Virus record (IMG/VR): IMGVR_UViG_3300017527_000515
Span: 51,458-115,457 of that record
Strand: one strand, 5' to 3'
Length of the DNA stretch: 64,000 bases
Origin: a virus
Shown: positions 1 through 64,000 of the stretch, piece by piece
How the letters are laid out: each line of letters starts with the position of its first letter
How positions within the stretch are numbered: the stretch's first letter is position 1
Translations under genes and position numbers: made by a program
Notes under the pieces: model-generated
The model's input: only the letters and a program-made list of their open reading frames with translations
What the model was told of the DNA's origin: nothing
Database searches by the model: none

Positions 1-3000
1 GGTTCTTTAAAGCGTAGTTAGGTAATTTATAATAACCTGAATCTGGGCCAATTACTGGATTAGATATATTTGGTATGTTAGATAAGTCACTGTAATAGAT
101 CAGTCCCTCTTCTACTAATTTACCTGGGTCTATATCCACATATAAATCATACGGTGCTCCGTAGTTATTCTTAATAGTAACCAGTTGGCCTTCATTTATC
201 TGACCTACCTTAGAGTGCTCAGAGTAATATATATATTCACAGCCCTTCTCGCCAGCATGTAGGTCTTCAGTTTTAACGTATAAAACTACATCATCATACC
301 TGGTTTCGGTTACTGGTATTATCTCCAGTGTGAAGTGTTGGGGGGAGTCCCCTACGTATATTTCCACTAAATTTTCAGTTTTCTGTACGGACTCTGTAGG
401 CCACCACTCCTCACCGTAGTCAGAGAAAGTCATAACAATTCCGCCGGATAAATTAGAACCTATATCCTCAGCAACACCGTAAAGCTCCATCTCTGTAATC
501 TTTGTAGATTTGTGGAAGTCTGTATAAATTCTCCAACCCTTACAGATTATAGGCTCCCATTGGTGCTCTATTATTTGCCAATCTACCCTGCGGGCTGTTT
601 GCCATTCTTCAGCATTTGACACATCGAACGTCTGATAAGTAAAATAACCACTCTCCTGGCCGGAGTCTGCTCTGTGAGAATAATCCTGTATAACGTCAGA
701 GTATACTGGGTCCCACTCATAAATCACACTACTGGTGGGAGTAGCTATCATCTCACCGGTGGTGGGGTTCTTAAATAGATATTCAGCTACCTGATTATAG
801 GTTGGCGAGCCTTCGTAAAATTCCACATTGTCCAATATAATCTTAGTATATTCTGGTATAAGATCATAACGATAATCATCAGCATCGCCTAGAGTGTAAT
901 AGAAACCTCCATATGTAGAGGTAGCAAAGTTTCTAAAATTAAATTTTTCTTTGAAATAAATTTTAGATTTATATATCTTCTTCTCTTTCTCGTGTGGGAA
1001 ATGAATATATATAGCTATAGGATCTTCGTCGAAATCAAACACTGCCTGACTACCGTGTATGTACGTGGCGTGTAACCACACAGCTAACCACTCTTCATCA
1101 CCATTGACCCAAAAATAATGAGGATTACTAGGAACAACTCCTGGTCCGGCGTCGTAATTCCAATGTGTGCTAGACAAATCTGTAGTGAGACTATAACTAT
1201 CACAAGCCAAGCCATCAGGCACATTGTACACACCGTCACTGAGATTATCTAAACCATAGTGCACATTAAATCTTTGATACCAAAACTCTCCTGGCATATC
1301 TATACGTTTGTGGAATGTCCAATGAAATTCACCGAAAAGGCTAACCTCCCAGTTTATGTCCAAACACCTAGCTATATTATATTCTAAAATATTATTAAGG
1401 GCCTCGCCCTTCATCTCTACTTTTTCTATATTATACCTATGTCCTAGATCTATATCAAGGTATAATCTCTTTTGGGGATCATAACCGTGGGCGTATACCA
1501 ATAGCCCGCCGCTACCTTCTCCGTATAGCCTAAGGGGATTAAAAATTTCGCCCTGCTCTGGCTTACCTTCTATCTGATGGTACTGAGCATCCACTTCATT
1601 ACCGGTAACACTCTTACCCACATACATATTTATATTGTAAAAGGCAAGCATGTCGCCTTTATTTACAAAAACATCTATATCTATATCTATACCTTCTTGG
1701 GTTAATGAATACAAAGCATCGTTATAACCTCTATCGATATCTCTATCAACTAAGGACCATTCATATATAACCTGCATTGTACCGTCTCTTTTGGGACGTA
1801 CCACCATAACCTTGGCGCCCGATAACTCATCTCCTTTACGTGTTCCTGTAGTATGGCCACTTGAGCCAGTTTCATGGGGCGTTTTTCTATAATTTGGAGA
1901 ATCCAATGAGCACATAGCCCATATTTTTCTTATTCTACCGCTGGCATTAAATGGATGGTTGTAGTCTATTATAGTGCGATCATCGTTAGTTATCATGTAA
2001 TATTTACGAATTACTTGACCACTAACATCACCATCATTATTTCCTATTGCAGAAGACATTACGCCGGTGCTTGAAGATAACCAATCCCTGCGGCCGCCCT
2101 CTATACTATATTGAAATGGATTAAATGTTAATGCAGTCCTTTCATTGTTATCTAACAATCCAAATGCTTGATGAGTTTTTATTTTAAAACTAGACAGAGG
2201 AGAGTACCCATTAACTGGCGTAGTGCCATCCGTTTTAGTGGTTACATCTTGCCCATATTTATTAGTAAAGTTTAAATACCTAGCCAGATCATTGTCCACA
2301 ACCTCAACTGTGGAATCTACGTGAAGTGTACCACTGTGTATTTTAAAAGTATTATCGCTTGTGTACTCTACTTGTACCTCAGAGTACCCACCTATGTTCG
2401 TCCTAGATATACCCCTAGCTAGAGAGTTTGCTACCTCTCTGCCGCTGCCATTCAGTACTTCTCTAATCTTTACTATTTCTTCACCATAGCCATTTATATT
2501 TATTATAAATTCCGTAAGATCTTCTATATTGAATCTTTTATTTGGTTCATGTGATTGGGATTCACACGTAGCTCTTTCGCCTATCCACGGACATGGGTAG
2601 GAATATTCACTAAACTTTTCACAGGTAGTATTTCTACATTCATGGGATTCAGTAGAAAATATCTCTATCCCTCTTATAAAAAACTCATCGCCATCTGCGC
2701 CGTCCGCAATAGCTGGCCAAAATCTTAAGTCATTGATGTCGCCCTGCCACCACTGTTGAACTCCCACATTAATAACATAGGTGTGCCACTGATTATCTGC
2801 CTCTATATCAAATAGTATTTCTTTATCTTCCCCCCAATTAGCTGACTGTAGAGTTCTCCATTCTAACTTAGCTTGGGTAGGTAGTGGGTGATTACCTCTC
2901 TCGTCTCTGGGCCAAGGGTTATACTTCATCACTATACGAACAAAGTAATGGGTGATAGCATTAACGGGACGGAATACACTAAACCTACCTATAGTTCCCC

Positions 3001-3187
3001 ATTCTCCTAACAACGTACCGAACAGGAATCCTCCCCAACAACCATAGGTATGTATATTTCTGAAATATTCCCAACCATCTACCTCACCATTTCTAGAAAA
3101 GTCTGCAGAGTATCCAGTAGTACTGTCGTGTAAGCACTTGAGAGATTGAGTTATGGTAGCATCCTGTGCTATATAATTAGAACCCAT
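1..3187 (-). CDS. Large tail-tip/adhesin-like structural protein, C-terminus cut by window edge
   Basis: The frame is open from an ATG at 3187 to the window edge, giving 1062 codons without a stop; the C-terminus lies outside. The start overlaps the last 11 bases of the preceding zinc-ribbon gene and has a GAGG upstream. The protein is rich in Gly, Asp, Tyr and Trp, and has a short cysteine-bearing stretch around residues 180-210 (CEKFSEYSYPCPW). I see no signal peptide, membrane segment or catalytic motif. Composition and position, last in a chain of tip genes after the tape measure and hub, suggest a beta-rich virion protein such as a receptor-binding or tip protein. That role is inferred from location; I do not recognise the family. 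Confidence 0.75.
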   Translation of the reverse strand, partial: MGSNYIAQDATITQSLKCLHDSTTGYSADFSRNGEVDGWEYFRNIHTYGCWGGFLFGTLLGEWGTIGRFSVFRPVNAITHYFVRIVMKYNPWPRDERGNHPLPTQAKLEWRTLQSANWGEDKEILFDIEADNQWHTYVINVGVQQWWQGDINDLRFWPAIADGADGDEFFIRGIEIFSTESHECRNTTCEKFSEYSYPCPWIGERATCESQSHEPNKRFNIEDLTEFIININGYGEEIVKIREVLNGSGREVANSLARGISRTNIGGYSEVQVEYTSDNTFKIHSGTLHVDSTVEVVDNDLARYLNFTNKYGQDVTTKTDGTTPVNGYSPLSSFKIKTHQAFGLLDNNERTALTFNPFQYSIEGGRRDWLSSSTGVMSSAIGNNDGDVSGQVIRKYYMITNDDRTIIDYNHPFNASGRIRKIWAMCSLDSPNYRKTPHETGSSGHTTGTRKGDELSGAKVMVVRPKRDGTMQVIYEWSLVDRDIDRGYNDALYSLTQEGIDIDIDVFVNKGDMLAFYNINMYVGKSVTGNEVDAQYHQIEGKPEQGEIFNPLRLYGEGSGGLLVYAHGYDPQKRLYLDIDLGHRYNIEKVEMKGEALNNILEYNIARCLDINWEVSLFGEFHWTFHKRIDMPGEFWYQRFNVHYGLDNLSDGVYNVPDGLACDSYSLTTDLSSTHWNYDAGPGVVPSNPHYFWVNGDEEWLAVWLHATYIHGSQAVFDFDEDPIAIYIHFPHEKEKKIYKSKIYFKEKFNFRNFATSTYGGFYYTLGDADDYRYDLIPEYTKIILDNVEFYEGSPTYNQVAEYLFKNPTTGEMIATPTSSVIYEWDPVYSDVIQDYSHRADSGQESGYFTYQTFDVSNAEEWQTARRVDWQIIEHQWEPIICKGWRIYTDFHKSTKITEMELYGVAEDIGSNLSGGIVMTFSDYGEEWWPTESVQKTENLVEIYVGDSPQHFTLEIIPVTETRYDDVVLYVKTEDLHAGEKGCEYIYYSEHSKVGQINEGQLVTIKNNYGAPYDLYVDIDPGKLVEEGLIYYSDLSNIPNISNPVIGPDSGYYKLPNYALKN

Positions 3188-3590
3188 ACGGTAGCCTCTT
3201 TAATTCGCATTTATTATAAATATGTTGAGGACACGACCCCTTACCGTCGTACCCGTTACATTTCCCACAATAATAGAATATTCTATTAGTCTTTCTAAGT
3301 CCGCCTGGGTCGGGCATTTGCCCCATAGCAATCCTAGTAAATATTCTATCTGAAAGATGTTTTCTAAATACTTTTTCTATTTCCTTCATGGTGTATCTGA
3401 CTTCTGCATCGCAATCATTACATGTCATTACCAATATATCACTTATGGTCCCATCTTTTAATTTATCTATATCATCCAGTTTGAATACTTCTGGGTGCTG
3501 CCACGCCTCCATAGTTAATCTCTGGTTGTACATAAGCCTTCCCTTGTCGCAAGAATCACACGGTAAATATCTTATCATATCACTAAACAT
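3177..3590 (-). CDS. Small zinc-ribbon-like protein in tail-tip cluster
   Basis: A 137-aa protein with three CxxC pairs (C11/C14, C57/C60, C108/C111) plus C120 and C128. This pattern predicts one or two structural zinc sites. The start is an ATG at 3590 with GGAG about 6 bases upstream. It sits between two giant tip genes and overlaps the next one by 11 bases, so the two are probably translationally coupled. It could be a small structural or assembly protein of the tip, or a chaperone for the large neighbours. No family is recognised and no enzymatic residues stand out. Confidence 0.8.
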   Translation of the reverse strand: MFSDMIRYLPCDSCDKGRLMYNQRLTMEAWQHPEVFKLDDIDKLKDGTISDILVMTCNDCDAEVRYTMKEIEKVFRKHLSDRIFTRIAMGQMPDPGGLRKTNRIFYYCGKCNGYDGKGSCPQHIYNKCELKRLPYGF

Positions 3591-3600
3591 ATCCTACTCC

Positions 3601-6600
3601 TTATACAGCAGTACCAGCAAAAGTACCGCCTCCTAGTCCCCATTTATCTGTATACTCAGGATCGCCGCCTGCTAATATCATAGCCCTATCATACTTGGCC
3701 TGTTGTGTGTAAAATCTCAAAGAATAATATGAGTTGCCTGGATCTATAGGTTTACTAGCATCTCGTTCAAGGGGTGTGCCAATCCCAGCATGATCTACAT
3801 GTATATACCTACCACTAAATACATTCTCTGGGCCGCCGAATAACATACACTTTTCTCTCCTGAAGTTACTGGACCATGTGTAATAGTGACCGCCTGGCCT
3901 CCAGAAATCGTACTGCTTAAAGTCTTTGTATCTCCAATGCCTTTCGAATGGTAATTTTTCTGAATTTATCACCAGATTAGCTGAGGGAAATGACTCGCCT
4001 ATTGTGTTTAAAAATGCTTCACATTTATAAGGGGCTACTGGAGCATAGTTTATAGTATCACTAGATGGATCTAAATTATATGCATACTCATACAGATCTC
4101 GTTGCTCTTTAGCCTCTGTTTCATGTAGATTATCATATGTAACTCCTACTATGCGTTCGTCGTCGGGGTGTGATATTCCAGTAACAATTACTTTAGTTTT
4201 ATCCATAGCCACAACTTCTTTATCAGCAAATCTAGGAGAGCGTAGGGAGAAATATTGTCCCATGTTCAGTAGATTATCCTCGTGTTTTAAATGATCTCCA
4301 GGACCATCTAAATTAATACCCTGGCCGCCTATATCTGATAATTGTGAAGCTATATATTTTCTTTCATATGTTTTAATATTTTCGTATTTTATATCCACAT
4401 ATCTAGCGAAATATAACTCTACGCTGTCCACAGATATAAAGCTGCCTGCATAATTATTTAAAGTTACCTGCACGCTATTTGCTATTTTATTTGCCATCTC
4501 ATAAGGACCTACCAAGAAATCCATATATATAATATATTCTTCTTGGCCAGACGCTGGGTATTCTGGGGAACCAGCAGCTGAAGAAAGTCCTTTCGGTGAG
4601 CCGGTGCTTCCATCATTGAAATTACATGACACGCGTATACCAGGTCTAACCACTGTGTGTATGGTAGGCCTTGGTGGGTCCGAATCATTTAGCCCCTGAA
4701 TATCTCCCCATATACCCCGTACCACAACTCTAGATAAAGGAGCTACAGACACTGGAGTGTAATCTATCACTACACTTCCAGAATCCCATACAAAAGAGCC
4801 GGGTATATTCATATCACCAGCTGTTTCTGAGGCTGTATTGCCCAGATCCATCTCCTCTATAGTCTCCTCTTTGGGTAGATAATACAGTCTATCTCGTGTC
4901 ATCTCGGCTATCAATCCTCTGTTGTAATAACCATAAATATATCCTAGATTTATTCCGGTGTCTGGAGTTTTACCTATTATACCTTTACGTTCGGCAGCAT
5001 CAGCATCTTCGATGGTAAATGATGCTGAACTATCAAACAGCATGTTATCTTCATGTATCCAATCCGATCCGTAAGCCTTCTCATATATGTTGTCCTCGCC
5101 CTGGCCTGCATCCGTATCAGCGCCGCCACCTTCATCATTCCAATCTACTGGTTGTGATGCCACATACTCATTCTCACCGTACAGTACTTCAAATGCTCTA
5201 GGATGTGCACCACCTATGGACAATGTTGGATATACGGACAGAAATCCCTCTTCGAACTTCGGCGCTGTATATACTATTTTGTAATCACCTTCATCCAATA
5301 TAGTTCTATGCTCGTTTTTATAATAATCCCATATGTATGGTGCCTTCTTTAAATCTACAAAATCTAAGAACCCCACGGCTGTTGTCGTATCAGTGTCGGC
5401 GTCCTCATCCTCTCCGGGCTCTGTTACTGGTAATTCATTAGAAGCATTTCTTTCTATTTCCAGCCAATCCTCCTGCCAGGCCCAAGCAGCCTTTTGTTTT
5501 TTTAAATAGTAAAACACAGCTTTAGTTGCTATAGTACCTATGGGGTATGTGGGAAGTGGATAACTACTATTACCTTCATGATGCACTTCAAACAACTCAT
5601 CCCATCTGTATCTACCGCCCAAAGCTTCTGGATCATCCTCTACTTCCTCTTCGGTAGGCTCGACGGGTTTTCGCTCTTCATTTACAGCTGCACAAGTAGC
5701 CATGGTCATTTGATGGAAATATCTAAAAGGTTCGAACCCTTGATCTGGGGATATACCTACATACTTATCCTCATAAGCGTCGTCATAAGAGTTAAACCCT
5801 GAATAAAAACTGCTATGATCTAACATCAAAGGCATCCAATCAGCCTTTTGTAATATCCCATTCACTACAAACGGTATTATATGAGTAATATAATCCTCAC
5901 TTAAATATTTCTCTACGTATTCTCTACCTTCATTGCCAAACGGAGGTGGATACCAACCATTCTCAGCGTACTCTCCTAAATCTACTGGGCCCCTCTTAAA
6001 CACCCTACCGGCAAAGATTACTGAAGATGCCTCGGCATCACTATACCAAAAATCACAACCGCAGTCACAAGAGGATGCCCAATTACCTCTAACATCACCA
6101 AAAGCATCGTATTTATAAGGACCACAGTATCTATAGTCCCATCTCTTCAGTACTGTTCCACCGCCTACAAATTCTTTTTCTCCAGTAAGTGGGTTAACAT
6201 TACCGCCAGAATCGGGACCTACATAACCAGCTTGACAATTATTACATACAGTAAATTCATCATACATATCATAGCCGCGGCACACATTATAAGGAAACCA
6301 CATAGGCCCTTCCCATTTTTGCCATGAATGTAGATGATCTCCACAGTTAGGTACTTCAACGTGTTTATATGGAGCTGATAGTGGTGCATCCTGCTTGATA
6401 TCTATACAAAAACCTGATCTAGGCTGTAGTGCGTACTGTCTACCTTCCGCGCTATATCTATAGAATATATCCACGCCACGGCAGCCTTCTTTAACAATTT
6501 GTGTTACCATTTTAGTTGCGAATGAGTTTATAGTTCTCCCATTGTCGTCCTTGAAATGAGCCATGAATTGTACAGAGCCTCTAGATATACCATTTACCTC

Positions 6601-9255
6601 TAATGACCCTCCGCCGCCGAATATATTATACGGAGTACCCACAAGAACATTAGTTTCATTTTTACCACCCCCGTATTTTATTACACCTTCGCCAGGATTA
6701 TTGGTTAATTGTATGTAACCATAATCCAAGACTAGATCCCATTGGGAATTTCTAAACGTCATCTTGTGCTCTTCATCTACAGGTTGTAATACCGCCATAG
6801 CAGCGCCTATGTAATTATCGTCTTCTATAATAGATTCTAACTCTACCTCATCTGGTAAGCCGCCGGGTGGGTAATCCTCGCCGCCGATATAAACTAACTT
6901 GGCATTTATTATTTCCCAGTCATACACATAATTTATGTTTTTGTCTTCTAATTCTATAAGAATCTTATTTGATTGGCCTATCCCGCCCCAAAACTCACAG
7001 GATACATCTGTCTCTTCTACTTGCTCGTATGCGTAATCGAAATACCTTTCGCCAGTCCATAGGTTATCCAAGCTGAATGTTGATACTATTTCTGTGTCTT
7101 CGCCAAACCTAGCTCCGCCCATTGATACTATACTTGCAGTGGCTGTGGCGCCAGGCTCTATAGCTGTAGGAACTTTATTCTCCCAGCCAGTATCATTATC
7201 CTCATATAAATGTGTGTACTCTGTCTGTTTTACTACTCCGCCGTACCAAATACTATTCACTTCTCTCCATCTATATTCCCACGTACCATCTCCTAGATCT
7301 ACACATACTAGTAATAGGTTAGGATTGCTAGAATAATCTAGTCTTACTTCTGATGTCATAAAAAATCCAAACTCATCATCAGACGCCGATCTCGCTATAT
7401 ACCCCGGCGCTTCAGCAAATCCTCTAGATACAGTCTCCCTTAAAAAATTATATACATCTTCTTTTATTATTTTTGCTGGCCGCCCGAATATGTTATCATC
7501 TTTAATAGCATATACTCCGGTGAAATAACCCAACATACTTGATATTGGAATTCTGTTAGTGTTTATAACATAAACTTGTTTATTGGTATACGTTTGCCCT
7601 ATTGTTTTTATACGATCTCCTTTAATATTATTAGATCGTTTTGTGTATCCTGGGTCCCCAGCATCTCTACAAATCTCAGAATTAAAATAATTATTATCAT
7701 ATGGCGGATACACTACCGTAAGAGGAGCAAAATCAGGGAAAGTATGTTCTCTCACTAGATTTGGATAGTGTCTTTGTCCCCCCTCTGTACTAGTTCCTAT
7801 CTGTGCATGGTGGTACTCAACATCTTCTGCCTCAATATAGGCTTTGGTAAATTCCCTCATATGTAAAGGAGATGGCTGGCACAACCATAGTTTTTTACCT
7901 ACCATCTTACTGTCAGTAACTCCACTTTCGCCGGTATCATCCTCTATCTTTTTCCAATTAGTAAATGTATATATAGCAGGTGTATGTGGGTCATCAAAGT
8001 TGGGTTTGATATTATAGAAAGTATCGTATTCATCTTGACTGTCCCATGTAGATGCCCAGAATCTAAGCTCCAACACCTGGTTAGCTGTAATAGGCATACC
8101 AGCTTGTGTTCTAGTAGACGTAACATATATCCATTCACCAGTATAGCATGGGCATTCTGGTCGGGCGCCATTACATACTGGTCCGCCACCCTTAGCCCAT
8201 ACACCGTCTAATGCTAATTGTGCTCCTGTGTGGTCTTCCCACGCGCCGCCTTCTTGTGAAAGGTCCTCTAATACTCGAGTATTAAACGGTACAGCATCTG
8301 AGTGTGGGCACTTACAGAACTCTACTCTACCCCCATCATCAAATATATCTGGATCGCCTTCCAAGTATATGGTAGCACCGTATTCGTCTATGTGATATTC
8401 CCGGCCGGTATCTTCATCCCACCATTGGCATTTTTGAAATCTTGCGCGGTCGTTGAATAACTTATAGTTTAGTGGTAATCTATATCTATCATCATAACCG
8501 TCGTCATTCTCCCATGCTTGGGCTCGTTCCCAACCTTGCTTAGTGATAGTGATGTTATCAGGTTCTACATCTCCTGGAGATTTGCCAGCGGGGGATATAA
8601 TACCAAACCCCATCTGATATGGTCTGTATAAATTACATACTACAGGAAGTTCCGATAGACGGTCCTCAGCATCCTCACTCTCCGATATTATACTACAACC
8701 CTGTTCTCCTCTACCCCAACCATGACAATCACATTTACCGACACCGTCGCCCTCTGAATCATTATAGCCCCAAACATCATCGCGTTTTATGGATTTGAAT
8801 ATAGCATCTTTATCACCACCCAGAGATTTTTCTCCTAATCCAGTAACATATGGGTTAGGTGCGGTACAAATCCATTCCTCTGGATCATGTTCAGCGCCGG
8901 GCTCGTACGCACTACACCAACTACGTCTACCTAAGAAGTCACATTGGCCAAAATTGAACCCAGATGGTATCTCTGGTTTAGGGTCGTTTGGATTATCTGA
9001 TGTGTTGTCGGTCTCATAACTACAACTATAGCCTGCACCCTCGCCCTCGCCTTTCTTAAACCATGCGCACACTGGAGGCATGCCTTTTAGAAAGTACTGA
9101 CAGGTTCTCCAAGCCCTTGCTCCTTCGCCCGTGGATGCTCTCAGACCAGTAGAAACATCTGTATAGTTCCAATCAGAGTAAGGAGTTACGTCATCCCAAC
9201 AATATTCCCATTGGGTTCCGTCCTCAAATTTTACTGATATGCAATCTCCTGCCAT
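3601..9255 (-). CDS. 1884-aa cysteine-rich tail-tip/adhesin-like structural protein
   Basis: The second largest gene here (1884 aa). The start is ATG 9255, sharing one base with the previous stop (TAATG); a GGAGG lies about 14 bases upstream. The first 350 residues are rich in Cys, Trp and Gly, with more Cys clusters near the middle (CNNC; CDCGCDFW), suggesting disulfides or metal sites in an otherwise beta-rich Asp/Gly/Tyr protein. No enzymatic motif, coiled coil or membrane segment was seen. Position after the hub and small tip proteins fits a central tip or receptor-binding protein, but that is inference. The protein may be several domains fused; I could not delimit them. Confidence 0.85.
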   Translation of the reverse strand: MAGDCISVKFEDGTQWEYCWDDVTPYSDWNYTDVSTGLRASTGEGARAWRTCQYFLKGMPPVCAWFKKGEGEGAGYSCSYETDNTSDNPNDPKPEIPSGFNFGQCDFLGRRSWCSAYEPGAEHDPEEWICTAPNPYVTGLGEKSLGGDKDAIFKSIKRDDVWGYNDSEGDGVGKCDCHGWGRGEQGCSIISESEDAEDRLSELPVVCNLYRPYQMGFGIISPAGKSPGDVEPDNITITKQGWERAQAWENDDGYDDRYRLPLNYKLFNDRARFQKCQWWDEDTGREYHIDEYGATIYLEGDPDIFDDGGRVEFCKCPHSDAVPFNTRVLEDLSQEGGAWEDHTGAQLALDGVWAKGGGPVCNGARPECPCYTGEWIYVTSTRTQAGMPITANQVLELRFWASTWDSQDEYDTFYNIKPNFDDPHTPAIYTFTNWKKIEDDTGESGVTDSKMVGKKLWLCQPSPLHMREFTKAYIEAEDVEYHHAQIGTSTEGGQRHYPNLVREHTFPDFAPLTVVYPPYDNNYFNSEICRDAGDPGYTKRSNNIKGDRIKTIGQTYTNKQVYVINTNRIPISSMLGYFTGVYAIKDDNIFGRPAKIIKEDVYNFLRETVSRGFAEAPGYIARSASDDEFGFFMTSEVRLDYSSNPNLLLVCVDLGDGTWEYRWREVNSIWYGGVVKQTEYTHLYEDNDTGWENKVPTAIEPGATATASIVSMGGARFGEDTEIVSTFSLDNLWTGERYFDYAYEQVEETDVSCEFWGGIGQSNKILIELEDKNINYVYDWEIINAKLVYIGGEDYPPGGLPDEVELESIIEDDNYIGAAMAVLQPVDEEHKMTFRNSQWDLVLDYGYIQLTNNPGEGVIKYGGGKNETNVLVGTPYNIFGGGGSLEVNGISRGSVQFMAHFKDDNGRTINSFATKMVTQIVKEGCRGVDIFYRYSAEGRQYALQPRSGFCIDIKQDAPLSAPYKHVEVPNCGDHLHSWQKWEGPMWFPYNVCRGYDMYDEFTVCNNCQAGYVGPDSGGNVNPLTGEKEFVGGGTVLKRWDYRYCGPYKYDAFGDVRGNWASSCDCGCDFWYSDAEASSVIFAGRVFKRGPVDLGEYAENGWYPPPFGNEGREYVEKYLSEDYITHIIPFVVNGILQKADWMPLMLDHSSFYSGFNSYDDAYEDKYVGISPDQGFEPFRYFHQMTMATCAAVNEERKPVEPTEEEVEDDPEALGGRYRWDELFEVHHEGNSSYPLPTYPIGTIATKAVFYYLKKQKAAWAWQEDWLEIERNASNELPVTEPGEDEDADTDTTTAVGFLDFVDLKKAPYIWDYYKNEHRTILDEGDYKIVYTAPKFEEGFLSVYPTLSIGGAHPRAFEVLYGENEYVASQPVDWNDEGGGADTDAGQGEDNIYEKAYGSDWIHEDNMLFDSSASFTIEDADAAERKGIIGKTPDTGINLGYIYGYYNRGLIAEMTRDRLYYLPKEETIEEMDLGNTASETAGDMNIPGSFVWDSGSVVIDYTPVSVAPLSRVVVRGIWGDIQGLNDSDPPRPTIHTVVRPGIRVSCNFNDGSTGSPKGLSSAAGSPEYPASGQEEYIIYMDFLVGPYEMANKIANSVQVTLNNYAGSFISVDSVELYFARYVDIKYENIKTYERKYIASQLSDIGGQGINLDGPGDHLKHEDNLLNMGQYFSLRSPRFADKEVVAMDKTKVIVTGISHPDDERIVGVTYDNLHETEAKEQRDLYEYAYNLDPSSDTINYAPVAPYKCEAFLNTIGESFPSANLVINSEKLPFERHWRYKDFKQYDFWRPGGHYYTWSSNFRREKCMLFGGPENVFSGRYIHVDHAGIGTPLERDASKPIDPGNSYYSLRFYTQQAKYDRAMILAGGDPEYTDKWGLGGGTFAGTAV

Positions 9256-9569
9256 TAGAGTTTTTTAACCTCCATAGTCATTTTACCTGTGAATTCATTA
9301 ACTGTGTACCAAATCTTCACTGGCTTATCATCAACGGTATCGTAATAACCTATAGACCTTGATTCTATACGAAAACTTTCCGGTACTCCAGGTACAGCAG
9401 AACCACGTTTTTTCTGATCGTAGGCCATTTTATTATCTAACGTCCACTGTCTCCCTTCGAAGTGAAGAGTCACTCTGACTATATTTATCTTTGGTATCTT
9501 CTTCCAGCCCATTTGGGTTTCTCTGATTATGGTGCCGTCAGAGTATTCTACTTCCCAACCTCGTCTCAT
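9255..9569 (-). CDS. Small conserved-type phage protein, DG...W..IP family
   Basis: A 104-aa protein. I chose ATG 9569 because AGGAGG lies 4 bases upstream; the longer reading would need a TTG at 9587 that overlaps that binding site. Near the N-terminus it has YSDGTIIRETQMGWKKIP, which matches the pattern YPDGKIIKGN...GWDDIP in the gene at 13635-14093, so the two look like diverged paralogs. It directly follows a predicted terminator (9581-9628) and is coupled by TAATG to the 1884-aa tip gene. A chaperone or small tip component is possible; no function is established from the sequence. Confidence 0.8.
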   Translation of the reverse strand: MRRGWEVEYSDGTIIRETQMGWKKIPKINIVRVTLHFEGRQWTLDNKMAYDQKKRGSAVPGVPESFRIESRSIGYYDTVDDKPVKIWYTVNEFTGKMTMEVKKL

Positions 9570-9580
9570 ATTGCCTCCTA

Positions 9581-9628
9581 TAAACAAAAATAGGGAACAG
9601 ATATAGCACTACGCCATCTCTGTTCCCT
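9581..9628 (-). terminator. Rho-independent terminator candidate
   Basis: On the minus strand, a perfect 10-bp stem AGGGAACAGA / TCTGTTCCCT (9628-9619 and 9601-9592) encloses a 17-base loop. It is followed immediately by ATTTTTGTTT (9591-9582), a classic U-tract. It lies after the 521-aa gene and just before the ribosome binding site of the 104-aa gene. Since the gene downstream has no room for its own promoter after the hairpin, some read-through or antitermination is expected. Confidence 0.75.
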
Positions 9629-9662
9629 TCCTTAACTTTAGAATAGAATTATACAGCGGCAT
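9609..9662 (-). CDS. Possible 17-aa leader peptide overlapping the terminator
   Basis: A mini-ORF, ATG at 9662 to TAG at 9611-9609, encoding MPLYNSILKLRKGTEMA. It has GGGAGG 7 bases upstream. Its last codons run through the left arm of the terminator hairpin and its stop codon falls in the loop, so a translating ribosome would keep the hairpin from forming. This layout resembles a leader-peptide attenuator, but the ORF is very short and could be chance. A TATAAT inside it (9653-9648) offers a competing reading as a promoter. Confidence 0.3.
   Translation of the reverse strand: MPLYNSILKLRKGTEMA
9648..9653 (-). promoter_or_regulatory. Possible -10 element (TATAAT)
   Basis: A perfect TATAAT on the minus strand within the 136-base gap upstream of the 104-aa gene. 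No convincing -35 hexamer lies 16-18 bases upstream (the bases there are GGGAGG-like), and the extended -10 TG is one base out of register. If used, transcription would begin just before the terminator hairpin, which is odd. Low confidence. Confidence 0.2.
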
Positions 9663-9705
9663 GTAAATGCCTCCCTTTTCCTAAAAAATTCTTAACCTGT
9701 CCTAA

Positions 9706-11271
9706 TTACGCGTAGTCGAAATAGATACGGTAATTAATAGTGCTATTCGCGCCTACTTCTGATGCTCCAAGTTTTATATTGAGCCATACAGGATCAGCTA
9801 CCATACCTCCTGCGGTGCTAGTTCCTAAGGCTTCACTAGAGTCTGCGTCTGCTACAACAGCGAGACCTTCTTTGGTTGCATATAAATAGCTAGGTGGTAC
9901 ATCACTGCTTATATCAGCAGCGGTTACATTGGTTCTCCATTCATACCCGTCCATGGGGGCAGTGCCAGCATTATTACCTGGACCTACGGTACCAAATCTA
10001 AAATAAGTATCATTGTTACCTTCTCCGTGGTGTTCGAAGTTTCCATGGTTTTGAAGACCAAATTTAACTGTGTCAATCTCCACAGCGCCTGCCATGATTT
10101 CAAACAAGACACTCCTAACCGGAGATTCTGTGGATACTGTAACATTACCATAGTTTAAGTTGGTTATATCATATGCTGATGGTTGCGGAGGAGTACAGAT
10201 TAACATGAATTCATCACCGGCCGTTAAATCGGCACTCAAAGGTGCTGTAAATTTAACATACAAACCCCTACTACCTAGACGTGTCCAGCCAGTAGATGTA
10301 GTGTATGCAGTATCTGCGTCATCCCCCCTACTACTTCCCCATATAAATTGAGCTGTTCCTATTGGCGCCGAAGTGTTCGAACCTTCTGCGAATTGAACTT
10401 GCTGGCAGGTAATATCCCAAGCAGGGTCACAGGTATTAAAGATAGCATCGGTAAACTTAACCATCAGCCCCTTAGTCCCTACCTTGTACCAATAATTTGC
10501 ATATAACAGTTCTATACCAGTAAGGTTGTCATCCACATTTCCAGTAGATTCCCAGGTAAGAACAGGTACATTACCAGTACCAGCACCCATAGTAGTACCG
10601 TTAGTAGTACTAATTGCTAAGGTGTATTGGATAGTAGTATTCCAGTTGTAATAACCTCCAGTTGTGATCGTTCCAGTGTAACTATTAGTTCCACCCTTAG
10701 AAGGTGTCCCTATACTTACCTCTTTATTAACAACTATGGTGTATGTCTCATCAAAAAATCCATTGTATGTACCAGAAACGGAAACATAGTTATTCGTTTC
10801 TGCATTGGGTGAGCCAGTTGAGTTATTAACCGAACCACCTACTTCGGTTTTAGTTCCCCAACCTAACTCTAGATGTGCTGTATTAGTACCACTCCATACA
10901 GTCATACTAGCTGAGCTGCCGAGAGTTCCAGAATATAATTTAAACTGGTTATCGTCCCAAACACACTGAGCTTGATCCCAGGCTGTAGTGGCCTGGCCTG
11001 CATTATGCATGGCTTCTGTAATATCTTTTGCAACAAATCTGGGGTCAAGGTCTACGCCGCTTGCCAGCGTAATACCAAGAGGGCTTGCCGGGCTTCCATC
11101 TATCTTAAGATAGAGTCTATTGTTTGTGGTACCTATATTAAATGTGTCATCTACAGGAGCTGTAGCCAACGAATAGCCTCGGGTACCTCTTCCCCAATTG
11201 GTTCCTCCACCAGTGCCACCTACACCGGCCTCAGAAATGTCGTATTGTACCCATCGAGTTACTGCACTCAT
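9706..11271 (-). CDS. 521-aa virion structural protein with repeat-like beta domains
   Basis: The start is ATG 11271 with AAGGAGG upstream. The protein is rich in Thr, Gly, Ser and Asn. Near residues 45-125 it has a pattern resembling the repeated insertion modules of flagellin- and tail-type proteins: a short beta run, a residue stretch like TLASGVDLDPRFVAKDIT, a helix, then a dG-x-L-x-L/Y-S-G-T run. The same pattern appears in the 321-aa protein at 20880-21845. Two further segments (around residues 245-290 and 315-360) repeat the motif W(T)RLG(S/T)(R/K)GL(Y/M)VKF. Likely a fiber or tip protein; I see no enzymatic signature. A hairpin terminator follows about 80 bases after its stop. Confidence 0.82.
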   Translation of the reverse strand: MSAVTRWVQYDISEAGVGGTGGGTNWGRGTRGYSLATAPVDDTFNIGTTNNRLYLKIDGSPASPLGITLASGVDLDPRFVAKDITEAMHNAGQATTAWDQAQCVWDDNQFKLYSGTLGSSASMTVWSGTNTAHLELGWGTKTEVGGSVNNSTGSPNAETNNYVSVSGTYNGFFDETYTIVVNKEVSIGTPSKGGTNSYTGTITTGGYYNWNTTIQYTLAISTTNGTTMGAGTGNVPVLTWESTGNVDDNLTGIELLYANYWYKVGTKGLMVKFTDAIFNTCDPAWDITCQQVQFAEGSNTSAPIGTAQFIWGSSRGDDADTAYTTSTGWTRLGSRGLYVKFTAPLSADLTAGDEFMLICTPPQPSAYDITNLNYGNVTVSTESPVRSVLFEIMAGAVEIDTVKFGLQNHGNFEHHGEGNNDTYFRFGTVGPGNNAGTAPMDGYEWRTNVTAADISSDVPPSYLYATKEGLAVVADADSSEALGTSTAGGMVADPVWLNIKLGASEVGANSTINYRIYFDYA

Positions 11272-11291
11272 AAAACTGTCCTCCTTAATTG

Positions 11292-12905
11292 TTATTCGGG
11301 CTCGTCTTCTATTCTAAATTCAAACGTGAATGGTTCCATCACGTTGCCTGCGAAATCTTTTGCCCTTACTTCTACTCTAAATACCTTGCCATAAAAATAA
11401 ATGGTGTCCGTAGTAGGAGTGATAGATGCGCCTAAATTTTTCTCGCTCCAAGGCATGCCGACTATACTAGCGCCTAGACTTATGGACTCTTTAGGCGTCG
11501 ATCTGAAAAAATAAGCGTCGGTGCCGGTATTAGGACAGCTAGCTAAATTTTCTGCGGTGCCCCTCACAACTACCTGACTTCCAAAGCCATAATCCTGTGT
11601 ACGATTATCATACTCTACTATGTAACCAGAGGTTAAATAAAAATCTCTCTCCAGGGCATCACCATTATCATTCTCTGTATGTACCGTAACTGTAGTAGCT
11701 CCGGTCAGGTCAGCGAAATCATTTGGAGAGTCAAAACACATTGTATACCCATCTGTTATCGGGGTATAGGTGTTGCCCGAAGTCACAGTCTCACCTATTA
11801 TAAAATATGATCCTGAGGTTACTACATTATGGACATCATCAGTTAAATCTACACATATTGTTCCTGATGCGGAAGCATATTCTTCTATATCCAAAGAGAA
11901 ATTAGAAATCTTTAGAGATAACAAATCTACATCGAAAGTCCAGCCATTAGTTCCAGACACTCCACTGATAGCTTCGTAATAATAATACCCTATTGTGCCT
12001 GATACAACCTCACCCTCAAAGGAGTAAGACACCAAGTCAACTGGGAAATCTATCCCTGAGAACGATGTGTGGCCACATACACCATCAAAATAATAAAACC
12101 CAGACGTTGTAGCGGTAGATTCTATATCTAAAGGTATATCTATTACCGATCCTGATATTACTGTAGCTTCCCACTCCGCGGCCTGCCTATCCTTCTCTAA
12201 TCCATTTAACATGTGAAATCTGTAAGTATATTTATCTGGATGAAACTCTACAGGATATCCAGCTAAAAATAATTCACAATCTTGTGATTGGGTACCTTCG
12301 TAATCCAATGCACCCATCGTAAAATAATGTGTGAAATTTTCTATCCCAGAGTTTATAACTTGATCCTCTGGCGGGCCAGGAATTAACGGATCGTAATGCC
12401 CACCTGCTGTATAATGAGCTTCATAATCATCGTCTATCTCCTCATCACCGAAGATCCAATAAGTTCCTAATATATTATCTGATGATGGATATAATTGGCC
12501 ACCTGTGTATTTTATTCTGGCATCTAAGGCGCCAGATATCTTAGTCAGGCCAGTGAAATATTGTAGGTCTACATCATCCGTTCTTGTTAATCCACTATTA
12601 GTGGTTGGTATAGAATAGTCTACCAATGCTACAGCCATTCCACTCTCAGTAGGATGAGTTTCATATTTATGTGCTGTACTTGTAAAACCATCATGCTGCA
12701 CAGCGCCACTCCAAGTAGCAAAATACTCATGGTATGTGGTGATAGTGCCGCTTATTTCTGGAAGTACTACGTAGTCCGCACCTATATCGCGCTGGCCTAT
12801 ATTCTCCAACTGACCAGCTATAAAAGAAGAATATATGTCTCCGATTCCTGAAGCAACTGAGAAAAAAGATGATTCAATATATATGTCAATGGTACCATCT
12901 GGCAT
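11292..12905 (-). CDS. 537-aa structural protein with Ig-like C-terminus
   Basis: The start is ATG 12905 preceded by GAGGGG. The protein is Ser/Thr/Gly/Tyr-rich, with many SG-x-I/Y-x-Y alternations typical of beta sandwiches. The last 60 residues (YFYGKVFRVEVRAKDFAGNVMEPFTF) read like an Ig-like/Big domain strand pair with the D-x-(A/S)-GN motif common in phage adhesins. There is no helix-rich region, membrane segment or catalytic motif. Its place among tip and adhesin genes suggests surface exposure and receptor contact, which is inference. Confidence 0.82.
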   Translation of the reverse strand: MPDGTIDIYIESSFFSVASGIGDIYSSFIAGQLENIGQRDIGADYVVLPEISGTITTYHEYFATWSGAVQHDGFTSTAHKYETHPTESGMAVALVDYSIPTTNSGLTRTDDVDLQYFTGLTKISGALDARIKYTGGQLYPSSDNILGTYWIFGDEEIDDDYEAHYTAGGHYDPLIPGPPEDQVINSGIENFTHYFTMGALDYEGTQSQDCELFLAGYPVEFHPDKYTYRFHMLNGLEKDRQAAEWEATVISGSVIDIPLDIESTATTSGFYYFDGVCGHTSFSGIDFPVDLVSYSFEGEVVSGTIGYYYYEAISGVSGTNGWTFDVDLLSLKISNFSLDIEEYASASGTICVDLTDDVHNVVTSGSYFIIGETVTSGNTYTPITDGYTMCFDSPNDFADLTGATTVTVHTENDNGDALERDFYLTSGYIVEYDNRTQDYGFGSQVVVRGTAENLASCPNTGTDAYFFRSTPKESISLGASIVGMPWSEKNLGASITPTTDTIYFYGKVFRVEVRAKDFAGNVMEPFTFEFRIEDEPE

Positions 12906-12918
12906 CTAAATCCCCTCA

Positions 12919-13623
12919 TTAGGTATATGAATAATGTAATGTTATTACAAAGTCATGAACCCCGTAAGGAACAGACCCGTTTATATTGTCTAACCATGGC
13001 CTGACAATTAGGTAATCACCCTGTCTACCTGAAGTGGGGAATGAATAAATCATATCAAAATCACCGTAGTAATAGTCCACACCACTAACTGTGGTATTAC
13101 CCTTAAGAGTTATGTTGTATTCTGGTGCAAATGGGTCTTCTGGTTCTAATGTACCAGGGTCAACCGGGCCGCCATACTTAACAACAGAAGGGGCTTGTTC
13201 TGTGCCGCCTGACCAACTATAGTTGGCACAGGATGCTTTTACCCTATCGGAATCTATCAGAAAATTATTTATGGAACTGTGAGTAACACTGTCCCATGCA
13301 GTTAAACGGTTATTGTAATTTTCACCCGATGTCACCTCAAATACTATGGAGTTTCTAAGGTCAAACCCACTAACCGTAGTCGACGGGTCCTGAGCAGGAT
13401 AGAAAGATTCTATACTAGGGACCTGTCTGTTAAATATCCTCCACATAGTATCACCTGTAACTTCATACCAAGTAGCCAGAGGCAGTTCGCCTGGTAAGAT
13501 GTGAGATCTAGTACCAGCTGTATTAGGGCTCACTAAGTTGGGGCTGGTGAAGACTACTGTTGATAGGTCATGCCAGCTCGGTGTATCATATTCATAAAAA
13601 CTTGTAGTTATAGTAACAGCCAT
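12919..13623 (-). CDS. 234-aa beta-rich tail-tip protein
   Basis: The start is ATG 13623 with AGGAGG upstream. It is exactly the length of the protein at 14104-14808; both end in an aromatic strand (LHYSYT versus FRYLYT) and both have a similar order of Trp/Glu-rich strands followed by a Pro/Gly loop. I suspect distant paralogy, but residue identity is low. No catalytic motif is visible. Probably a small tip or fiber subunit; function not recognised. Confidence 0.78.
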   Translation of the reverse strand: MAVTITTSFYEYDTPSWHDLSTVVFTSPNLVSPNTAGTRSHILPGELPLATWYEVTGDTMWRIFNRQVPSIESFYPAQDPSTTVSGFDLRNSIVFEVTSGENYNNRLTAWDSVTHSSINNFLIDSDRVKASCANYSWSGGTEQAPSVVKYGGPVDPGTLEPEDPFAPEYNITLKGNTTVSGVDYYYGDFDMIYSFPTSGRQGDYLIVRPWLDNINGSVPYGVHDFVITLHYSYT

Positions 13624-13634
13624 CTTTTTTCCTC

Positions 13635-14093
13635 CTAACTAGTATACTTCCATGCTTTGCTCATGTGTTTAGGCAGGGGCTCGCGGCCTACGAACACATC
13701 GCCTATTTTGAATTTGGTATCTATTGAATCTTGCTTCAGCATTATTTTCCATGTCTGAACACAATGTGGTTCCAAACATTTTACTTGTATTGAATGAAAC
13801 ACCCTACTACCATCTACACCTAAACTACATTCTATCAAAGGCATATATGCTTTAAACTTAGGTATAAGTATTACCTTGCCTGTACTTAAAACATACGATA
13901 ACTCCATAAAACCATCGGGTATATCATCCCAGCCTGTCTCAAATAAATTATTACCCTTTATTATCTTTCCATCTGGATATCTAACCATAAAATAACAATT
14001 GTATGGGTTAACACTAACCACCGTGTTAGATGCCCCGTAAACCTTCGCGTCCTGTTCTGTCATGTGGCTAAAATTTGGTAATTGGTTGTCCAT
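13635..14093 (-). CDS. 152-aa phage protein, DG...W..IP family paralog
   Basis: I chose ATG 14093 because AAGGAGAGG sits 3-11 bases upstream; the longer frame to 14129 would need a TTG inside the preceding gene. Near the N-terminus it carries FMVRYPDGKIIKGN...GWDDIPDG, matching the 104-aa gene at 9255-9569. The C-terminal half, with a CLEPHC pair, is unlike that gene. It lies between the two 234-aa beta-rich proteins, so it may help fold or attach them. No function is established. Confidence 0.8.
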   Translation of the reverse strand: MDNQLPNFSHMTEQDAKVYGASNTVVSVNPYNCYFMVRYPDGKIIKGNNLFETGWDDIPDGFMELSYVLSTGKVILIPKFKAYMPLIECSLGVDGSRVFHSIQVKCLEPHCVQTWKIMLKQDSIDTKFKIGDVFVGREPLPKHMSKAWKYTS

Positions 14094-14103
14094 AATCCTC
14101 TCC

Positions 14104-14808
14104 TTAAGTATATAAATATCTAAATCCAAACACCGGTGTGTTATGGAATGTTACAGAGTCTGTTTCAAGCCTGATATAAACGTTGAAGAACACTACCTCG
14201 TCTGTTATATGTGTCAGACCAACCCCCTGGAAAGCTACCCTATCACTGCTGCCTCTTAAGAACGCCCCGCCGTTGGTGCTCCCGTCCCATGGATATGGCA
14301 TTACCCCGCCATTACCAGCCTTAGCGGCATCGGTATTTATGGCGTTGACATGACTTTCATTACCGCTGTTGGCGCTACCTGTTAGTACCTCTGAAGTATA
14401 TGTGCTAAAAGAGAAATCATCCCAAGCTTCTAGATACAACTGCCCCTCTATGGTACCACTGGTAGATACTCCAAATGCGTAGGATTTAGTATTAGGTGAA
14501 TCCAATCTACTAGCGGAAGGCACTCTATACATTGTTGCGCCGGACTCCATAAACACATACGGAATAACATAACTGGTCACTGCTGGTCTAATCGTAGGAG
14601 ATCTACTTCCAGAAGCTAATGTCATTTGTGTTTCATCAGCTATTAGATGTGGATTCCAATCGTCTATGCCTCCACCTGTGAAAATAACAGTATCCACCCC
14701 AGGAGTGATCTCTCTCCACACCGAGCCGCCTGTGCCGCCCGTATGAAAATCGTATCTCTCATCTACGTCAGAGTGGTTATAAAGAAATTTTAAATAAGGC
14801 TCTGCCAT
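14104..14808 (-). CDS. 234-aa beta-rich tail-tip protein
   Basis: The start is ATG 14808 with AGGAGGAATC upstream. It is Gly/Ser/Thr-rich with alternating hydrophobic residues, which points to a beta structure. It has the same length and similar terminal aromatic strand as the protein at 12919-13623, suggesting an old duplication. It follows the large Ig-domain adhesin by 8 bases. No enzymatic motif. Likely a fiber or tip subunit. Confidence 0.78.
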   Translation of the reverse strand: MAEPYLKFLYNHSDVDERYDFHTGGTGGSVWREITPGVDTVIFTGGGIDDWNPHLIADETQMTLASGSRSPTIRPAVTSYVIPYVFMESGATMYRVPSASRLDSPNTKSYAFGVSTSGTIEGQLYLEAWDDFSFSTYTSEVLTGSANSGNESHVNAINTDAAKAGNGGVMPYPWDGSTNGGAFLRGSSDRVAFQGVGLTHITDEVVFFNVYIRLETDSVTFHNTPVFGFRYLYT

Positions 14809-14816
14809 GATTCCTC

Positions 14817-17800
14817 CTATGAAACTCTATAAATAACCGGTGTTATCTTACTTTTATCTGTAACATCTTTGTCATGTACCTGGATTCTAATGGTCTGCTC
14901 GTCTACTCCATCTCCGGCCCCAAGTACTATAAAAGATACATCTCTGAATCTAGGCATTCCACGCAAGCATTTTTTAGGATCAAAGCCGGTAAACCATGGC
15001 ACCTCACTATGTCTTGTATAGAACCTATAACTATCTCTAAGTTGATTCTTATTTTCCGATATATCTTTTACTCTCACCCCTACAGAATATTCCTTTCCGT
15101 ACTGTAGATCATAAGGTAAATCTATTGATACTTTGTAGTGATTTATACTCACTTGTTCTATAGTTGTGTCTGGATTATGCTCTAATCCAGCGTGGTATAC
15201 TATCCTGGAATTAAGAAAAACTTCTAACGTATCTATATCTACACCCTCACCGGCATCTTTAATCTCAAAATATAACTTTGTGTCCAATGGCACTTGGTCC
15301 TCTTCTCTGGCAGGATCTTCGGCCTCTAAGTAAGGAGAATTATAGTCTGGTATAATTCTAAACCAGTAGTCTGTATAAATAAAATTAGGTTCAGCTGCCG
15401 TGTCGAACACCTCTATATGTACATAAATTAAAGCATTGTGGTGGTATATATCTGGGTTATCATATCTAAACTCTATACCCAGAACGCCGCCTCCTGCATC
15501 GAAATATTCCAAAGTTACCCTATCGTTGTTAGGGGGCCAGCCATATTTCTCTATTACATCATAGTAGCCTGTATCATAGTGAACATCATCTACTGTCCAT
15601 ACCTCTCTAACATAGAACTTAAGAGAGTCTCCGTTAAGACTGAAAGCAAATGGCCTCATTCTAATCCATATATCAGTCTCTCTAGGATTTTTCTCGCTCC
15701 AGAATGCGGGGACTGCGTCCTCTACGAATATAAACTGATCTAGTCTGACATTAGTTTTTAAGGTAGAACTGTATTGCCCGTCTACCCAATGGCTGTGTTT
15801 ACTCATATTTAACTGACTAAACATCAAATCATAAATTGAATCCAGCTGGAACAGTCTATGTGGTATAGGCTGGCCATCTTCTAATTTACACTTTGGTGAA
15901 CACCCGGCGACGTCCATATCTTTATAGTATTGCCAATACCAAAGTGGTTGTGGTAATATTAAAGGTCTAGCTTGCTCCTCTAGTTCGTTATCAGGATCGG
16001 AAGTGTCGGTTAAGTAATATCCTGGAGGAATTCCCCATTGACTTACTTCCAATACTTGTCTTATATAATTATTCCTTGGTTGTCTATTTGAAGTAGTAGC
16101 ACACTTAGAAGATAAAGGGTCTGAAGTATCACCTGGAGTTTTATCCCATGTAATACAATCCCAAATACAACTCATGTTGTAGAACTCAGACGGCGGGCCA
16201 TCTTCTCTTTCGGGCGTTCTTTGAAACCATGGCCAGCACGAACTCACATCTGCTGAATTGAAGGACGGGTCTACCCAATTAGCGCCGGGCTGACCAAAAA
16301 AAGAATAATTTAAAGTATAGACCCTAGGCTCTGTGACTATTTTTTCGCTGCCGCCTGTTTCATGTGGATAGGCTAATATTTTGAATGGATCGAATAATTG
16401 CCTCATACCATACAAACGACCAAACTCCCATGATTTTTGAAACATCGATGCGTCGCCGAACCCACCATTATACTCTACTTTCCCGTCTACCAATATACTA
16501 TTCCAGCAATACTCACTCCCTGTAAACGCCGAACTTTTATCTGCCCTGACGCTGACAATAGTTGGACCTGTGTATAGTCCGCCGGGAGTATAACCTACAA
16601 ATGCTCTTCCATCTTTATCAGTTAATGTCTTGCCGTCTACGGGAGTAAACTGCGCTCCCAGATCGCTGCTATCGTCTGAGAATTCTATATTAACATCTCT
16701 TAGTCCTACACCAAATTGATCTCTAGTCTGAACATATATAGCAGTAGAGTCTGGTCCTATTGTGTATTGCTGTAACATATATATGGAAACATTGTGCGTG
16801 TAAGGTAAAAGAGTGTCCTGTTGATAGTTATAAGTAGCCCACGACTCAGTAATTTTGTGGCCACTATCATTCTTTGTGGTAGCCTTCCTCATTAACTTAT
16901 ATATATTAAACTGATCAAAGACTATGTCATATACCTCAAAATGATCTTTATTATTTTGATCTACGTTAGTAAGAAACATAGACTTCCATTTTAAGTATGA
17001 ATCATAAGGACGTATAAATAGTAGCTGACTACCGTTAATTCCTGCTACTGCTGCTACTTCTGTACTCCATCTAGCACCAGTAATTCTAGCATACTCTCCA
17101 CTTGTGGCGTATTCTAATCTTGTACCTGAATAAATATCATGCTTATACATAGTTCCATATCTACTATCTCCAGCATATCCTATGGAACTTACTAAATATA
17201 CATTATTAAAAAATGTTATCTGATCTCCGAACGCATATTGATAGAATAATGGACTGTTTAGAAAAACTCTGTCTCCATTTATAAAACTGACCGTGACCTT
17301 TTCTGTAGCGCCTACATTATCTGTATCTGAGCTAGGTCCTAGAAACAGAGTGTCGCCGGGCTCTAATCTATTAGCACTGCTTATATCTAAATAGTTCTGG
17401 CCAGAGGGTGCTGCAAAACCAAAAGATCTATGATAATGTTCAGCGGCCATTGCTTCTATATCATAATGGAAATTGCCAGTGGTGTATTTAACATGTTGTT
17501 GCTTTAGATCTAAAGTTAAAAATCCAGTATTGGTTTCCCATCTTTTAATTATACACTGCTCACTACTACTAAGTGGATTTCCGTACCCATCATAATCTGG
17601 CACTCTCTCTACAGTAATAAAAGTTACGCCATCTATCATTTCTGTAAGATTCAGCGGACCGCAATATTCTATACCTACCAAGGTGTTATCTGGATGTATG
17701 TTGGAAGATAAAGTATAGTCCGCTATTAATCCTCCGGCGGTGTTCTTTATCCTCATCCTAGTATCAGCTTCCGAGGTATTAATAGAACCAAAAGTACCTG

Positions 17801-17852
17801 CCTGTGCAGTCAGGGTAAAATTGGAATATTGCAAGTTAACATTAGTCGCCAT
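14817..17852 (-). CDS. 1011-aa Ig-domain adhesin, paralog of the upstream 463-aa protein
   Basis: The N-terminal ~350 residues align with the preceding gene product: EAMAAEHYH (133-141) against EAMAIEHYH (105-113), LFLGP against ISLGP, FFNNVYLV against FYNNIWVF, and IYKLMRKAT against VYRLQRKAT. Then follows an Ig-like domain of the invasin/Big_1 type (around 355-450: long strands with YVQTRDQFGVGL and a DKDGRAFVGYTPG turn). Next come about 400 unique residues with scattered Cys and Trp. Near the C-terminus two Ig-like repeats share a D-x-G-x-GVD-x-x-(S/T)-(L/I) pattern; the last ends abruptly, so it may be partial. Probably a receptor-binding tail protein. Confidence 0.87.
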   Translation of the reverse strand: MATNVNLQYSNFTLTAQAGTFGSINTSEADTRMRIKNTAGGLIADYTLSSNIHPDNTLVGIEYCGPLNLTEMIDGVTFITVERVPDYDGYGNPLSSSEQCIIKRWETNTGFLTLDLKQQHVKYTTGNFHYDIEAMAAEHYHRSFGFAAPSGQNYLDISSANRLEPGDTLFLGPSSDTDNVGATEKVTVSFINGDRVFLNSPLFYQYAFGDQITFFNNVYLVSSIGYAGDSRYGTMYKHDIYSGTRLEYATSGEYARITGARWSTEVAAVAGINGSQLLFIRPYDSYLKWKSMFLTNVDQNNKDHFEVYDIVFDQFNIYKLMRKATTKNDSGHKITESWATYNYQQDTLLPYTHNVSIYMLQQYTIGPDSTAIYVQTRDQFGVGLRDVNIEFSDDSSDLGAQFTPVDGKTLTDKDGRAFVGYTPGGLYTGPTIVSVRADKSSAFTGSEYCWNSILVDGKVEYNGGFGDASMFQKSWEFGRLYGMRQLFDPFKILAYPHETGGSEKIVTEPRVYTLNYSFFGQPGANWVDPSFNSADVSSCWPWFQRTPEREDGPPSEFYNMSCIWDCITWDKTPGDTSDPLSSKCATTSNRQPRNNYIRQVLEVSQWGIPPGYYLTDTSDPDNELEEQARPLILPQPLWYWQYYKDMDVAGCSPKCKLEDGQPIPHRLFQLDSIYDLMFSQLNMSKHSHWVDGQYSSTLKTNVRLDQFIFVEDAVPAFWSEKNPRETDIWIRMRPFAFSLNGDSLKFYVREVWTVDDVHYDTGYYDVIEKYGWPPNNDRVTLEYFDAGGGVLGIEFRYDNPDIYHHNALIYVHIEVFDTAAEPNFIYTDYWFRIIPDYNSPYLEAEDPAREEDQVPLDTKLYFEIKDAGEGVDIDTLEVFLNSRIVYHAGLEHNPDTTIEQVSINHYKVSIDLPYDLQYGKEYSVGVRVKDISENKNQLRDSYRFYTRHSEVPWFTGFDPKKCLRGMPRFRDVSFIVLGAGDGVDEQTIRIQVHDKDVTDKSKITPVIYRVS

Positions 17853-17863
17853 AAATTATCCTA

Positions 17864-19255
17864 TTAATCCGAAGGAGATTCAACTCCTCCCTGCTGTGCA
17901 GTAGCTGTTATCTTAACTTCTCTAGCAGCCGTACCTGCTGTATATGTAGTTTCAGCTACACCGTCTGAATCAGTATTAGCTGGGTTAGGCCCAGTAATAG
18001 CACCATTAGCATCGTCATCTGTAAAATATACTAATTTACCGCCAATCGGTAAATTGTGTTGATCTTTAACAATGGCTGTAATCTGCGAAGTGTTAACTCC
18101 ATTGGCCGGTAAAATAGCTGGGTTAGCCCTGAGACTTATACTTGTAATAAACGGCTCTAAGGTTGATAGCTGATAGCTGTATGTGCCATCAGAAAATGTA
18201 TAAGTAGCCCCATAGTAAGTGGCTTTCCTCTGCAGCCTATACACATTAACACCTTCCATTGTTAAATCATAAATAGGTATAACCGTAGCTTGATCATCTT
18301 CCACATTGTCCATAGTCATAGAACCAAAGCTATCGTTGAAATTGTCTGGATTCAAAAATATAATATTGGTAGTTCGAACATAACATATAGAATTAAACTT
18401 AGGCCAGTTGAACGCGTCATTAGCTGGGGTATCTTGCCAATCCCTATCAAATATATAATTAGGCACATCGAAGAAAGTACAAGCATCTACATTTTTATAC
18501 TCACCGCCAGCAAATCTAGTCTGGTAAGATCCTGTGTAAGCATTAAATTGATATAAAGCACCGTCAGCGCTGGACACGCCGTCCCAGTTGTTGAAAACCC
18601 AAATGTTATTGTAGAAGGATGCTGGGTCTCCGTACCTATCTTGGTAATCATTACCGACACCAGAGGCGGTTGGGCCCTCATAAGCATAAGTAGTTGAACC
18701 ATTTAGGTTAACATTATAAATAGTCTCCTGACCAGTAGCCTGTACTGTAACAGAGTTCACAGATATGTCTTCTCTTTGGCCATTAGCATTAGGGCCAAGT
18801 GATATAGTCATACCACTTTGCAGTTTGGCTATTAGATCAAAGTCAGCCTGTTTAGTTTTGGGCTGATACATACTCAACACTGAGGAACTTGTCGAGGCGT
18901 TGCTTTTGAATCTTAGATGGTAGTGTTCTATGGCCATAGCTTCGGACTGATATTTATGAGAAGCATCTGGTACCATAGTGAAATTATCTCGTTGTTTTAG
19001 AACATAATTCTCTAGATTCCAGCGCTTTATACGTATAGTATCGCTGCCTGGGTTTTCCAATGTCCAGAAATTTCTGCCATCATACTCCATACTGACTATT
19101 TGAGTAGATATAGTAGTGTCTAGTGGGTATGAATAGGCCTGGGTACCATCATCAGTCTTTACAATCATGGCGTCTTGGGACTGGTCCATCATATAAAAGT
19201 AACCATCTATCATGGTTACATTTTGCCTAAGTAATGTTATATTTTCATAAGCCAT
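17864..19255 (-). CDS. 463-aa adhesin-like protein with C-terminal invasin-type Ig domain
   Basis: The start is ATG 19255, sharing a base with the ThDP beta-like stop (TAATG), with CGGAGGT upstream. The N-terminal ~350 residues are beta-rich with propeller-like FYMMDQSQD / FWTLENPGSD strands. Residues ~375-460 form a Big_1/invasin-type Ig domain (RANPAILPANG...ITAIVKDQ, then TDSDGVAETTYTAG). It is a shorter paralog of the 1011-aa protein just downstream, which adds a longer tail. Likely a receptor-binding or tip protein. Its coupling to the ThDP gene pair implies coordinated expression with that enzyme. Confidence 0.86.
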   Translation of the reverse strand: MAYENITLLRQNVTMIDGYFYMMDQSQDAMIVKTDDGTQAYSYPLDTTISTQIVSMEYDGRNFWTLENPGSDTIRIKRWNLENYVLKQRDNFTMVPDASHKYQSEAMAIEHYHLRFKSNASTSSSVLSMYQPKTKQADFDLIAKLQSGMTISLGPNANGQREDISVNSVTVQATGQETIYNVNLNGSTTYAYEGPTASGVGNDYQDRYGDPASFYNNIWVFNNWDGVSSADGALYQFNAYTGSYQTRFAGGEYKNVDACTFFDVPNYIFDRDWQDTPANDAFNWPKFNSICYVRTTNIIFLNPDNFNDSFGSMTMDNVEDDQATVIPIYDLTMEGVNVYRLQRKATYYGATYTFSDGTYSYQLSTLEPFITSISLRANPAILPANGVNTSQITAIVKDQHNLPIGGKLVYFTDDDANGAITGPNPANTDSDGVAETTYTAGTAAREVKITATAQQGGVESPSD

Positions 19256-19923
19256 TATTTAATACCTCCGGTTATTTCACCTATATTCACGCTCTTTATT
19301 TCTTCTTCTGGTATAGCTATCCAAGTTGGTGGTACGTAAAGAGCTGTCTTCAGTTCAGGATCTCTGACAAATGCCTTTAGTTCTTTTATTCTATCTATAG
19401 GTTTGGTTTTAATAGGCTCAAGCTTTCTATTAATACCTCTATCGACCGTTGTCAGAATTACCATAGGTCCGCGTATTCTCTCTATAGCTGCACGTATCTC
19501 AACTAAGTATCTGTTCTTCAGATTAGCTGTAAAATCATGCACGCGGCACCCTAGATTAAAAAAGACGCCTTTTCTGGATAAAATACTACCGAACAAATTA
19601 GGAAGATTTCCTACTTCCTGGTAGCAACCATTGTCCAGTACCATAACAAACATGTTCTTGCAGCCACTAACTGCCACCTGACCTAGGGCAGCCAGCTCTC
19701 TGATAAGGTCGCCCTCACCTACAAAAAGAAACACACGCTTGTCAGTACTCAATGCTATACCTAGAGCAAACGAAACTGATATACCAAAATAATCTTCCAT
19801 GTAAAAAGATCCCGGCCTATCATACTTATAAGCTTCCTTACACAACTCCTTGCCGGAAAATATTGCTATGTCAGAATCAGAAAATAACTTTACTAACTCC
19901 TTTATTACTGTATACCTCTTCAT
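19255..19923 (-). CDS. ThDP-binding (PP) domain subunit, sulfopyruvate/phosphonopyruvate decarboxylase beta-like
   Basis: A 222-aa protein resembling the C-terminal PP half of ThDP decarboxylases. Visible family signs: SFYMEDYFGISVSFALGIAL (residues 39-58) corresponds to the G-x-MG-x-x-x-x-x-A-x-G-x-A-L element; GEGDLIRELAALGQ (69-82) corresponds to GDG plus helix; then LDNGCYQEVG (96-105) corresponds to the N(N)-x-x-x-x-S-x-G segment. The GDG aspartate is Glu70 and the asparagine 27 residues later is Asp97, so both predicted Mg ligands are conservatively changed. It has a 45-residue C-terminal extension. It overlaps the PYR-domain gene by 4 bases (ATGA), as expected for a two-subunit enzyme. 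The substrate cannot be read from the sequence. Confidence 0.8.
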   Translation of the reverse strand: MKRYTVIKELVKLFSDSDIAIFSGKELCKEAYKYDRPGSFYMEDYFGISVSFALGIALSTDKRVFLFVGEGDLIRELAALGQVAVSGCKNMFVMVLDNGCYQEVGNLPNLFGSILSRKGVFFNLGCRVHDFTANLKNRYLVEIRAAIERIRGPMVILTTVDRGINRKLEPIKTKPIDRIKELKAFVRDPELKTALYVPPTWIAIPEEEIKSVNIGEITGGIK

Positions 19924-20357
19924 CCTAACACCCCCTCTCCTATAACCACTAGTCCTGGTACGGATTTAGATTCAGATGCTATGGCTGCCTTAGCCAGAGG
20001 TTCTTTGTAATTATCATCCATTATGTATGCCTCTGGGAAATCATAAGCCAACTTCGAATCTTCATCCCCGTACCCTATTACTAGAAAGGGTATACGATGA
20101 TCTATATTAAAATTAAATAGACTAGTGAGATCATATGCAAATCTCATGTCCATCAGCACACCACCTTTAACCCCGCCAACATAGGCGCCAGACACCAAGC
20201 CTAATGCTAAACGCTCGTTGGCTGTAGGTATGTAGTGCATGAAATCAGGTTTCATAGTCTTGTATAAGGGAGCCAAACCCTTACAAGCCACACCTGCAAA
20301 AAATCTATAATTTAACTCCTTACATAAAAACTTCCAGAAATCCTTAGCCTTTACCAT
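19920..20357 (-). CDS. ThDP enzyme PYR-domain subunit, sulfopyruvate/phosphonopyruvate decarboxylase alpha-like
   Basis: A 145-aa protein resembling the N-terminal PYR half of ThDP decarboxylases. FFAGVACKGLAPLYKTM (19-35) matches the family's F-x-GVPDS-x-L-x-P-L start, and TANERLALGLVSGAYVGG (45-62) contains the conserved Glu (E48) that activates the ThDP aminopyrimidine. Then VLMDMRFAYDLTSLFNF and IPFLVIGYGDED match the Q-x-x-G-x-x-x-x-x-L-x-SL and IGxRG strands. The start is ATG 20357 with AGGAGG upstream. With the next gene it would make an alpha/beta enzyme decarboxylating a 2-oxo acid such as sulfopyruvate or phosphonopyruvate. A structural reuse of the fold cannot be excluded. Confidence 0.8.
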   Translation of the reverse strand: MVKAKDFWKFLCKELNYRFFAGVACKGLAPLYKTMKPDFMHYIPTANERLALGLVSGAYVGGVKGGVLMDMRFAYDLTSLFNFNIDHRIPFLVIGYGDEDSKLAYDFPEAYIMDDNYKEPLAKAAIASESKSVPGLVVIGEGVLG

Positions 20358-20365
20358 AAATCCTC

Positions 20366-20869
20366 CTATTCTTCTAACTGTGTATAGACTCTAGATGGTG
20401 GCCTCCACTCCACTACGTATTCAAATTCATCACCTGATATACGGAGGTCATCTGTAACCTCTATACCATTCACAGTCATCTCTATACTATTTATATCTAT
20501 ACCATACGACGGGTGAAGATCGGTTATAGTAACCTGTACATTCTCCTGAATACCATGTGTGTAATCAGATGGGTACACCGCGGTAACAAATGGCGGACGT
20601 GAGTCTGCCGCGAGCGGCTCCCAATTCACCTGTTTAGATATATGAGCAACAGCCTTCTCTACTTCCAGGTCCAGATCCAACTCGTCAGTAACGTTTATAT
20701 AATAAGGTGGTATTGTACCACTGGTTGTTATGTGCGGCTCATCAGTAGCCACTTCTATAACCCAGATAGCTTCGCCTTCAGCTCCCTTAGGAACTACCTG
20801 TCTATATGTAATACCACATACTATAACCTTACTTGGATTTAATGAATTACGTACCTGAAAATAGGCCAT
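20366..20869 (-). CDS. 167-aa Ig-like tail-tip protein
   Basis: The start is ATG 20869 with AGGAGT upstream. The C-terminal ~75 residues form one Ig-like (Big_5-type) unit: RPPFVTAVYPSDYTHGI, VQVTITD, then DINSIEMTVNGIEVTDDLRI. The same D-x-NSI-x-(M/V)-x-VNG style occurs at the C-terminus of the 1011-aa adhesin, so the module is shared within the cluster. The N-terminal ~85 residues are unassigned. It directly precedes the ThDP pair with an 8-base gap. Probably a small virion adhesin or connector for larger tip proteins. Confidence 0.8.
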   Translation of the reverse strand: MAYFQVRNSLNPSKVIVCGITYRQVVPKGAEGEAIWVIEVATDEPHITTSGTIPPYYINVTDELDLDLEVEKAVAHISKQVNWEPLAADSRPPFVTAVYPSDYTHGIQENVQVTITDLHPSYGIDINSIEMTVNGIEVTDDLRISGDEFEYVVEWRPPSRVYTQLEE

Positions 20870-20879
20870 TTAATACTCC

Positions 20880-21845
20880 TTACGAACTATAATCAATCTG
20901 GTTGACCATATTCTTAATACCATATCTACCTATAGCGTCTACTGTACCATAGGCTGATGTGGGTTCAAATTCAGGGTCATTCATTCTCATCAGTTGCACC
21001 TTAGAAGCTAATCCTATGTATGTGCTAGAAGGTTCTGTACCAGCTACCACAGTTATATCGCTTCCTGCCGGATTTAAACTATCGATGATAAAATACTCAG
21101 GTACACCGTCGCTGCCTACAATAGCCATAGCATCGCCAGCTACTGCGCCAGTTCCACCACTCGTATATATAACAGAACCACCTGAGTAGGTAGTTAATAC
21201 CGCAGCTTCTTTGATCTGTACTCCTGCTAGATCCTCAGTGCTGATAGTCAAATCCAACCCCAACATATCCAAACAATCATTGGATGTTCCAGAAGAAACC
21301 GCTACCGCAGATTTATCCAGACCAGTATAAGCATCGCCAATTGAGCCTGAGATAATCTTAAACTTACCATTTTCAAATTCCACAGAACAATTTTTATAGG
21401 CCATGATAAACCCATTATCGCCAGCGCTCCACTGCATACCCTCAGGTAATGCACGAATCTTATCTTCCATATCTGCAGCTACCTGATCTCCAGGAAGATT
21501 AGAGCCGGATGCGTGGTCTAGTTCTATGTTATACCAACCAGTTTGATTGTAACCACTGACAGTGGTGTCTAAAGAAATCCTAAAGGTATTCTGTCCAGTA
21601 TCCAACTGAAACACATTACCCTTGAATCCAGAACTCTTTAACCACCCAGATTTGGCTTCTGTAATATACAGATCTGGGATGGCAGTTCTGTTTGTGTTGT
21701 CGCTGTAAGCAGTAGTCGACACCACCATGACTATCTGCTCGTCGCCCTCGTACCCTGTCGGAACTAAGCTGTTAACATCAACAGTAACTCTCTTATTCGT
21801 TCCAGGATAATTCACAAGATCTTGAGTGTCTACACTTAGAGCCAT
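20880..21845 (-). CDS. 321-aa structural tail-tip protein
   Basis: The start is ATG 21845 with AGGAGG upstream. From about residue 75 the protein shows a module like that in the 521-aa protein: F(Q/R)-x-x-x-G-x-N-x-F-x-I-x-L, a loop ending VAADMEDKIRALPEG, a variable turn, then CSVEFENGKFKIISGSIGD and CLDMLGLD. This resembles the insertion modules seen in flagellin-like and tail fiber proteins. No catalytic residues, coiled coil or membrane segment. Likely a tip or fiber subunit; family not named with confidence. Confidence 0.8.
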   Translation of the reverse strand: MALSVDTQDLVNYPGTNKRVTVDVNSLVPTGYEGDEQIVMVVSTTAYSDNTNRTAIPDLYITEAKSGWLKSSGFKGNVFQLDTGQNTFRISLDTTVSGYNQTGWYNIELDHASGSNLPGDQVAADMEDKIRALPEGMQWSAGDNGFIMAYKNCSVEFENGKFKIISGSIGDAYTGLDKSAVAVSSGTSNDCLDMLGLDLTISTEDLAGVQIKEAAVLTTYSGGSVIYTSGGTGAVAGDAMAIVGSDGVPEYFIIDSLNPAGSDITVVAGTEPSSTYIGLASKVQLMRMNDPEFEPTSAYGTVDAIGRYGIKNMVNQIDYSS

Positions 21846-21860
21846 TATTTATTCCTCCTA

Positions 21861-22433
21861 TTATGAATAAAAATATCTTACTCCATAAGTAACATAATAT
21901 GGGCAGTTGTCTGATGTACATTCCCAGCCCCATACATGTCCCTTAGCATGAAGTTTCATATAATAATCTCCGTGATCGGAGAATCCCTCTAGAGGGTCTT
22001 GCCATTCTTCCAACCCCAACATAGTTCTTGTTCTAGACCGCATACTGGCTATCTGTTCTTCTGTCCAGTCGTCATCTTCATGATAAGCACACGGCATCCA
22101 ACAATAACCCACGTGATCGTGCTTGTTATATTGGGGTAAATTACCATACATTGTAGTACCAATTTCAAATTGCCACTGTAAAAACTTTTCAAATGGTTCG
22201 TCATGGCCGCCTGCCACCCTGGCTTGCCATGCTGCCCAATCTCCATTATACATGCTGGTGTATTTGGCTTCGTCATTAACTCTGGCCTGGTCCTCCGCCT
22301 CTCTGACGTCCACATAATCACCATCGTCATTTATATTGTAGTTTGGCTGATATATGTTTCTGACATAGTTCCACTTCTGTCTATCAGTCCAACCGTATTT
22401 TATTTCAACACACCCTGGGCTACAGCCTGGCAT
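21861..22433 (-). CDS. 190-aa Cys/Trp-rich tail-tip protein
   Basis: The start is ATG 22433; AGGAGAT lies just upstream, inside the end of the previous gene. Cys pairs occur at the N-terminus (CSPGC), in the middle (CWMPC) and at the C-terminus (CTSDNC), with nearby His (HDHVGYC, HVWGW) that could bind metal. The central ~60 residues are acidic and helix-prone. No family is recognised. Position among consecutive small tip genes suggests a structural role. Confidence 0.75.
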   Translation of the reverse strand: MPGCSPGCVEIKYGWTDRQKWNYVRNIYQPNYNINDDGDYVDVREAEDQARVNDEAKYTSMYNGDWAAWQARVAGGHDEPFEKFLQWQFEIGTTMYGNLPQYNKHDHVGYCWMPCAYHEDDDWTEEQIASMRSRTRTMLGLEEWQDPLEGFSDHGDYYMKLHAKGHVWGWECTSDNCPYYVTYGVRYFYS

Positions 22434-22435
22434 AT

Positions 22436-22864
22436 TTATCTCCTGTAGTTGTAAAGTTCGTTATCTCTATCTACCACATAGGTAGGATAGAGTAGATTGT
22501 ATGCGTGTTTTTCGTTCTCATGTCCAGAAGTATCTATTACTAAATAATCTTTGTTTTCTAAATTGGGTATTCCTTTGAGTGTTGGGTCATACTCTATACG
22601 AGCGTCTTTAAGATCCGCTATCTCAGCTTCGTTGTATGAAACTTCTCCCCATTTTAGGTCTCCCACATAGACATTTGTCACTAAGACTATCAGCTGTGAA
22701 CAAAAATCTAAACGTATAGTGTCATTATCATTAATCTTATCCGCTTGTTTCATGGCTGGGCCAGAGAAATATGCCCCTGTTAAATTAATGATGCCTGCTT
22801 CAGGTCTTAGGGCTGTGTCCCAGTGTAATTCTAACCTGAACCTTTCCGATAATAAAAACTTCAT
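22436..22864 (-). CDS. 142-aa hypothetical tail-tip protein
   Basis: The start is ATG 22864 with AAGGAGG upstream, and the gene ends two bases before the next ATG. The N-terminal half is beta-prone (RFRLELHW, IRLDFCSQLIVLVTNVYVG). The C-terminal half is charged (DLKDARIEYDPTLKG). No Cys pairs or catalytic motif. It reads as a small beta protein of the distal tail; function unknown. Confidence 0.75.
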   Translation of the reverse strand: MKFLLSERFRLELHWDTALRPEAGIINLTGAYFSGPAMKQADKINDNDTIRLDFCSQLIVLVTNVYVGDLKWGEVSYNEAEIADLKDARIEYDPTLKGIPNLENKDYLVIDTSGHENEKHAYNLLYPTYVVDRDNELYNYRR

Positions 22865-22873
22865 AATTCCTCC

Positions 22874-23524
22874 TTATATCCAAAGCGGTGTATATGGTAT
22901 AGATACACTGCCCTGGCCTGTCTTACCAGATGCTGGGCTTTCACTTCCTCCCACTTGAATTGCTACACCTATTTCTAAAGTATCATTACGGCCAATACCA
23001 CCCGCTGACACATTACCAGCTTCACTGAATGTAGTAACACCGGAAAACAAAATACCCGGATTAGCATCCGCCGAATCAGATGTGGTACCTTGGCCTTCTG
23101 ATATATTCCTAATAACATATGTAGGAACTGGTGTATTACCATACTGGCCTGTCACCCATTGCTGCATTCCCCAAGTCTCCTGACCTGGTAGCAGAGGATC
23201 ATCTTTACTAAAACCGTAACTGGTAACAAACCAGTCTCCAGTAATAGAAGCTACAGCTTCCCCACAAGCGGCGGGGTTGACAGTTGCTGCCTCAGTGTTG
23301 GCATTTGTACATTCCTCAGTAGGAGAAGTATCGTAGATAGGGCCTCCCGTACCACTATATATAGCTATACTTAGTGTCTGTGTAGGCCTATCATAGGTGT
23401 ATTGGGGACTCCAATTCCCCACACAGTACAATCTCTGTGTGTTGGGATTATAGCCCCAGTTTGCAGATACAACACACGCTCCACCGAAAGAAACCGTTGT
23501 GCCTGCTCCAATAATAATTGCCAT
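22874..23524 (-). CDS. 216-aa beta-rich distal tail protein
   Basis: The start is ATG 23524 with AGGAGGG upstream. Gly/Ser/Thr-rich with a strand pattern NPNTQRLYCVGNW and RPTQTLSIAIYSG that resembles IIKKCGGEI and GTVSITGYA in the 202-aa protein at 24345-24953. The two may be paralogous tube- or ring-like tail proteins. The C-terminal half is low complexity and Gly/Ser rich. No enzymatic motif. Confidence 0.76.
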   Translation of the reverse strand: MAIIIGAGTTVSFGGACVVSANWGYNPNTQRLYCVGNWSPQYTYDRPTQTLSIAIYSGTGGPIYDTSPTEECTNANTEAATVNPAACGEAVASITGDWFVTSYGFSKDDPLLPGQETWGMQQWVTGQYGNTPVPTYVIRNISEGQGTTSDSADANPGILFSGVTTFSEAGNVSAGGIGRNDTLEIGVAIQVGGSESPASGKTGQGSVSIPYTPLWI

Positions 23525-23569
23525 TTTGTATCCCTCCTGGACGTTCTATTAAACTACAGGTTACTTAAT

Positions 23570-23776
23570 TTACTTAACATTCTTACATTGAACGAACATT
23601 CCGTAGTCACATTGATATCGTCTATCACAGCTTTTACAGTTGTTCTTTTTATATACTTCAAGCCTGGCTCTTAGCTGCCTGGCCGTTAGGTATTTATATC
23701 CGCCCATTAGTGATTCTGGGCTACCTGGTTTTGCCCGGTTAACTGCTCTTCTTTTTGCACATCCTCCACATGCCAT
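23570..23776 (-). CDS. 68-aa basic Cys-rich protein
   Basis: The start is ATG 23776 with AGGAGGGG upstream. It has an N-terminal CGGC (C3/C6) and a C-terminal cluster C47, C50, C56 and C64 among Lys/Arg residues, so a small zinc-binding fold with a basic surface is likely. It sits between tail-tip genes. Candidates are a nucleic-acid-binding accessory protein or an assembly factor. No family recognised. Confidence 0.75.
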   Translation of the reverse strand: MACGGCAKRRAVNRAKPGSPESLMGGYKYLTARQLRARLEVYKKNNCKSCDRRYQCDYGMFVQCKNVK

Positions 23777-23787
23777 TATTTCCCCTC

Positions 23788-24018
23788 CTAATTAGTAGTA
23801 GCAACTAAAGTAACATGAGACTCCCACCAATCAGTATTCTGTATCTGATTGAGTGCGGCGTTAGTTACATATCCTCTAAAAGTCTGACCGCCTACATCCT
23901 GGAGTTCATTATAAGCCTTGAGCCCAGGTGTATCACTTACAATAGTATAGGTAATAGTAGCTATACCTATTATATCGTAACTTACATTAAGTGATGTACA
24001 TTCTATAAACTCAGCCAT
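23788..24018 (-). CDS. 76-aa hypothetical tail-tip protein
   Basis: A short beta-prone protein (SLNVSYDIIGIATITYTIVS) with no Cys pair and no charged core. The start is ATG 24018 with AGGAGATCAAG upstream. It is packed between two small structural genes with gaps of about 11 bases. Function unknown; likely a small distal-tail component. Confidence 0.72.
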   Translation of the reverse strand: MAEFIECTSLNVSYDIIGIATITYTIVSDTPGLKAYNELQDVGGQTFRGYVTNAALNQIQNTDWWESHVTLVATTN

Positions 24019-24029
24019 ACTTGATCTCC

Positions 24030-24332
24030 TTAATAATTAAAGTTCAACCCATCCTCATCTATATATCGAGGTGGGCCAACTTCTCTGCCTTGGTAATAAT
24101 TACCTGACCTATCTCCTATCCTGGAGAATTGAGCTGACACCAGACCACCCTCCACGCCCTGCCCTCTAAATTCTGAACTAGCTGGAAGAGATGTGGTACA
24201 TTCATATATGGTTATGTCATTAATTTCTGCGCCGAAAGTATGCAACATTAAGCGACCATCGGCCACCGGCATTGGTGCCGAAGCTCGTAGTCTATATTGT
24301 AATCCTTGGTATGAATCACCTGTATGTGCCAT
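24030..24332 (-). CDS. 100-aa hypothetical tail-tip protein
   Basis: The start is ATG 24332 with AAGGAG upstream. The protein is Gly/Ser-rich with a beta-prone centre (RLMLHTFGAEINDITIYEC). It has no recognisable domain. Context places it with the small distal tail proteins between the hub genes and the adhesins. Confidence 0.72.
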   Translation of the reverse strand: MAHTGDSYQGLQYRLRASAPMPVADGRLMLHTFGAEINDITIYECTTSLPASSEFRGQGVEGGLVSAQFSRIGDRSGNYYQGREVGPPRYIDEDGLNFNY

Positions 24333-24344
24333 TTATCCTTCTCC

Positions 24345-24953
24345 TTAATCAGTTATGCTAAATGCAAAAGAGTATGAAGCTATTGGTATCTCTCCTGGAT
24401 TCATATCCAAAGAGAAACTCTGTAAGTACAAAATAGGACCATTATCTATCACGAAATTATCATACTCCAATGTGCTAGATGTATCAAAGGGTATTGGTCC
24501 GCCAGTATAAATGAGACCGTACCCATCTTCTTGTTCGGTTTCCATATAAACCGTGGCAGGGCCTGATCCAGCGTTAGCATTTATCGTGCTGTATTTCCTG
24601 CCAGTAGATTGGCCGCCAGGTATACTAGCTAATGTTTCTACAGGGCCAGCCACATAAGATGCGCCCTCTCCGGCTGGGATAAAATAAACTACATTAAGAT
24701 CGCAGTCATAGCGCCTCACCCAAGGTATGGAAACACCAGCTTTACCTATACAACCTGTATGTATTCCACTGTCTTGTTGAGTGGATGTAACGGCATATCC
24801 AGTAATGGATACTGTGCCCATAGTAGGCCCCACCAATATCTCACCGCCACATTTCTTAATTATCTCTGGACGAGTGCTGCTATTCACGGAAATGATGCAC
24901 CCTTCCAAATCAAGTTCTAAATTTCCTACTAGCCTACAACAATCATCAGCCAT
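24345..24953 (-). CDS. 202-aa beta-rich distal tail protein
   Basis: The start is ATG 24953 with AAGGAG upstream. Cys near the N-terminus (CC, C19, C35) and a strand run GTVSITGYAVTS are followed by a Gly-rich middle and a C-terminal strand pair (YLQSFSLDMNPGEIPIASYS). Overall it resembles ring-forming tail tube or distal-tail folds and is possibly a diverged paralog of the 216-aa protein at 22874. No enzymatic signature. Confidence 0.77.
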   Translation of the reverse strand: MADDCCRLVGNLELDLEGCIISVNSSTRPEIIKKCGGEILVGPTMGTVSITGYAVTSTQQDSGIHTGCIGKAGVSIPWVRRYDCDLNVVYFIPAGEGASYVAGPVETLASIPGGQSTGRKYSTINANAGSGPATVYMETEQEDGYGLIYTGGPIPFDTSSTLEYDNFVIDNGPILYLQSFSLDMNPGEIPIASYSFAFSITD

Positions 24954-24963
24954 GATTAGCTCC

Positions 24964-25365
24964 TTATCTTGTTATATCATCATCAAAATAAGTACCGTAA
25001 GCAGGACCACCGTGAACAATAGTACTATGGTCGTGTATGGGTACTGCTATGATGTTAAGCAATCCTATTTCCCCTGTCTGTGCGAAAAACCAAATTGCAT
25101 TTTTATAAGGCTGTTTATGTGTATAAACAACTGAGGCCTCATCTCTATCAGTCGGGGATATGCCGCCCACCAATTCATCTTCCACTACGAAACCTCTTAT
25201 AAGATCACTAGCATTTGGTCTATCATCAAAATAGCCAGGAGGCGGGTCGTCGCCCAACCTTACAAAATAACCACTAGTCTCTCTCTTAGAGAGAGGTATC
25301 TTAATTTGTATCTGCTGGCCAGGTATTAGATATACAGAACTAGATGATATTTCTTCTTGTGCCAT
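24964..25365 (-). CDS. 133-aa hub-associated tail protein
   Basis: The start is ATG 25365, sharing a base with the preceding stop (TAATG) and with AAGGAG 7 bases upstream. Beta-prone throughout. The C-terminus holds a His-rich motif, HDHSTIVHGGPAYGTYF, which could bind a metal ion. Coupling to the 202-aa hub-like protein suggests it joins the same complex, for instance as a hub accessory or spike-like piece. Not recognised. Confidence 0.78.
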   Translation of the reverse strand: MAQEEISSSSVYLIPGQQIQIKIPLSKRETSGYFVRLGDDPPPGYFDDRPNASDLIRGFVVEDELVGGISPTDRDEASVVYTHKQPYKNAIWFFAQTGEIGLLNIIAVPIHDHSTIVHGGPAYGTYFDDDITR

Positions 25366-25973
25366 TATGCATCTCCTTGCTGCTCAACAAAATTTACCTG
25401 CATGATAACACCAGGTTTCTTGCCTTGGTCTTTTATTCTATCTACATTAGGCTGGTTCTGTGCTCGAGTACTAGTTACCTCTCCTTTCTTTAACACATCA
25501 CCACCGCCCGTCTCAATGGTGGGATCTTCCGGCGTATACGCCAACTTACCGGTTCTGAGGCCAGGCCTAGTGACACTGTTTATTGCCACCCAAGTACCTC
25601 TAGTTGATCTACATCGTCTAGTATATTTCTTACCATCCAATCTAGATAAAATATCATTTCCACTTATGCTCAATATAACAAAGATTGGGTCATCTCTACA
25701 AGGAGTTATATTAGCGGTCCTACATATACCAGTAAATATTAAATTAGCTGGGGAGTCTTGGCCTGCCCTTATAACAACCTGCTTTCCAAAGATATTACCC
25801 ACAGTTCCAGCCCTGACTTTCATAGAAGCTGAGAAGGTAGATATCTGCCCTCTGGATCTATCCACATTAAATGACATTATTATATTATCAGAAGCCATAG
25901 CAGCAGACGGAGTAACAGCTATTAAATTTCCCAGTGTTATAGAAGCCCTGATCTTTACCATTTGTATTGCCAT
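25365..25973 (-). CDS. 202-aa tail hub-like protein
   Basis: The start is ATG 25973 with AGGAGG upstream. The first 125 residues have the feel of a baseplate-hub beta domain: SFNVDRSRGQISTFSASM, then VRAGTVGNIFGKQVVIRAG, FTGICRTANITP and ILSISGNDILSRLDGKKY. This matches the first hub domain of many tailed phages, which carries a V-x-x-G-x-x-x-x-I and V-x-G-x-D-x-L-x-x-L pattern. The C-terminal 70 residues look disordered and charged. It follows the 694-aa protein, so the hub may be split over two genes. Inference from fold pattern and order. Confidence 0.72.
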   Translation of the reverse strand: MAIQMVKIRASITLGNLIAVTPSAAMASDNIIMSFNVDRSRGQISTFSASMKVRAGTVGNIFGKQVVIRAGQDSPANLIFTGICRTANITPCRDDPIFVILSISGNDILSRLDGKKYTRRCRSTRGTWVAINSVTRPGLRTGKLAYTPEDPTIETGGGDVLKKGEVTSTRAQNQPNVDRIKDQGKKPGVIMQVNFVEQQGDA

Positions 25974-25982
25974 AATTTCCTC

Positions 25983-28067
25983 CTATTGCTCGATTGGACA
26001 GTTATGTATTGTAACCTGTACTTTGTCGCCTGCTCTAATAACATCGTGCGTCATACTTATTGCCCATCGATCTCCGAATCCATCTATTCTTACCTTAAAG
26101 GTCATATTATCACCAACACTATCTATGATTGTGCCTGTAGCTCCTACATCCTCATTCATCTTTGCAGTAGGGCCGCCATCCACAGGAGTTAGACCACCTA
26201 CCATATACGGACCTTCTGTTACTGATACTGTGTACGCACCTTGATCAGAGTATGCATATCTTATGGAGTTTACTATACCTCCGCTATTACCAGTGCCGCC
26301 TAGTTGAGGATTACAACTTGGACCACAAGTATATACAGTCTCAGTCACTGAACTATTCATGTAGTCATAAAGAGTTTCTGCCATTTGCTGAGCTTTGAAT
26401 TGTGCGTTATCATAATCCTCATCTTTAATGAATGAGTATGTTAGCGCCATACCACCGCCCTGCATATTATCCATAGCCTGTTCTAATTTCGTGTCTTCAA
26501 AATCCTCAACAGTTGTAGGATCATTATCGTGAAGTGGTAATTGATCTATAGGGCCAGTAACGCCGGGTCCTCTATATCCTATTGGCGCCGGTATTTCCTC
26601 TACAACTATAGGCGCCACATAATATTTTAAATCTTCTGCTATTTCGAGACAGCGGGGAGTGCCCCCAGCTGTGATACCGTTTGGGTCTTGCACTACAATA
26701 CACGGGGTTGTAACATCTGCATACACCCATATCTCTGTAACCAAAATACCCTTCGTCTTTGAGTGGGGAAACACAGTGCCAGTATATTCAGTATCTAAAT
26801 CCTCGCCCAATATTTCAGCGTATTTACATGTGGGATTTATAAAATATGCAGTCTCATGCCCATAAGAATAGGCGTCATTAGGTCTGGTATCTTTACCAAA
26901 TACTATGTAAGGTACCTTTTGATCGTTCTCATCTTTATAAGCAACAGCATAATCCCTACCTTCTGTTAACTTTCTGGATGTTTTTCTCTGAGTTTCTATA
27001 GTTAACATTAGAGTAGAGTTATCTTCTGTCATAGCCTCTAAAGTATTTTGATCATTTTTAGGTCTAGCAAAACATTCCTCTATGTCTAACCCTACTAAAA
27101 ATACTGCTGATATGCCTGTAAGAAGATCAGTTGTGACACCCCTTATGGTTTCGAATCTAAACTCTGGCGGGACCGGAACTATTACACCATCGTCGGGGTT
27201 TACTTCCTCGCCCTGACCAGTCCAGCACTCAGCGCCATATATATCTGGATTATATGTATTGAGATCTTGTATTTCTCCCATAAACGGACCATTCTCTGAG
27301 CCCTCAGTATCTCCTATTATTAAAGGTATAGATGTTTGATTAGCATATTGAATAGTAGTGTCTTTAGTTACAAACTCTCTTGGCGGTTCTTTATATATAG
27401 CATATCCCAATACTGCATCCCAAGGATTGTTGTCATCTATTTCATATAAATTATCTATACCATCGTTATACGCTGTGTCTAACTGGGGGTCTTTAAATAC
27501 TATAGTAGCGTATCTACTGAAAGATTCCCTATGACAATTATCTAGCATATCCTTCATACTATATATGGTTGTGGCATTGGTTCCCCATATAGGCTGCCAT
27601 ACCATTTCTTTTCTTGTTACTAATGGTTGGCCGCCTGTCACCATCACAGCAGTAATATCATCTTTATATTGTCCTAATTGGGTCTCATAATATATATCAG
27701 TTATGCTGCCTGATCTACCACCAATAGGTACAAACTCCACTTGCCCATCTGCAGTTACCATGGCTTCATAGAAATACCCTCCGCCATCTTCTGCTGAATG
27801 ATGTATCAACGACATATTAATTACTGTCCTAGCATCCATTCGTTTTATATCAAGGTCAATTAGATTACCTCCTATTGATGGGGTAGCGCAATCTATTTCA
27901 TTAACTCTTAAAACATCATATGCTAGATTTTCTGGGCCTTCGCATTCCACATAGTCAGACTCTCTTACCAAATCAACATCATTGAAATGCTCCCACGTAT
28001 CTTGGTCTATTATACGAGACCCGGTTTCCTCAGCATTGTTATTTGTTTGATATAACTCTTGAGGCAT
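25983..28067 (-). CDS. 694-aa tail hub / distal tail protein
   Basis: The first gene after the tape measure. The start is ATG 28067 with AAGGAG upstream. Around residues 70-150 it has MSLIHHSAEDGGGYFYEAMV, a short beta core and GGRSGSITDI, a style typical of tail hub proteins. Near the C-terminus comes a segment GGIVNSIRYAYSDQGAYTVS followed by VTEGPYMVGG, then an OB-like beta tail. Gene order tape measure then hub is standard in long-tailed phages. The middle ~300 residues are unassigned. I expect it to close the tube and hold the tip proteins. Confidence 0.76.
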   Translation of the reverse strand: MPQELYQTNNNAEETGSRIIDQDTWEHFNDVDLVRESDYVECEGPENLAYDVLRVNEIDCATPSIGGNLIDLDIKRMDARTVINMSLIHHSAEDGGGYFYEAMVTADGQVEFVPIGGRSGSITDIYYETQLGQYKDDITAVMVTGGQPLVTRKEMVWQPIWGTNATTIYSMKDMLDNCHRESFSRYATIVFKDPQLDTAYNDGIDNLYEIDDNNPWDAVLGYAIYKEPPREFVTKDTTIQYANQTSIPLIIGDTEGSENGPFMGEIQDLNTYNPDIYGAECWTGQGEEVNPDDGVIVPVPPEFRFETIRGVTTDLLTGISAVFLVGLDIEECFARPKNDQNTLEAMTEDNSTLMLTIETQRKTSRKLTEGRDYAVAYKDENDQKVPYIVFGKDTRPNDAYSYGHETAYFINPTCKYAEILGEDLDTEYTGTVFPHSKTKGILVTEIWVYADVTTPCIVVQDPNGITAGGTPRCLEIAEDLKYYVAPIVVEEIPAPIGYRGPGVTGPIDQLPLHDNDPTTVEDFEDTKLEQAMDNMQGGGMALTYSFIKDEDYDNAQFKAQQMAETLYDYMNSSVTETVYTCGPSCNPQLGGTGNSGGIVNSIRYAYSDQGAYTVSVTEGPYMVGGLTPVDGGPTAKMNEDVGATGTIIDSVGDNMTFKVRIDGFGDRWAISMTHDVIRAGDKVQVTIHNCPIEQ

Positions 28068-28077
28068 ATCCTTCTCC

Positions 28078-31000
28078 TTAACCTACACCAGGTCTTGTAG
28101 CGAAGTTCTGTGCATCTTGTGCGTATCGTCTGGCTTCACCGACTTCATACTGCATACGCCCCTCGAACCTAGTTACTCTGCTGGTTATTTCACTTATGTT
28201 ATTTCTATTAGTATTAATATCATGTGTGACCTGATTCATAGCTTCTGACACTGCGCTTTGTATTTCAGGCTTCACATTATTAGCTGTCAAGGCTTTGGAT
28301 TCTAGGTTAACCATTCTTTCCTCTAATTCTCCCTTGACTGTTATTAGTTTGTCCTGTACATCAACTACTGCGTTAGATATTGAATCTAGGCTGTCTGCTC
28401 CTACAGATCCATTAGCTGATGGATTAACATCTACAGTGGCATTAGCCAGCGCCTGGCTTATAGCATTGGATATTTCCGAAGCTACTCCAGCAGCATCTAC
28501 AGGTACGGTAACGTCGGCAGTATCAACCCTGACCACAGCGCTGTCGGTGTCTACCTTAACTACCGCGCCCTCCAAGTCTACTGGTACCTTAGCATCAGTT
28601 GTATCTACCCTAACTTTAGCGTCAGCTTCTACTTTAACTTCTGATGATTCTATAGCACTCTTAACCTGATCTGCTATCTGACTAGCTACTTCACTACCAT
28701 CTATTTTAACAGTGGTTGAGGTTAAGGATGCTCTAGTCAAATTATCATCTACCATACCGCCCGCCTGGAATCCCTTAGGTAGTATGGTTTCTCCCTTCTG
28801 AGCAAACACCGTACCAGTTTGGGCAACAACTCCACCATTATGCATCACTGGTCTAGATTTATTACTACTAAACGTGTCTTTATAAAACTGTTTAGGTACT
28901 TCGTAGAAACCCTGTTTCATTGCTTCGAACATTCTTCCCAGCTTCTCTCTTGCTGAGAAACCTCGGGTTTCTTTCTCGAAATCTTGTTTACGACCCTGGC
29001 CAGCTATTTTTATCTGGTCTCTTACTGCTCTTAGCTCAGCAGGTTCCAGTTTACCCTTACCGAATCTACCATATAACATAGCCAATGAGTCTACAGTTGC
29101 TGCGTCTTTGGCCATACCGAATTGGTTAGCTATATCCTCAGCATTAATGGCTGCTTTTTCCAACATGGCCTTAGCAGCAGCAGCGCCTACCTCATCCCCT
29201 GCTTCTTTAAGTCTGACATACTCTTTAAATAGATGAGGACTGGCAAGAAATGCCAATCTAGGATCTTTTATTCCATATTTATTCTCATCAACCTTTTTAC
29301 GAACGTCATGGAAATTTTTAGTAAGTTTTATATCCTTCATCAGAGGCTTGATCTTGTTCATGTCTACATTGCCGGACATAACCATAGCTTCTAGACTTTT
29401 TAACTCATCTTGTCTATTAAAGTTTGGATCATTCTCTGATAAATATCTTAACTTATTGTAATATTCATAGGCCAGCTGGGTATCTCTACCTATACCTGCC
29501 GTACCGTATAGATTTTCTAAAACATTACGATCCGGTGCTTGAGGATCTACCTCGCCCTGCATAGCCTTTCTGCTTATACCAGCCACTAGTTGAGCTCTGG
29601 CTACCTTAGCACGTGTATCCTGTAGTTTCTTACCTGGGTTCGCACCTGGGGTGGCCTCGTATCCAGGACCCACCGTTGGAAGCGGTAGTTGCCCTCTGGC
29701 CATAGCTTCTTTTCTTTCTTTATATGCTAATTCATTAAGGTCATATTTAGATTGAACACCGTGGGATAGACCTTCCGCACTAACTATACCGGTTTTAGAA
29801 TCGAACGTATAGTTGAATAGCCCTTTACCCTTAGGTGCTGGTAATATACCAGGCTCTCTCAGTGCGTCATAAACTTCTTTATCCCTCTTAAGAGCTTGTC
29901 TATTCTCGCGTTGTATTGTTTTAGCATGCTCTGCTTGAATCTGGTTATAAACATCCACATTACCAGAAGCCTTTGCCGCAGCAAGTTGTTCTTCGTAGGT
30001 ATGCTTACCTACTAATGCTTTCTCAGCGAACGCCTGCTCATTCAAAGCTGCCAATCTCTTACTTTCTTCCTGAACAGTTAACTCAGCAAATCTAGCAGTA
30101 GGTTGTCCAGCACCAAATGATGGATCTGGGTCTACTATACCTGTATTAACTCTATATGCTTTATTGTTTGCAAAAGTACCTTGATCTCGGCGTGCTGTAG
30201 TCATAGCGTCATCTGGCAAACCACCTACTATGTTACCGTTCTCATCCAGCTCAACTATCTCTCCATTTATCTCGGTGAATCTTCTAGCCAGACCGCCCTC
30301 TGCATACTTCTTACGCTTCATCCTACCGCCCATGCCTTTTTTATCTATAGCATCAAGTATATTAGTCTTGGTGTCTTTACTGGTAAGATAACTAAATGTA
30401 CGGGCATCACTTCCCATTTCAGCAAGTTCTTCTTCTGTAGCTTCTACCTCACGGCCGAAGTAAAATTCTTTAGCAGTCTTAAGCCATTCGCCTATCTGGC
30501 CTATAATACCGCCTTCGGCGTAATGCTTACGCTTCATCCTACCGCCCATGCCTCTAAACTCTGCTGGTTCGGATAAGGCTATACCATACTTATGGTATAT
30601 GTCATTTTTCATATCATCACTGAGTAATTTTCCCGCGCCTATATTACGGAGAAACTCCCCAATTTTTCTTTTTTTCTCATGGCGTTGCTTAAGAGCGTCT
30701 AGTTGTTGTTTTAGTTTTTCCTTTTCTTCTTTAGATCGTACCGGCTCAGTTTTAGGTACGAAAGGTTTTATCTTACCACCATCACCATACTTCTTAATCA
30801 TGCCGCCCATACCCTTACTATCTATGTCACCTGCGGCATCAAGTATATTTTTCTTGGTTTCTTTGCTGGTTAGATAGCTAGTGGCTCGACCGCTTTCGGC
30901 GCCTCTGGCTAAATCTTCCTCACTTACTTCTACATCCCTACCAAAAAAGAAATCCTTTGTTGTCTTTAGCCAATCTTTGATGCGGCCCGCCATTCCGCCT

Positions 31001-34000
31001 TCGGCGAAATGCTTACGCTTCATCATGCCGCCGCCGCCTTTATTGTTGTGCGGGTCTACTGCATCAAGTATGTTCTTTTTAGTATCCTTACTTGTTAAGT
31101 AACTAAATGACCTGGCGTCTTCTGCCATTTCAGCTAGCTCTTCTTCTGTAGCTTCAACTTCGCGGCCAAAATAAAACTCTTTGGCGGTCTTTAGCCAATC
31201 ACCAATCTGGCCCATAATACCGCCCTCAGCAAAACCAGTGAACAATTTAGTATATTCCTCTACTAACGGGCTCTTAATTTCTCCAGCTTTGACTAATTTC
31301 ACAAACTCTGCAAAGTTTTCTCGGCCAAATTTAGAAGCATCTCCTGTGAATCTCTCAGCATATTTAGACACTGGAGGTTGGGCTATAAAACTATCCATGA
31401 AATCCTTCATCTTCTGAAGTCTTTCTTTAGTTAGGGTCTTAGCTATCTCTGGATCATCTATATGTTTACCTATTAATGATGGATCTTTTAAGAATTTCTT
31501 TACAGCTGATTCTGTTACATGGCCTCCTATCTCATGCTCAAATCCGCCCGCTACTACTTTTCTTCTTGATGCTAAATCAGAAGCTTTAGCCAAGCCTCTA
31601 GAAGATGAAACTATATCTTGTCCCTCTTTAAAAGTAGTAGTTAGCTTTTGTCCTTCCTTAGCCTTAGTACTTACCTTTAGATTAGGATTAGTCATAAGAC
31701 CGGCTACAGGATGATTAGATCTAGCTAGTTTAAATTCCTCGTTAAGTATGTCTATATTTTTAGCTAAATCGGCCTTATTGGTTGCTTTACCTACAGACCC
31801 TGATAAATCCACTGCTGTATCTAGAGATTTAAGAGCCTTTCCTGATTTACCTAGATGCTTTATAGACCCAGGTACAAATGGCAGCACTGCTAGACCGGCC
31901 AATCCTCTACTCAAGGGACCCAGTTTCTCATCAGTGATAACATCTATACCAGTTATAGCTTCTTGAGCGCTTTTAACATCACCCACTATAGGGGAAGCGT
32001 CTAATACAGTAGAAGTAGCAAGCTTACCAAAAGACTTTAATTCGTCTTTAGTAGGAGGTCTGTAAATCTCATCATATTCTGCCTTGGTCATAAATGGTTT
32101 TCCTGTAATGGTGCTAACAGGAGCTCCATACGCAGATCTCATTTTGCGGCCTGAAGGACCTACATATAAAGGATTAGTTTCATCATACTCCCTAGAAGAA
32201 ACCAACTTGTCAGGAAATCCTCCGTTAGCCATCCCCGGAGGTAATTGACCTTCCTTATTCATATATTCAAGAGCAGACATTCCTAACTTAGAAGCAGATG
32301 CTGCTTTGATTACATATTCACCTGGGCTTAACATGGCAGGGACCTTGTCTTCTTTAGGACCACCTTCACCGAACACTTTACCGCCCTGAGCTCTGCCCGT
32401 TCTTTTCTCATGCTCAGTTCTTGAGTCTATAGATTTCACATTGAATTTGGGGTCTGTGTACGGGACTTTTTGTATTCTACGAAGTCTTTCCGCCTCGTGT
32501 TGATCATAACCCTTATCCACAAACGCCTGTCTATTAATATCTGGAGCTTTAGATTTAATAACATCCAGCAATGCTTTGATGCCACCATCAATATTATTTA
32601 GAACTGATGTTTGATCAGTCAATACCCCAGTTTGTGCATCAATACTCTGTTTTATTTCCCCCTGACCAGCAGCAGTTTTTTCAGTCTGTACGTTTATAGA
32701 CTGATCCACCTTGTTAAATCCAGTCTTGTTTTCCTCTATTAGTCTTAACCTGGTTTCCTCATGTGCATTAGCTCTTTCTGCCGCGGCCTCTTCTAATTGA
32801 TTTTTATATTCCTGTAGCTGTAATAATTTCTTATTCAGCTCTATTAGCTCAGTTACTCCTTGAGGTGTTCTCCCCTCTTCTATATCTTTTTTATTTAGAC
32901 CTATTATATTCTCTCTTGCTGTCTGTACTGCCTTAATCTTGCTGTCTATAAGAGAAATAATCTTTTGGGTTTCCGCCTGTCTCTGTCTGGCCGCAGCAAT
33001 ATGATCTGGCATCTGTGGACCAACAAAAGATTGCTCGGCTGGTGTATAACTTCTTAAATATTTTAAGGCCTCTGACTCGTAAGCAAAACCACCGCCTTGT
33101 AGCCCTGGTAGTTTACCATACTTATTTATGTATTCTAAATTCTTACGACCTAATTTAGCTGCAGATGCTTGGTTTATTACGAATTCTCCAGAGCTAAGCA
33201 TGGCCATTATGTTATCATCTTTTGGTCCACCTGGTCCGAATATAGCTCCGCCAGCGGCCTTTTTAATAGCCGAATCAACCACCTTCACTTCTAAAGGATC
33301 TCCTAACTTGCTTATCATCTGTTCCATATAACCGGCTACAGATGTAAGACCTTCTTTTGATCCTCTGGTACTTTCTGCTATACTAGATAGATGGTCTATC
33401 ATTAGCTCTTGATTAGATGCTAGACCCATCTTCTGGAATTCTTTTCCGTACTGTTCTTTTAAGGAATTCTTTAAGCCTTCGAATTTACTGGTTAACTCAT
33501 CAATTTGCTCTACAGTTATACCCCTACGTTCTTTCTTACCCTCAGCATTTATTATCTCATCGGGGGCCGCCTTTAGAAACGCACCGGCCTGTTCTTGTAT
33601 AGCTTTAGCAGTTGCTTTGAGTTCTGGAGACACATTATTGTTTCTAGTTATACGTTCTAGATCAGTCATAAGTGTTAGGACTGGATCAGTTTGTCTCTTA
33701 AATCTCTCATCCTGTTTTTGCTGCTCTTTAGCGCGAGCTTCGCCTTCGTATTTAGAATCTAGAGACAGATAACGCTGCAGCAACTCAGACGTTTGGCCTT
33801 GCTGCTGCATGGCTCGGAGGATCTCTGCTTCCTCAACGTTTCTTCTGGTGTCAAATTCCTTTAGGTTAATTCCACCTCTGGCTGCCTCTAATCTAGTGGC
33901 TGGGTCTACAAGCTGTAATGCGTCTGCTCCACTTCCGCCAAGAAATTTATCTGTTTTAGCTCTGAACTCTTTAATACTAGCTAATTCATCTATAGCGTCC

Positions 34001-37000
34001 TGTACTGATACTTCGGTAAGTGCGTCATTAAGTTTGAACATAGCCTCACCTAATAACACTGTTCCGTTATAGGCTGCGACCACAGCGGGGTTCATAGCAT
34101 TAGCTAGACTATCAGCATATTTTTTAGTAGACTCTATAGTCTTATCTAATTCTTTCGCAGCATTGGCATTCTCACCAGCTGCTGATTTGGCGTATTCAGC
34201 TCTTCTCTTCTCTGCTTCGGCTAACTTTTTCTCAGCCTCCATCAACTGTTGATGAATTCTCATCTTACCTTCATCTACAGATCTTTGTTGTTTAGATATT
34301 AGCTCGTCTCTTTCAGATTTTATACCAGCAATTTCCGAGTCCATACCCTCTAAGGCAGACAGTTGGTTATAAACACCATCTTCCTGGTATTTTTGTCTTA
34401 GCTGCTCTAGTCTAACTATTTCCTGTTCGGTCCTTGTTATGATGTCCTGAGTGCTCTTAAAAGCAGTCATAAAACCTCTAAGGTCTTCATCAGCAGAGGC
34501 GAAAATTCTCTGCTGTGTGGACATCCCACTTCGTTCTAGAGGTAGTTGTGCGTCTCCTGCGAAACCACGAGTGTCTCTATTTAGAAAGGCACCTAAGCTA
34601 TACTTTCTGGCTACCTCTAATTGAACAGCCTGATTGGCCAAGTCTCTAACAAAATCTTGTACCTGTTTGCGTATACCCTCAAACAGTTCCAATCTATGCA
34701 TAGTATCTGCATTGCCCTCCATTTCTCTAGTGAGCGCAGCTATTTCACTGTTCACGCCGCCAGTAGTCTGGGCCAATGCATCTAGAGCTTGCTGGGCATT
34801 ATAAAACACATCCAATGCTTGTTTCTGTGCTTCAGAGTCCAAAGGCTTTTTAAGGTCTTCTTGGGCTCTTTTAGATTGATCAAGTAATTCCGTTATTATC
34901 AATTCAGCTACTTGTGGCCATTCACTGGCTATCTTATCCAGTAGTTCTCCTCTCTGCTCAGATAGTCTTTCTATGTCTGCTTTTCTAACTCCAGGACCAG
35001 TTAGTTCAGCGAAAGTCCCGGCCAATGTAGAAGCTAGGGCAGCCGCTAAAATTTTCTTTAGGCCGCCAGCACCGCCTTTAGAAGCCTCGTCTCTAAGAAC
35101 CGCAGCCCTTTTCTCTATCTCAGCCTCCGGTAAGTCCTGTAAACCGGTTAGTCTGGCCTTAAATGCTTCTCTTATGCCTTCTCTGGTAGTACCAGTTATC
35201 TCTTTTACTCGGTTCTCAAAATCACCCTTGAACTCCTTACCTGCTGAGCCTAAATCTTTTAAGGTACCGATAGATACATCACCAGATTCTCCCACTTCTT
35301 TGAGTGTTTTACCTAGCTCTTTACCGAATTCCTTAGCTGATTCTGGTAGCTCTTCTCCTGTTATCTTAGATGCTGCCTGCATAGCGGCGTATAGAACTAG
35401 AGAAGCTCCACCTATACGTTTAACGTTGGTTTCACTTATACCAAATGCTCTAGCTAGTGCTATTGTTCCAGTCTCAAGATTGGCTAGGCTAGCTACTATA
35501 GTATTGAAATCCAAAGATTTTTGTTCGGCAGCTATTGCTTTTTCTAAAGCTGCTACCTCAGACTGTCCAGTGGCTATTCTACCCTCGTCTCCTGCCTTTT
35601 TGGCTTCCAATAAAGCAGCTTTTTGGCCAACTAATTGCTCGTTCATCACGGCCAACGCTGCTGATGAATTACTCTTACTGAATGATTGGAATGCAGCAAC
35701 GGCTGCTGAGACCTTCAATAAATTCTTAGAGTTAAAGAAAGTTTTTTCAGATAATTTCTTCTCTGCTTCTTGTATAGCAACCAGCTGTTTGAGCTCATCA
35801 CTCTCAGCAAAGCCAGGGATTGATTTTAGTTTGGGTATTGGAATTGGCCCGCCTACTCCGGGTAAAGCAGTAAACCCCCTCAATCCTAACTTTGTTCTAG
35901 GACCAGCGTCAGTTTTAAATCTCTCGGTAAGTTCGTTAGACTGTAATCCTCTGAAAGATCTTTGTAGATATTCCTCTCTGCTCAAACCTGCTCCAGGTAA
36001 TAACCTAGAAGGACTTAGACCTACAGCAGCCTGTCCTCTACCAAAGGTGGTGAATTTGTTCATGGTGTCTACTAAAACATTTATCCTTTCTTCCAGAACT
36101 GCACGTTCTCTAGGACTGGCACCTTCTCTAGCGCCTGCTGCTTTATGTATTTCATGGGCTATCAACAGAGATATACGTCTTGCTTCTGCTCCACCCTGCT
36201 CATCTTCTGGTCTACTATCAAATTCTGCCACTCTTTCCTGTAGACCTATTATTTTATCAGTAAGTACCTGATTGGTCTGACCCAATGAAACTAACTCTTC
36301 CAGGCTGGTAGCTATAGGATCTAAGGCAGTAACATTACTCTTAGTTAAGTTGTTTATATCTTTAGATAATGTAGCCCCTACCACATCACCAAGTACAGTA
36401 CTTTTTTCTATAAATCCTTTTATTTCCTCTGGGGTAGCATCAGGGCCTATAACAGTCCCTATACCTTGTTGTGTAGCTGTAATAGTTTCTATTGCCACCT
36501 TAGCTCTAGCTAATTCTTCTCTACGTTGTATAAGAGCTTGTCGTCTTACATCAGCAGACCTGAAGTTTTGAGCAGCTCCCTGGTATTGAGGTTGATTTAA
36601 TAGAGCTAGTTGTTTTACAGTAAGATCCTGTACACTACGAACACCAGTATCTATATTATCCAAACCCTCAGGTAATCCAGCCAACAAACCAGAGGTGACT
36701 TTCACAGATTCCTGACGAGCCTCTTCTATAGCTATATTTTCAGCAAGAACTCTAGTACCTTGCTCTATAGTCTTAGACAGATCAGCAAACACAGCTGCGT
36801 ATTGTACAACCACTTGGTTATTCTTAAGTACAGCTTGTTGTGCTAATAGCTCCTGATATACCTCCTCAGAAGCATCGGAAGTTTTTTCTAATGATCCTGC
36901 TTTATCAAATCTTCGTACAGATTTATTATATTTTTCCATGGGCTCTAAGAAATATTTTCTAGTATCTGATGCCCATTGCTTCTGTAAATTAGTAACTTCG

Positions 37001-40000
37001 CCAAACTCTCCGGTTTGAAAATTAAACCCTCTCTGACCTTGTAGTGCTGTGGTTGTGGATATATCACTATAGAATCTAGCACCTAGATCAAAATCTTTCT
37101 TGAATGCTTTCTCGTCTAAACCTACTATACCGGCAGCGGCTCCTGTTACAAAGGTACTTAAGTTCTCTAATCTGTTTTCTAATTCTGACTGTACTCTACC
37201 AGCAGGGAATATGGCTTCTACCATATCTGCTACTTCGTCAATAGATTTGGTTTCTAACTCGCCGACACCTTCTTTGGCTTTATAATTATAATAGGTAACA
37301 AAAGCTTCTAGAACCCCGTCTACATTCTTCTTTACCTCTACTACACCCTGCTGACCAGCTATACCTGCTCTGGCTGCGGGCTGAGTTAAGAATGTTACTA
37401 TGTCGCCGGTAACTAATTTAGTTCCTTTCTTGGCCTCTTTTTGTATTATACCAGATCCTTCCAATAGCGCCTTAGTAATATCCTTAGCGGCGCCTATAAC
37501 AGCTCTTCTTGTAGGAAATACCTGTTGTAATATAGTAGCCCCTTGCAAGTCTCTACCTTGTATCTCTGGAAGATTTAGAAACTCAGGGAAGTTTATAGTT
37601 GATCTACCACCTGCTGCAGTAGGATCAAACAGTGTAGATGTGCCCTTGGGAGCATTTGGAAATTTAAGTGCTCTCTCTAACTCTCTTTGGGCATTTGCCG
37701 CATTTATAACTGGATCTACTTCCACAGCAAACTGGAAGCCCCTAAGTAGTTCCGGGTCTCCTAGTAATCTAGCTATAGTATCTCTATCTACAGCTGAAGC
37801 TCCTGGAAATTTGAATATACCAGCTAGAGTTTTATTAAAATCCTTAGCTGTACCATCATATATTTTTTTAAGTTTTCCTAAAGCATCTTGTAGAGTAGAT
37901 ATATCTTCATCAAACGCTGTAGACAGTGGATTCTGTGATCTGGCCAACAGAAGATCATTTAACCTGCCGGTTAGCATCTCCATTTGTTTAGCTGGAGAAA
38001 CCTTAACTATATCTTTTAATAAAGGACCGAATCCTGGTACTTCCCCTAAAGCAGTGCCTAATATATTCTTTATCGATTCCCCAAAATCTACCTTAGTTAG
38101 ATCCTGAGTGAATCTCTTCAATACATCTATATCAGTCTTGGCCAGTTCCAAAGCGCTGGCTCTTTGTAGGTTAGCTATATATTCTTTATAGTCGCCAGAT
38201 AGTTTAAGTATAGCGTTACCTTGTTTATCATAACTCAACACTAGCTCATTATTTACCATGGCTAGTTCGTTAGCCCACTTGGTAGCATCTTTTTGTATAT
38301 CACCTAATGCTATTAGAGGATGAGTGTAATTATCTGATGCTTTTCTAACCTCTTTTAACTTAGGATCTGCCTCTACCGCGTTAACTTCTTTTACTTTCTT
38401 TTGTAATCTATCATATTGTCTAGATAGGGTAGTTAAATTCTTAATTTGATCTTCTTGTACTCTTCTGGAATTATATACAGACTGTGCATAATCCTGAGCA
38501 GTCATTCCTGTTTCTTGTATTCTACTTGCGAGTTCCTTGAAAGCCGGAATTAATGCTCCTACTGTTATAGCCATAGGAGTTATAGCCTTAAGCAATCCTG
38601 GATCAGTATCACCTATAAATTTAGCAAACTGAGCACCAGCTTCTCCGAAGTACTTACCGAATAATTCAAATGCTCTGCCTGAATTTTTAGCTACCTCCTC
38701 CATCACATTTATTACAGCTATAGTAAGATCGTCTTTCCATCCAGGTATCTTAGTAGCAAGTAGTTGTCCTACATCAGTGAATAAATCAGTGCGCTCGGCC
38801 CATTTCTTAACTTCGTCACCTAGCCCTTCTATTGTTTTACCCATCTCCTCGGCAGAAGTTCCTCCGGCAGCTGCCCATGTGTTAAACGCCATACCAGCTT
38901 CTTTGATTACGTATGTTAATTTTCCAAAACCAGAATGTAGATCATCTAAACCAGCAGCCTTTAGAGCATCCGGGACGCCTTTAGCAAAAGACTTTATACC
39001 TTCTAACTGAGGTCCTCCTTTGCCTCCGAAAATCTCAAAGGCAGATATGTCGAACTCTTTAGATACAGATCTAACAAAAGCGTCTATTACTCCTTTACCC
39101 TTACCAAATACTTCCACTAACTTATCAAATATATCCACTCCCTTAGCAGCATAACCAAAGAATAATGTAAGCGCTGCACCGGCAGCTTTAACCGGGGTAG
39201 GTATAGCGGACATGAATTCGAATACGGTCTTAAGAGCTTTAAGTCCACCCTTGAACACTGGGAATATAAACTTACCAAGCTCCATCTTCAGCTCAGTAGC
39301 AGCTGCTCTGGTTTGCTCTAACTGTTTAGCGTACGTTTTCATAATCTCAACGTTACGTCTTTCAGCCGAGCCCTTAGAGTTAGTACTGTCCTCTATGGCG
39401 TCCAGTACCTCATCCCAATTATCCATAGCAACCAACAGTGCGTTATACTGTCGGGTGCCACCTAGAGATTGTGCTACATTAAGTTTTTGGGCATTAGTAA
39501 GCATAGCCCACTGTTTGGACAGATCAGATAAAATATCAAAACCACGTCTATTCTCGCCGGTTGCTGTTATAGTAGGAATACCTATTTCTCCAAGAGCCTT
39601 AGGACCCTTTTCCGAGAATAAACGACGGGCAATGAATCTCATCGCCGTACCGACTTCCTTACCAGACTGTCTGGTTACAGAACCGATACCAGCCACAATA
39701 CCATTTAACTCATTGAATGTGAAACCAGCATTCTTGGCTGCTGCAGCAGACTTCTTGATAGCGTTGGCCATATCAGCAGCGGTAATAGCGTGTCTGGCCT
39801 CAGTTTCACTCCAAGCGTCTAGTGCCATATCCGCTGATCCCATCTCAGTTCCGAATGATTTCATGGCAGCAGTTAGTGCCTCTGTAGCTTCTGAGGCTGA
39901 CAGTGTAGAAACGTTAGCTGCTAGAGTAGAAACTCTTGTTCTTTCTATAACTTCTGATTGTTTTAAACCTTGTTGTGCAAAGATCTTCATACCACGAAGA

Positions 40001-43000
40001 ACTTCATTTATACTAACTCCGTATTCTTTTGCGAACATTACAGCAGACTGAGTTAGAGCATCAAAGTCAGCTTCTAGTGGGTTCATAACCATACGAAGCT
40101 GTGCTATACTAACTTCTATGTCAGCCAATTCACCTACTGAATCCTTAAGTTGTTGTACCCCACCATATACTAAGGTAGCTGCAGCTCCCCACATAATAAC
40201 ACGTCTGGCAGCAGATCTAAATGTTCCGCCTGCCATGTGCATCTTATCTATAAGGTCTGTAGTTCTATGGGTGTAATTCTCAACTTTACCAGCTGTATCA
40301 TCAGTGGTCTCGCCGAACTTTTTAAAGTCGTGTCTGAAATTTCTTAGAACATTGCCAGCAGAGTCTGTCACCTTCTCAAAATAACTAAAGGATTCTCCCA
40401 CTCTGGGACCAGTTCCTGGTGTGTCTGACTCAGGACCAGGCCTTTCGGCAAATTGTTTAAATTTCTCTATATTTCTTCTATGTAATGCTTGCTGTTGGTT
40501 AGGAGGTAAGAAAGTAGGAACCTTAACAGCGCCAGTCTCATACTCTCCGAAGGCTCCGCGCTGTAACCTACCTAGGTCTATCTTTCCGTATACCTGCTCT
40601 ATTTGTTTTAGATATTGTAGTAGAGATCTAACCTGAAATTTCTTCTCTACGTCTGTCTGGAATTCGTCTGATAAATTAAACCTAGAATACTGAGATAATG
40701 CTTCTCTTAGTACCCTAGCCCTCTTAGCTACCTTTTCAAAATCCCATGCCTCTGTAGCATCTCTCCCCTTTCTCTCGAAAAGATCTACATCCATCAGCAC
40801 TCTCTTGGCAGCTTCATCCACGTCAGCTAGTTCATCTACTAGCTTTCTAATCTCTTCGGCCGGGGCCCCTAAGCCTCCAGCTTCAAGTTTATCTATTAAG
40901 TTTTTATATATACCCCTGGTGCGCTCGTCGCCCTCACCAAAAGGTTGTTTGGTTTTTTTATACAGATCTTCCGGTGTCTGGAATACCCCAGCCTGTTTAG
41001 CTAGATCTGGTAGTAAGAATCTTCTGTCTTTGGTATATATGTCTGTAGTTTTACCTAGACTCTTAACTATAAACTCACGTGATTTCTCCACTCTCTTTCT
41101 GAAGTCAGAAAACTCTCTTGTAGCAGGGCCCTGAGCGTTTGCTACATCGAATACCTCTTCTGCCTGTTTGGCCTGGAAAATAAGAAAATCACCCATAGAT
41201 ATACGCCAAAGCTGCCACGCCTTCATAGATTCTTGGAAGGTTATGTAGTCTCCTTCTACTAACTCAGTCAGTAATTTAGAGAACTGTGGGCCTGTGGGTG
41301 GAGCTTCCCCTGCTCCGCCAGAGAGAGCAGATTTAATATCAGTGTGCATCTTCTCTATGTTTTCATTAAAATTTAGATCACTTAAACCAGACTGTATGGC
41401 TATAGACCCCTGATGTAGCTCTGAGATAGCAGCTAGCTGATCTTTAAGAGGATCAGGAAATTTCTTTACCTTATCTTTACCTAAAGTTCTTTCTTCTGGA
41501 GTACCGCCAGTAATCTTTTCTCCGAACGTAGCTCTACCGTATTCAGGATCTTCCTTCATAGCCTGGCCAATATCTTTAGCTCTATTCTCGGCCGCTTTAA
41601 AGTTAGCTCTGGTTTCTTTGTACACCCCTTCTTTGCCTTCCATGAACTCAAAGGCTTTCCTAGAAAGTTGTACGTACTCCTCTATGAATTCATCTGATTG
41701 CTCAGTAACTCCATAGATCTTATCTAACTCTTGTTCTAATAGGTAAGATTTTAGATTTCTAGCTTTGGAGAATGCCGGAGATTTACCACTAACTCTCTTA
41801 CGTAGTTTACTAACGAGGTCTTGGTGTTCCTCTGGTACATCTTCTATACTGGTAGATAAATCTAGTACATAGTTATTTACTAGTTCTCTAGCTGTCTTCA
41901 GTGTCTCTAGATCTGACTTCAGTCTTTCTGGGTCGAAGCCGAATGTTACTGATTTAGCGGGTGTGGTTAGACCAGCATCTTCAGAAGGTATAAAGTCTAT
42001 AGATGCTTGGACTCCTGGAGCAGCCTGTCCTGACTGCACAAGAGCGCCTAGATATACATTAAGCTGAGATCTATAGTCCTCTAGCTTCTGTCTAATATGT
42101 TCTGGTATTTCTTTATCTAATATATCTGCTAGGGCTATGGTACCTTCTGGTCCTATGGCTCTAGATATACTTTCAAATTTAGCGAAGGTCTCACCGGTAG
42201 TTTTAATATCAGATATTTTTTCTACCTGACCTTGTGCGTTTTTATAGGCTACATCAATGAAGCCAGTGATGGGACCTCTGACTCCCTCAACAAACTCTTT
42301 AGGCTTCAGGTATACAAATTTTTCTATCTCTACCTCTCCACCTCTACCAGCAGCCTCAGCCTCATCCTTAATTTTCTTCTGCATTTTTGCATGGAGAGCT
42401 GTACCAATATCGAATGCTGATTGTACATAATCACTCTTTAGCTCTTCTGCATCAAGTCCTAACAACTGTCCTGTGATGGCTTCTAGTTGAGACCCCTGAC
42501 GGTTGCCCTTTATCAGTTCTCCTAAGTCTGCGCCGCCACCTTTAAACTTACTAGCAGTAAATACATTATTCAGATTTGTAAAAAATTGTTTTTTAAGTTG
42601 ATTATATTCTTGTTCTAAATTAACATCAGCTCCCCTAGGACCTACTTCTACTCCTGGGAAGTATTTCTTCTGTAATTTATCGAACTCAGGTTTACCTATG
42701 TTCTCAGAGTGTCTATCAAAATCACTTGATATTTTTTTATAATCTTTTAGCTGTGATTGTAGGCTTCTTATCGAAGCTTCGCCATGCTGATCGTGTTGAT
42801 CTCTAATCTCCGACAGTGCTGATTTTGTTTGTTGCTGTGGGGCAAAGTCAGGATTAAGCTGGTCGGTATAATCTCTTCTGGCGCCAGTACCACCGCCGCC
42901 GCCAAAGAACACTCCCACACCTTGGGCTACACTGTGTATATGTACTGGAACTACTCCTCCAGTCATAGGGAATTGTCCGCCGACACCGCCTCCACCAAAT

Positions 43001-46000
43001 ATAGTACCAGAACCTCCCGGACCGTGTATGCCCTTAGCTTCTTCTCTCATAGCCTGGCCCTGGATAGCAGCGGCCTGCATGTCCTGGGAGAATTTATAGC
43101 TTCTAGCACTTTGTCCAGTGGCCTTAGGTCTGGAAAGATCACTGGCTTCTGGAAATAACGATAGAGTTGTTATACCTTCCTTGGCTCTAGTAGATAAGAC
43201 ATCTAATATCCTATCCATTTCGTAAACTATTTCAGCTTTGGCTGCCAGCTCCTGGGCATAACTCTCAGCTGCTACTTCTACTTCTTCTTTATTAAAATCT
43301 GGATCTTTAGAAAGTAGCTTTTCTCCATGCTTTCTAAAATCCTTCAATAGCTTCTCAGAAACATCTATCTTCTCTTCCCTAGTCAACGTGGGAACTCCCA
43401 CAAGATCAGCCAGTTTTTCTATCTCTTTAATCTGATCTTCTGGAGCCTTTTTTAATATATCTCTAGTAAGACTAGGTAATTCTTCCTCTAGTAGAACTCT
43501 GCTTTTTAGAGCATCTAGACTTCTGTCGACTTTGGTTATATCAAATCCTTCAGCTTGAAGCTTCTTAAACTCATCGTCTATTAGTAATTGGTCTCTATGG
43601 ATATTATCCAGAGTACTCTTGACTAATTGAGAATAAGCTCCAGCATCTAAACCTTCAGCAGCTTCAGCTATAGCGTCTTGTATGTTTCTAGCAGTAGCCT
43701 TGGCTTGTTTATATTTCTTTAATAATTCCTCTTGCTCTTTAGGTTTCTTTCTTAAGAATTGTACACCTTGAGGCACAGTAGGTTCCCCATACCTCTCCGT
43801 GAATCTCTTTTCTTGTCCCTTAAGATTAGATTCCTGACGTGTTATATATAATGGTAGATTAGGAACTGTGATATGTTCACGTACATTGATACCACCTGCT
43901 GCTATTTCTTCTTGTATAAGATTTTTAGCATAAGATTTAGGATCTCCTATCTGCGCACGCTTATCTGGGGATAGCTTTTCTATATTCCTTAGAATACCTT
44001 CCATGGCGCCTTCTCTTACCTGGTCTGCCATTTCGCGGAAGAATGATTCTAAACCAGTAGCCTTGACTGCCATGTCAATCAGCTCGTCTCTATCAGCTCT
44101 GCTCAAATCGAAGGAGCTATACTCAGTACCTCTAGCTTCATAAAGTTGCTCTAGTTCTTTTCGTATAGTAGAGGTATCCATCTTACCAAGTCTTAGCTTG
44201 GTAGACTTATTAACTGCCGCTTCAAAGTCTGCTATCTCACCCTCTGGGAGTAAGGAAGCCCATAGTTCAGTTACCCCATCATACCCTTGTGCTATACGGC
44301 TTTGTATTTCACCGGCTATGGTAGACCCACCAGCATGCTTAACATCCATACCCTTCTGGATGGCAAACCTAAATACCTCATTAAATTTGGTATAAAAGTC
44401 TCTGGCTATCTCATCCTGGCTGCCGCCTAATATTCCTAGATTAGGATTACGGCCAGAGAAGCCCTCACTGGGTTTAAATTCAGCCCCTCCAGTACCTAAC
44501 AGACCAGAACCGAATCCAACACTAGATTCTGCTAATCTATTAAGTCTGTACAGAGCTTCTGTTTCAATACCTGTATGAATCTTAAATAATTGGGCCTCTA
44601 CCGCATCCCTGTATTTAGATTCGAAAAGCCTGCTTCTGACTGCTGCCTGGATCTCATCTACAAAAGTGGTACCCATAGCAGTGTCTAACTCTTCTATAGC
44701 TTTATATATATCCTCAACAAAGCTTACTCTTTTTTCTATACCGCCTTGTTGTTTAACCGCCTTAAGCTCACTAGCTACATCGCCGAATGGAGATTCTACA
44801 TCTCCTACCTGTTTTAGTAGTACGTCTCTGCTGGAACTAGATAGTATAGTATCCTGTATTATACCTTTTAGTACCTCATTAATGCCTTCTACACCTGTAC
44901 CACCTAGACCTAAAATACTCAACTGCTCACTAGGAGTAGCATACTCTAATGTAGGAGTCTTTAGGGCAGCTGTGGGATCATCTGGATCTATAGATGCCTG
45001 ACCAGTTAGAAACGGTTTGACTAAGAAATCAAACCCCTTCTCTTTAGGGAATTTCTTATAAAAAGACTCAGCCATTTCTGACAAGATGGCATCACCTGTA
45101 GGTTGTTGGGAACCAAGCGCATCAGCAGTGAATATATCTCTATATACAGATTGTAGGCTATCGTTGAACTCAGCTACACTCTTATGATGTTTGGCTATCT
45201 CCTCTCTAGCTTCTGCAGTTCTAGCAGTATGTACAGCTATTTCATCACCATCGAAGTCCAACTTGGCGGTATGAGCAGCGTACTTTGGAGTAACCTCTGA
45301 CACGGCCCTGGCCAGTTTGTCCATCAAAGCAGATAATTCATCTACTCTGGTTTGATCCACCGGCATATCGTTAGCGTCTGCTTGTCTAAATAACTGCTCA
45401 CGCTGTTCATGTAGACCTTCGATTATCCCTTTAACCGGAGCTATTATATCGTTTAGTTCATCTAGATTTAAGTCTGGCGCGCCTGGAACCACAAACGCAT
45501 TCTTAGCTCTTTCTCCCTGCGTACCAGATAGTAGTTCTGCCTCGTAAGGAACAATAGAAGATACTCCAGTAAATGGATAACGGATAGCCTCCACAAAAGT
45601 TTTAGTTCTTTCTAACTCTTGTGCAGCCAGTTCGGAAAGAGGACCATCATCACCTACCAAATCCTCTAGTCGTTCTCTATAACTTAGTATATCATATAAC
45701 GTACCGTCTATCTTACTAGTCTGAGCACGCGGTCCTTTCTTGCCAAATTGAATCTTCTGCTCAAACTCAGATATAGGCAATTTTTTAGCGGTAACTTCTG
45801 GTATACCTAATTGGTGCTGCCTTAGTACTGGGAATCCAGCCTTACGTTGTTTGGCTATTCTTTTGCCGTGCTTTGTCGAAACAGATTGTATATCATTTAT
45901 AACATCAGCCAGCGTATTGGCCGCATCATCTGGTAGTTCTGATGAAACAGAAGCTAAAGCTTTTTGGAAGTCCGTAAATTCCTGTGTCCTATCCACTATA

Positions 46001-49000
46001 GCATTAGTGGCTTTCTTCATTACAGCTGGGAACTTACGTGAGAATACAGCTGTACCTATAGCACCTTCTTTACCTACCGCGGCCTCAGCCAAACCGTGGA
46101 AATAATCTATCTTGGCTTTCTGTAGGTTATCAAGTGCCTGTTCGTATTTAAATTGTAACTCTGCGTCTACATCAATACCTAATTTAGCTGCTAGTTCTAG
46201 GCCTTGACCCTTCTGTACATCAGCAGCTAAGCGATACAGTTTCTTCTCAGTGACTGCCATCTCGTTAGCCATGAGTTTGTGCTTATCTTGAAGTGCCGCT
46301 AGTAGATCATTAGGGTCATCAGTAGCTCTACTCTTGAATCTGGAGTCACTCTCTAATACTTTCTTGAACATAGCTATGTTGTCAAACTCACCTTGTTGTA
46401 TTTCAGCTATGCCTTTTACTACAGTATTATATGTCTCTTGTGCTGACGGTCCTTTACCTATTAATAAGTCAGATGCTCTACCTATAGCTGTAGCTAAGGC
46501 AGCCTGCTCTGATTTAGTGCCTAATTGTTTTTGTAGAAATTGCTGTACGTTCTCGAACTCTGTTGGCCCTCTTCTTACTTCTTCGCCGTCTATTATCCTA
46601 GCCGGAGCCTCAGTCTTAGATAGAGCGTTAGTTAGAGTATCAAATATCTTTCTGAGATCAGCCGGTGCTTCTGGAGACTTTGAGTATCTAAGATTTTGAG
46701 CCTGTTTCAACATCTCCGCTACTTCTTCGAACACTCTTTTCTGTACAGTAGTAGCCAACTCACCCTTACCGGTTAGTAGATCGCTTTGGGCTGACTGTCT
46801 AGACAGAAGCTCTGCTTGCTTTTCTGCTGCTCTAGGATCTCCAACTCGGAGCATCTCGTTGAGCTCCATCTCCAGTTTTTCTATGTCAGCTTGTAGAGTG
46901 GCCGGTCTATCTAATAACTCTTTGGCCTTCTTGGCCATATTAACCACGTGCTGTAGTCTACGACCTATATTTTCTACACCTCGCTCTCCGCCTATCAGTT
47001 CCTCTGCGTAAGTACCTCTTGCTAAAGCTCCTGGTACATAGAAAGGCTCGCTCTCTCCAGCCTGACCACCTACCTTAGGTATGTCAAGGAAGAAAGGTTT
47101 GGAGAATTTCTTAGTATCAAATATAGTATCTTTAAGGGTACGCGGATCTGTTTCATCAGCTTTTTCGCTAAGAATACCAGTAGTTTGGTCAAAGTACTTA
47201 ACGGAGCTCAGGGTTACCTTATCAAGAACATTTATCTGTCTTTGTTGTAGCGTACCTGTCTCATCAGCCATGAACTGTAGGGCCTTTAAGAACTCCAATT
47301 GTTTTCTCTGATTGGCGTTGGTAGAGCTCGTGATTTCATCAATTAAAGCAGACTGCTCTCCGAATACAGTAGAGTACGCTGACAATACTGGTATATCCAC
47401 ACTGGCGCCCTTTATACCTCTACGCACATCTTCTTTGCGCCACGGCTCGGTTTCCCCCGTCTCCTGTACAATAGATAGGAACTTAGTACCTACTATACTC
47501 TTACGTCTCTCACCAAATTCATCTATAACAGTGGAATAGTAATTAGACATAGCCTCTAGAGCTTTAGCTCGTTCAGCTATGATCATTTCCATCTGGCGTT
47601 TTTCTTCTTCTGTGTCTCCTGAGGCTTTAGATTTAGCTAGGGCAGCGGCTAATTGTTTTATCTTATCAGTATCACCGACGGTTTCAAAACCTAAAGCGCT
47701 TGATACCTGGCTAAGCTCACCTGCCTTACCGCCACCACCTAATAATCTCTCGTACTGATTTTGGGAGAATTTGGTAGGTAGTGTAGTGAATCCCCGTTCA
47801 CCAACGTCTGTTATGTTACCAAGTACTGCCTCTAGAACTTCAGGCTGTAGACCACGTTTACCTATACCGACTGAACTTATTCTAACATCGATGGCTTTTT
47901 CTTTTACTAATGCCCCACCTATCTCATCTGTAAATAATTTCTTTATTTGTTTGATTCCAGTTACATCATCTGCTAAGCCGGTCTCGCCGCCTGCCAGCTG
48001 TCTACCTGTAATTGCCTGGAATGCTTCGGCTGCTTTCTTGAAAACTCCAGCCTGTTGTGCCTGCTCTTCTGGTACTACTATAGCAGTTTTAGCGTCTCTA
48101 AATAGGTCCAGTATGAATTTATTACCAGACGCTGTTAGCATTTTCTTCAGTATAGCTACATCAAAACCCTCTGATGTCAGCTTCTTTTCATACTTATCTA
48201 CTACCTCTGCCAGAAGCTCTCCCATGCTCCTAGGCAACACTGCCACACCTAGGCCAGCCTTCTGTCTCTCCTCATCAGTAAGGACCTTGACTTTAGCTTT
48301 TGGGAATGCCTGTAGAATTTTACCTATCTCAGTAGCTTCGCCTTCTTCTAACCCTCCAGGAGAAACACTTACCCCCTTAGATCCGTATCGGGATGTGAAC
48401 TTTCTACCGAAGGAGTTTAGGAATACCTCTGTCAATCTGGCTTGCTGTACCTCTACCTCCTCACCGCGGACTACAGTAATAGCACGTTGAATCTCATCTA
48501 TGAAAGCCTGGTCGGCTCTACCTTTATATTGTTCTGGTACACCGAGCACCTCTTGGATTTTGTCCAACACAACTGCAATATCTTTATCTTTTATTGGTCC
48601 TGCTTGTAGATCACTAACCCCAGGCGCAGTTTCCAACCCACCACGGATTCTACCTCCGGGGGCTGGTCTTACTAATGTTTTAGTTATAGTAGTCAGCGCT
48701 TTAGCCAAATTACCAGACACTAGAATCTGATCTTCCATTGTACCGGCAGTATGGCGTAGTTCTGTAAGAACATTAAAACCATAACCCTTTGTGCCTAATC
48801 GTCCTGCAGATATCAGTTCGGATTCCCTCTCAGATCTTAGAGCTGGAAATTCAGTCCCTATACCTTCAAGAGTTGTGGCTTTAAATTCCTTTGCTAGTCT
48901 GTCTAACTCTGTCTTGGATGAGGATATAGCATTGGTAACACCAGCTATATTCCTACCAGTCTGAGTAAATTGAGCTCCGAACGGAGCAAGTTCAGGAAGG

Positions 49001-52000
49001 ATGTCGGTGTACATTTTGGTAGAAAAGGCATCCAATGCACCTAGATATTTGGTACCTTTGTCAGTCTGGCCAGGTCTGTAAAACTCTCCTTTACCAGCAA
49101 GTGCTTCTGGTATGCCTAAGGAAGATACAGTACGTACACCCTCTTTTAAAAGTTGTTGATTAGTTATGTAAGAATCTCTTACTATCTCGTTTAATCTAAC
49201 ATTAAGATTCTTTATGAACTCCTTCTGGGCTGCAGGATCTAGATCTCTACGGCCTTCATCAGCGTAAACATCTGATGTTCTTGTTAGAAGGTTTAATACG
49301 TTTTCTTGCTGCAAACCACGACGTGGGCGGCCAGGCTCTATTAAAGGTAGAGACTGTACCACTTGGTTGATTGCGTTCTCATACTCACGGATGGCTTTGT
49401 CGAATTGGGGCTTAGAACCTAATCCTTTTAGGGGCTCTACCCCAGTTTTTTCGCTGCCTTTTAGAACTCTCTGGATAACATCATAGATATTTTCGAACTC
49501 TATTTTGTCCATAGACTTCACAATATCATATGCTGATAGCCCTGCTGCTCTAAGGGCATCTAACAACTTATTTACATCTCTGTCTACTTCATTAGCCTTT
49601 AAGGCTTTCTCCATGTCAGCTATTAATCTAGATCCGCCCCTACTCTTACTTCCTCCTAATTGGACGGCGCTTACATAAGCTGCACTAGGAATCTGCTCTC
49701 TCAATGCTTGTAGGTTTGCCTCGTTAGCGCGGGCATAGTCCTCCAACATCTGGCGAGCCAGATCTCTAGCCTTGTCTAATTTTAATCCAGCAGGCTTAAC
49801 ACCAACTTCTCTAATCTGAGCAGCAAAATTCTTTTCATATACTAAAGCTTGTTGTTCTTGTAGCTTCTCATATATCTGCTCAAAACCAGTCTTAAACGTA
49901 CCAAACTTCTGCAGTGCTCTCTGACTACCTCTAGCAGTTTCAAAGGCAGGCGCACCTGTTTTAGTCAGCCTAGCTGCCGGTAGACTTACAGTTCTCACTA
50001 GCTTTTCTTCTTTTAATGTTCTAGCAGCTTCAGTTCTACCGACAGTAGCTTTGAATACTTGCTCTAGTGTGGCTCTGTCTTGCCCCAGAACCTTGTTTAA
50101 TTGTTTTACTATGTCAGCACTAGGCAACACACCTTTGATATCGGTTTGTTTAATGTTTACCAGATCGCCTTGAAATCTCTCTATTTCTTTAATCTGTTTG
50201 ATCTGATCTGCAGTGACGCCCTTTAACCATTCAGCTATTTTGCCAGTAAGGTTGGCGGGGGAAGGGAAATTAGCTGCTAGTTCGGTAGCTAACACATCAG
50301 TTAGTTCTTTAACCATGGACTCGGGGCTGCCTTTGGTGGCTGCACCGCGGCCCTTAACGAATAACTGTCTCTTGATTGCCTCGACATTAGCTATCTGGAA
50401 AGCGTGTTGTTTGCCAGCTTCTTTTACATTAGCGCCTGAAACAACCTTGAAGAAATCCTGTACGCTCTTCTCAGAACCGTCTCTTACGATCGACCAACGA
50501 TCGCCTGCTTTTTTAAACTCGGAATTTAATGTAGTAACTATATAGTCTTGTAGATCTACTAATGAAGATGATAGATCATTAATACGTTGTTGTATAAGTT
50601 GTTTATGTTTCTCTTGTGCCTTAGACGAGAAAGTCCCTTCGAATTCTAAGTTGATTCCTTTTTTAGTAGCTGGTAAGGCAGCATCTGGGTATGCACTTAC
50701 AGATGCTGGTCCTCTTAGCCTTGAGTTTAACAAGTCTATTTGTTTAATTAAAGGACTTAGATCCTTAGAACCTTGCCCAGGCAGAGCTGGGGCAGGCCTC
50801 GGAGCAGGTTGTCTGGTTGCCTTCTCAAAAGATTCTGCGGCTTTAGTCAGCTTCTTTGAGGCTTCTGTTGCTTCTTTAAGACCGGCCTCAAATGCTTTAT
50901 CAGTTTCTTGTGGAGATTTGTTTATTTTCTTCTGTACTTCATTAACTAAAACTCTTAGCTGGTCTAATTTCTTTGTGTTTTCACCAGCTATACCTCTGCC
51001 TGCAGCCTCTTTAATAGGAGTAGGCTTCATCTCTCTTAATACTTTTACTAATATATCTTGCTCTGAGGTGATCGTAGCTAGATCTTTTTTGTCTCTGGTC
51101 CCAGATGCAACTTCTTTGGTGACCTTTGCTACTTCAGCCTGGCTCTCTCTGATTACCTGCTTGATGAGTTTACTTATCTCACCGAAATAATTCTTTATAT
51201 CTTTAGCTGGAAGATCGGGTAGATTAGACTTACCACCTGACGGGGTCGCAGCCTTAGAACTCTGATCTAATTTCTTAGTTAAACTATCAGTACTCTTGAC
51301 CACCTGTTTCATGGTGTTATCAAGTTGTTTTATTTCTTTAGGAGCACCTAGTTGTTTGGCTCCAGAAGGTTTATATTCCAGCTCTACTTGTTTAGATATA
51401 CGTTCGAACTTAGTTAGGAAGTCGTCAAAGACTTTCTTGAACTTATCAGAGTCCAATATTTTCCCTGGTACATCTTTTACAGATCTAAATTTCTCTGCCA
51501 TCTTCTGCTTGGTGTCTCTAACAGCATCACCAAGGTCTCTCATTATACTTTCTTGTTCTTTGGTGAGAGTCTTAACAGATTTCTTTAAATCCTTATAATC
51601 CTGGGACAGTTCCTTGGCTTCTTTTCTAAGGTCAATAAGAGACTTTATTACCTTGGGAATCTCTGTGACGTCTATTCCACCATCAGATTTCTTAAGCTTA
51701 GCTATGGCCTCCACTGCTTTGGTGGTAGCGTCTGCACTTCTTTGAATTGATTTGTAGGTTTTGGTAGCCTCTTGTATCGACTTGCCGAGTTCAGTGGATA
51801 CACTAGATCTAATGGAATCACCAATAGCCTTGGAAATAATTTTTGAACCTTCGGGGCCCAGTTCTACACCAGTTTGTCTTGATAGGGATGTATTAAGTTT
51901 ACCTATAGCAGCAGCAACTTGCTTATCTACATTACGTAAAGCAGCCTCCACACTCTTAGTGTGTTCAGGACCACTGCGCTGACCACGTTTAGACATCTCC

Positions 52001-52323
52001 CTAAGGATAGAGTTCGCCGTATCCAGGGAGACATTCTTGACTATTCTCTCTAGGTCACCTTTATTTATAGGTTTTTCAGATGGTTTGCCTGCTGGTCCGC
52101 CAGTCTGTTGGTTTCTTAAGACTCTACGTAGACTGATCTCTAGTTGTTTACTGAGTTCATTAGACAGAGTCTTATTGGCGTCTTTGGACACCTTGTCCAT
52201 GACTTTTCCAATCTCACCTGCTAATTTCTTCTCATCTACTCCAGCAGACTTCGAAGGTCTGCCAACACTTTTTTGGGCTCCTCTGCCCTCAAAAATGTTG
52301 TGATTGATGGTGTACTCGGCCAA
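28078..52323 (-). CDS. Giant tape measure polyprotein with RNA polymerase-like and nuclease domains (8081 aa)
   Basis: A single uninterrupted frame of 24,246 bases. It starts at TTG 52323; AGGGAGGT lies 6 bases upstream and no better ATG exists. Order of parts: helical N-terminus (1-~1000); mixed region leading to an RNA polymerase-like core (around 2200-2700, DFDGD at 2356-2360); Gly-rich linker (3101-3150); RecB-like nuclease (around 3250-3470); TP901-type core (4028-~4400); long coiled coils (to ~6370); two tape-measure SGEFV/PGEYV-(I)-x-x-x-A-S-A-x-KLG motifs (Glu6380, Glu6669); toxin-like module with HEIGGH (6776-7010); three AEGG repeats (7032-7327); nine-residue repeats (7896-7948). 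It sets tail length and is expected to enter the cell during injection. Confidence 0.95.
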   Translation of the reverse strand: MAEYTINHNIFEGRGAQKSVGRPSKSAGVDEKKLAGEIGKVMDKVSKDANKTLSNELSKQLEISLRRVLRNQQTGGPAGKPSEKPINKGDLERIVKNVSLDTANSILREMSKRGQRSGPEHTKSVEAALRNVDKQVAAAIGKLNTSLSRQTGVELGPEGSKIISKAIGDSIRSSVSTELGKSIQEATKTYKSIQRSADATTKAVEAIAKLKKSDGGIDVTEIPKVIKSLIDLRKEAKELSQDYKDLKKSVKTLTKEQESIMRDLGDAVRDTKQKMAEKFRSVKDVPGKILDSDKFKKVFDDFLTKFERISKQVELEYKPSGAKQLGAPKEIKQLDNTMKQVVKSTDSLTKKLDQSSKAATPSGGKSNLPDLPAKDIKNYFGEISKLIKQVIRESQAEVAKVTKEVASGTRDKKDLATITSEQDILVKVLREMKPTPIKEAAGRGIAGENTKKLDQLRVLVNEVQKKINKSPQETDKAFEAGLKEATEASKKLTKAAESFEKATRQPAPRPAPALPGQGSKDLSPLIKQIDLLNSRLRGPASVSAYPDAALPATKKGINLEFEGTFSSKAQEKHKQLIQQRINDLSSSLVDLQDYIVTTLNSEFKKAGDRWSIVRDGSEKSVQDFFKVVSGANVKEAGKQHAFQIANVEAIKRQLFVKGRGAATKGSPESMVKELTDVLATELAANFPSPANLTGKIAEWLKGVTADQIKQIKEIERFQGDLVNIKQTDIKGVLPSADIVKQLNKVLGQDRATLEQVFKATVGRTEAARTLKEEKLVRTVSLPAARLTKTGAPAFETARGSQRALQKFGTFKTGFEQIYEKLQEQQALVYEKNFAAQIREVGVKPAGLKLDKARDLARQMLEDYARANEANLQALREQIPSAAYVSAVQLGGSKSRGGSRLIADMEKALKANEVDRDVNKLLDALRAAGLSAYDIVKSMDKIEFENIYDVIQRVLKGSEKTGVEPLKGLGSKPQFDKAIREYENAINQVVQSLPLIEPGRPRRGLQQENVLNLLTRTSDVYADEGRRDLDPAAQKEFIKNLNVRLNEIVRDSYITNQQLLKEGVRTVSSLGIPEALAGKGEFYRPGQTDKGTKYLGALDAFSTKMYTDILPELAPFGAQFTQTGRNIAGVTNAISSSKTELDRLAKEFKATTLEGIGTEFPALRSERESELISAGRLGTKGYGFNVLTELRHTAGTMEDQILVSGNLAKALTTITKTLVRPAPGGRIRGGLETAPGVSDLQAGPIKDKDIAVVLDKIQEVLGVPEQYKGRADQAFIDEIQRAITVVRGEEVEVQQARLTEVFLNSFGRKFTSRYGSKGVSVSPGGLEEGEATEIGKILQAFPKAKVKVLTDEERQKAGLGVAVLPRSMGELLAEVVDKYEKKLTSEGFDVAILKKMLTASGNKFILDLFRDAKTAIVVPEEQAQQAGVFKKAAEAFQAITGRQLAGGETGLADDVTGIKQIKKLFTDEIGGALVKEKAIDVRISSVGIGKRGLQPEVLEAVLGNITDVGERGFTTLPTKFSQNQYERLLGGGGKAGELSQVSSALGFETVGDTDKIKQLAAALAKSKASGDTEEEKRQMEMIIAERAKALEAMSNYYSTVIDEFGERRKSIVGTKFLSIVQETGETEPWRKEDVRRGIKGASVDIPVLSAYSTVFGEQSALIDEITSSTNANQRKQLEFLKALQFMADETGTLQQRQINVLDKVTLSSVKYFDQTTGILSEKADETDPRTLKDTIFDTKKFSKPFFLDIPKVGGQAGESEPFYVPGALARGTYAEELIGGERGVENIGRRLQHVVNMAKKAKELLDRPATLQADIEKLEMELNEMLRVGDPRAAEKQAELLSRQSAQSDLLTGKGELATTVQKRVFEEVAEMLKQAQNLRYSKSPEAPADLRKIFDTLTNALSKTEAPARIIDGEEVRRGPTEFENVQQFLQKQLGTKSEQAALATAIGRASDLLIGKGPSAQETYNTVVKGIAEIQQGEFDNIAMFKKVLESDSRFKSRATDDPNDLLAALQDKHKLMANEMAVTEKKLYRLAADVQKGQGLELAAKLGIDVDAELQFKYEQALDNLQKAKIDYFHGLAEAAVGKEGAIGTAVFSRKFPAVMKKATNAIVDRTQEFTDFQKALASVSSELPDDAANTLADVINDIQSVSTKHGKRIAKQRKAGFPVLRQHQLGIPEVTAKKLPISEFEQKIQFGKKGPRAQTSKIDGTLYDILSYRERLEDLVGDDGPLSELAAQELERTKTFVEAIRYPFTGVSSIVPYEAELLSGTQGERAKNAFVVPGAPDLNLDELNDIIAPVKGIIEGLHEQREQLFRQADANDMPVDQTRVDELSALMDKLARAVSEVTPKYAAHTAKLDFDGDEIAVHTARTAEAREEIAKHHKSVAEFNDSLQSVYRDIFTADALGSQQPTGDAILSEMAESFYKKFPKEKGFDFLVKPFLTGQASIDPDDPTAALKTPTLEYATPSEQLSILGLGGTGVEGINEVLKGIIQDTILSSSSRDVLLKQVGDVESPFGDVASELKAVKQQGGIEKRVSFVEDIYKAIEELDTAMGTTFVDEIQAAVRSRLFESKYRDAVEAQLFKIHTGIETEALYRLNRLAESSVGFGSGLLGTGGAEFKPSEGFSGRNPNLGILGGSQDEIARDFYTKFNEVFRFAIQKGMDVKHAGGSTIAGEIQSRIAQGYDGVTELWASLLPEGEIADFEAAVNKSTKLRLGKMDTSTIRKELEQLYEARGTEYSSFDLSRADRDELIDMAVKATGLESFFREMADQVREGAMEGILRNIEKLSPDKRAQIGDPKSYAKNLIQEEIAAGGINVREHITVPNLPLYITRQESNLKGQEKRFTERYGEPTVPQGVQFLRKKPKEQEELLKKYKQAKATARNIQDAIAEAAEGLDAGAYSQLVKSTLDNIHRDQLLIDDEFKKLQAEGFDITKVDRSLDALKSRVLLEEELPSLTRDILKKAPEDQIKEIEKLADLVGVPTLTREEKIDVSEKLLKDFRKHGEKLLSKDPDFNKEEVEVAAESYAQELAAKAEIVYEMDRILDVLSTRAKEGITTLSLFPEASDLSRPKATGQSARSYKFSQDMQAAAIQGQAMREEAKGIHGPGGSGTIFGGGGVGGQFPMTGGVVPVHIHSVAQGVGVFFGGGGGTGARRDYTDQLNPDFAPQQQTKSALSEIRDQHDQHGEASIRSLQSQLKDYKKISSDFDRHSENIGKPEFDKLQKKYFPGVEVGPRGADVNLEQEYNQLKKQFFTNLNNVFTASKFKGGGADLGELIKGNRQGSQLEAITGQLLGLDAEELKSDYVQSAFDIGTALHAKMQKKIKDEAEAAGRGGEVEIEKFVYLKPKEFVEGVRGPITGFIDVAYKNAQGQVEKISDIKTTGETFAKFESISRAIGPEGTIALADILDKEIPEHIRQKLEDYRSQLNVYLGALVQSGQAAPGVQASIDFIPSEDAGLTTPAKSVTFGFDPERLKSDLETLKTARELVNNYVLDLSTSIEDVPEEHQDLVSKLRKRVSGKSPAFSKARNLKSYLLEQELDKIYGVTEQSDEFIEEYVQLSRKAFEFMEGKEGVYKETRANFKAAENRAKDIGQAMKEDPEYGRATFGEKITGGTPEERTLGKDKVKKFPDPLKDQLAAISELHQGSIAIQSGLSDLNFNENIEKMHTDIKSALSGGAGEAPPTGPQFSKLLTELVEGDYITFQESMKAWQLWRISMGDFLIFQAKQAEEVFDVANAQGPATREFSDFRKRVEKSREFIVKSLGKTTDIYTKDRRFLLPDLAKQAGVFQTPEDLYKKTKQPFGEGDERTRGIYKNLIDKLEAGGLGAPAEEIRKLVDELADVDEAAKRVLMDVDLFERKGRDATEAWDFEKVAKRARVLREALSQYSRFNLSDEFQTDVEKKFQVRSLLQYLKQIEQVYGKIDLGRLQRGAFGEYETGAVKVPTFLPPNQQQALHRRNIEKFKQFAERPGPESDTPGTGPRVGESFSYFEKVTDSAGNVLRNFRHDFKKFGETTDDTAGKVENYTHRTTDLIDKMHMAGGTFRSAARRVIMWGAAATLVYGGVQQLKDSVGELADIEVSIAQLRMVMNPLEADFDALTQSAVMFAKEYGVSINEVLRGMKIFAQQGLKQSEVIERTRVSTLAANVSTLSASEATEALTAAMKSFGTEMGSADMALDAWSETEARHAITAADMANAIKKSAAAAKNAGFTFNELNGIVAGIGSVTRQSGKEVGTAMRFIARRLFSEKGPKALGEIGIPTITATGENRRGFDILSDLSKQWAMLTNAQKLNVAQSLGGTRQYNALLVAMDNWDEVLDAIEDSTNSKGSAERRNVEIMKTYAKQLEQTRAAATELKMELGKFIFPVFKGGLKALKTVFEFMSAIPTPVKAAGAALTLFFGYAAKGVDIFDKLVEVFGKGKGVIDAFVRSVSKEFDISAFEIFGGKGGPQLEGIKSFAKGVPDALKAAGLDDLHSGFGKLTYVIKEAGMAFNTWAAAGGTSAEEMGKTIEGLGDEVKKWAERTDLFTDVGQLLATKIPGWKDDLTIAVINVMEEVAKNSGRAFELFGKYFGEAGAQFAKFIGDTDPGLLKAITPMAITVGALIPAFKELASRIQETGMTAQDYAQSVYNSRRVQEDQIKNLTTLSRQYDRLQKKVKEVNAVEADPKLKEVRKASDNYTHPLIALGDIQKDATKWANELAMVNNELVLSYDKQGNAILKLSGDYKEYIANLQRASALELAKTDIDVLKRFTQDLTKVDFGESIKNILGTALGEVPGFGPLLKDIVKVSPAKQMEMLTGRLNDLLLARSQNPLSTAFDEDISTLQDALGKLKKIYDGTAKDFNKTLAGIFKFPGASAVDRDTIARLLGDPELLRGFQFAVEVDPVINAANAQRELERALKFPNAPKGTSTLFDPTAAGGRSTINFPEFLNLPEIQGRDLQGATILQQVFPTRRAVIGAAKDITKALLEGSGIIQKEAKKGTKLVTGDIVTFLTQPAARAGIAGQQGVVEVKKNVDGVLEAFVTYYNYKAKEGVGELETKSIDEVADMVEAIFPAGRVQSELENRLENLSTFVTGAAAGIVGLDEKAFKKDFDLGARFYSDISTTTALQGQRGFNFQTGEFGEVTNLQKQWASDTRKYFLEPMEKYNKSVRRFDKAGSLEKTSDASEEVYQELLAQQAVLKNNQVVVQYAAVFADLSKTIEQGTRVLAENIAIEEARQESVKVTSGLLAGLPEGLDNIDTGVRSVQDLTVKQLALLNQPQYQGAAQNFRSADVRRQALIQRREELARAKVAIETITATQQGIGTVIGPDATPEEIKGFIEKSTVLGDVVGATLSKDINNLTKSNVTALDPIATSLEELVSLGQTNQVLTDKIIGLQERVAEFDSRPEDEQGGAEARRISLLIAHEIHKAAGAREGASPRERAVLEERINVLVDTMNKFTTFGRGQAAVGLSPSRLLPGAGLSREEYLQRSFRGLQSNELTERFKTDAGPRTKLGLRGFTALPGVGGPIPIPKLKSIPGFAESDELKQLVAIQEAEKKLSEKTFFNSKNLLKVSAAVAAFQSFSKSNSSAALAVMNEQLVGQKAALLEAKKAGDEGRIATGQSEVAALEKAIAAEQKSLDFNTIVASLANLETGTIALARAFGISETNVKRIGGASLVLYAAMQAASKITGEELPESAKEFGKELGKTLKEVGESGDVSIGTLKDLGSAGKEFKGDFENRVKEITGTTREGIREAFKARLTGLQDLPEAEIEKRAAVLRDEASKGGAGGLKKILAAALASTLAGTFAELTGPGVRKADIERLSEQRGELLDKIASEWPQVAELIITELLDQSKRAQEDLKKPLDSEAQKQALDVFYNAQQALDALAQTTGGVNSEIAALTREMEGNADTMHRLELFEGIRKQVQDFVRDLANQAVQLEVARKYSLGAFLNRDTRGFAGDAQLPLERSGMSTQQRIFASADEDLRGFMTAFKSTQDIITRTEQEIVRLEQLRQKYQEDGVYNQLSALEGMDSEIAGIKSERDELISKQQRSVDEGKMRIHQQLMEAEKKLAEAEKRRAEYAKSAAGENANAAKELDKTIESTKKYADSLANAMNPAVVAAYNGTVLLGEAMFKLNDALTEVSVQDAIDELASIKEFRAKTDKFLGGSGADALQLVDPATRLEAARGGINLKEFDTRRNVEEAEILRAMQQQGQTSELLQRYLSLDSKYEGEARAKEQQKQDERFKRQTDPVLTLMTDLERITRNNNVSPELKATAKAIQEQAGAFLKAAPDEIINAEGKKERRGITVEQIDELTSKFEGLKNSLKEQYGKEFQKMGLASNQELMIDHLSSIAESTRGSKEGLTSVAGYMEQMISKLGDPLEVKVVDSAIKKAAGGAIFGPGGPKDDNIMAMLSSGEFVINQASAAKLGRKNLEYINKYGKLPGLQGGGFAYESEALKYLRSYTPAEQSFVGPQMPDHIAAARQRQAETQKIISLIDSKIKAVQTARENIIGLNKKDIEEGRTPQGVTELIELNKKLLQLQEYKNQLEEAAAERANAHEETRLRLIEENKTGFNKVDQSINVQTEKTAAGQGEIKQSIDAQTGVLTDQTSVLNNIDGGIKALLDVIKSKAPDINRQAFVDKGYDQHEAERLRRIQKVPYTDPKFNVKSIDSRTEHEKRTGRAQGGKVFGEGGPKEDKVPAMLSPGEYVIKAASASKLGMSALEYMNKEGQLPPGMANGGFPDKLVSSREYDETNPLYVGPSGRKMRSAYGAPVSTITGKPFMTKAEYDEIYRPPTKDELKSFGKLATSTVLDASPIVGDVKSAQEAITGIDVITDEKLGPLSRGLAGLAVLPFVPGSIKHLGKSGKALKSLDTAVDLSGSVGKATNKADLAKNIDILNEEFKLARSNHPVAGLMTNPNLKVSTKAKEGQKLTTTFKEGQDIVSSSRGLAKASDLASRRKVVAGGFEHEIGGHVTESAVKKFLKDPSLIGKHIDDPEIAKTLTKERLQKMKDFMDSFIAQPPVSKYAERFTGDASKFGRENFAEFVKLVKAGEIKSPLVEEYTKLFTGFAEGGIMGQIGDWLKTAKEFYFGREVEATEEELAEMAEDARSFSYLTSKDTKKNILDAVDPHNNKGGGGMMKRKHFAEGGMAGRIKDWLKTTKDFFFGRDVEVSEEDLARGAESGRATSYLTSKETKKNILDAAGDIDSKGMGGMIKKYGDGGKIKPFVPKTEPVRSKEEKEKLKQQLDALKQRHEKKRKIGEFLRNIGAGKLLSDDMKNDIYHKYGIALSEPAEFRGMGGRMKRKHYAEGGIIGQIGEWLKTAKEFYFGREVEATEEELAEMGSDARTFSYLTSKDTKTNILDAIDKKGMGGRMKRKKYAEGGLARRFTEINGEIVELDENGNIVGGLPDDAMTTARRDQGTFANNKAYRVNTGIVDPDPSFGAGQPTARFAELTVQEESKRLAALNEQAFAEKALVGKHTYEEQLAAAKASGNVDVYNQIQAEHAKTIQRENRQALKRDKEVYDALREPGILPAPKGKGLFNYTFDSKTGIVSAEGLSHGVQSKYDLNELAYKERKEAMARGQLPLPTVGPGYEATPGANPGKKLQDTRAKVARAQLVAGISRKAMQGEVDPQAPDRNVLENLYGTAGIGRDTQLAYEYYNKLRYLSENDPNFNRQDELKSLEAMVMSGNVDMNKIKPLMKDIKLTKNFHDVRKKVDENKYGIKDPRLAFLASPHLFKEYVRLKEAGDEVGAAAAKAMLEKAAINAEDIANQFGMAKDAATVDSLAMLYGRFGKGKLEPAELRAVRDQIKIAGQGRKQDFEKETRGFSAREKLGRMFEAMKQGFYEVPKQFYKDTFSSNKSRPVMHNGGVVAQTGTVFAQKGETILPKGFQAGGMVDDNLTRASLTSTTVKIDGSEVASQIADQVKSAIESSEVKVEADAKVRVDTTDAKVPVDLEGAVVKVDTDSAVVRVDTADVTVPVDAAGVASEISNAISQALANATVDVNPSANGSVGADSLDSISNAVVDVQDKLITVKGELEERMVNLESKALTANNVKPEIQSAVSEAMNQVTHDINTNRNNISEITSRVTRFEGRMQYEVGEARRYAQDAQNFATRPGVG
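28480..28638 (-). repeat. Six nine-residue beta repeats in the tape measure C-terminus
   Basis: Residues 7896-7948 read as units VKVEADAK / VRVDTTDAK / VPVDLEGAV / VKVDTDSAV / VRVDTADVT / VPVDAAGVA. The second residue cycles K, R, P, K, R, P, so a 27-residue super-repeat has been duplicated. Alternating Val suggests short stacked strands. A coiled coil follows to the end of the protein, which may anchor the tape in the hub. Confidence 0.8.
30343..31230 (-). repeat. Three 59-60 residue repeats in the tape measure (AEGG...WLK...YLTSK...ILDA)
   Basis: Copies at 31230-31054, 31005-30826 and 30519-30343 (residues 7032-7090, 7107-7166, 7269-7327). Each starts AEGG, has an amphipathic WLKT(A/T)K(E/D)F segment, FGR(E/D)VE, an acidic helix, and YLTSK(D/E)TK-x-NILDA. 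Copies 1 and 3 are nearly identical in protein; copy 2 is diverged. Each is followed or preceded by a basic M(K/I)KRK stretch. These are coding repeats, not CRISPR or integration sites. Confidence 0.9.
31294..31998 (-). other. Toxin-like hydrophobic module plus HExxxH segment within the tape measure
   Basis: Residues 6776-6820 read ASPIVGDVKSAQEAITGIDV, then LGPLSRGLAGLAVLPFVPGS, closely matching the pre-toxin module of polymorphic toxins (FIPxVGDxKxxxEAxxGxD, then LPxVPG). About 110 residues later comes FEHEIGGH (H6930, E6931, H6935) and, further on, ENFAEFV (E7006). The order HE...H...FAE recalls zincin metallopeptidases, but the spacing is HExxxH rather than HExxH, so catalysis is uncertain. 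Confidence 0.45.
39124..40242 (-). other. TP901-type tape measure core domain
   Basis: Residues 4028 to ~4400. It shows the family pattern: RRVIMWGAAATLVYGG, FAKEYGVSINEVLRGM, SATEAL-type helices, AGFTFNELNGIVAGIGSVTR, GTAMRFIARRLFS and QWAMLTNAQKLNVAQSLGG, followed by a hydrophobic stretch PVKAAGAALTLFFGYAAKG. This is the most conserved tape measure domain and probably includes the membrane-active segment. It confirms the identity of the whole gene. Confidence 0.9.
41914..42576 (-). other. RecB/Cas4-like PD-(D/E)XK nuclease domain within the tape measure
   Basis: Residues ~3250-3470 contain all four expected motifs in order: GTALHAKMQ (His3311), ITGFIDVAY (Asp3357), ISDIKTTGE (Asp3372, Lys3374) and YRSQLNVYLGAL (Gln3420, Tyr3424). 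Spacing fits RecB/Cas4/AddB-type nucleases, where D, D-x-K and Q-x-x-x-Y build the two-metal site. All catalytic residues are intact, so activity on DNA is plausible. No helicase or Fe-S cysteines are attached. Confidence 0.8.
42874..43023 (-). other. Gly-rich linker between polymerase-like and nuclease parts of the tape measure
   Basis: Residues 3101-3150 contain runs GPGGSGTIFGGGGVGG and FFGGGGGTGARR around a short beta stretch. It is the clearest low-complexity break in the first half of the protein. It separates the RNA polymerase-like half from the nuclease and tape core, so it is a candidate hinge or proteolytic processing site. Confidence 0.6.
44224..45726 (-). other. RNA polymerase (beta-prime/YonO-like double-psi barrel) core within the tape measure
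   Basis: Residues ~2200-2700. KLDFDGDEIAVHTARTAEAR (from 2354) matches the beta-prime catalytic loop NADFDGDQMAVHVPLSxEA almost residue for residue; D2356, D2358 and D2360 would bind the catalytic Mg. Upstream, AIRYPFTGVSSIVPYE (R2248) parallels the NRxPTLHxxxIQA segment. Downstream, QKGMDVKHAGG (D2660, K2662) recalls the D-x-x-K-(T/H)-G motif of YonO- and RdRP-like single-chain polymerases. The full polymerase probably also uses preceding residues from ~1100. Strong for the fold family; activity is inferred. Confidence 0.8.
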
Positions 52324-52329
52324 GTGGGC

Positions 52330-52337
52330 ACCTCCCT
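52330..52337 (-). promoter_or_regulatory. Ribosome binding site fixing the TTG start of the tape measure
   Basis: AGGGAGGT on the minus strand, 6 bases before TTG at 52323-52321. No ATG or GTG lies at a comparable distance, and the following codons (Ala-Glu-Tyr-Thr) begin a sensible protein. It therefore decides a rare TTG start for the largest gene in the window. Confidence 0.8.
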
Positions 52338-52373
52338 AAGTATTGTTTACTTTAAGTACCTTGTGTTCCTAAC

Positions 52374-53393
52374 CTATCTCTTCCGGCGACGCGCTTTCTT
52401 TTTAACAGCGGTCTTGTCCTTGATCATCTGTGCTTCTCTTGGCGTGGTGTAATCTATGTCCTCATAAAGTTCATGAGACTTAGTTACGATAACTTCTTCT
52501 TTGTTAAATGCTGATAACTTACCTTTGTTGCCATGTCTATTTTTATCTCTCTCGGCTGCGTCCTCTCTAGTCCTTTCCTCGTAATACGATTTCATATACG
52601 CATCGAGAGCGTCATCGTCTTCGACGATGGTGTCTGGCGGTCTATCCTTTGGCATCATTTCATACACGTTCTGATAGAAATTAGACCAGTACGCCAGATT
52701 TAACATGTCATTTGTATATTGTGATGTCGGCACACCAAATAATGGGTCCGACACCTTCTGACTTGTAACATAACGTATCCTCCACAAGCTATGTCGTGCC
52801 AGATATCTTATTGTCTTAGTATCTATACCTGATCTAAACCTTAGAAACTTTGTTAGTACTACATCTCTGAAGGCTAAATCATTTTCTTTCAGTAAGTCCT
52901 CAAAAGTTTCCCAACATTTGTTGCCTTCTTCGTCTTCTACACATGCCCAACAAAAATATAAAGCTCGTTCCTCTTCAGCCTTGCTTTCTGCTGACATTAT
53001 GAGCTTCGACGTTCTTTTATATTCTAAAGTGAGGATCTGCTCATCAATCTTGGTTATAATTTTCTTAACCCTGTCCTGATTAGCTTTAACCTTAGTAGTC
53101 TTACTAAGGATCACCTCTTGGGCTTCTTTCTGAATCCTAAGTTGATCTAATTTATCTTGATCCTCCTCAGTGAATATATTTCTTTCCCTGATTAGAACCT
53201 CAAGATCTTCTATAGGCAACATACCGGACTCTACGGCTCTTTTATAAGCTTTATCATATATAAGGTCTGCCTTTGCTTTAAGCTCGTTGTCGGGCTGTCT
53301 AATAAACAACAGGCGGCCTTCTAAATTGAGCAGCTCAGTGCCGGTAAATATCCGAGTTAGATATCGTTCAACGTCTTCAGACTTTAATTCCAT
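52374..53393 (-). CDS. Tape-measure chaperone candidate 2 (339 aa)
   Basis: The start is ATG 53393, sharing one base with the previous stop (TAATG). Helix-rich and charged. It aligns with the preceding gene: RLLFIRQPDNEL...AVESGMLPIEDLEVLIRERNI against EYHVVAPNANDI...SLTEGITTSAEMMDILRRRGI, and CVEDEEGNKCWETFEDLLKE (151-170) against CMVVDSKGEKVWDSYEDYLR (142-161). The C-terminus is basic (KKKARRRKR). Position just before the tape gene is where tail assembly chaperones (lambda gpG/gpGT type) sit. Role inferred from position and paralogy. Confidence 0.82.
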   Translation of the reverse strand: MELKSEDVERYLTRIFTGTELLNLEGRLLFIRQPDNELKAKADLIYDKAYKRAVESGMLPIEDLEVLIRERNIFTEEDQDKLDQLRIQKEAQEVILSKTTKVKANQDRVKKIITKIDEQILTLEYKRTSKLIMSAESKAEEERALYFCWACVEDEEGNKCWETFEDLLKENDLAFRDVVLTKFLRFRSGIDTKTIRYLARHSLWRIRYVTSQKVSDPLFGVPTSQYTNDMLNLAYWSNFYQNVYEMMPKDRPPDTIVEDDDALDAYMKSYYEERTREDAAERDKNRHGNKGKLSAFNKEEVIVTKSHELYEDIDYTTPREAQMIKDKTAVKKKARRRKR

Positions 53394-54172
53394 TATTCAG
53401 AAGTCTCTTCCTTTTTAGTAGTTTTCTTGGCTGCAGTTTTCTTGGCTGTAGTCTTACTTTTTCTGGGCGCTCGTTTCTTAGGAGCAGGCTTCTTTTCAAC
53501 TTTAGCCTTCTCCTCTTCTTCTACAGCTTCAAGAGCTTTGGCTGCTTCAGCAGCTTTTTCTAAGATGTCTGTTTCAACCTCTTTCATGGCCTGTGCTTCC
53601 GGTGTTTTTTCCAGGAAGTCAGATTCCAATCCTTGGAGGTACAACATGATTTCAAAGCGTGCTTTAAGTGCCAGGGCTTGATTCTTCTCTCTAAGATAAT
53701 CTTCATAACTATCCCAGACCTTCTCGCCCTTACTGTCAACTACCATACAGGAAGTTAGATATTCTAATCTGGCGTCATCGGCTAGCTGTTCACATGTATT
53801 AGCCATAGGACCATTAAGGCGCTGGTTCCACTGAAACAATTCATCCCTTGCCTCAGCTACTTCCACCGCCAAATCACGTTTATCATCCATAGCTTCCGCG
53901 GTATCTAGGGCCCAGATCTTTTCATTGAGCTGGTTGGTTAGTTCCTGAGCTCTCTGTTCAAACTCGGGGCCAATAATACCTCTACGACGTAAGATGTCCA
54001 TCATCTCAGCACTCGTAGTGATCCCCTCAGTTAGGGATCTAGTAAATGTCCTACTATAGTTCCAGTCCGCTTCCCTAATGTCGTTGGCATTAGGAGCTAC
54101 GACATGGTACTCCTTCTGATCCGGTCCGAGGAAAGTCCTCTTCTCAACATCTTTCTTTTCTTCGTCTGCCAT
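53393..54172 (-). CDS. Tape-measure chaperone candidate 1 with histone-like basic tail (259 aa)
   Basis: The start is ATG 54172 with GGAGG upstream. Helical and acidic to residue ~220, then a 38-residue Lys/Ala/Pro/Thr tail (KKPAPKKRAPRKSK, KKTAAKKTTKK) resembling histone H1 tails. It is paralogous to the next gene over most of its length. Two such genes before the tape measure fit the G/GT chaperone pair, but here they are separate ORFs coupled by TAATG, and I see no good slippery heptamer. The basic tail could bind nucleic acid or the acidic tape protein. Confidence 0.82.
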   Translation of the reverse strand: MADEEKKDVEKRTFLGPDQKEYHVVAPNANDIREADWNYSRTFTRSLTEGITTSAEMMDILRRRGIIGPEFEQRAQELTNQLNEKIWALDTAEAMDDKRDLAVEVAEARDELFQWNQRLNGPMANTCEQLADDARLEYLTSCMVVDSKGEKVWDSYEDYLREKNQALALKARFEIMLYLQGLESDFLEKTPEAQAMKEVETDILEKAAEAAKALEAVEEEEKAKVEKKPAPKKRAPRKSKTTAKKTAAKKTTKKEETSE

Positions 54173-54196
54173 TGTATAATCCTCCGTGTCCTTATA

Positions 54197-54445
54197 TTAT
54201 TGTCTCTGGACTCTAATAACGTCTTCAGAGACAGCCTGGTATTCCACTTTATATTGATCATCCATTTTACGATGGATGTTTCTGATACAATTGTTTCCAA
54301 CCCTAAGAATCTTGGATCTTAGAGGTCTAAAGTGGGGTTCGGGACAGGCAACCTGTGCAAAATCCAGCGCCTGTTCAAACATGAATGTAACCTCTTCCTT
54401 TATCAGATCCTTGAGTTTCTGCATATGTTTATCCTCTACTGCCAT
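54197..54445 (-). CDS. 82-aa small tail-assembly-region protein
   Basis: The start is ATG 54445 with AGGAGG about 10 bases upstream. Helical N-terminus (KLKDLIKEEVTFMFEQALDFAQ), then CPEPHFRPLRSKILRVGNNC and a charged C-terminus. It lies between the tail tube and the chaperone genes, after a GC-rich hairpin. No family recognised. Position suggests an assembly factor or a small tube-associated protein. Confidence 0.8.
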   Translation of the reverse strand: MAVEDKHMQKLKDLIKEEVTFMFEQALDFAQVACPEPHFRPLRSKILRVGNNCIRNIHRKMDDQYKVEYQAVSEDVIRVQRQ

Positions 54446-54471
54446 GTCCTATAATCCTCCTGTAAATTTAA

Positions 54472-54500
54472 GGGCGGGGGAAGCTAAGCAACCCCCGCCT
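54472..54500 (-). terminator. Strong GC hairpin after the tail tube gene (weak terminator or mRNA stabiliser)
   Basis: An 8-bp perfect stem GGCGGGGG / CCCCCGCC plus a flanking GU pair, with an 11-base loop, 13 bases after the tube stop codon. The downstream sequence (CTTAAATTT) is AT-rich but lacks a true U-run, so complete termination is doubtful. Such a hairpin could protect the 3' end of the tube message and lower expression of the chaperone and tape genes. Confidence 0.5.
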
Positions 54501-54512
54501 CCTGTGTTCCTA

Positions 54513-56111
54513 TTATCCGTTTCTGCGGATTTTGTTGCCTGACAAGATATCAGCCAGATCAACTTCACCCTTAACAACATACAAGTCATTAGTTGAACGG
54601 AAACCAAAGGTCTGGGTAGCATTCGAGCCCAGATCCAAGGTGTAAGCTTCATCAGTAATCTTCAAATGCTCAACAACGATGGTCTTCAATGGATACTCTT
54701 GATCATCTTCAATGTACGTACCCATCGTACTATTATACCAATAATCCTGACCAATCAGCTCGTTGTCTGCGCCAAGAATCTTACGGTCAGCACCAGTTCC
54801 ACCACCAGCTTCCTCATCAGTCTGAGCGTAAACTTTCACCACTAGTAGAAGATTGTCCTTACCAAACAAGTCGGCAAGATCGATCTCATCTAGGTCGCCA
54901 GATTCAAACTCGGTCAATTTACCAGCAAAACGAGCCCAATGTTCTAGATCGCCAGCTGTAGTATCCATAGTCACTGTGATAGGAATCGGCAGTGTTAATG
55001 GACGGTCATAAGGACCAAGATGACCTAACTCTGTGAGAGCTTCACGGGTAAGATCAGATGTGATTGTAGCAGATGTGAATCTCCATGCTATAGCGTCTTC
55101 CCATCCAGCAGCGTAAGTCTCATCCGGGTCAATCAGGTAAACTTCTACCTGGCCCTGACGAAGAGCTCCTACTGATTCGGGTCTGTCGTCGGCATCTAGA
55201 ATTTCAAAGTATTTATTGCTGGTAGTTGAATCATAAGCATCGGCAGCATAAATAACCTCGACTCTGTCTCCGGCCACAGGCGCGTTAGCACCAGTCGGAA
55301 AATACAAGGTATCTGTGGCTGAATTATACACGTAGTTTTCAGCGTCAGAAGCAACACCAGCTTCAACTTCCATATTCACCGCTTCGCCGACTGTGTTATT
55401 AAACCAAGTGACACCTGGAGCGCCTGACAATGTTCGCCTTAAGAAACCCATAGTACCATCACTCAAATCAACGATGTTTCCACCGTCTGTTGCGATTGTC
55501 ATCTGTGTTTCAGCAGCAACATCCAAATATTCAAAATTTACGAATCTACCATCATTCAATAACCACATCTTCTGGTCTGTTTCAGCACCATAGTTCTCGG
55601 TCGCGTTAGCACCAGTGGTGTAACTAAACTCTAAACTATTAATATAAACCTCATCCATCCACATGGTCTGGTCGATGTTATCGGCCAGTGTACCTAGTGA
55701 ACACTCGTCCTGGACAGGAGCCCATAGCGAAACACCGGTTAAATTACCACACGTAATAGCGAAGTCGGGTAGACCAACACCGTGGTAGTAATCACCTGTC
55801 TCAGCACCGTACTCATCCACAACGGCCAAGTTTGCACCGCTGGAAGTAGGGGCCATCAGCATGTCTCTCTTCTCGCCTGCTGCGACCTGAGCCAGAATAG
55901 CAAGTGTGCGAACATCTCCAAAATCGTTGGTATTCAGCGTAACCGCCACAGCGGGTACGTCGTCGACCACGTCGACAATGTCCAAATGACCAAGCTCGAA
56001 GATATCCTCGGAGGTGAATGTCGTGGTGCTTCCAAGAGACTGGACCCTATAAAGAACCTCACCGTTGCACCATACACTCTGTGATGCATAGATTATTCTA
56101 TTTCTAGCCAT
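54513..56111 (-). CDS. Major tail tube protein with two duplicated tube domains (532 aa)
   Basis: The start is ATG 56111 with AGGAGG upstream. An internal duplication is clear: TSEDIFELGHLDIVDVVDDV (Glu39) and LTREALTELGHLGPYDRPLT (Glu361), each followed by P-x-x-(V/I)-x-VT-(L/M)-x-T and GD; and later NSLEFSYTTGANATENYG against VVEHLKITDEAY...SNATQTFG. About 120 extra residues (~195-320) sit between the two domains. Position before the chaperones and tape measure fits the tube. A double-domain subunit would build trimeric rings, as known for phage T5 pb6; that is inference for this phage. Confidence 0.85.
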   Translation of the reverse strand: MARNRIIYASQSVWCNGEVLYRVQSLGSTTTFTSEDIFELGHLDIVDVVDDVPAVAVTLNTNDFGDVRTLAILAQVAAGEKRDMLMAPTSSGANLAVVDEYGAETGDYYHGVGLPDFAITCGNLTGVSLWAPVQDECSLGTLADNIDQTMWMDEVYINSLEFSYTTGANATENYGAETDQKMWLLNDGRFVNFEYLDVAAETQMTIATDGGNIVDLSDGTMGFLRRTLSGAPGVTWFNNTVGEAVNMEVEAGVASDAENYVYNSATDTLYFPTGANAPVAGDRVEVIYAADAYDSTTSNKYFEILDADDRPESVGALRQGQVEVYLIDPDETYAAGWEDAIAWRFTSATITSDLTREALTELGHLGPYDRPLTLPIPITVTMDTTAGDLEHWARFAGKLTEFESGDLDEIDLADLFGKDNLLLVVKVYAQTDEEAGGGTGADRKILGADNELIGQDYWYNSTMGTYIEDDQEYPLKTIVVEHLKITDEAYTLDLGSNATQTFGFRSTNDLYVVKGEVDLADILSGNKIRRNG

Positions 56112-56237
56112 AATGTCTCAATCCTCCTATGATATTAATTATCTCGGAAAAATTATCAGGTTGGGTTTAAAAATACAAATCAATCCTACATACCATTACC
56201 GGACTGAGGCGGTCTAATAATAGTAGTCCTTTCCCTC
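56112..56237 (-). other. 126-base intergenic gap upstream of the tail tube gene
   Basis: One of the two longest non-coding gaps in the window. The minus strand is AT-rich near the tube gene (ATTTTTAAA, then CTGATAATTTTT), which could hold a late promoter, but no -35/-10 pair has good spacing. A loose GGACT/AGTCC inverted repeat has a 19-base loop and no U-tract. The tube's AGGAGG site is at its downstream end. Confidence 0.3.
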
Positions 56238-57203
56238 CTACATATAAGTGTAGGTAACTAAATCAAATGATACTTTCGACCTGTAGGCATTCAGGTCGCT
56301 TAACATAACTTCATTACGATCTCTAGTCATAACCAGTGGCAAGCTGACATGACGCGAAGTTACATTCATAAATTCCATATTTCCAATAATATGTGATGCA
56401 TGCTCTCTATTGAATAGAGAGGTTAGTTTATTATCGTTTTCCTTACGGCCATACCATGTTCCGTCGTAATCTAACATAGTTCCTAATGGAAAATTATATA
56501 GTGGTGCGCTTTTGTTGAATAGAGAATCTACTAGCTCCTCAACTATGTCGTTTCTCTCAGCTGGGTTGGTTGCAAAGACATGTAAATCCACCTTACGTGT
56601 CTGTTTTTTACCGCCACCTAGCTGATAACCAGCCTTATCTGTACCATGCATATCTATAACTATAACTGGGGGATCGGCTGCCTCAACAGCTGCCCATTCG
56701 TCCACCAGACTAACATAGTTCCAGTGGTAGTCTATATAATAAGGTATCACAGTACCGTCGGTGATAATACGACCGTCTAAATAATCTATCATATATTCAT
56801 CTTCTGGTATAATCATGCCATCAGAATCGTATACATTAATCCTGTCAGACTGTTCTGGTATACCCAGAATCTCATTACCTTCCATATCTGTACCAGACAC
56901 AACCACATATGGAGCACACTGGCCTGTACCTGACATTACAGTTCCAGAGTCTAAATACACCCATCCACGGCCTCGTTCTGTTGGACTGGGAGCAAACCCG
57001 TCTGTGTCCTCACACCACTCTGTAAGAGCTTCAAACACCATGAAATCTGTTTCACAGAATTCCTCCGTGTCCAGCTTCTGTAATGGTGCCAGTTGCTCAA
57101 ACTCGATAAATTCAAACAGTCCTACATGCTTGAGGTGATAATATAGGCTCAAGTCTTCCTTACGTAAGCTTCTCATTTCACTGCCATGGAAAGTATAACC
57201 CAT
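56238..57203 (-). CDS. Tail terminator / neck protein candidate (321 aa)
   Basis: I start it at ATG 57203, which overlaps the previous stop (TAATG) and has AAGGAG 11 bases upstream; the longer reading would use TTG 57251 inside the previous gene. The C-terminal half contains QTRKVDLHVFATNPAERNDI followed by VEELVDSLF and a strand-rich end, a style seen in tail terminator or completion proteins that cap the tube. It lies immediately before the tail tube gene, the usual place for a terminator. Role inferred from order and pattern. Confidence 0.72.
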   Translation of the reverse strand: MGYTFHGSEMRSLRKEDLSLYYHLKHVGLFEFIEFEQLAPLQKLDTEEFCETDFMVFEALTEWCEDTDGFAPSPTERGRGWVYLDSGTVMSGTGQCAPYVVVSGTDMEGNEILGIPEQSDRINVYDSDGMIIPEDEYMIDYLDGRIITDGTVIPYYIDYHWNYVSLVDEWAAVEAADPPVIVIDMHGTDKAGYQLGGGKKQTRKVDLHVFATNPAERNDIVEELVDSLFNKSAPLYNFPLGTMLDYDGTWYGRKENDNKLTSLFNREHASHIIGNMEFMNVTSRHVSLPLVMTRDRNEVMLSDLNAYRSKVSFDLVTYTYM

Positions 57204-57841
57204 TATCTCGCTATCTCCTTCTGTGATTCCTTGATTGCTTCGGATATCCAATCATTCATATTCTCTTCCACATAGTCATCAGCCGGGCTGAATATGTCAA
57301 CAGGAGGTGTGTTAGAAAAAGGATACTTAACTACATCCTGTTTGGGATAAACCTCACGCCATCTACGTCTTAAACCACCTGTCAATCTCAACAGGTAAAT
57401 TCTTTTTTTAATAGGTACAGCTCTATCAAATGGTTGTATATTAGGACGTTTGTCATACATGGCGATGTATTGTTCCTCATCTATCTCCACAAACGTACCT
57501 ATTGTTCCCTCTAGTATGTTTTCTACTATTCTAAGACTGCCCTGATTCCAGTTGAACGTGTCAAGTGCGGGGGTCATTAGTTTAGTCTCTTTCCTACCTT
57601 CCACTATCCATTCGAATCCTAATAGAGCCTCTTCGAATTCATCCCTGTAATATATAGGGTTCGTTCTAGACCTTCTATCTGTAACACGGCCAGTTAATTC
57701 TATATCGTAAGTAGATAGTATAATATCCTGTATGTTAGGTATATAATAGTTCTCTAGGTTCTCTATCAGTCTTTCTTGTACCAGCCTATCGAATTGTATT
57801 ACCTTCTTTTTTACGGCCACTCTGGATAATTCAGTTGCCAT
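57203..57841 (-). CDS. Neck / tail-completion protein candidate (212 aa)
   Basis: The start is ATG 57841, one base overlap with the previous stop; AAGGAT upstream is modest, so translation is probably coupled. It has an N-terminal helix (FDRLVQERLIENLENYYIPN), a mixed centre and a C-terminal acidic helix. Between the zinc-ribbon head-closure candidate and the terminator candidate, it matches the usual place of an HK97 gp10-type completion protein. No specific motif proves it. Confidence 0.65.
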   Translation of the reverse strand: MATELSRVAVKKKVIQFDRLVQERLIENLENYYIPNIQDIILSTYDIELTGRVTDRRSRTNPIYYRDEFEEALLGFEWIVEGRKETKLMTPALDTFNWNQGSLRIVENILEGTIGTFVEIDEEQYIAMYDKRPNIQPFDRAVPIKKRIYLLRLTGGLRRRWREVYPKQDVVKYPFSNTPPVDIFSPADDYVEENMNDWISEAIKESQKEIAR

Positions 57842-58446
57842 TATTGATAATCCTTAATGATCTCACCACTGTCTATACTAGGCTTCTCTGTGGTGAAAGC
57901 TGTAATAATTAGAACAGCCTGAGTGCCCAATCCTCTTAGGACTGGTGGTTTAGAGATCTTACACTCTACCCCATCTACCACTATTCTGGAGCTGTTCTTA
58001 AATAGGTCATAATATTTAGGATCGGCTTTAAGCTGGACCAATGTGCTGCCTTCTGTACCCGCGGCCGTAAACGTGATAGAGTTTCTGGAACCTCGTGCTC
58101 CTGGGTCCCAAGTTACAACACAGTCTGCCCATACCTTCCTCTTGATGGTCAAATAACCTTGGCCTCTACATACCGGGCACCTGCCGAATTTAAAGTACCT
58201 GTAATTTATACCGGTGCCTCCGTTGTCTTCATACTCGCCCTGCTTTAAGATAGCCTCGGTAGGAGTCCACTTACATTTCCCTGTAGAATTATCGGTGAAC
58301 TTGTCATAGTAACAATTAGGACACTCGAGCTTCTTAGGCTGCTTATAAACCTCAACCTTGCGGCTCAGTCCCTTAATGACGTTCCGAATGGCTTTCTTGT
58401 GTTTTTCTTTAACACGCTTGCTTATGCGAGTTCTGTGTATTGGCAT
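57841..58446 (-). CDS. Zinc-ribbon head-closure candidate (201 aa)
   Basis: The start is ATG 58446 with AGAGGAT upstream. The basic N-terminal ~40 residues are followed by two cysteine pairs, CPNC (42/45) and CPVCRGQG (90/93), forming a probable zinc ribbon; the second has a DnaJ-like CxxCxGxG shape. The C-terminal 100 residues are beta-rich (VVTWDPGARGSRNSITF, SRIVVDGVECKI), as in head-closure or stopper proteins. It sits between the adaptor and tail-completion candidates. Function inferred; a nucleic-acid-binding role for the ribbon is possible. Confidence 0.68.
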   Translation of the reverse strand: MPIHRTRISKRVKEKHKKAIRNVIKGLSRKVEVYKQPKKLECPNCYYDKFTDNSTGKCKWTPTEAILKQGEYEDNGGTGINYRYFKFGRCPVCRGQGYLTIKRKVWADCVVTWDPGARGSRNSITFTAAGTEGSTLVQLKADPKYYDLFKNSSRIVVDGVECKISKPPVLRGLGTQAVLIITAFTTEKPSIDSGEIIKDYQ

Positions 58447-58462
58447 ATTGGATTATCCTCTA

Positions 58463-59437
58463 TTATTCTACCCTAACTCCCTCAATACCTCTCAGTATTA
58501 AAGACTGAACTAAATCATCTAGCTGCTTGTTTAAATCATCCAATAAGTCATCTCTAAAATTAAATCCTGGCGATGGGTCGTAGATGGACCCTTCATCTTT
58601 TATAAGAGCGCCGTCTTCGATAGCATCATGCCAATTCTCTTGCTGCAATAGCCTCTTAGCAGTATATAATACATACGCTTGCTGTGTTGCATTAGTTACT
58701 GTTAGTGGTGGTGGCGGTGGACAGTCGTTAAAAGCTTCCAGGATCTGTCTATCAGAATGTCTGAAAGTGTAGTACCATATATCCACTCCTCTAGTATTAT
58801 CACATGTACCAGAACATACCACCTCTGTTACGTTAATGCAATCCTCAAACATTAAGTATCTGTATCCATTTATTGTTGGATTAGCCGTGGTGTTGAATTG
58901 TACTCCTCCCATAGTTACACAGGTAGGCCATCCCTTCTCGTCCAGCTCGTATGTCATACCATCAGGGTGAATAGAAGAGGCAGCTTCTTCACCGTATTCT
59001 CTGTTTAGATCTATGGGGTCACCGATTAACCTACGTATCTCATCTACCACTAGTTTTTCTTCATCTGTCATACTCATCTCTGGTGGGTAGCATGGATCAT
59101 AAAATAGATCTGCTCCTTCGCCGCGGACGGCATCACTCCACCCGCTGACTACTCCAGATGTTGTAGATAGATAATATCTAGATTGATACCAGTTGTCTGA
59201 TGTACCAGGATCATACGCTGTATATCCCGGCCTACTTTCACCGTTGTCTACCGCATAATAATAGGTAGTAGGTGTTGCCAAAGTTATATATGACAGATTA
59301 GAATTCACTATACCTAGATCAGTAAGAGCTATAGGAGTAGTCATTAATTCATCCTCTGCTCTCCTAATCTCTACTCTGTCATAGACTTGTATAACTTGAC
59401 TAATGTTGTCTACTATGACTGTTAATCGTATTGCCAT
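58463..59437 (-). CDS. Head-tail adaptor candidate with N-terminal fibronectin-like domain (324 aa)
   Basis: The start is ATG 59437 with AAGGGG upstream. Residues ~1-105 look like a fibronectin III-type unit (VEIRRAEDEL, TTYYYAVDNG, YYLSTTSGVVSGWSD). Then TDEEKLVVDEIRRLIGDP resembles the first helix of connector-adaptor proteins, and near the C-terminus TQQAYVLYTAKRLLQQENWH plus a final helix pair continues that pattern. A short CPPPPP run lies between. Probably binds the portal or head-completion ring; the N-terminal domain would be an added decoration. Confidence 0.68.
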   Translation of the reverse strand: MAIRLTVIVDNISQVIQVYDRVEIRRAEDELMTTPIALTDLGIVNSNLSYITLATPTTYYYAVDNGESRPGYTAYDPGTSDNWYQSRYYLSTTSGVVSGWSDAVRGEGADLFYDPCYPPEMSMTDEEKLVVDEIRRLIGDPIDLNREYGEEAASSIHPDGMTYELDEKGWPTCVTMGGVQFNTTANPTINGYRYLMFEDCINVTEVVCSGTCDNTRGVDIWYYTFRHSDRQILEAFNDCPPPPPLTVTNATQQAYVLYTAKRLLQQENWHDAIEDGALIKDEGSIYDPSPGFNFRDDLLDDLNKQLDDLVQSLILRGIEGVRVE

Positions 59438-59449
59438 TGTCTATGCCCC

Positions 59450-61639
59450 TTAAGTTAAATTTCCTGGTGGCGGAAAGGCGCTCATTTGAGGCCTAAAGTC
59501 CACCGCTCCAGCTTTCATTGATGGTGTGTTAGTAAGATCGGCTTCCATTTCAGGCTTGCCGACATCCACTACGCCCTCTCTAATGGTGGCGCCTATTACG
59601 AACTCTACGTTATCTAAATAGAATCCATTACTTCCTGTGGATTCCATTGTTAATTTTTTTAGATTAATTGGTGCTGTTAAGCCAAAATCTTCTAGAGGTA
59701 TTAGAACTCTCTGCCATTGATTTAAGTTTATTGTTTCTAAGTATGCAGATAATAATAATGAGTTGCCGTCCTCAAAGTATAGCTGTGTGTCTGCAGTCCA
59801 TTGTTTTAAATTTATATACATACTAAGTAGATCATAATCATCTACGTTGTTGTCGTGTGTATCTTGAAAGCGTATCTTTTTATTATTAGTAAATCCAGTA
59901 GCATCTAAACCATTTGTGCCTTCATATTTAGCGTAGGCTGCTTCAACTCCATGACCTGTGTGGGCCCAATCTCCGCCAGAGTCATGTTCACCAGTACCGT
60001 TCCAGATAACAAGGGAACACTCTTCGCCACATACGGTATCCACATAGATAACTTCATAATCAGTGGTATCACCGTTGCCATGGACAAAGCCTGTAATTTT
60101 AAAATAATTCTGTTCAGAGAAAGCAATAGTCTTTTCTTTCTGATCCATATCTGTGGGGCTTTCCCATATAAGCTCGTACGGGCCAGCTATTCCAGAAGTG
60201 GTGCTTCTCTCTATTTCCCAATGGTACGCGCTCACAGAGCCGTCAAGTGAGGTGCCGAACACTGTTAGTTCGTAATAACAATCATTCTTAACTACCACTA
60301 CGGTAGTTTCTATAGCTAAATTCTTTAATTCACAAGCAGTATGGTCAACCCATCCATCATTCCAATATGCACAGAGTTCTACAGTTACGTCATCAGATAC
60401 TGGTGTATTGCTGTATATGTAAGTTTTAGGAACGTCATTTACGTTGTCTATATTACCTTCATCATTCCATTCCCAATCGTACTCTTCACCCGCTCCTGCT
60501 GTACCTACTCTGCTATCGTTGGATGTTAGGTTATTAAATATTACTCCGCTTGTTACCGCCACCGGATCTGGTACTTGGTCGAAATCTACAGTAGGACCGC
60601 CGAAATATAACTGATAAAAATTCTCGTTATAATATACAGTCTGGTCATCAAAACCGTCGTTCCAATGTACCGCTATGGACACATTATGTGTTCCAGGATC
60701 GGTGAAGGCACCAGGCGACGCCGTATGGCCATACCAAGAAGTACCTTCACCGTTGGTGTGGGGAACTATATCTGAAACAGCATGACCGGCACTAACGGTG
60801 TTTGTGTCGTCCGCTATAGTCCAGTCTATACTGGTTATTCTGCTGTACGGATTACTACCATTGTAATCGAATGTTACCACTGTATCTGGTGTCTCTACCT
60901 GGTTGCTGCCATTGTCCTGATTACAATCTATATCTGGACTAGGTGCCGGATACTTAATTCTTATATCCTCAGTACCAGTTACCGTACCACCACAGTGATC
61001 TTCTATTACTATCTGTACTGTATAGTCTCCTGCTGCACTCCAACTGTGAGATCCTCCCGCTGCTCCAGGGAGGTTATTATCTTCATTTCCATCATCCCAA
61101 TCATAATGTGTGAATCTAACATAGTTAACATAGTATATAGGCTCACTATCATCGTATAGATACATGTGTTCCATGGTAGTACCTGACCAGTCCCATGTAT
61201 GTATATCATTACTATTGTTAGATGATGAATATGTAACACCGGCCACTCCATCTGTGGGGAATGACCAAATCAAACTAGGTAATAGATTTTTCTTTACCTG
61301 AGTGGGATTTGTATAAGTACTAGCTCCTGTTAATGGTATCTCAACTGCTCCCCACTCACCTAATACTGAGCAGTCAGTTCCCATTCTATCTCCACCTACC
61401 CAAAATACTACTACAACCACATCTCCCGCGGCCACAGTACCGTCCTGTCCAACCCAATCACCGTCTCCTAGATTAATATTCCAGTAGCCGGAAGCCTCCA
61501 CTGTTCTAACTGCATTCCATGTAGAAGGAGAAGACCCGGCACCCACCTTACAGAAATAGCCCTGATACTGCACATTTGAGCTACTCAAAGTACCATCATC
61601 TAGAGAACAGAAACCATCAAATGTTATATTAAGTGCCAT
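59450..61639 (-). CDS. 729-aa PKD/Ig-repeat protein with carbohydrate-binding-like C-terminus
   Basis: The start is ATG 61639 preceded by GGGGAG. It contains several PKD/Ig-like units, each with a WDDG/WNDG-type turn (HYDWDDGNEDN, HWNDGFDDQT, YWNDGWVDHT). Residues ~565-690 look like a jelly-roll carbohydrate-binding module: KKIRFQDTHDNN, YDLLSMYINLKQW, LNQWQRVLIPLEDFGL, then STGSNGFYLDNVEFV. Such domains on virions usually bind host or environmental glycans weakly. It lies upstream of the neck genes, so it may be a head decoration or neck whisker rather than a tail-tip protein. Confidence 0.82.
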   Translation of the reverse strand: MALNITFDGFCSLDDGTLSSSNVQYQGYFCKVGAGSSPSTWNAVRTVEASGYWNINLGDGDWVGQDGTVAAGDVVVVVFWVGGDRMGTDCSVLGEWGAVEIPLTGASTYTNPTQVKKNLLPSLIWSFPTDGVAGVTYSSSNNSNDIHTWDWSGTTMEHMYLYDDSEPIYYVNYVRFTHYDWDDGNEDNNLPGAAGGSHSWSAAGDYTVQIVIEDHCGGTVTGTEDIRIKYPAPSPDIDCNQDNGSNQVETPDTVVTFDYNGSNPYSRITSIDWTIADDTNTVSAGHAVSDIVPHTNGEGTSWYGHTASPGAFTDPGTHNVSIAVHWNDGFDDQTVYYNENFYQLYFGGPTVDFDQVPDPVAVTSGVIFNNLTSNDSRVGTAGAGEEYDWEWNDEGNIDNVNDVPKTYIYSNTPVSDDVTVELCAYWNDGWVDHTACELKNLAIETTVVVVKNDCYYELTVFGTSLDGSVSAYHWEIERSTTSGIAGPYELIWESPTDMDQKEKTIAFSEQNYFKITGFVHGNGDTTDYEVIYVDTVCGEECSLVIWNGTGEHDSGGDWAHTGHGVEAAYAKYEGTNGLDATGFTNNKKIRFQDTHDNNVDDYDLLSMYINLKQWTADTQLYFEDGNSLLLSAYLETINLNQWQRVLIPLEDFGLTAPINLKKLTMESTGSNGFYLDNVEFVIGATIREGVVDVGKPEMEADLTNTPSMKAGAVDFRPQMSAFPPPGNLT

Positions 61640-61642
61640 CTA

Positions 61643-62101
61643 TTATTGTTCTCCCCAGGTAATTAAATAAGGCGCGTTAGGTCCTATTATTTTAATCCAA
61701 AAACCTGAAATCTCCTGGTGTATACCATCAGAATAAACCAATTGGAAATTATGAGGGCTGCTGGTAGGTGTTGACCCTGCAACATAACTCCAGAAAAATT
61801 GGTTATCACCTAGATAGGTGTTTGCTACTTCTACTATAGTTTCTACGCCTGATACTGTCGCGTAGAGATCATCAATTTGTTCAAGTACGTAGTTTTCAAA
61901 CTTAGATACAGTTACATCATCATGAACATGCTCGTGTGCTGTGCTATCCCAATATCCGTACATAATAGGTACAGCTATTAACTGCCAGCCATATTCTAAT
62001 TGTATAGATCCAGAACCACCCACACCACTGATGGTAGTTCCCTCACCACAACAAGTGAGATCATAACCGGCCCAGGCTATGTAGTTCATGTTCATTGGCA
62101 T
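61643..62101 (-). CDS. 152-aa hypothetical virion protein
   Basis: The start is ATG 62101, directly abutting the previous TAA. It has a beta-rich N-terminus (GSIQLEYGWQLIAVPIMYGYW), a His-rich loop HEHVHDD, a helix (ENYVLEQIDDLYATV) and a beta C-terminus ending WGEQ. No recognised domain. Probably part of the same head or neck fiber complex as the flanking genes. Confidence 0.75.
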   Translation of the reverse strand: MPMNMNYIAWAGYDLTCCGEGTTISGVGGSGSIQLEYGWQLIAVPIMYGYWDSTAHEHVHDDVTVSKFENYVLEQIDDLYATVSGVETIVEVANTYLGDNQFFWSYVAGSTPTSSPHNFQLVYSDGIHQEISGFWIKIIGPNAPYLITWGEQ

Positions 62102-62632
62102 TTAGCTAGGATCTCCCATCTTATACGGAGCACAATCGGCTTCGTCTCTGTACCAAGCGTAAACAACACCAGAGGTAGTCGTACCTGACCACGTAGTGTC
62201 GCTGTCGTATTTAATTTTAGTAATTGTGTAATCTGATTGACCCAAACCAACCTTCCTAATTGTTTGACTTGAGGTAGCGATAGCGTTTTCTCTGAGGACG
62301 TCTTCAACTGAAATATTATAATGCCTGTTTTGTTTCTCGAGGTCGTATATACTTTCTGGGTTGACGATAACCTCTTCAGTATTGGTGATAAATCCAGAGC
62401 AGGTGGCGTAGATAATATACTCCCCTGCCGTAGGAATGTTTTCCTCGGATCTATATATTCCGGGCTCTACTATTGACTCCGTCAGAGTCCCATCAATTGG
62501 AGGACTAAGCGGAAAGTCATTCATTTGTCTGATATCGTAATATACCGTCTGACCGCCTGCCAACTGCCCGGTGTTCTCATCTATAAGCGAGACCAAGATC
62601 GGAAATATTTCGTTTTTGTCAACCCTTATCAT
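62102..62632 (-). CDS. 176-aa Ig-like virion protein
   Basis: The start is ATG 62632 with GAGGAAA upstream. Residues ~10-95 form one beta-sandwich unit (PILVSLIDENTGQLAGGQTV, then EPGIYRSEENIPTAGEYIIY) of the kind common in phage fibers and capsid fibers. The C-terminal half has a short helix and two strands (DYTITKIKYDSD, GVVYAWYRDEAD). Sits between the fiber-like protein and the PKD-repeat protein. Likely an attachment or linker protein. Confidence 0.76.
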   Translation of the reverse strand: MIRVDKNEIFPILVSLIDENTGQLAGGQTVYYDIRQMNDFPLSPPIDGTLTESIVEPGIYRSEENIPTAGEYIIYATCSGFITNTEEVIVNPESIYDLEKQNRHYNISVEDVLRENAIATSSQTIRKVGLGQSDYTITKIKYDSDTTWSGTTTSGVVYAWYRDEADCAPYKMGDPS

Positions 62633-62659
62633 AAAGACTTTTCCTCGCTATCCTATTTT

Positions 62660-64000
62660 TTATCCCACCACAGTCTGTTTGGTTACCCAATCAGCACCGT
62701 TGAATTTTTGATGTATAAAATCTTCTCCAGAAATTCCCATTCTCCAGGAGCCACTTGTTGTAGCGTCTCCAAAGTACATAAAACTATCTGATGGCATTTC
62801 TACTCTATCAGATCCAAGTGTAAGTCTGTTCGTGTTATCTGTTGAGAAACCAAGTTGGCTAGAGCCTGCTAGATACATACCCGTATCGGCATCGTTCTTG
62901 AATGAGTACGAAGGGACATTTGCATTACCATACATTCCTTGGAGCTGTAATGGAAATTCTACATGTGATATTTGAGTCCCATTACCTAAACGAACACCCT
63001 TCATTATTGTTCCGCCGCCTTTGTCAGCATCCCCAACAGATCTAATTTCGCAATAGCCGCTTGCGCCATAAAAAGCCCATCTCCCCTCGTCTGGGTCCTC
63101 ACCTGTTTTACCTATAATAACGGCGGGAGCAGTTCCTGAAGCAACAATATCAAACCCATTTGAATCAAGATCACCGCCAAGCTGAGGTGATGTGTCCTCA
63201 ACTATAGCACTAATACCTCCACTTCCTATTCCTGTTAGATTAGAACCATCACCATAGTATGTTACTGCGGTGACCTCATTAGTTACATTTATGCCTGATG
63301 TAGCTGTGGTTTCTAATACTTTATCACCAGCATAATAAAGTTCGGCTGCTCCGTCTGGATCTCCTTTTAGAATAGTAGTGGATACAGAAGCAGCACTATC
63401 ACTTTTTAATTCCCAAGTACCACCGTCTGATGTATTTTGAAGTACAGCATTTCCAGAATCTAAGTCAAAACTAACCCAGTCAGTAGCAGTATTAAAATAA
63501 AACCTATATGATTCGGCATCTCTATCAAAATAAGCTATAGAAGCAGCACCAGTTCCTCTTAGTTGAATAGAGTCTGAGTGAGTATTTGTTATTTGAAAGA
63601 CATCTCCTCCAAATCCAAAATGAGTTACATATCCGGCAGAGCTATGAAGGTGAAACCCTCCAGTAGAAGTTTCAAAAGACTTGCTTCCGTTATGATATAT
63701 CTGAACTGCTCCATCTGGAACAAGTAATATACCATGTTCTTCGCCGCCAGTGCTATTTCTTACTTTAATATGAAGTTGTTTAGAATTTTCGGTTGATATT
63801 ATTTCATTATATATTGGACCACAAAAGAAATCTATTCCTTCTCCAGAATCGCTATATATAGTTGCACCATCAGCAGTTGTTTCAAATGCTTTTGTACCGG
63901 AATAATAAAGTTCATATGCTCCGTCTGGATCAGCACTAAATAACATATTATAAGCAGTGTTGCCTGCATTTCTAGCTTGTATTCTAAATGGTGCGCCATA
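62660..64000 (-). CDS. Fiber-like protein with LYYNG-type repeats, N-terminus beyond window
   Basis: The frame is open to base 64000; an internal ATG at 63946 is probably not the true start, since 18 more in-frame codons (ending AGNTAYN) precede it. At least three repeats share DG-x-x-(E/Q)-(L/I)-Y-(Y/H)-x-G-x-K-x-(F/L)-ET-(T/S): PDGAYELYYSGTKAFETT, PDGAVQIYHNGSKSFETS and PDGAAELYYAGDKVLETT. The C-terminus (YSFKNDADTGMYLAGSSQLG) is the usual distal fiber style. Such repeats occur in trimeric phage fibers. It may decorate the head or neck given its distance from the tape measure. Confidence 0.84.
   Translation of the reverse strand, partial: YGAPFRIQARNAGNTAYNMLFSADPDGAYELYYSGTKAFETTADGATIYSDSGEGIDFFCGPIYNEIISTENSKQLHIKVRNSTGGEEHGILLVPDGAVQIYHNGSKSFETSTGGFHLHSSAGYVTHFGFGGDVFQITNTHSDSIQLRGTGAASIAYFDRDAESYRFYFNTATDWVSFDLDSGNAVLQNTSDGGTWELKSDSAASVSTTILKGDPDGAAELYYAGDKVLETTATSGINVTNEVTAVTYYGDGSNLTGIGSGGISAIVEDTSPQLGGDLDSNGFDIVASGTAPAVIIGKTGEDPDEGRWAFYGASGYCEIRSVGDADKGGGTIMKGVRLGNGTQISHVEFPLQLQGMYGNANVPSYSFKNDADTGMYLAGSSQLGFSTDNTNRLTLGSDRVEMPSDSFMYFGDATTSGSWRMGISGEDFIHQKFNGADWVTKQTVVG

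Follow-up and report, generated by a model that had tools for sequence, protein, structure and literature searches.

We found that the window, the 64,000-nucleotide stretch of viral DNA analysed here (IMG/VR record IMGVR_UViG_3300017527_000515, positions 51,458 to 115,457), encodes a 532-amino-acid protein that is very probably a long-tailed phage's major tail tube protein, with two homologous tube domains, a variable middle domain and rings of expected C3 symmetry. The gene (54513..56111, minus strand) starts with ATG and has an AGGAGG ribosome-binding site, read directly, 11 nt 5′ of the start codon (56123..56128, minus strand). It encodes tube domain 1 (residues ~5–185; 55557..56099, minus strand), a beta-rich middle domain of ~130 residues (residues ~186–312; 55176..55556, minus strand) and tube domain 2 (residues ~313–516; 54564..55175, minus strand). 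All three were placed on an AlphaFold2 model, domain 1 also by VIA alignments and the internal repeat, and domain 2 also by the position at which most single-domain chains align (model residues ~303–520).

Database searches with the window protein returned no match in Pfam at E ≤ 1, a best PHROGs hit at E = 0.053 (a family without assigned function), and no match among PDB sequences by either single-sequence or profile search. A profile of 42 family members gave only weak, scattered matches (best PHROG, E = 0.0025; best Pfam, E = 0.023). The protein matched no phage by tblastn, and no sequence relative of the lineage was detected in the phage records covered by that search. The family alignment (A2) combined the window protein (P0001) with 41 of 64 fetched loci (L002–L065), omitting 15 split or part-matching loci (L018, L019, L038, L039, L041, L042, L043, L045, L046, L047, L051, L057, L058, L061 and L065), the incomplete locus L064, and apparent near-duplicates recognized by like coordinates and terminal residues (L007, L009, L020, L022, L026, L036 and L055). 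The divergent relatives L048, L052, L059 and L060 have tube proteins 45–49% identical to that of the window (48% for L059, 47% for L060). The contig carrying a 62% identical relative (L065, JAUVDT010000035.1) was binned with a gammaproteobacterial MAG; this placement may stem from the binning and does not establish the host.

The first-pass annotation had read an ELGHL motif and a NAT-type motif, each occurring twice about 320 residues apart, and both pairs are real. ELGHL stands at residues 39–43 (55983..55997, minus strand) and 361–365 (55017..55031, minus strand), 322 residues apart, and ANATENYG at residues 168–175 (55587..55610, minus strand), in the turn and strand that follow the long strand 146–165, lies 328 residues from its second-domain counterpart SNATQTFG at residues 496–503 (54603..54626, minus strand). 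These repeats could in principle reflect chance or local convergence between unrelated halves: a repeated 5-mer alone was present in 803 of 5,000 shuffles of the tube protein and is not significant. A colinear pair of a 5-mer and a 4-mer was rarer (31 of 5,000 shuffles), in a test that is an approximate stand-in for the degenerate motifs first noted, the real second motif sharing ‘NAT’ and no exact in-register 4-mer. The alignment of the whole domains is the decisive one, and at that level the repeat is significant. BLASTP of the two halves aligned residues 19–187 with 341–514 at 23% identity (E = 2e-5), and their Smith-Waterman score in the window protein was 86, where the highest of 200 shuffles reached 73. 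By tblastn, domain 1 of the window protein (residues ~18–188) matched the C-terminal half of the protein in 12 of 16 loci (E 0.0007–0.08), several of these loci being near-duplicates.

Family-wide comparisons bear on the chance reading from both sides. In its favour, the repeat score failed to exceed all 200 of the protein’s own shuffles in 19 of 42 aligned members (it did so in 23), and the HH probability of the two halves was only 20%, although their profile comparison gave P = 0.0011 and a score of 31.3, where 60 column shuffles reached 21.2 at best. Against it, the similarity extends across ~170 residues at the E-value given above, the register is the same in 40 of 42 members (offset 310–344; exceptions L032 and L060), and the predicted model aligns end to end with double-domain tubes. 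We regard unrelated halves as extremely improbable. The earlier proposal of two fused tube domains is supported by the in-register repeat and by a predicted fold that matches the double-domain tubes of P74-26, T5 and DT57C from end to end.

The AlphaFold2 model, built from the 42-sequence alignment, had a pLDDT of 82.8 and a pTM of 0.84. As judged from the model and its PDB matches, the protein has the tube-type beta-sandwich, flanked by a helix and bearing a long loop. Its order of strand, loop, strand and helix occurs twice (strands 23–31 and 54–61 and helix 68–73, then strands 347–353 and 377–385 and helix 389–395), and the long strands 146–165 and 171–178 are mirrored by 476–491 and 499–507. 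In the model, each ELGHL motif lies within the loop that connects the first two strands of its domain, and each NAT motif lies at the turn of the second hairpin. A Foldseek search of the PDB ranked the P74-26 tail tube (8ed0_A) first (E = 2.2e-7), followed by tail proteins of T5, SH-Ab15497 and DT57C. VIA-align superposed the model on P74-26 8ed0_A (Z 17.8, 4.4 Å, 312 residues, model 6–516), T5 9iny_A (Z 17.7, 4.2 Å, 312 residues, model 5–531) and pb6 5ngj_A (Z 16.3, 3.8 Å, 285 residues), so that the matches to these double-domain tubes span residues ~4–531; single-domain chains reached Z 8.8 at most (8q01_A, neck of phage 812).

The most conserved parts of the family are the loops expected to join successive rings. 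Using the mean frequency of the majority residue, we compared nine stretches of the tube protein, among which loop 1 (residues 32–53; 55953..56018, minus strand), which holds the first ELGHL, ranked highest (0.94), with the N-terminus at 0.91 and loop 2 (residues 354–376; 54984..55052, minus strand), which holds the second, at 0.85. The second hairpins scored 0.83 and 0.80, domain 1 as a whole 0.77, domain 2 0.69, the middle domain 0.53 and the C-terminal 17 residues 0.51; the N-terminus and both predicted inter-ring loops are thus present and more conserved than the whole domains. The middle domain differs in length and sequence among members and probably occupies an outer position. In T5, according to a review (PMC8718954), deletion of the N-terminus and two loops abolishes tube formation. 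The ELGHL loops of the model occupy the position of the inter-ring loops in tail tubes, suggesting contact with the next ring; they are also its least certain part (mean pLDDT ~46 for residues 31–50 and 57 for residues 361–370).

In the assembly we propose, each subunit is a single chain of two homologous tube domains separated by the variable middle domain, and three subunits would form a pseudo-hexameric ring (C3). The rings would stack at ~40 Å around the giant tape measure protein, and both conserved loops that bear ELGHL would extend into the adjacent ring. The C3 symmetry is expected by likeness to T5 and P74-26, for which trimeric rings of double-domain subunits are described (PMC10034513, PMC5717097); the stacking distance and loop contacts are likewise predicted, the rise given for the P74-26 tube being 40.25 Å.

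Group I introns in some relatives fall close to the part of the gene that codes for the N-terminus and loop 1. In 14 of the 64 fetched loci the tube gene is interrupted early on, its first exon standing apart from the rest, and a fifteenth case, L047, begins inside the tube gene; first exons end near codons 14, 37–45 or 52–56. Rfam scans of 12 loci placed group I introns within or next to the tube gene in five: L018 (8302–8521 and 9709–9939), L041 (three matches in a row at 9101–9352, 9418–9649 and 9717–9938), L043 (identical in coordinates to L041 and possibly the same phage), L061 (10083–10341 and 10409–10630) and L065 (6876–7108). The other seven gave no Rfam match at the gathering score. 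In the window the tube gene is uninterrupted, and an Rfam scan of the window found no match.

Gene order points to a main-tube role for the 532-residue protein. The tube gene is followed by three ORFs of 82 (54197..54445), 259 (53393..54172) and 339 (52374..53393) amino acids and then by the gene for an 8081-residue tape measure protein (28078..52323), all on the minus strand. The three ORFs occupy the usual position of tail assembly chaperones and are so placed by position only, the 259- and 339-residue products having no significant match in PHROGs or Pfam; in L048, L052, L059 and L060, too, ORFs of 248–255 and 344–347 residues come before the tape measure gene. The 8081-residue protein matches PHROG tape measure families (best E = 2.9e-75) and contains a PhageMin_Tail domain at residues 4096–4289 (39457..40038, minus strand; Pfam, E = 4.6e-26). 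Its C-terminal part also matches Pfam PT-TG (pre-toxin TG; E = 2.8e-12, residues 271–333 of the piece 28081–32826, minus strand), and residues ~3299–3382, by eye a RecB/Cas4-like nuclease region, weakly match a PHROG annotated as CRISPR/Cas system associated (E = 0.0018). No sheath gene was detected in the record by a PF04984 search, which is weak evidence because the record is a fragment, and one terminase family had no match in the same fragment.

The same fold would be expected of a minor protein of the tail tip or the distal tube that has two tube domains, like those in the tail tip of T5. Foldseek also matched T5 and DT57C tail-tip or baseplate chains (7qg9_G, 9ioz_A and 8hqz_L), so that the fold by itself is compatible with such a role. 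The T5 tail-tip chain 9ioz_A nevertheless scored Z 14.3 against 17.8 for 8ed0_A and 17.7 for 9iny_A, and although 7qg9_A, from a tail-tip entry, scored Z 17.6, its length of 464 residues suggests that it is presumably pb6 itself. The gene, moreover, precedes the chaperone-position genes and the tape measure gene, the same place as the tube gene of P23-45, where the order is tube (348 aa), a 164-aa gene and tape measure (5002 aa). No second copy of the tube gene was detected in the record, itself a fragment. On these points a tail-tip function is very unlikely, and the main-tube role is the reading we prefer.

The first-pass annotation had further suggested that a double-domain subunit may suit an extremely long tail, and here the comparisons did not bear it out. 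A tape measure protein has a rise of ~1.5 Å per residue, and the tails of P74-26 and P23-45 are described as nearly 1 μm long for about 5000 residues, that is, 2 Å per residue. At 1.5–2 Å per residue the window tail would measure ~1.2–1.6 μm, or ~0.6–0.8 μm if only the residues after ~3900 span the tail. An extremely long tail is plausible but uncertain for the window phage, as some of the tape measure protein probably serves as globular cargo.

Tape measure proteins in the family vary widely in size. The tape measure core was matched in 38 of the 49 records searched (49 of the 64 loci), 21 of them with a frame of 7024–8654 codons; several shorter frames come from fragmentary records. The largest frames have 14,712 codons (L056 record, 545,322 bases; 288398–332533, minus strand; DFDGD at codon 1998) and 13,617 codons (L062 record). 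The former is open throughout, with neither N nor repeated 8-mers, and the latter ends within its contig. At the other extreme, the frames of L059 and L060 (3909 and 3591 codons) both end within their contigs, whereas those of L048 and L052 (3399 and 3568 codons) run off theirs and are excluded from the range of complete frames, 3,591 to 14,712 codons.

Selection of the double-domain design for its help in building extremely long tails is improbable in light of this range and of other phages. Two divergent members of the same family, L059 and L060, have complete tape measure frames of just 3909 and 3591 codons, and the T5 tail is described as having only 40 rings. Relatives of the P74-26 tube were found by tblastn in phages of Marinitoga (E = 2e-6), of Gordonia (E between 4e-3 and 1e-2) and of Bacillus (E = 5e-3, over 36% of the query); the relative in Marinitoga camini virus 1 adjoins a 1303-residue tape measure protein, and the weaker one in Gordonia phage Niagara (E = 4e-3) a tape measure protein of ~3027 residues. 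Judged by alignment length, double-domain tubes look common: 45 of the 50 viral models listed (of 70 at E ≤ 0.001), from several phage groups, align over at least 500 columns. With one tube family lying beside complete frames of 3,591 to 14,712 codons, the relation of double-domain rings to tail length can be tested.

The adjoining tape measure protein carries conserved polymerase-like motifs and a predicted beta′-like fold, together moderate evidence for a putative RNA polymerase within it. Residues 1306–1321 (48361..48408, minus strand) read GRKFTSRYGSKGVSVS, which we take to resemble cellular RNA polymerase beta, and of 48 loci with an automatically picked long ORF, 40 contain a motif similar to GRKFTSRYGSKGVS at residue 1306. 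The active-site motif DFDGD occupies residues 2356–2360 (45244..45258, minus strand), and Pfam gave a weak hit there to RNA polymerase Rpb1 domain 2 (E = 0.0044, short of the curated cut-off). Of the 64 loci, 38 have a polymerase-like DxDGD in their long ORF, many others being cut before the motif position; it was absent from the 2483 and 2598 codons covered in L048 and L052, and in L016 it was absent from the first stretch and present further on (L084). The polymerase-region search covered 40 of the 64 loci and matched the window region in 35 of 40 records, with no match in those of L048, L052, L059 and L060. DxDGD occurred in all 30 loci of a set selected as the best matches of that search (aligned as the window and 29 of the 30). 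In a further alignment (A4; the window and 29 of 34 loci), both motifs are invariant partly by construction, because the 34 loci, out of 64, were chosen for having both.

The model of tape measure residues 1216–2412 is largely helical (pLDDT 74.1, pTM 0.44). Among the 50 VIA matches listed, 49 were RNA polymerase chains at Z 9.1–9.5; the top-ranked match was talin at Z 9.6, and Z values under ~13 may arise by chance for helical models. Most polymerase matches aligned ~240–290 residues onto roughly the first 500–670 residues of the chain and covered model residues ~472–1184, equivalent to tape measure residues 1687–2399; by chain and length, the matched chains are probably beta′ or largest subunits. 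Foldseek gave E-values not below 0.012 for this model. A profile of the region searched against PDB sequences returned no polymerase, its best hits being coiled-coil kinesin chains (E = 0.003).

A tape measure protein with an RNA polymerase as its N-terminal part has been published for P23-45 (gp96; PMC10770324). The window polymerase region matched no phage by tblastn, its profile did not match P23-45, and hhalign against the P23-45 region gave P = 0.14, though aligned on DFDGD. Common descent of the tail module with that of P23-45 is a possibility, not a result, because no sequence similarity to P23-45 was detected. We therefore offer only tentatively, as a combined picture that we consider rather doubtful, that the window represents a widespread uncultivated lineage with micrometre-scale tails of trimeric double-domain rings (perhaps longer than 2 μm where the tape measure protein has ~14.7 thousand residues), in which the tape measure protein would be an injected RNA polymerase of cellular type and the module would be shared with P23-45 by descent. 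A polymerase-bearing tape measure protein suggests that the P23-45 arrangement is not peculiar to Thermus phages. We found no description of the lineage in titles, abstract openings and selected passages of the literature on large metagenomic phages or giant tape measure proteins, which is weak evidence of absence.

Compared with known tail tubes, the window protein is closest in fold to that of P74-26 and P23-45 (gp93/gp94, PDB 8ED0), which likewise has two tube domains per chain and, at Z 17.8, ties with T5 as the best match. In those phages, too, the tube gene precedes a small gene and the gene for a giant tape measure protein with the RNA polymerase DFDGD motif. Their tube, however, has 348 residues and therefore no room for a middle domain, and it has no detectable sequence similarity to the window protein: the A2 profile found no match in NC_009803 (P23-45), and hhalign against the P74-26 tube family, a profile of six rows, gave P = 0.42. 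T5 pb6 (PDB 5NGJ, 9INY) and the DT57C tube share the duplication or fusion of the tube domain (Z 16.3–17.7), also with no sequence similarity to the window protein detected. For pb6, a trimeric pseudo-hexameric ring is described, to which the likeness here is one of fold only, and its extra domain is Ig-like and C-terminal, whereas that of the window protein lies between the tube domains. The SH-Ab15497 major tail protein (PDB 8XAN) is an end-to-end fold match (Z 16.0, 283 residues) and is shorter, at 306 residues. Domain 2 of the window protein aligns at Z 7.7–8.5 with the single-domain tubes of lambda gpV, SPP1 gp17.1 and the R. capsulatus GTA. The lambda and GTA tubes are built of single-domain subunits in hexameric rings, and SPP1 gp17.1 is described as having one domain per subunit in hexameric rings, unlike the two-domain window protein. 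The fused double-domain tube is already known from T5 and P74-26, and the 532-residue protein is a further case, with a middle domain between its tube domains, that extends this design to a sequence-unrelated group of uncultivated phages present in many metagenome records.
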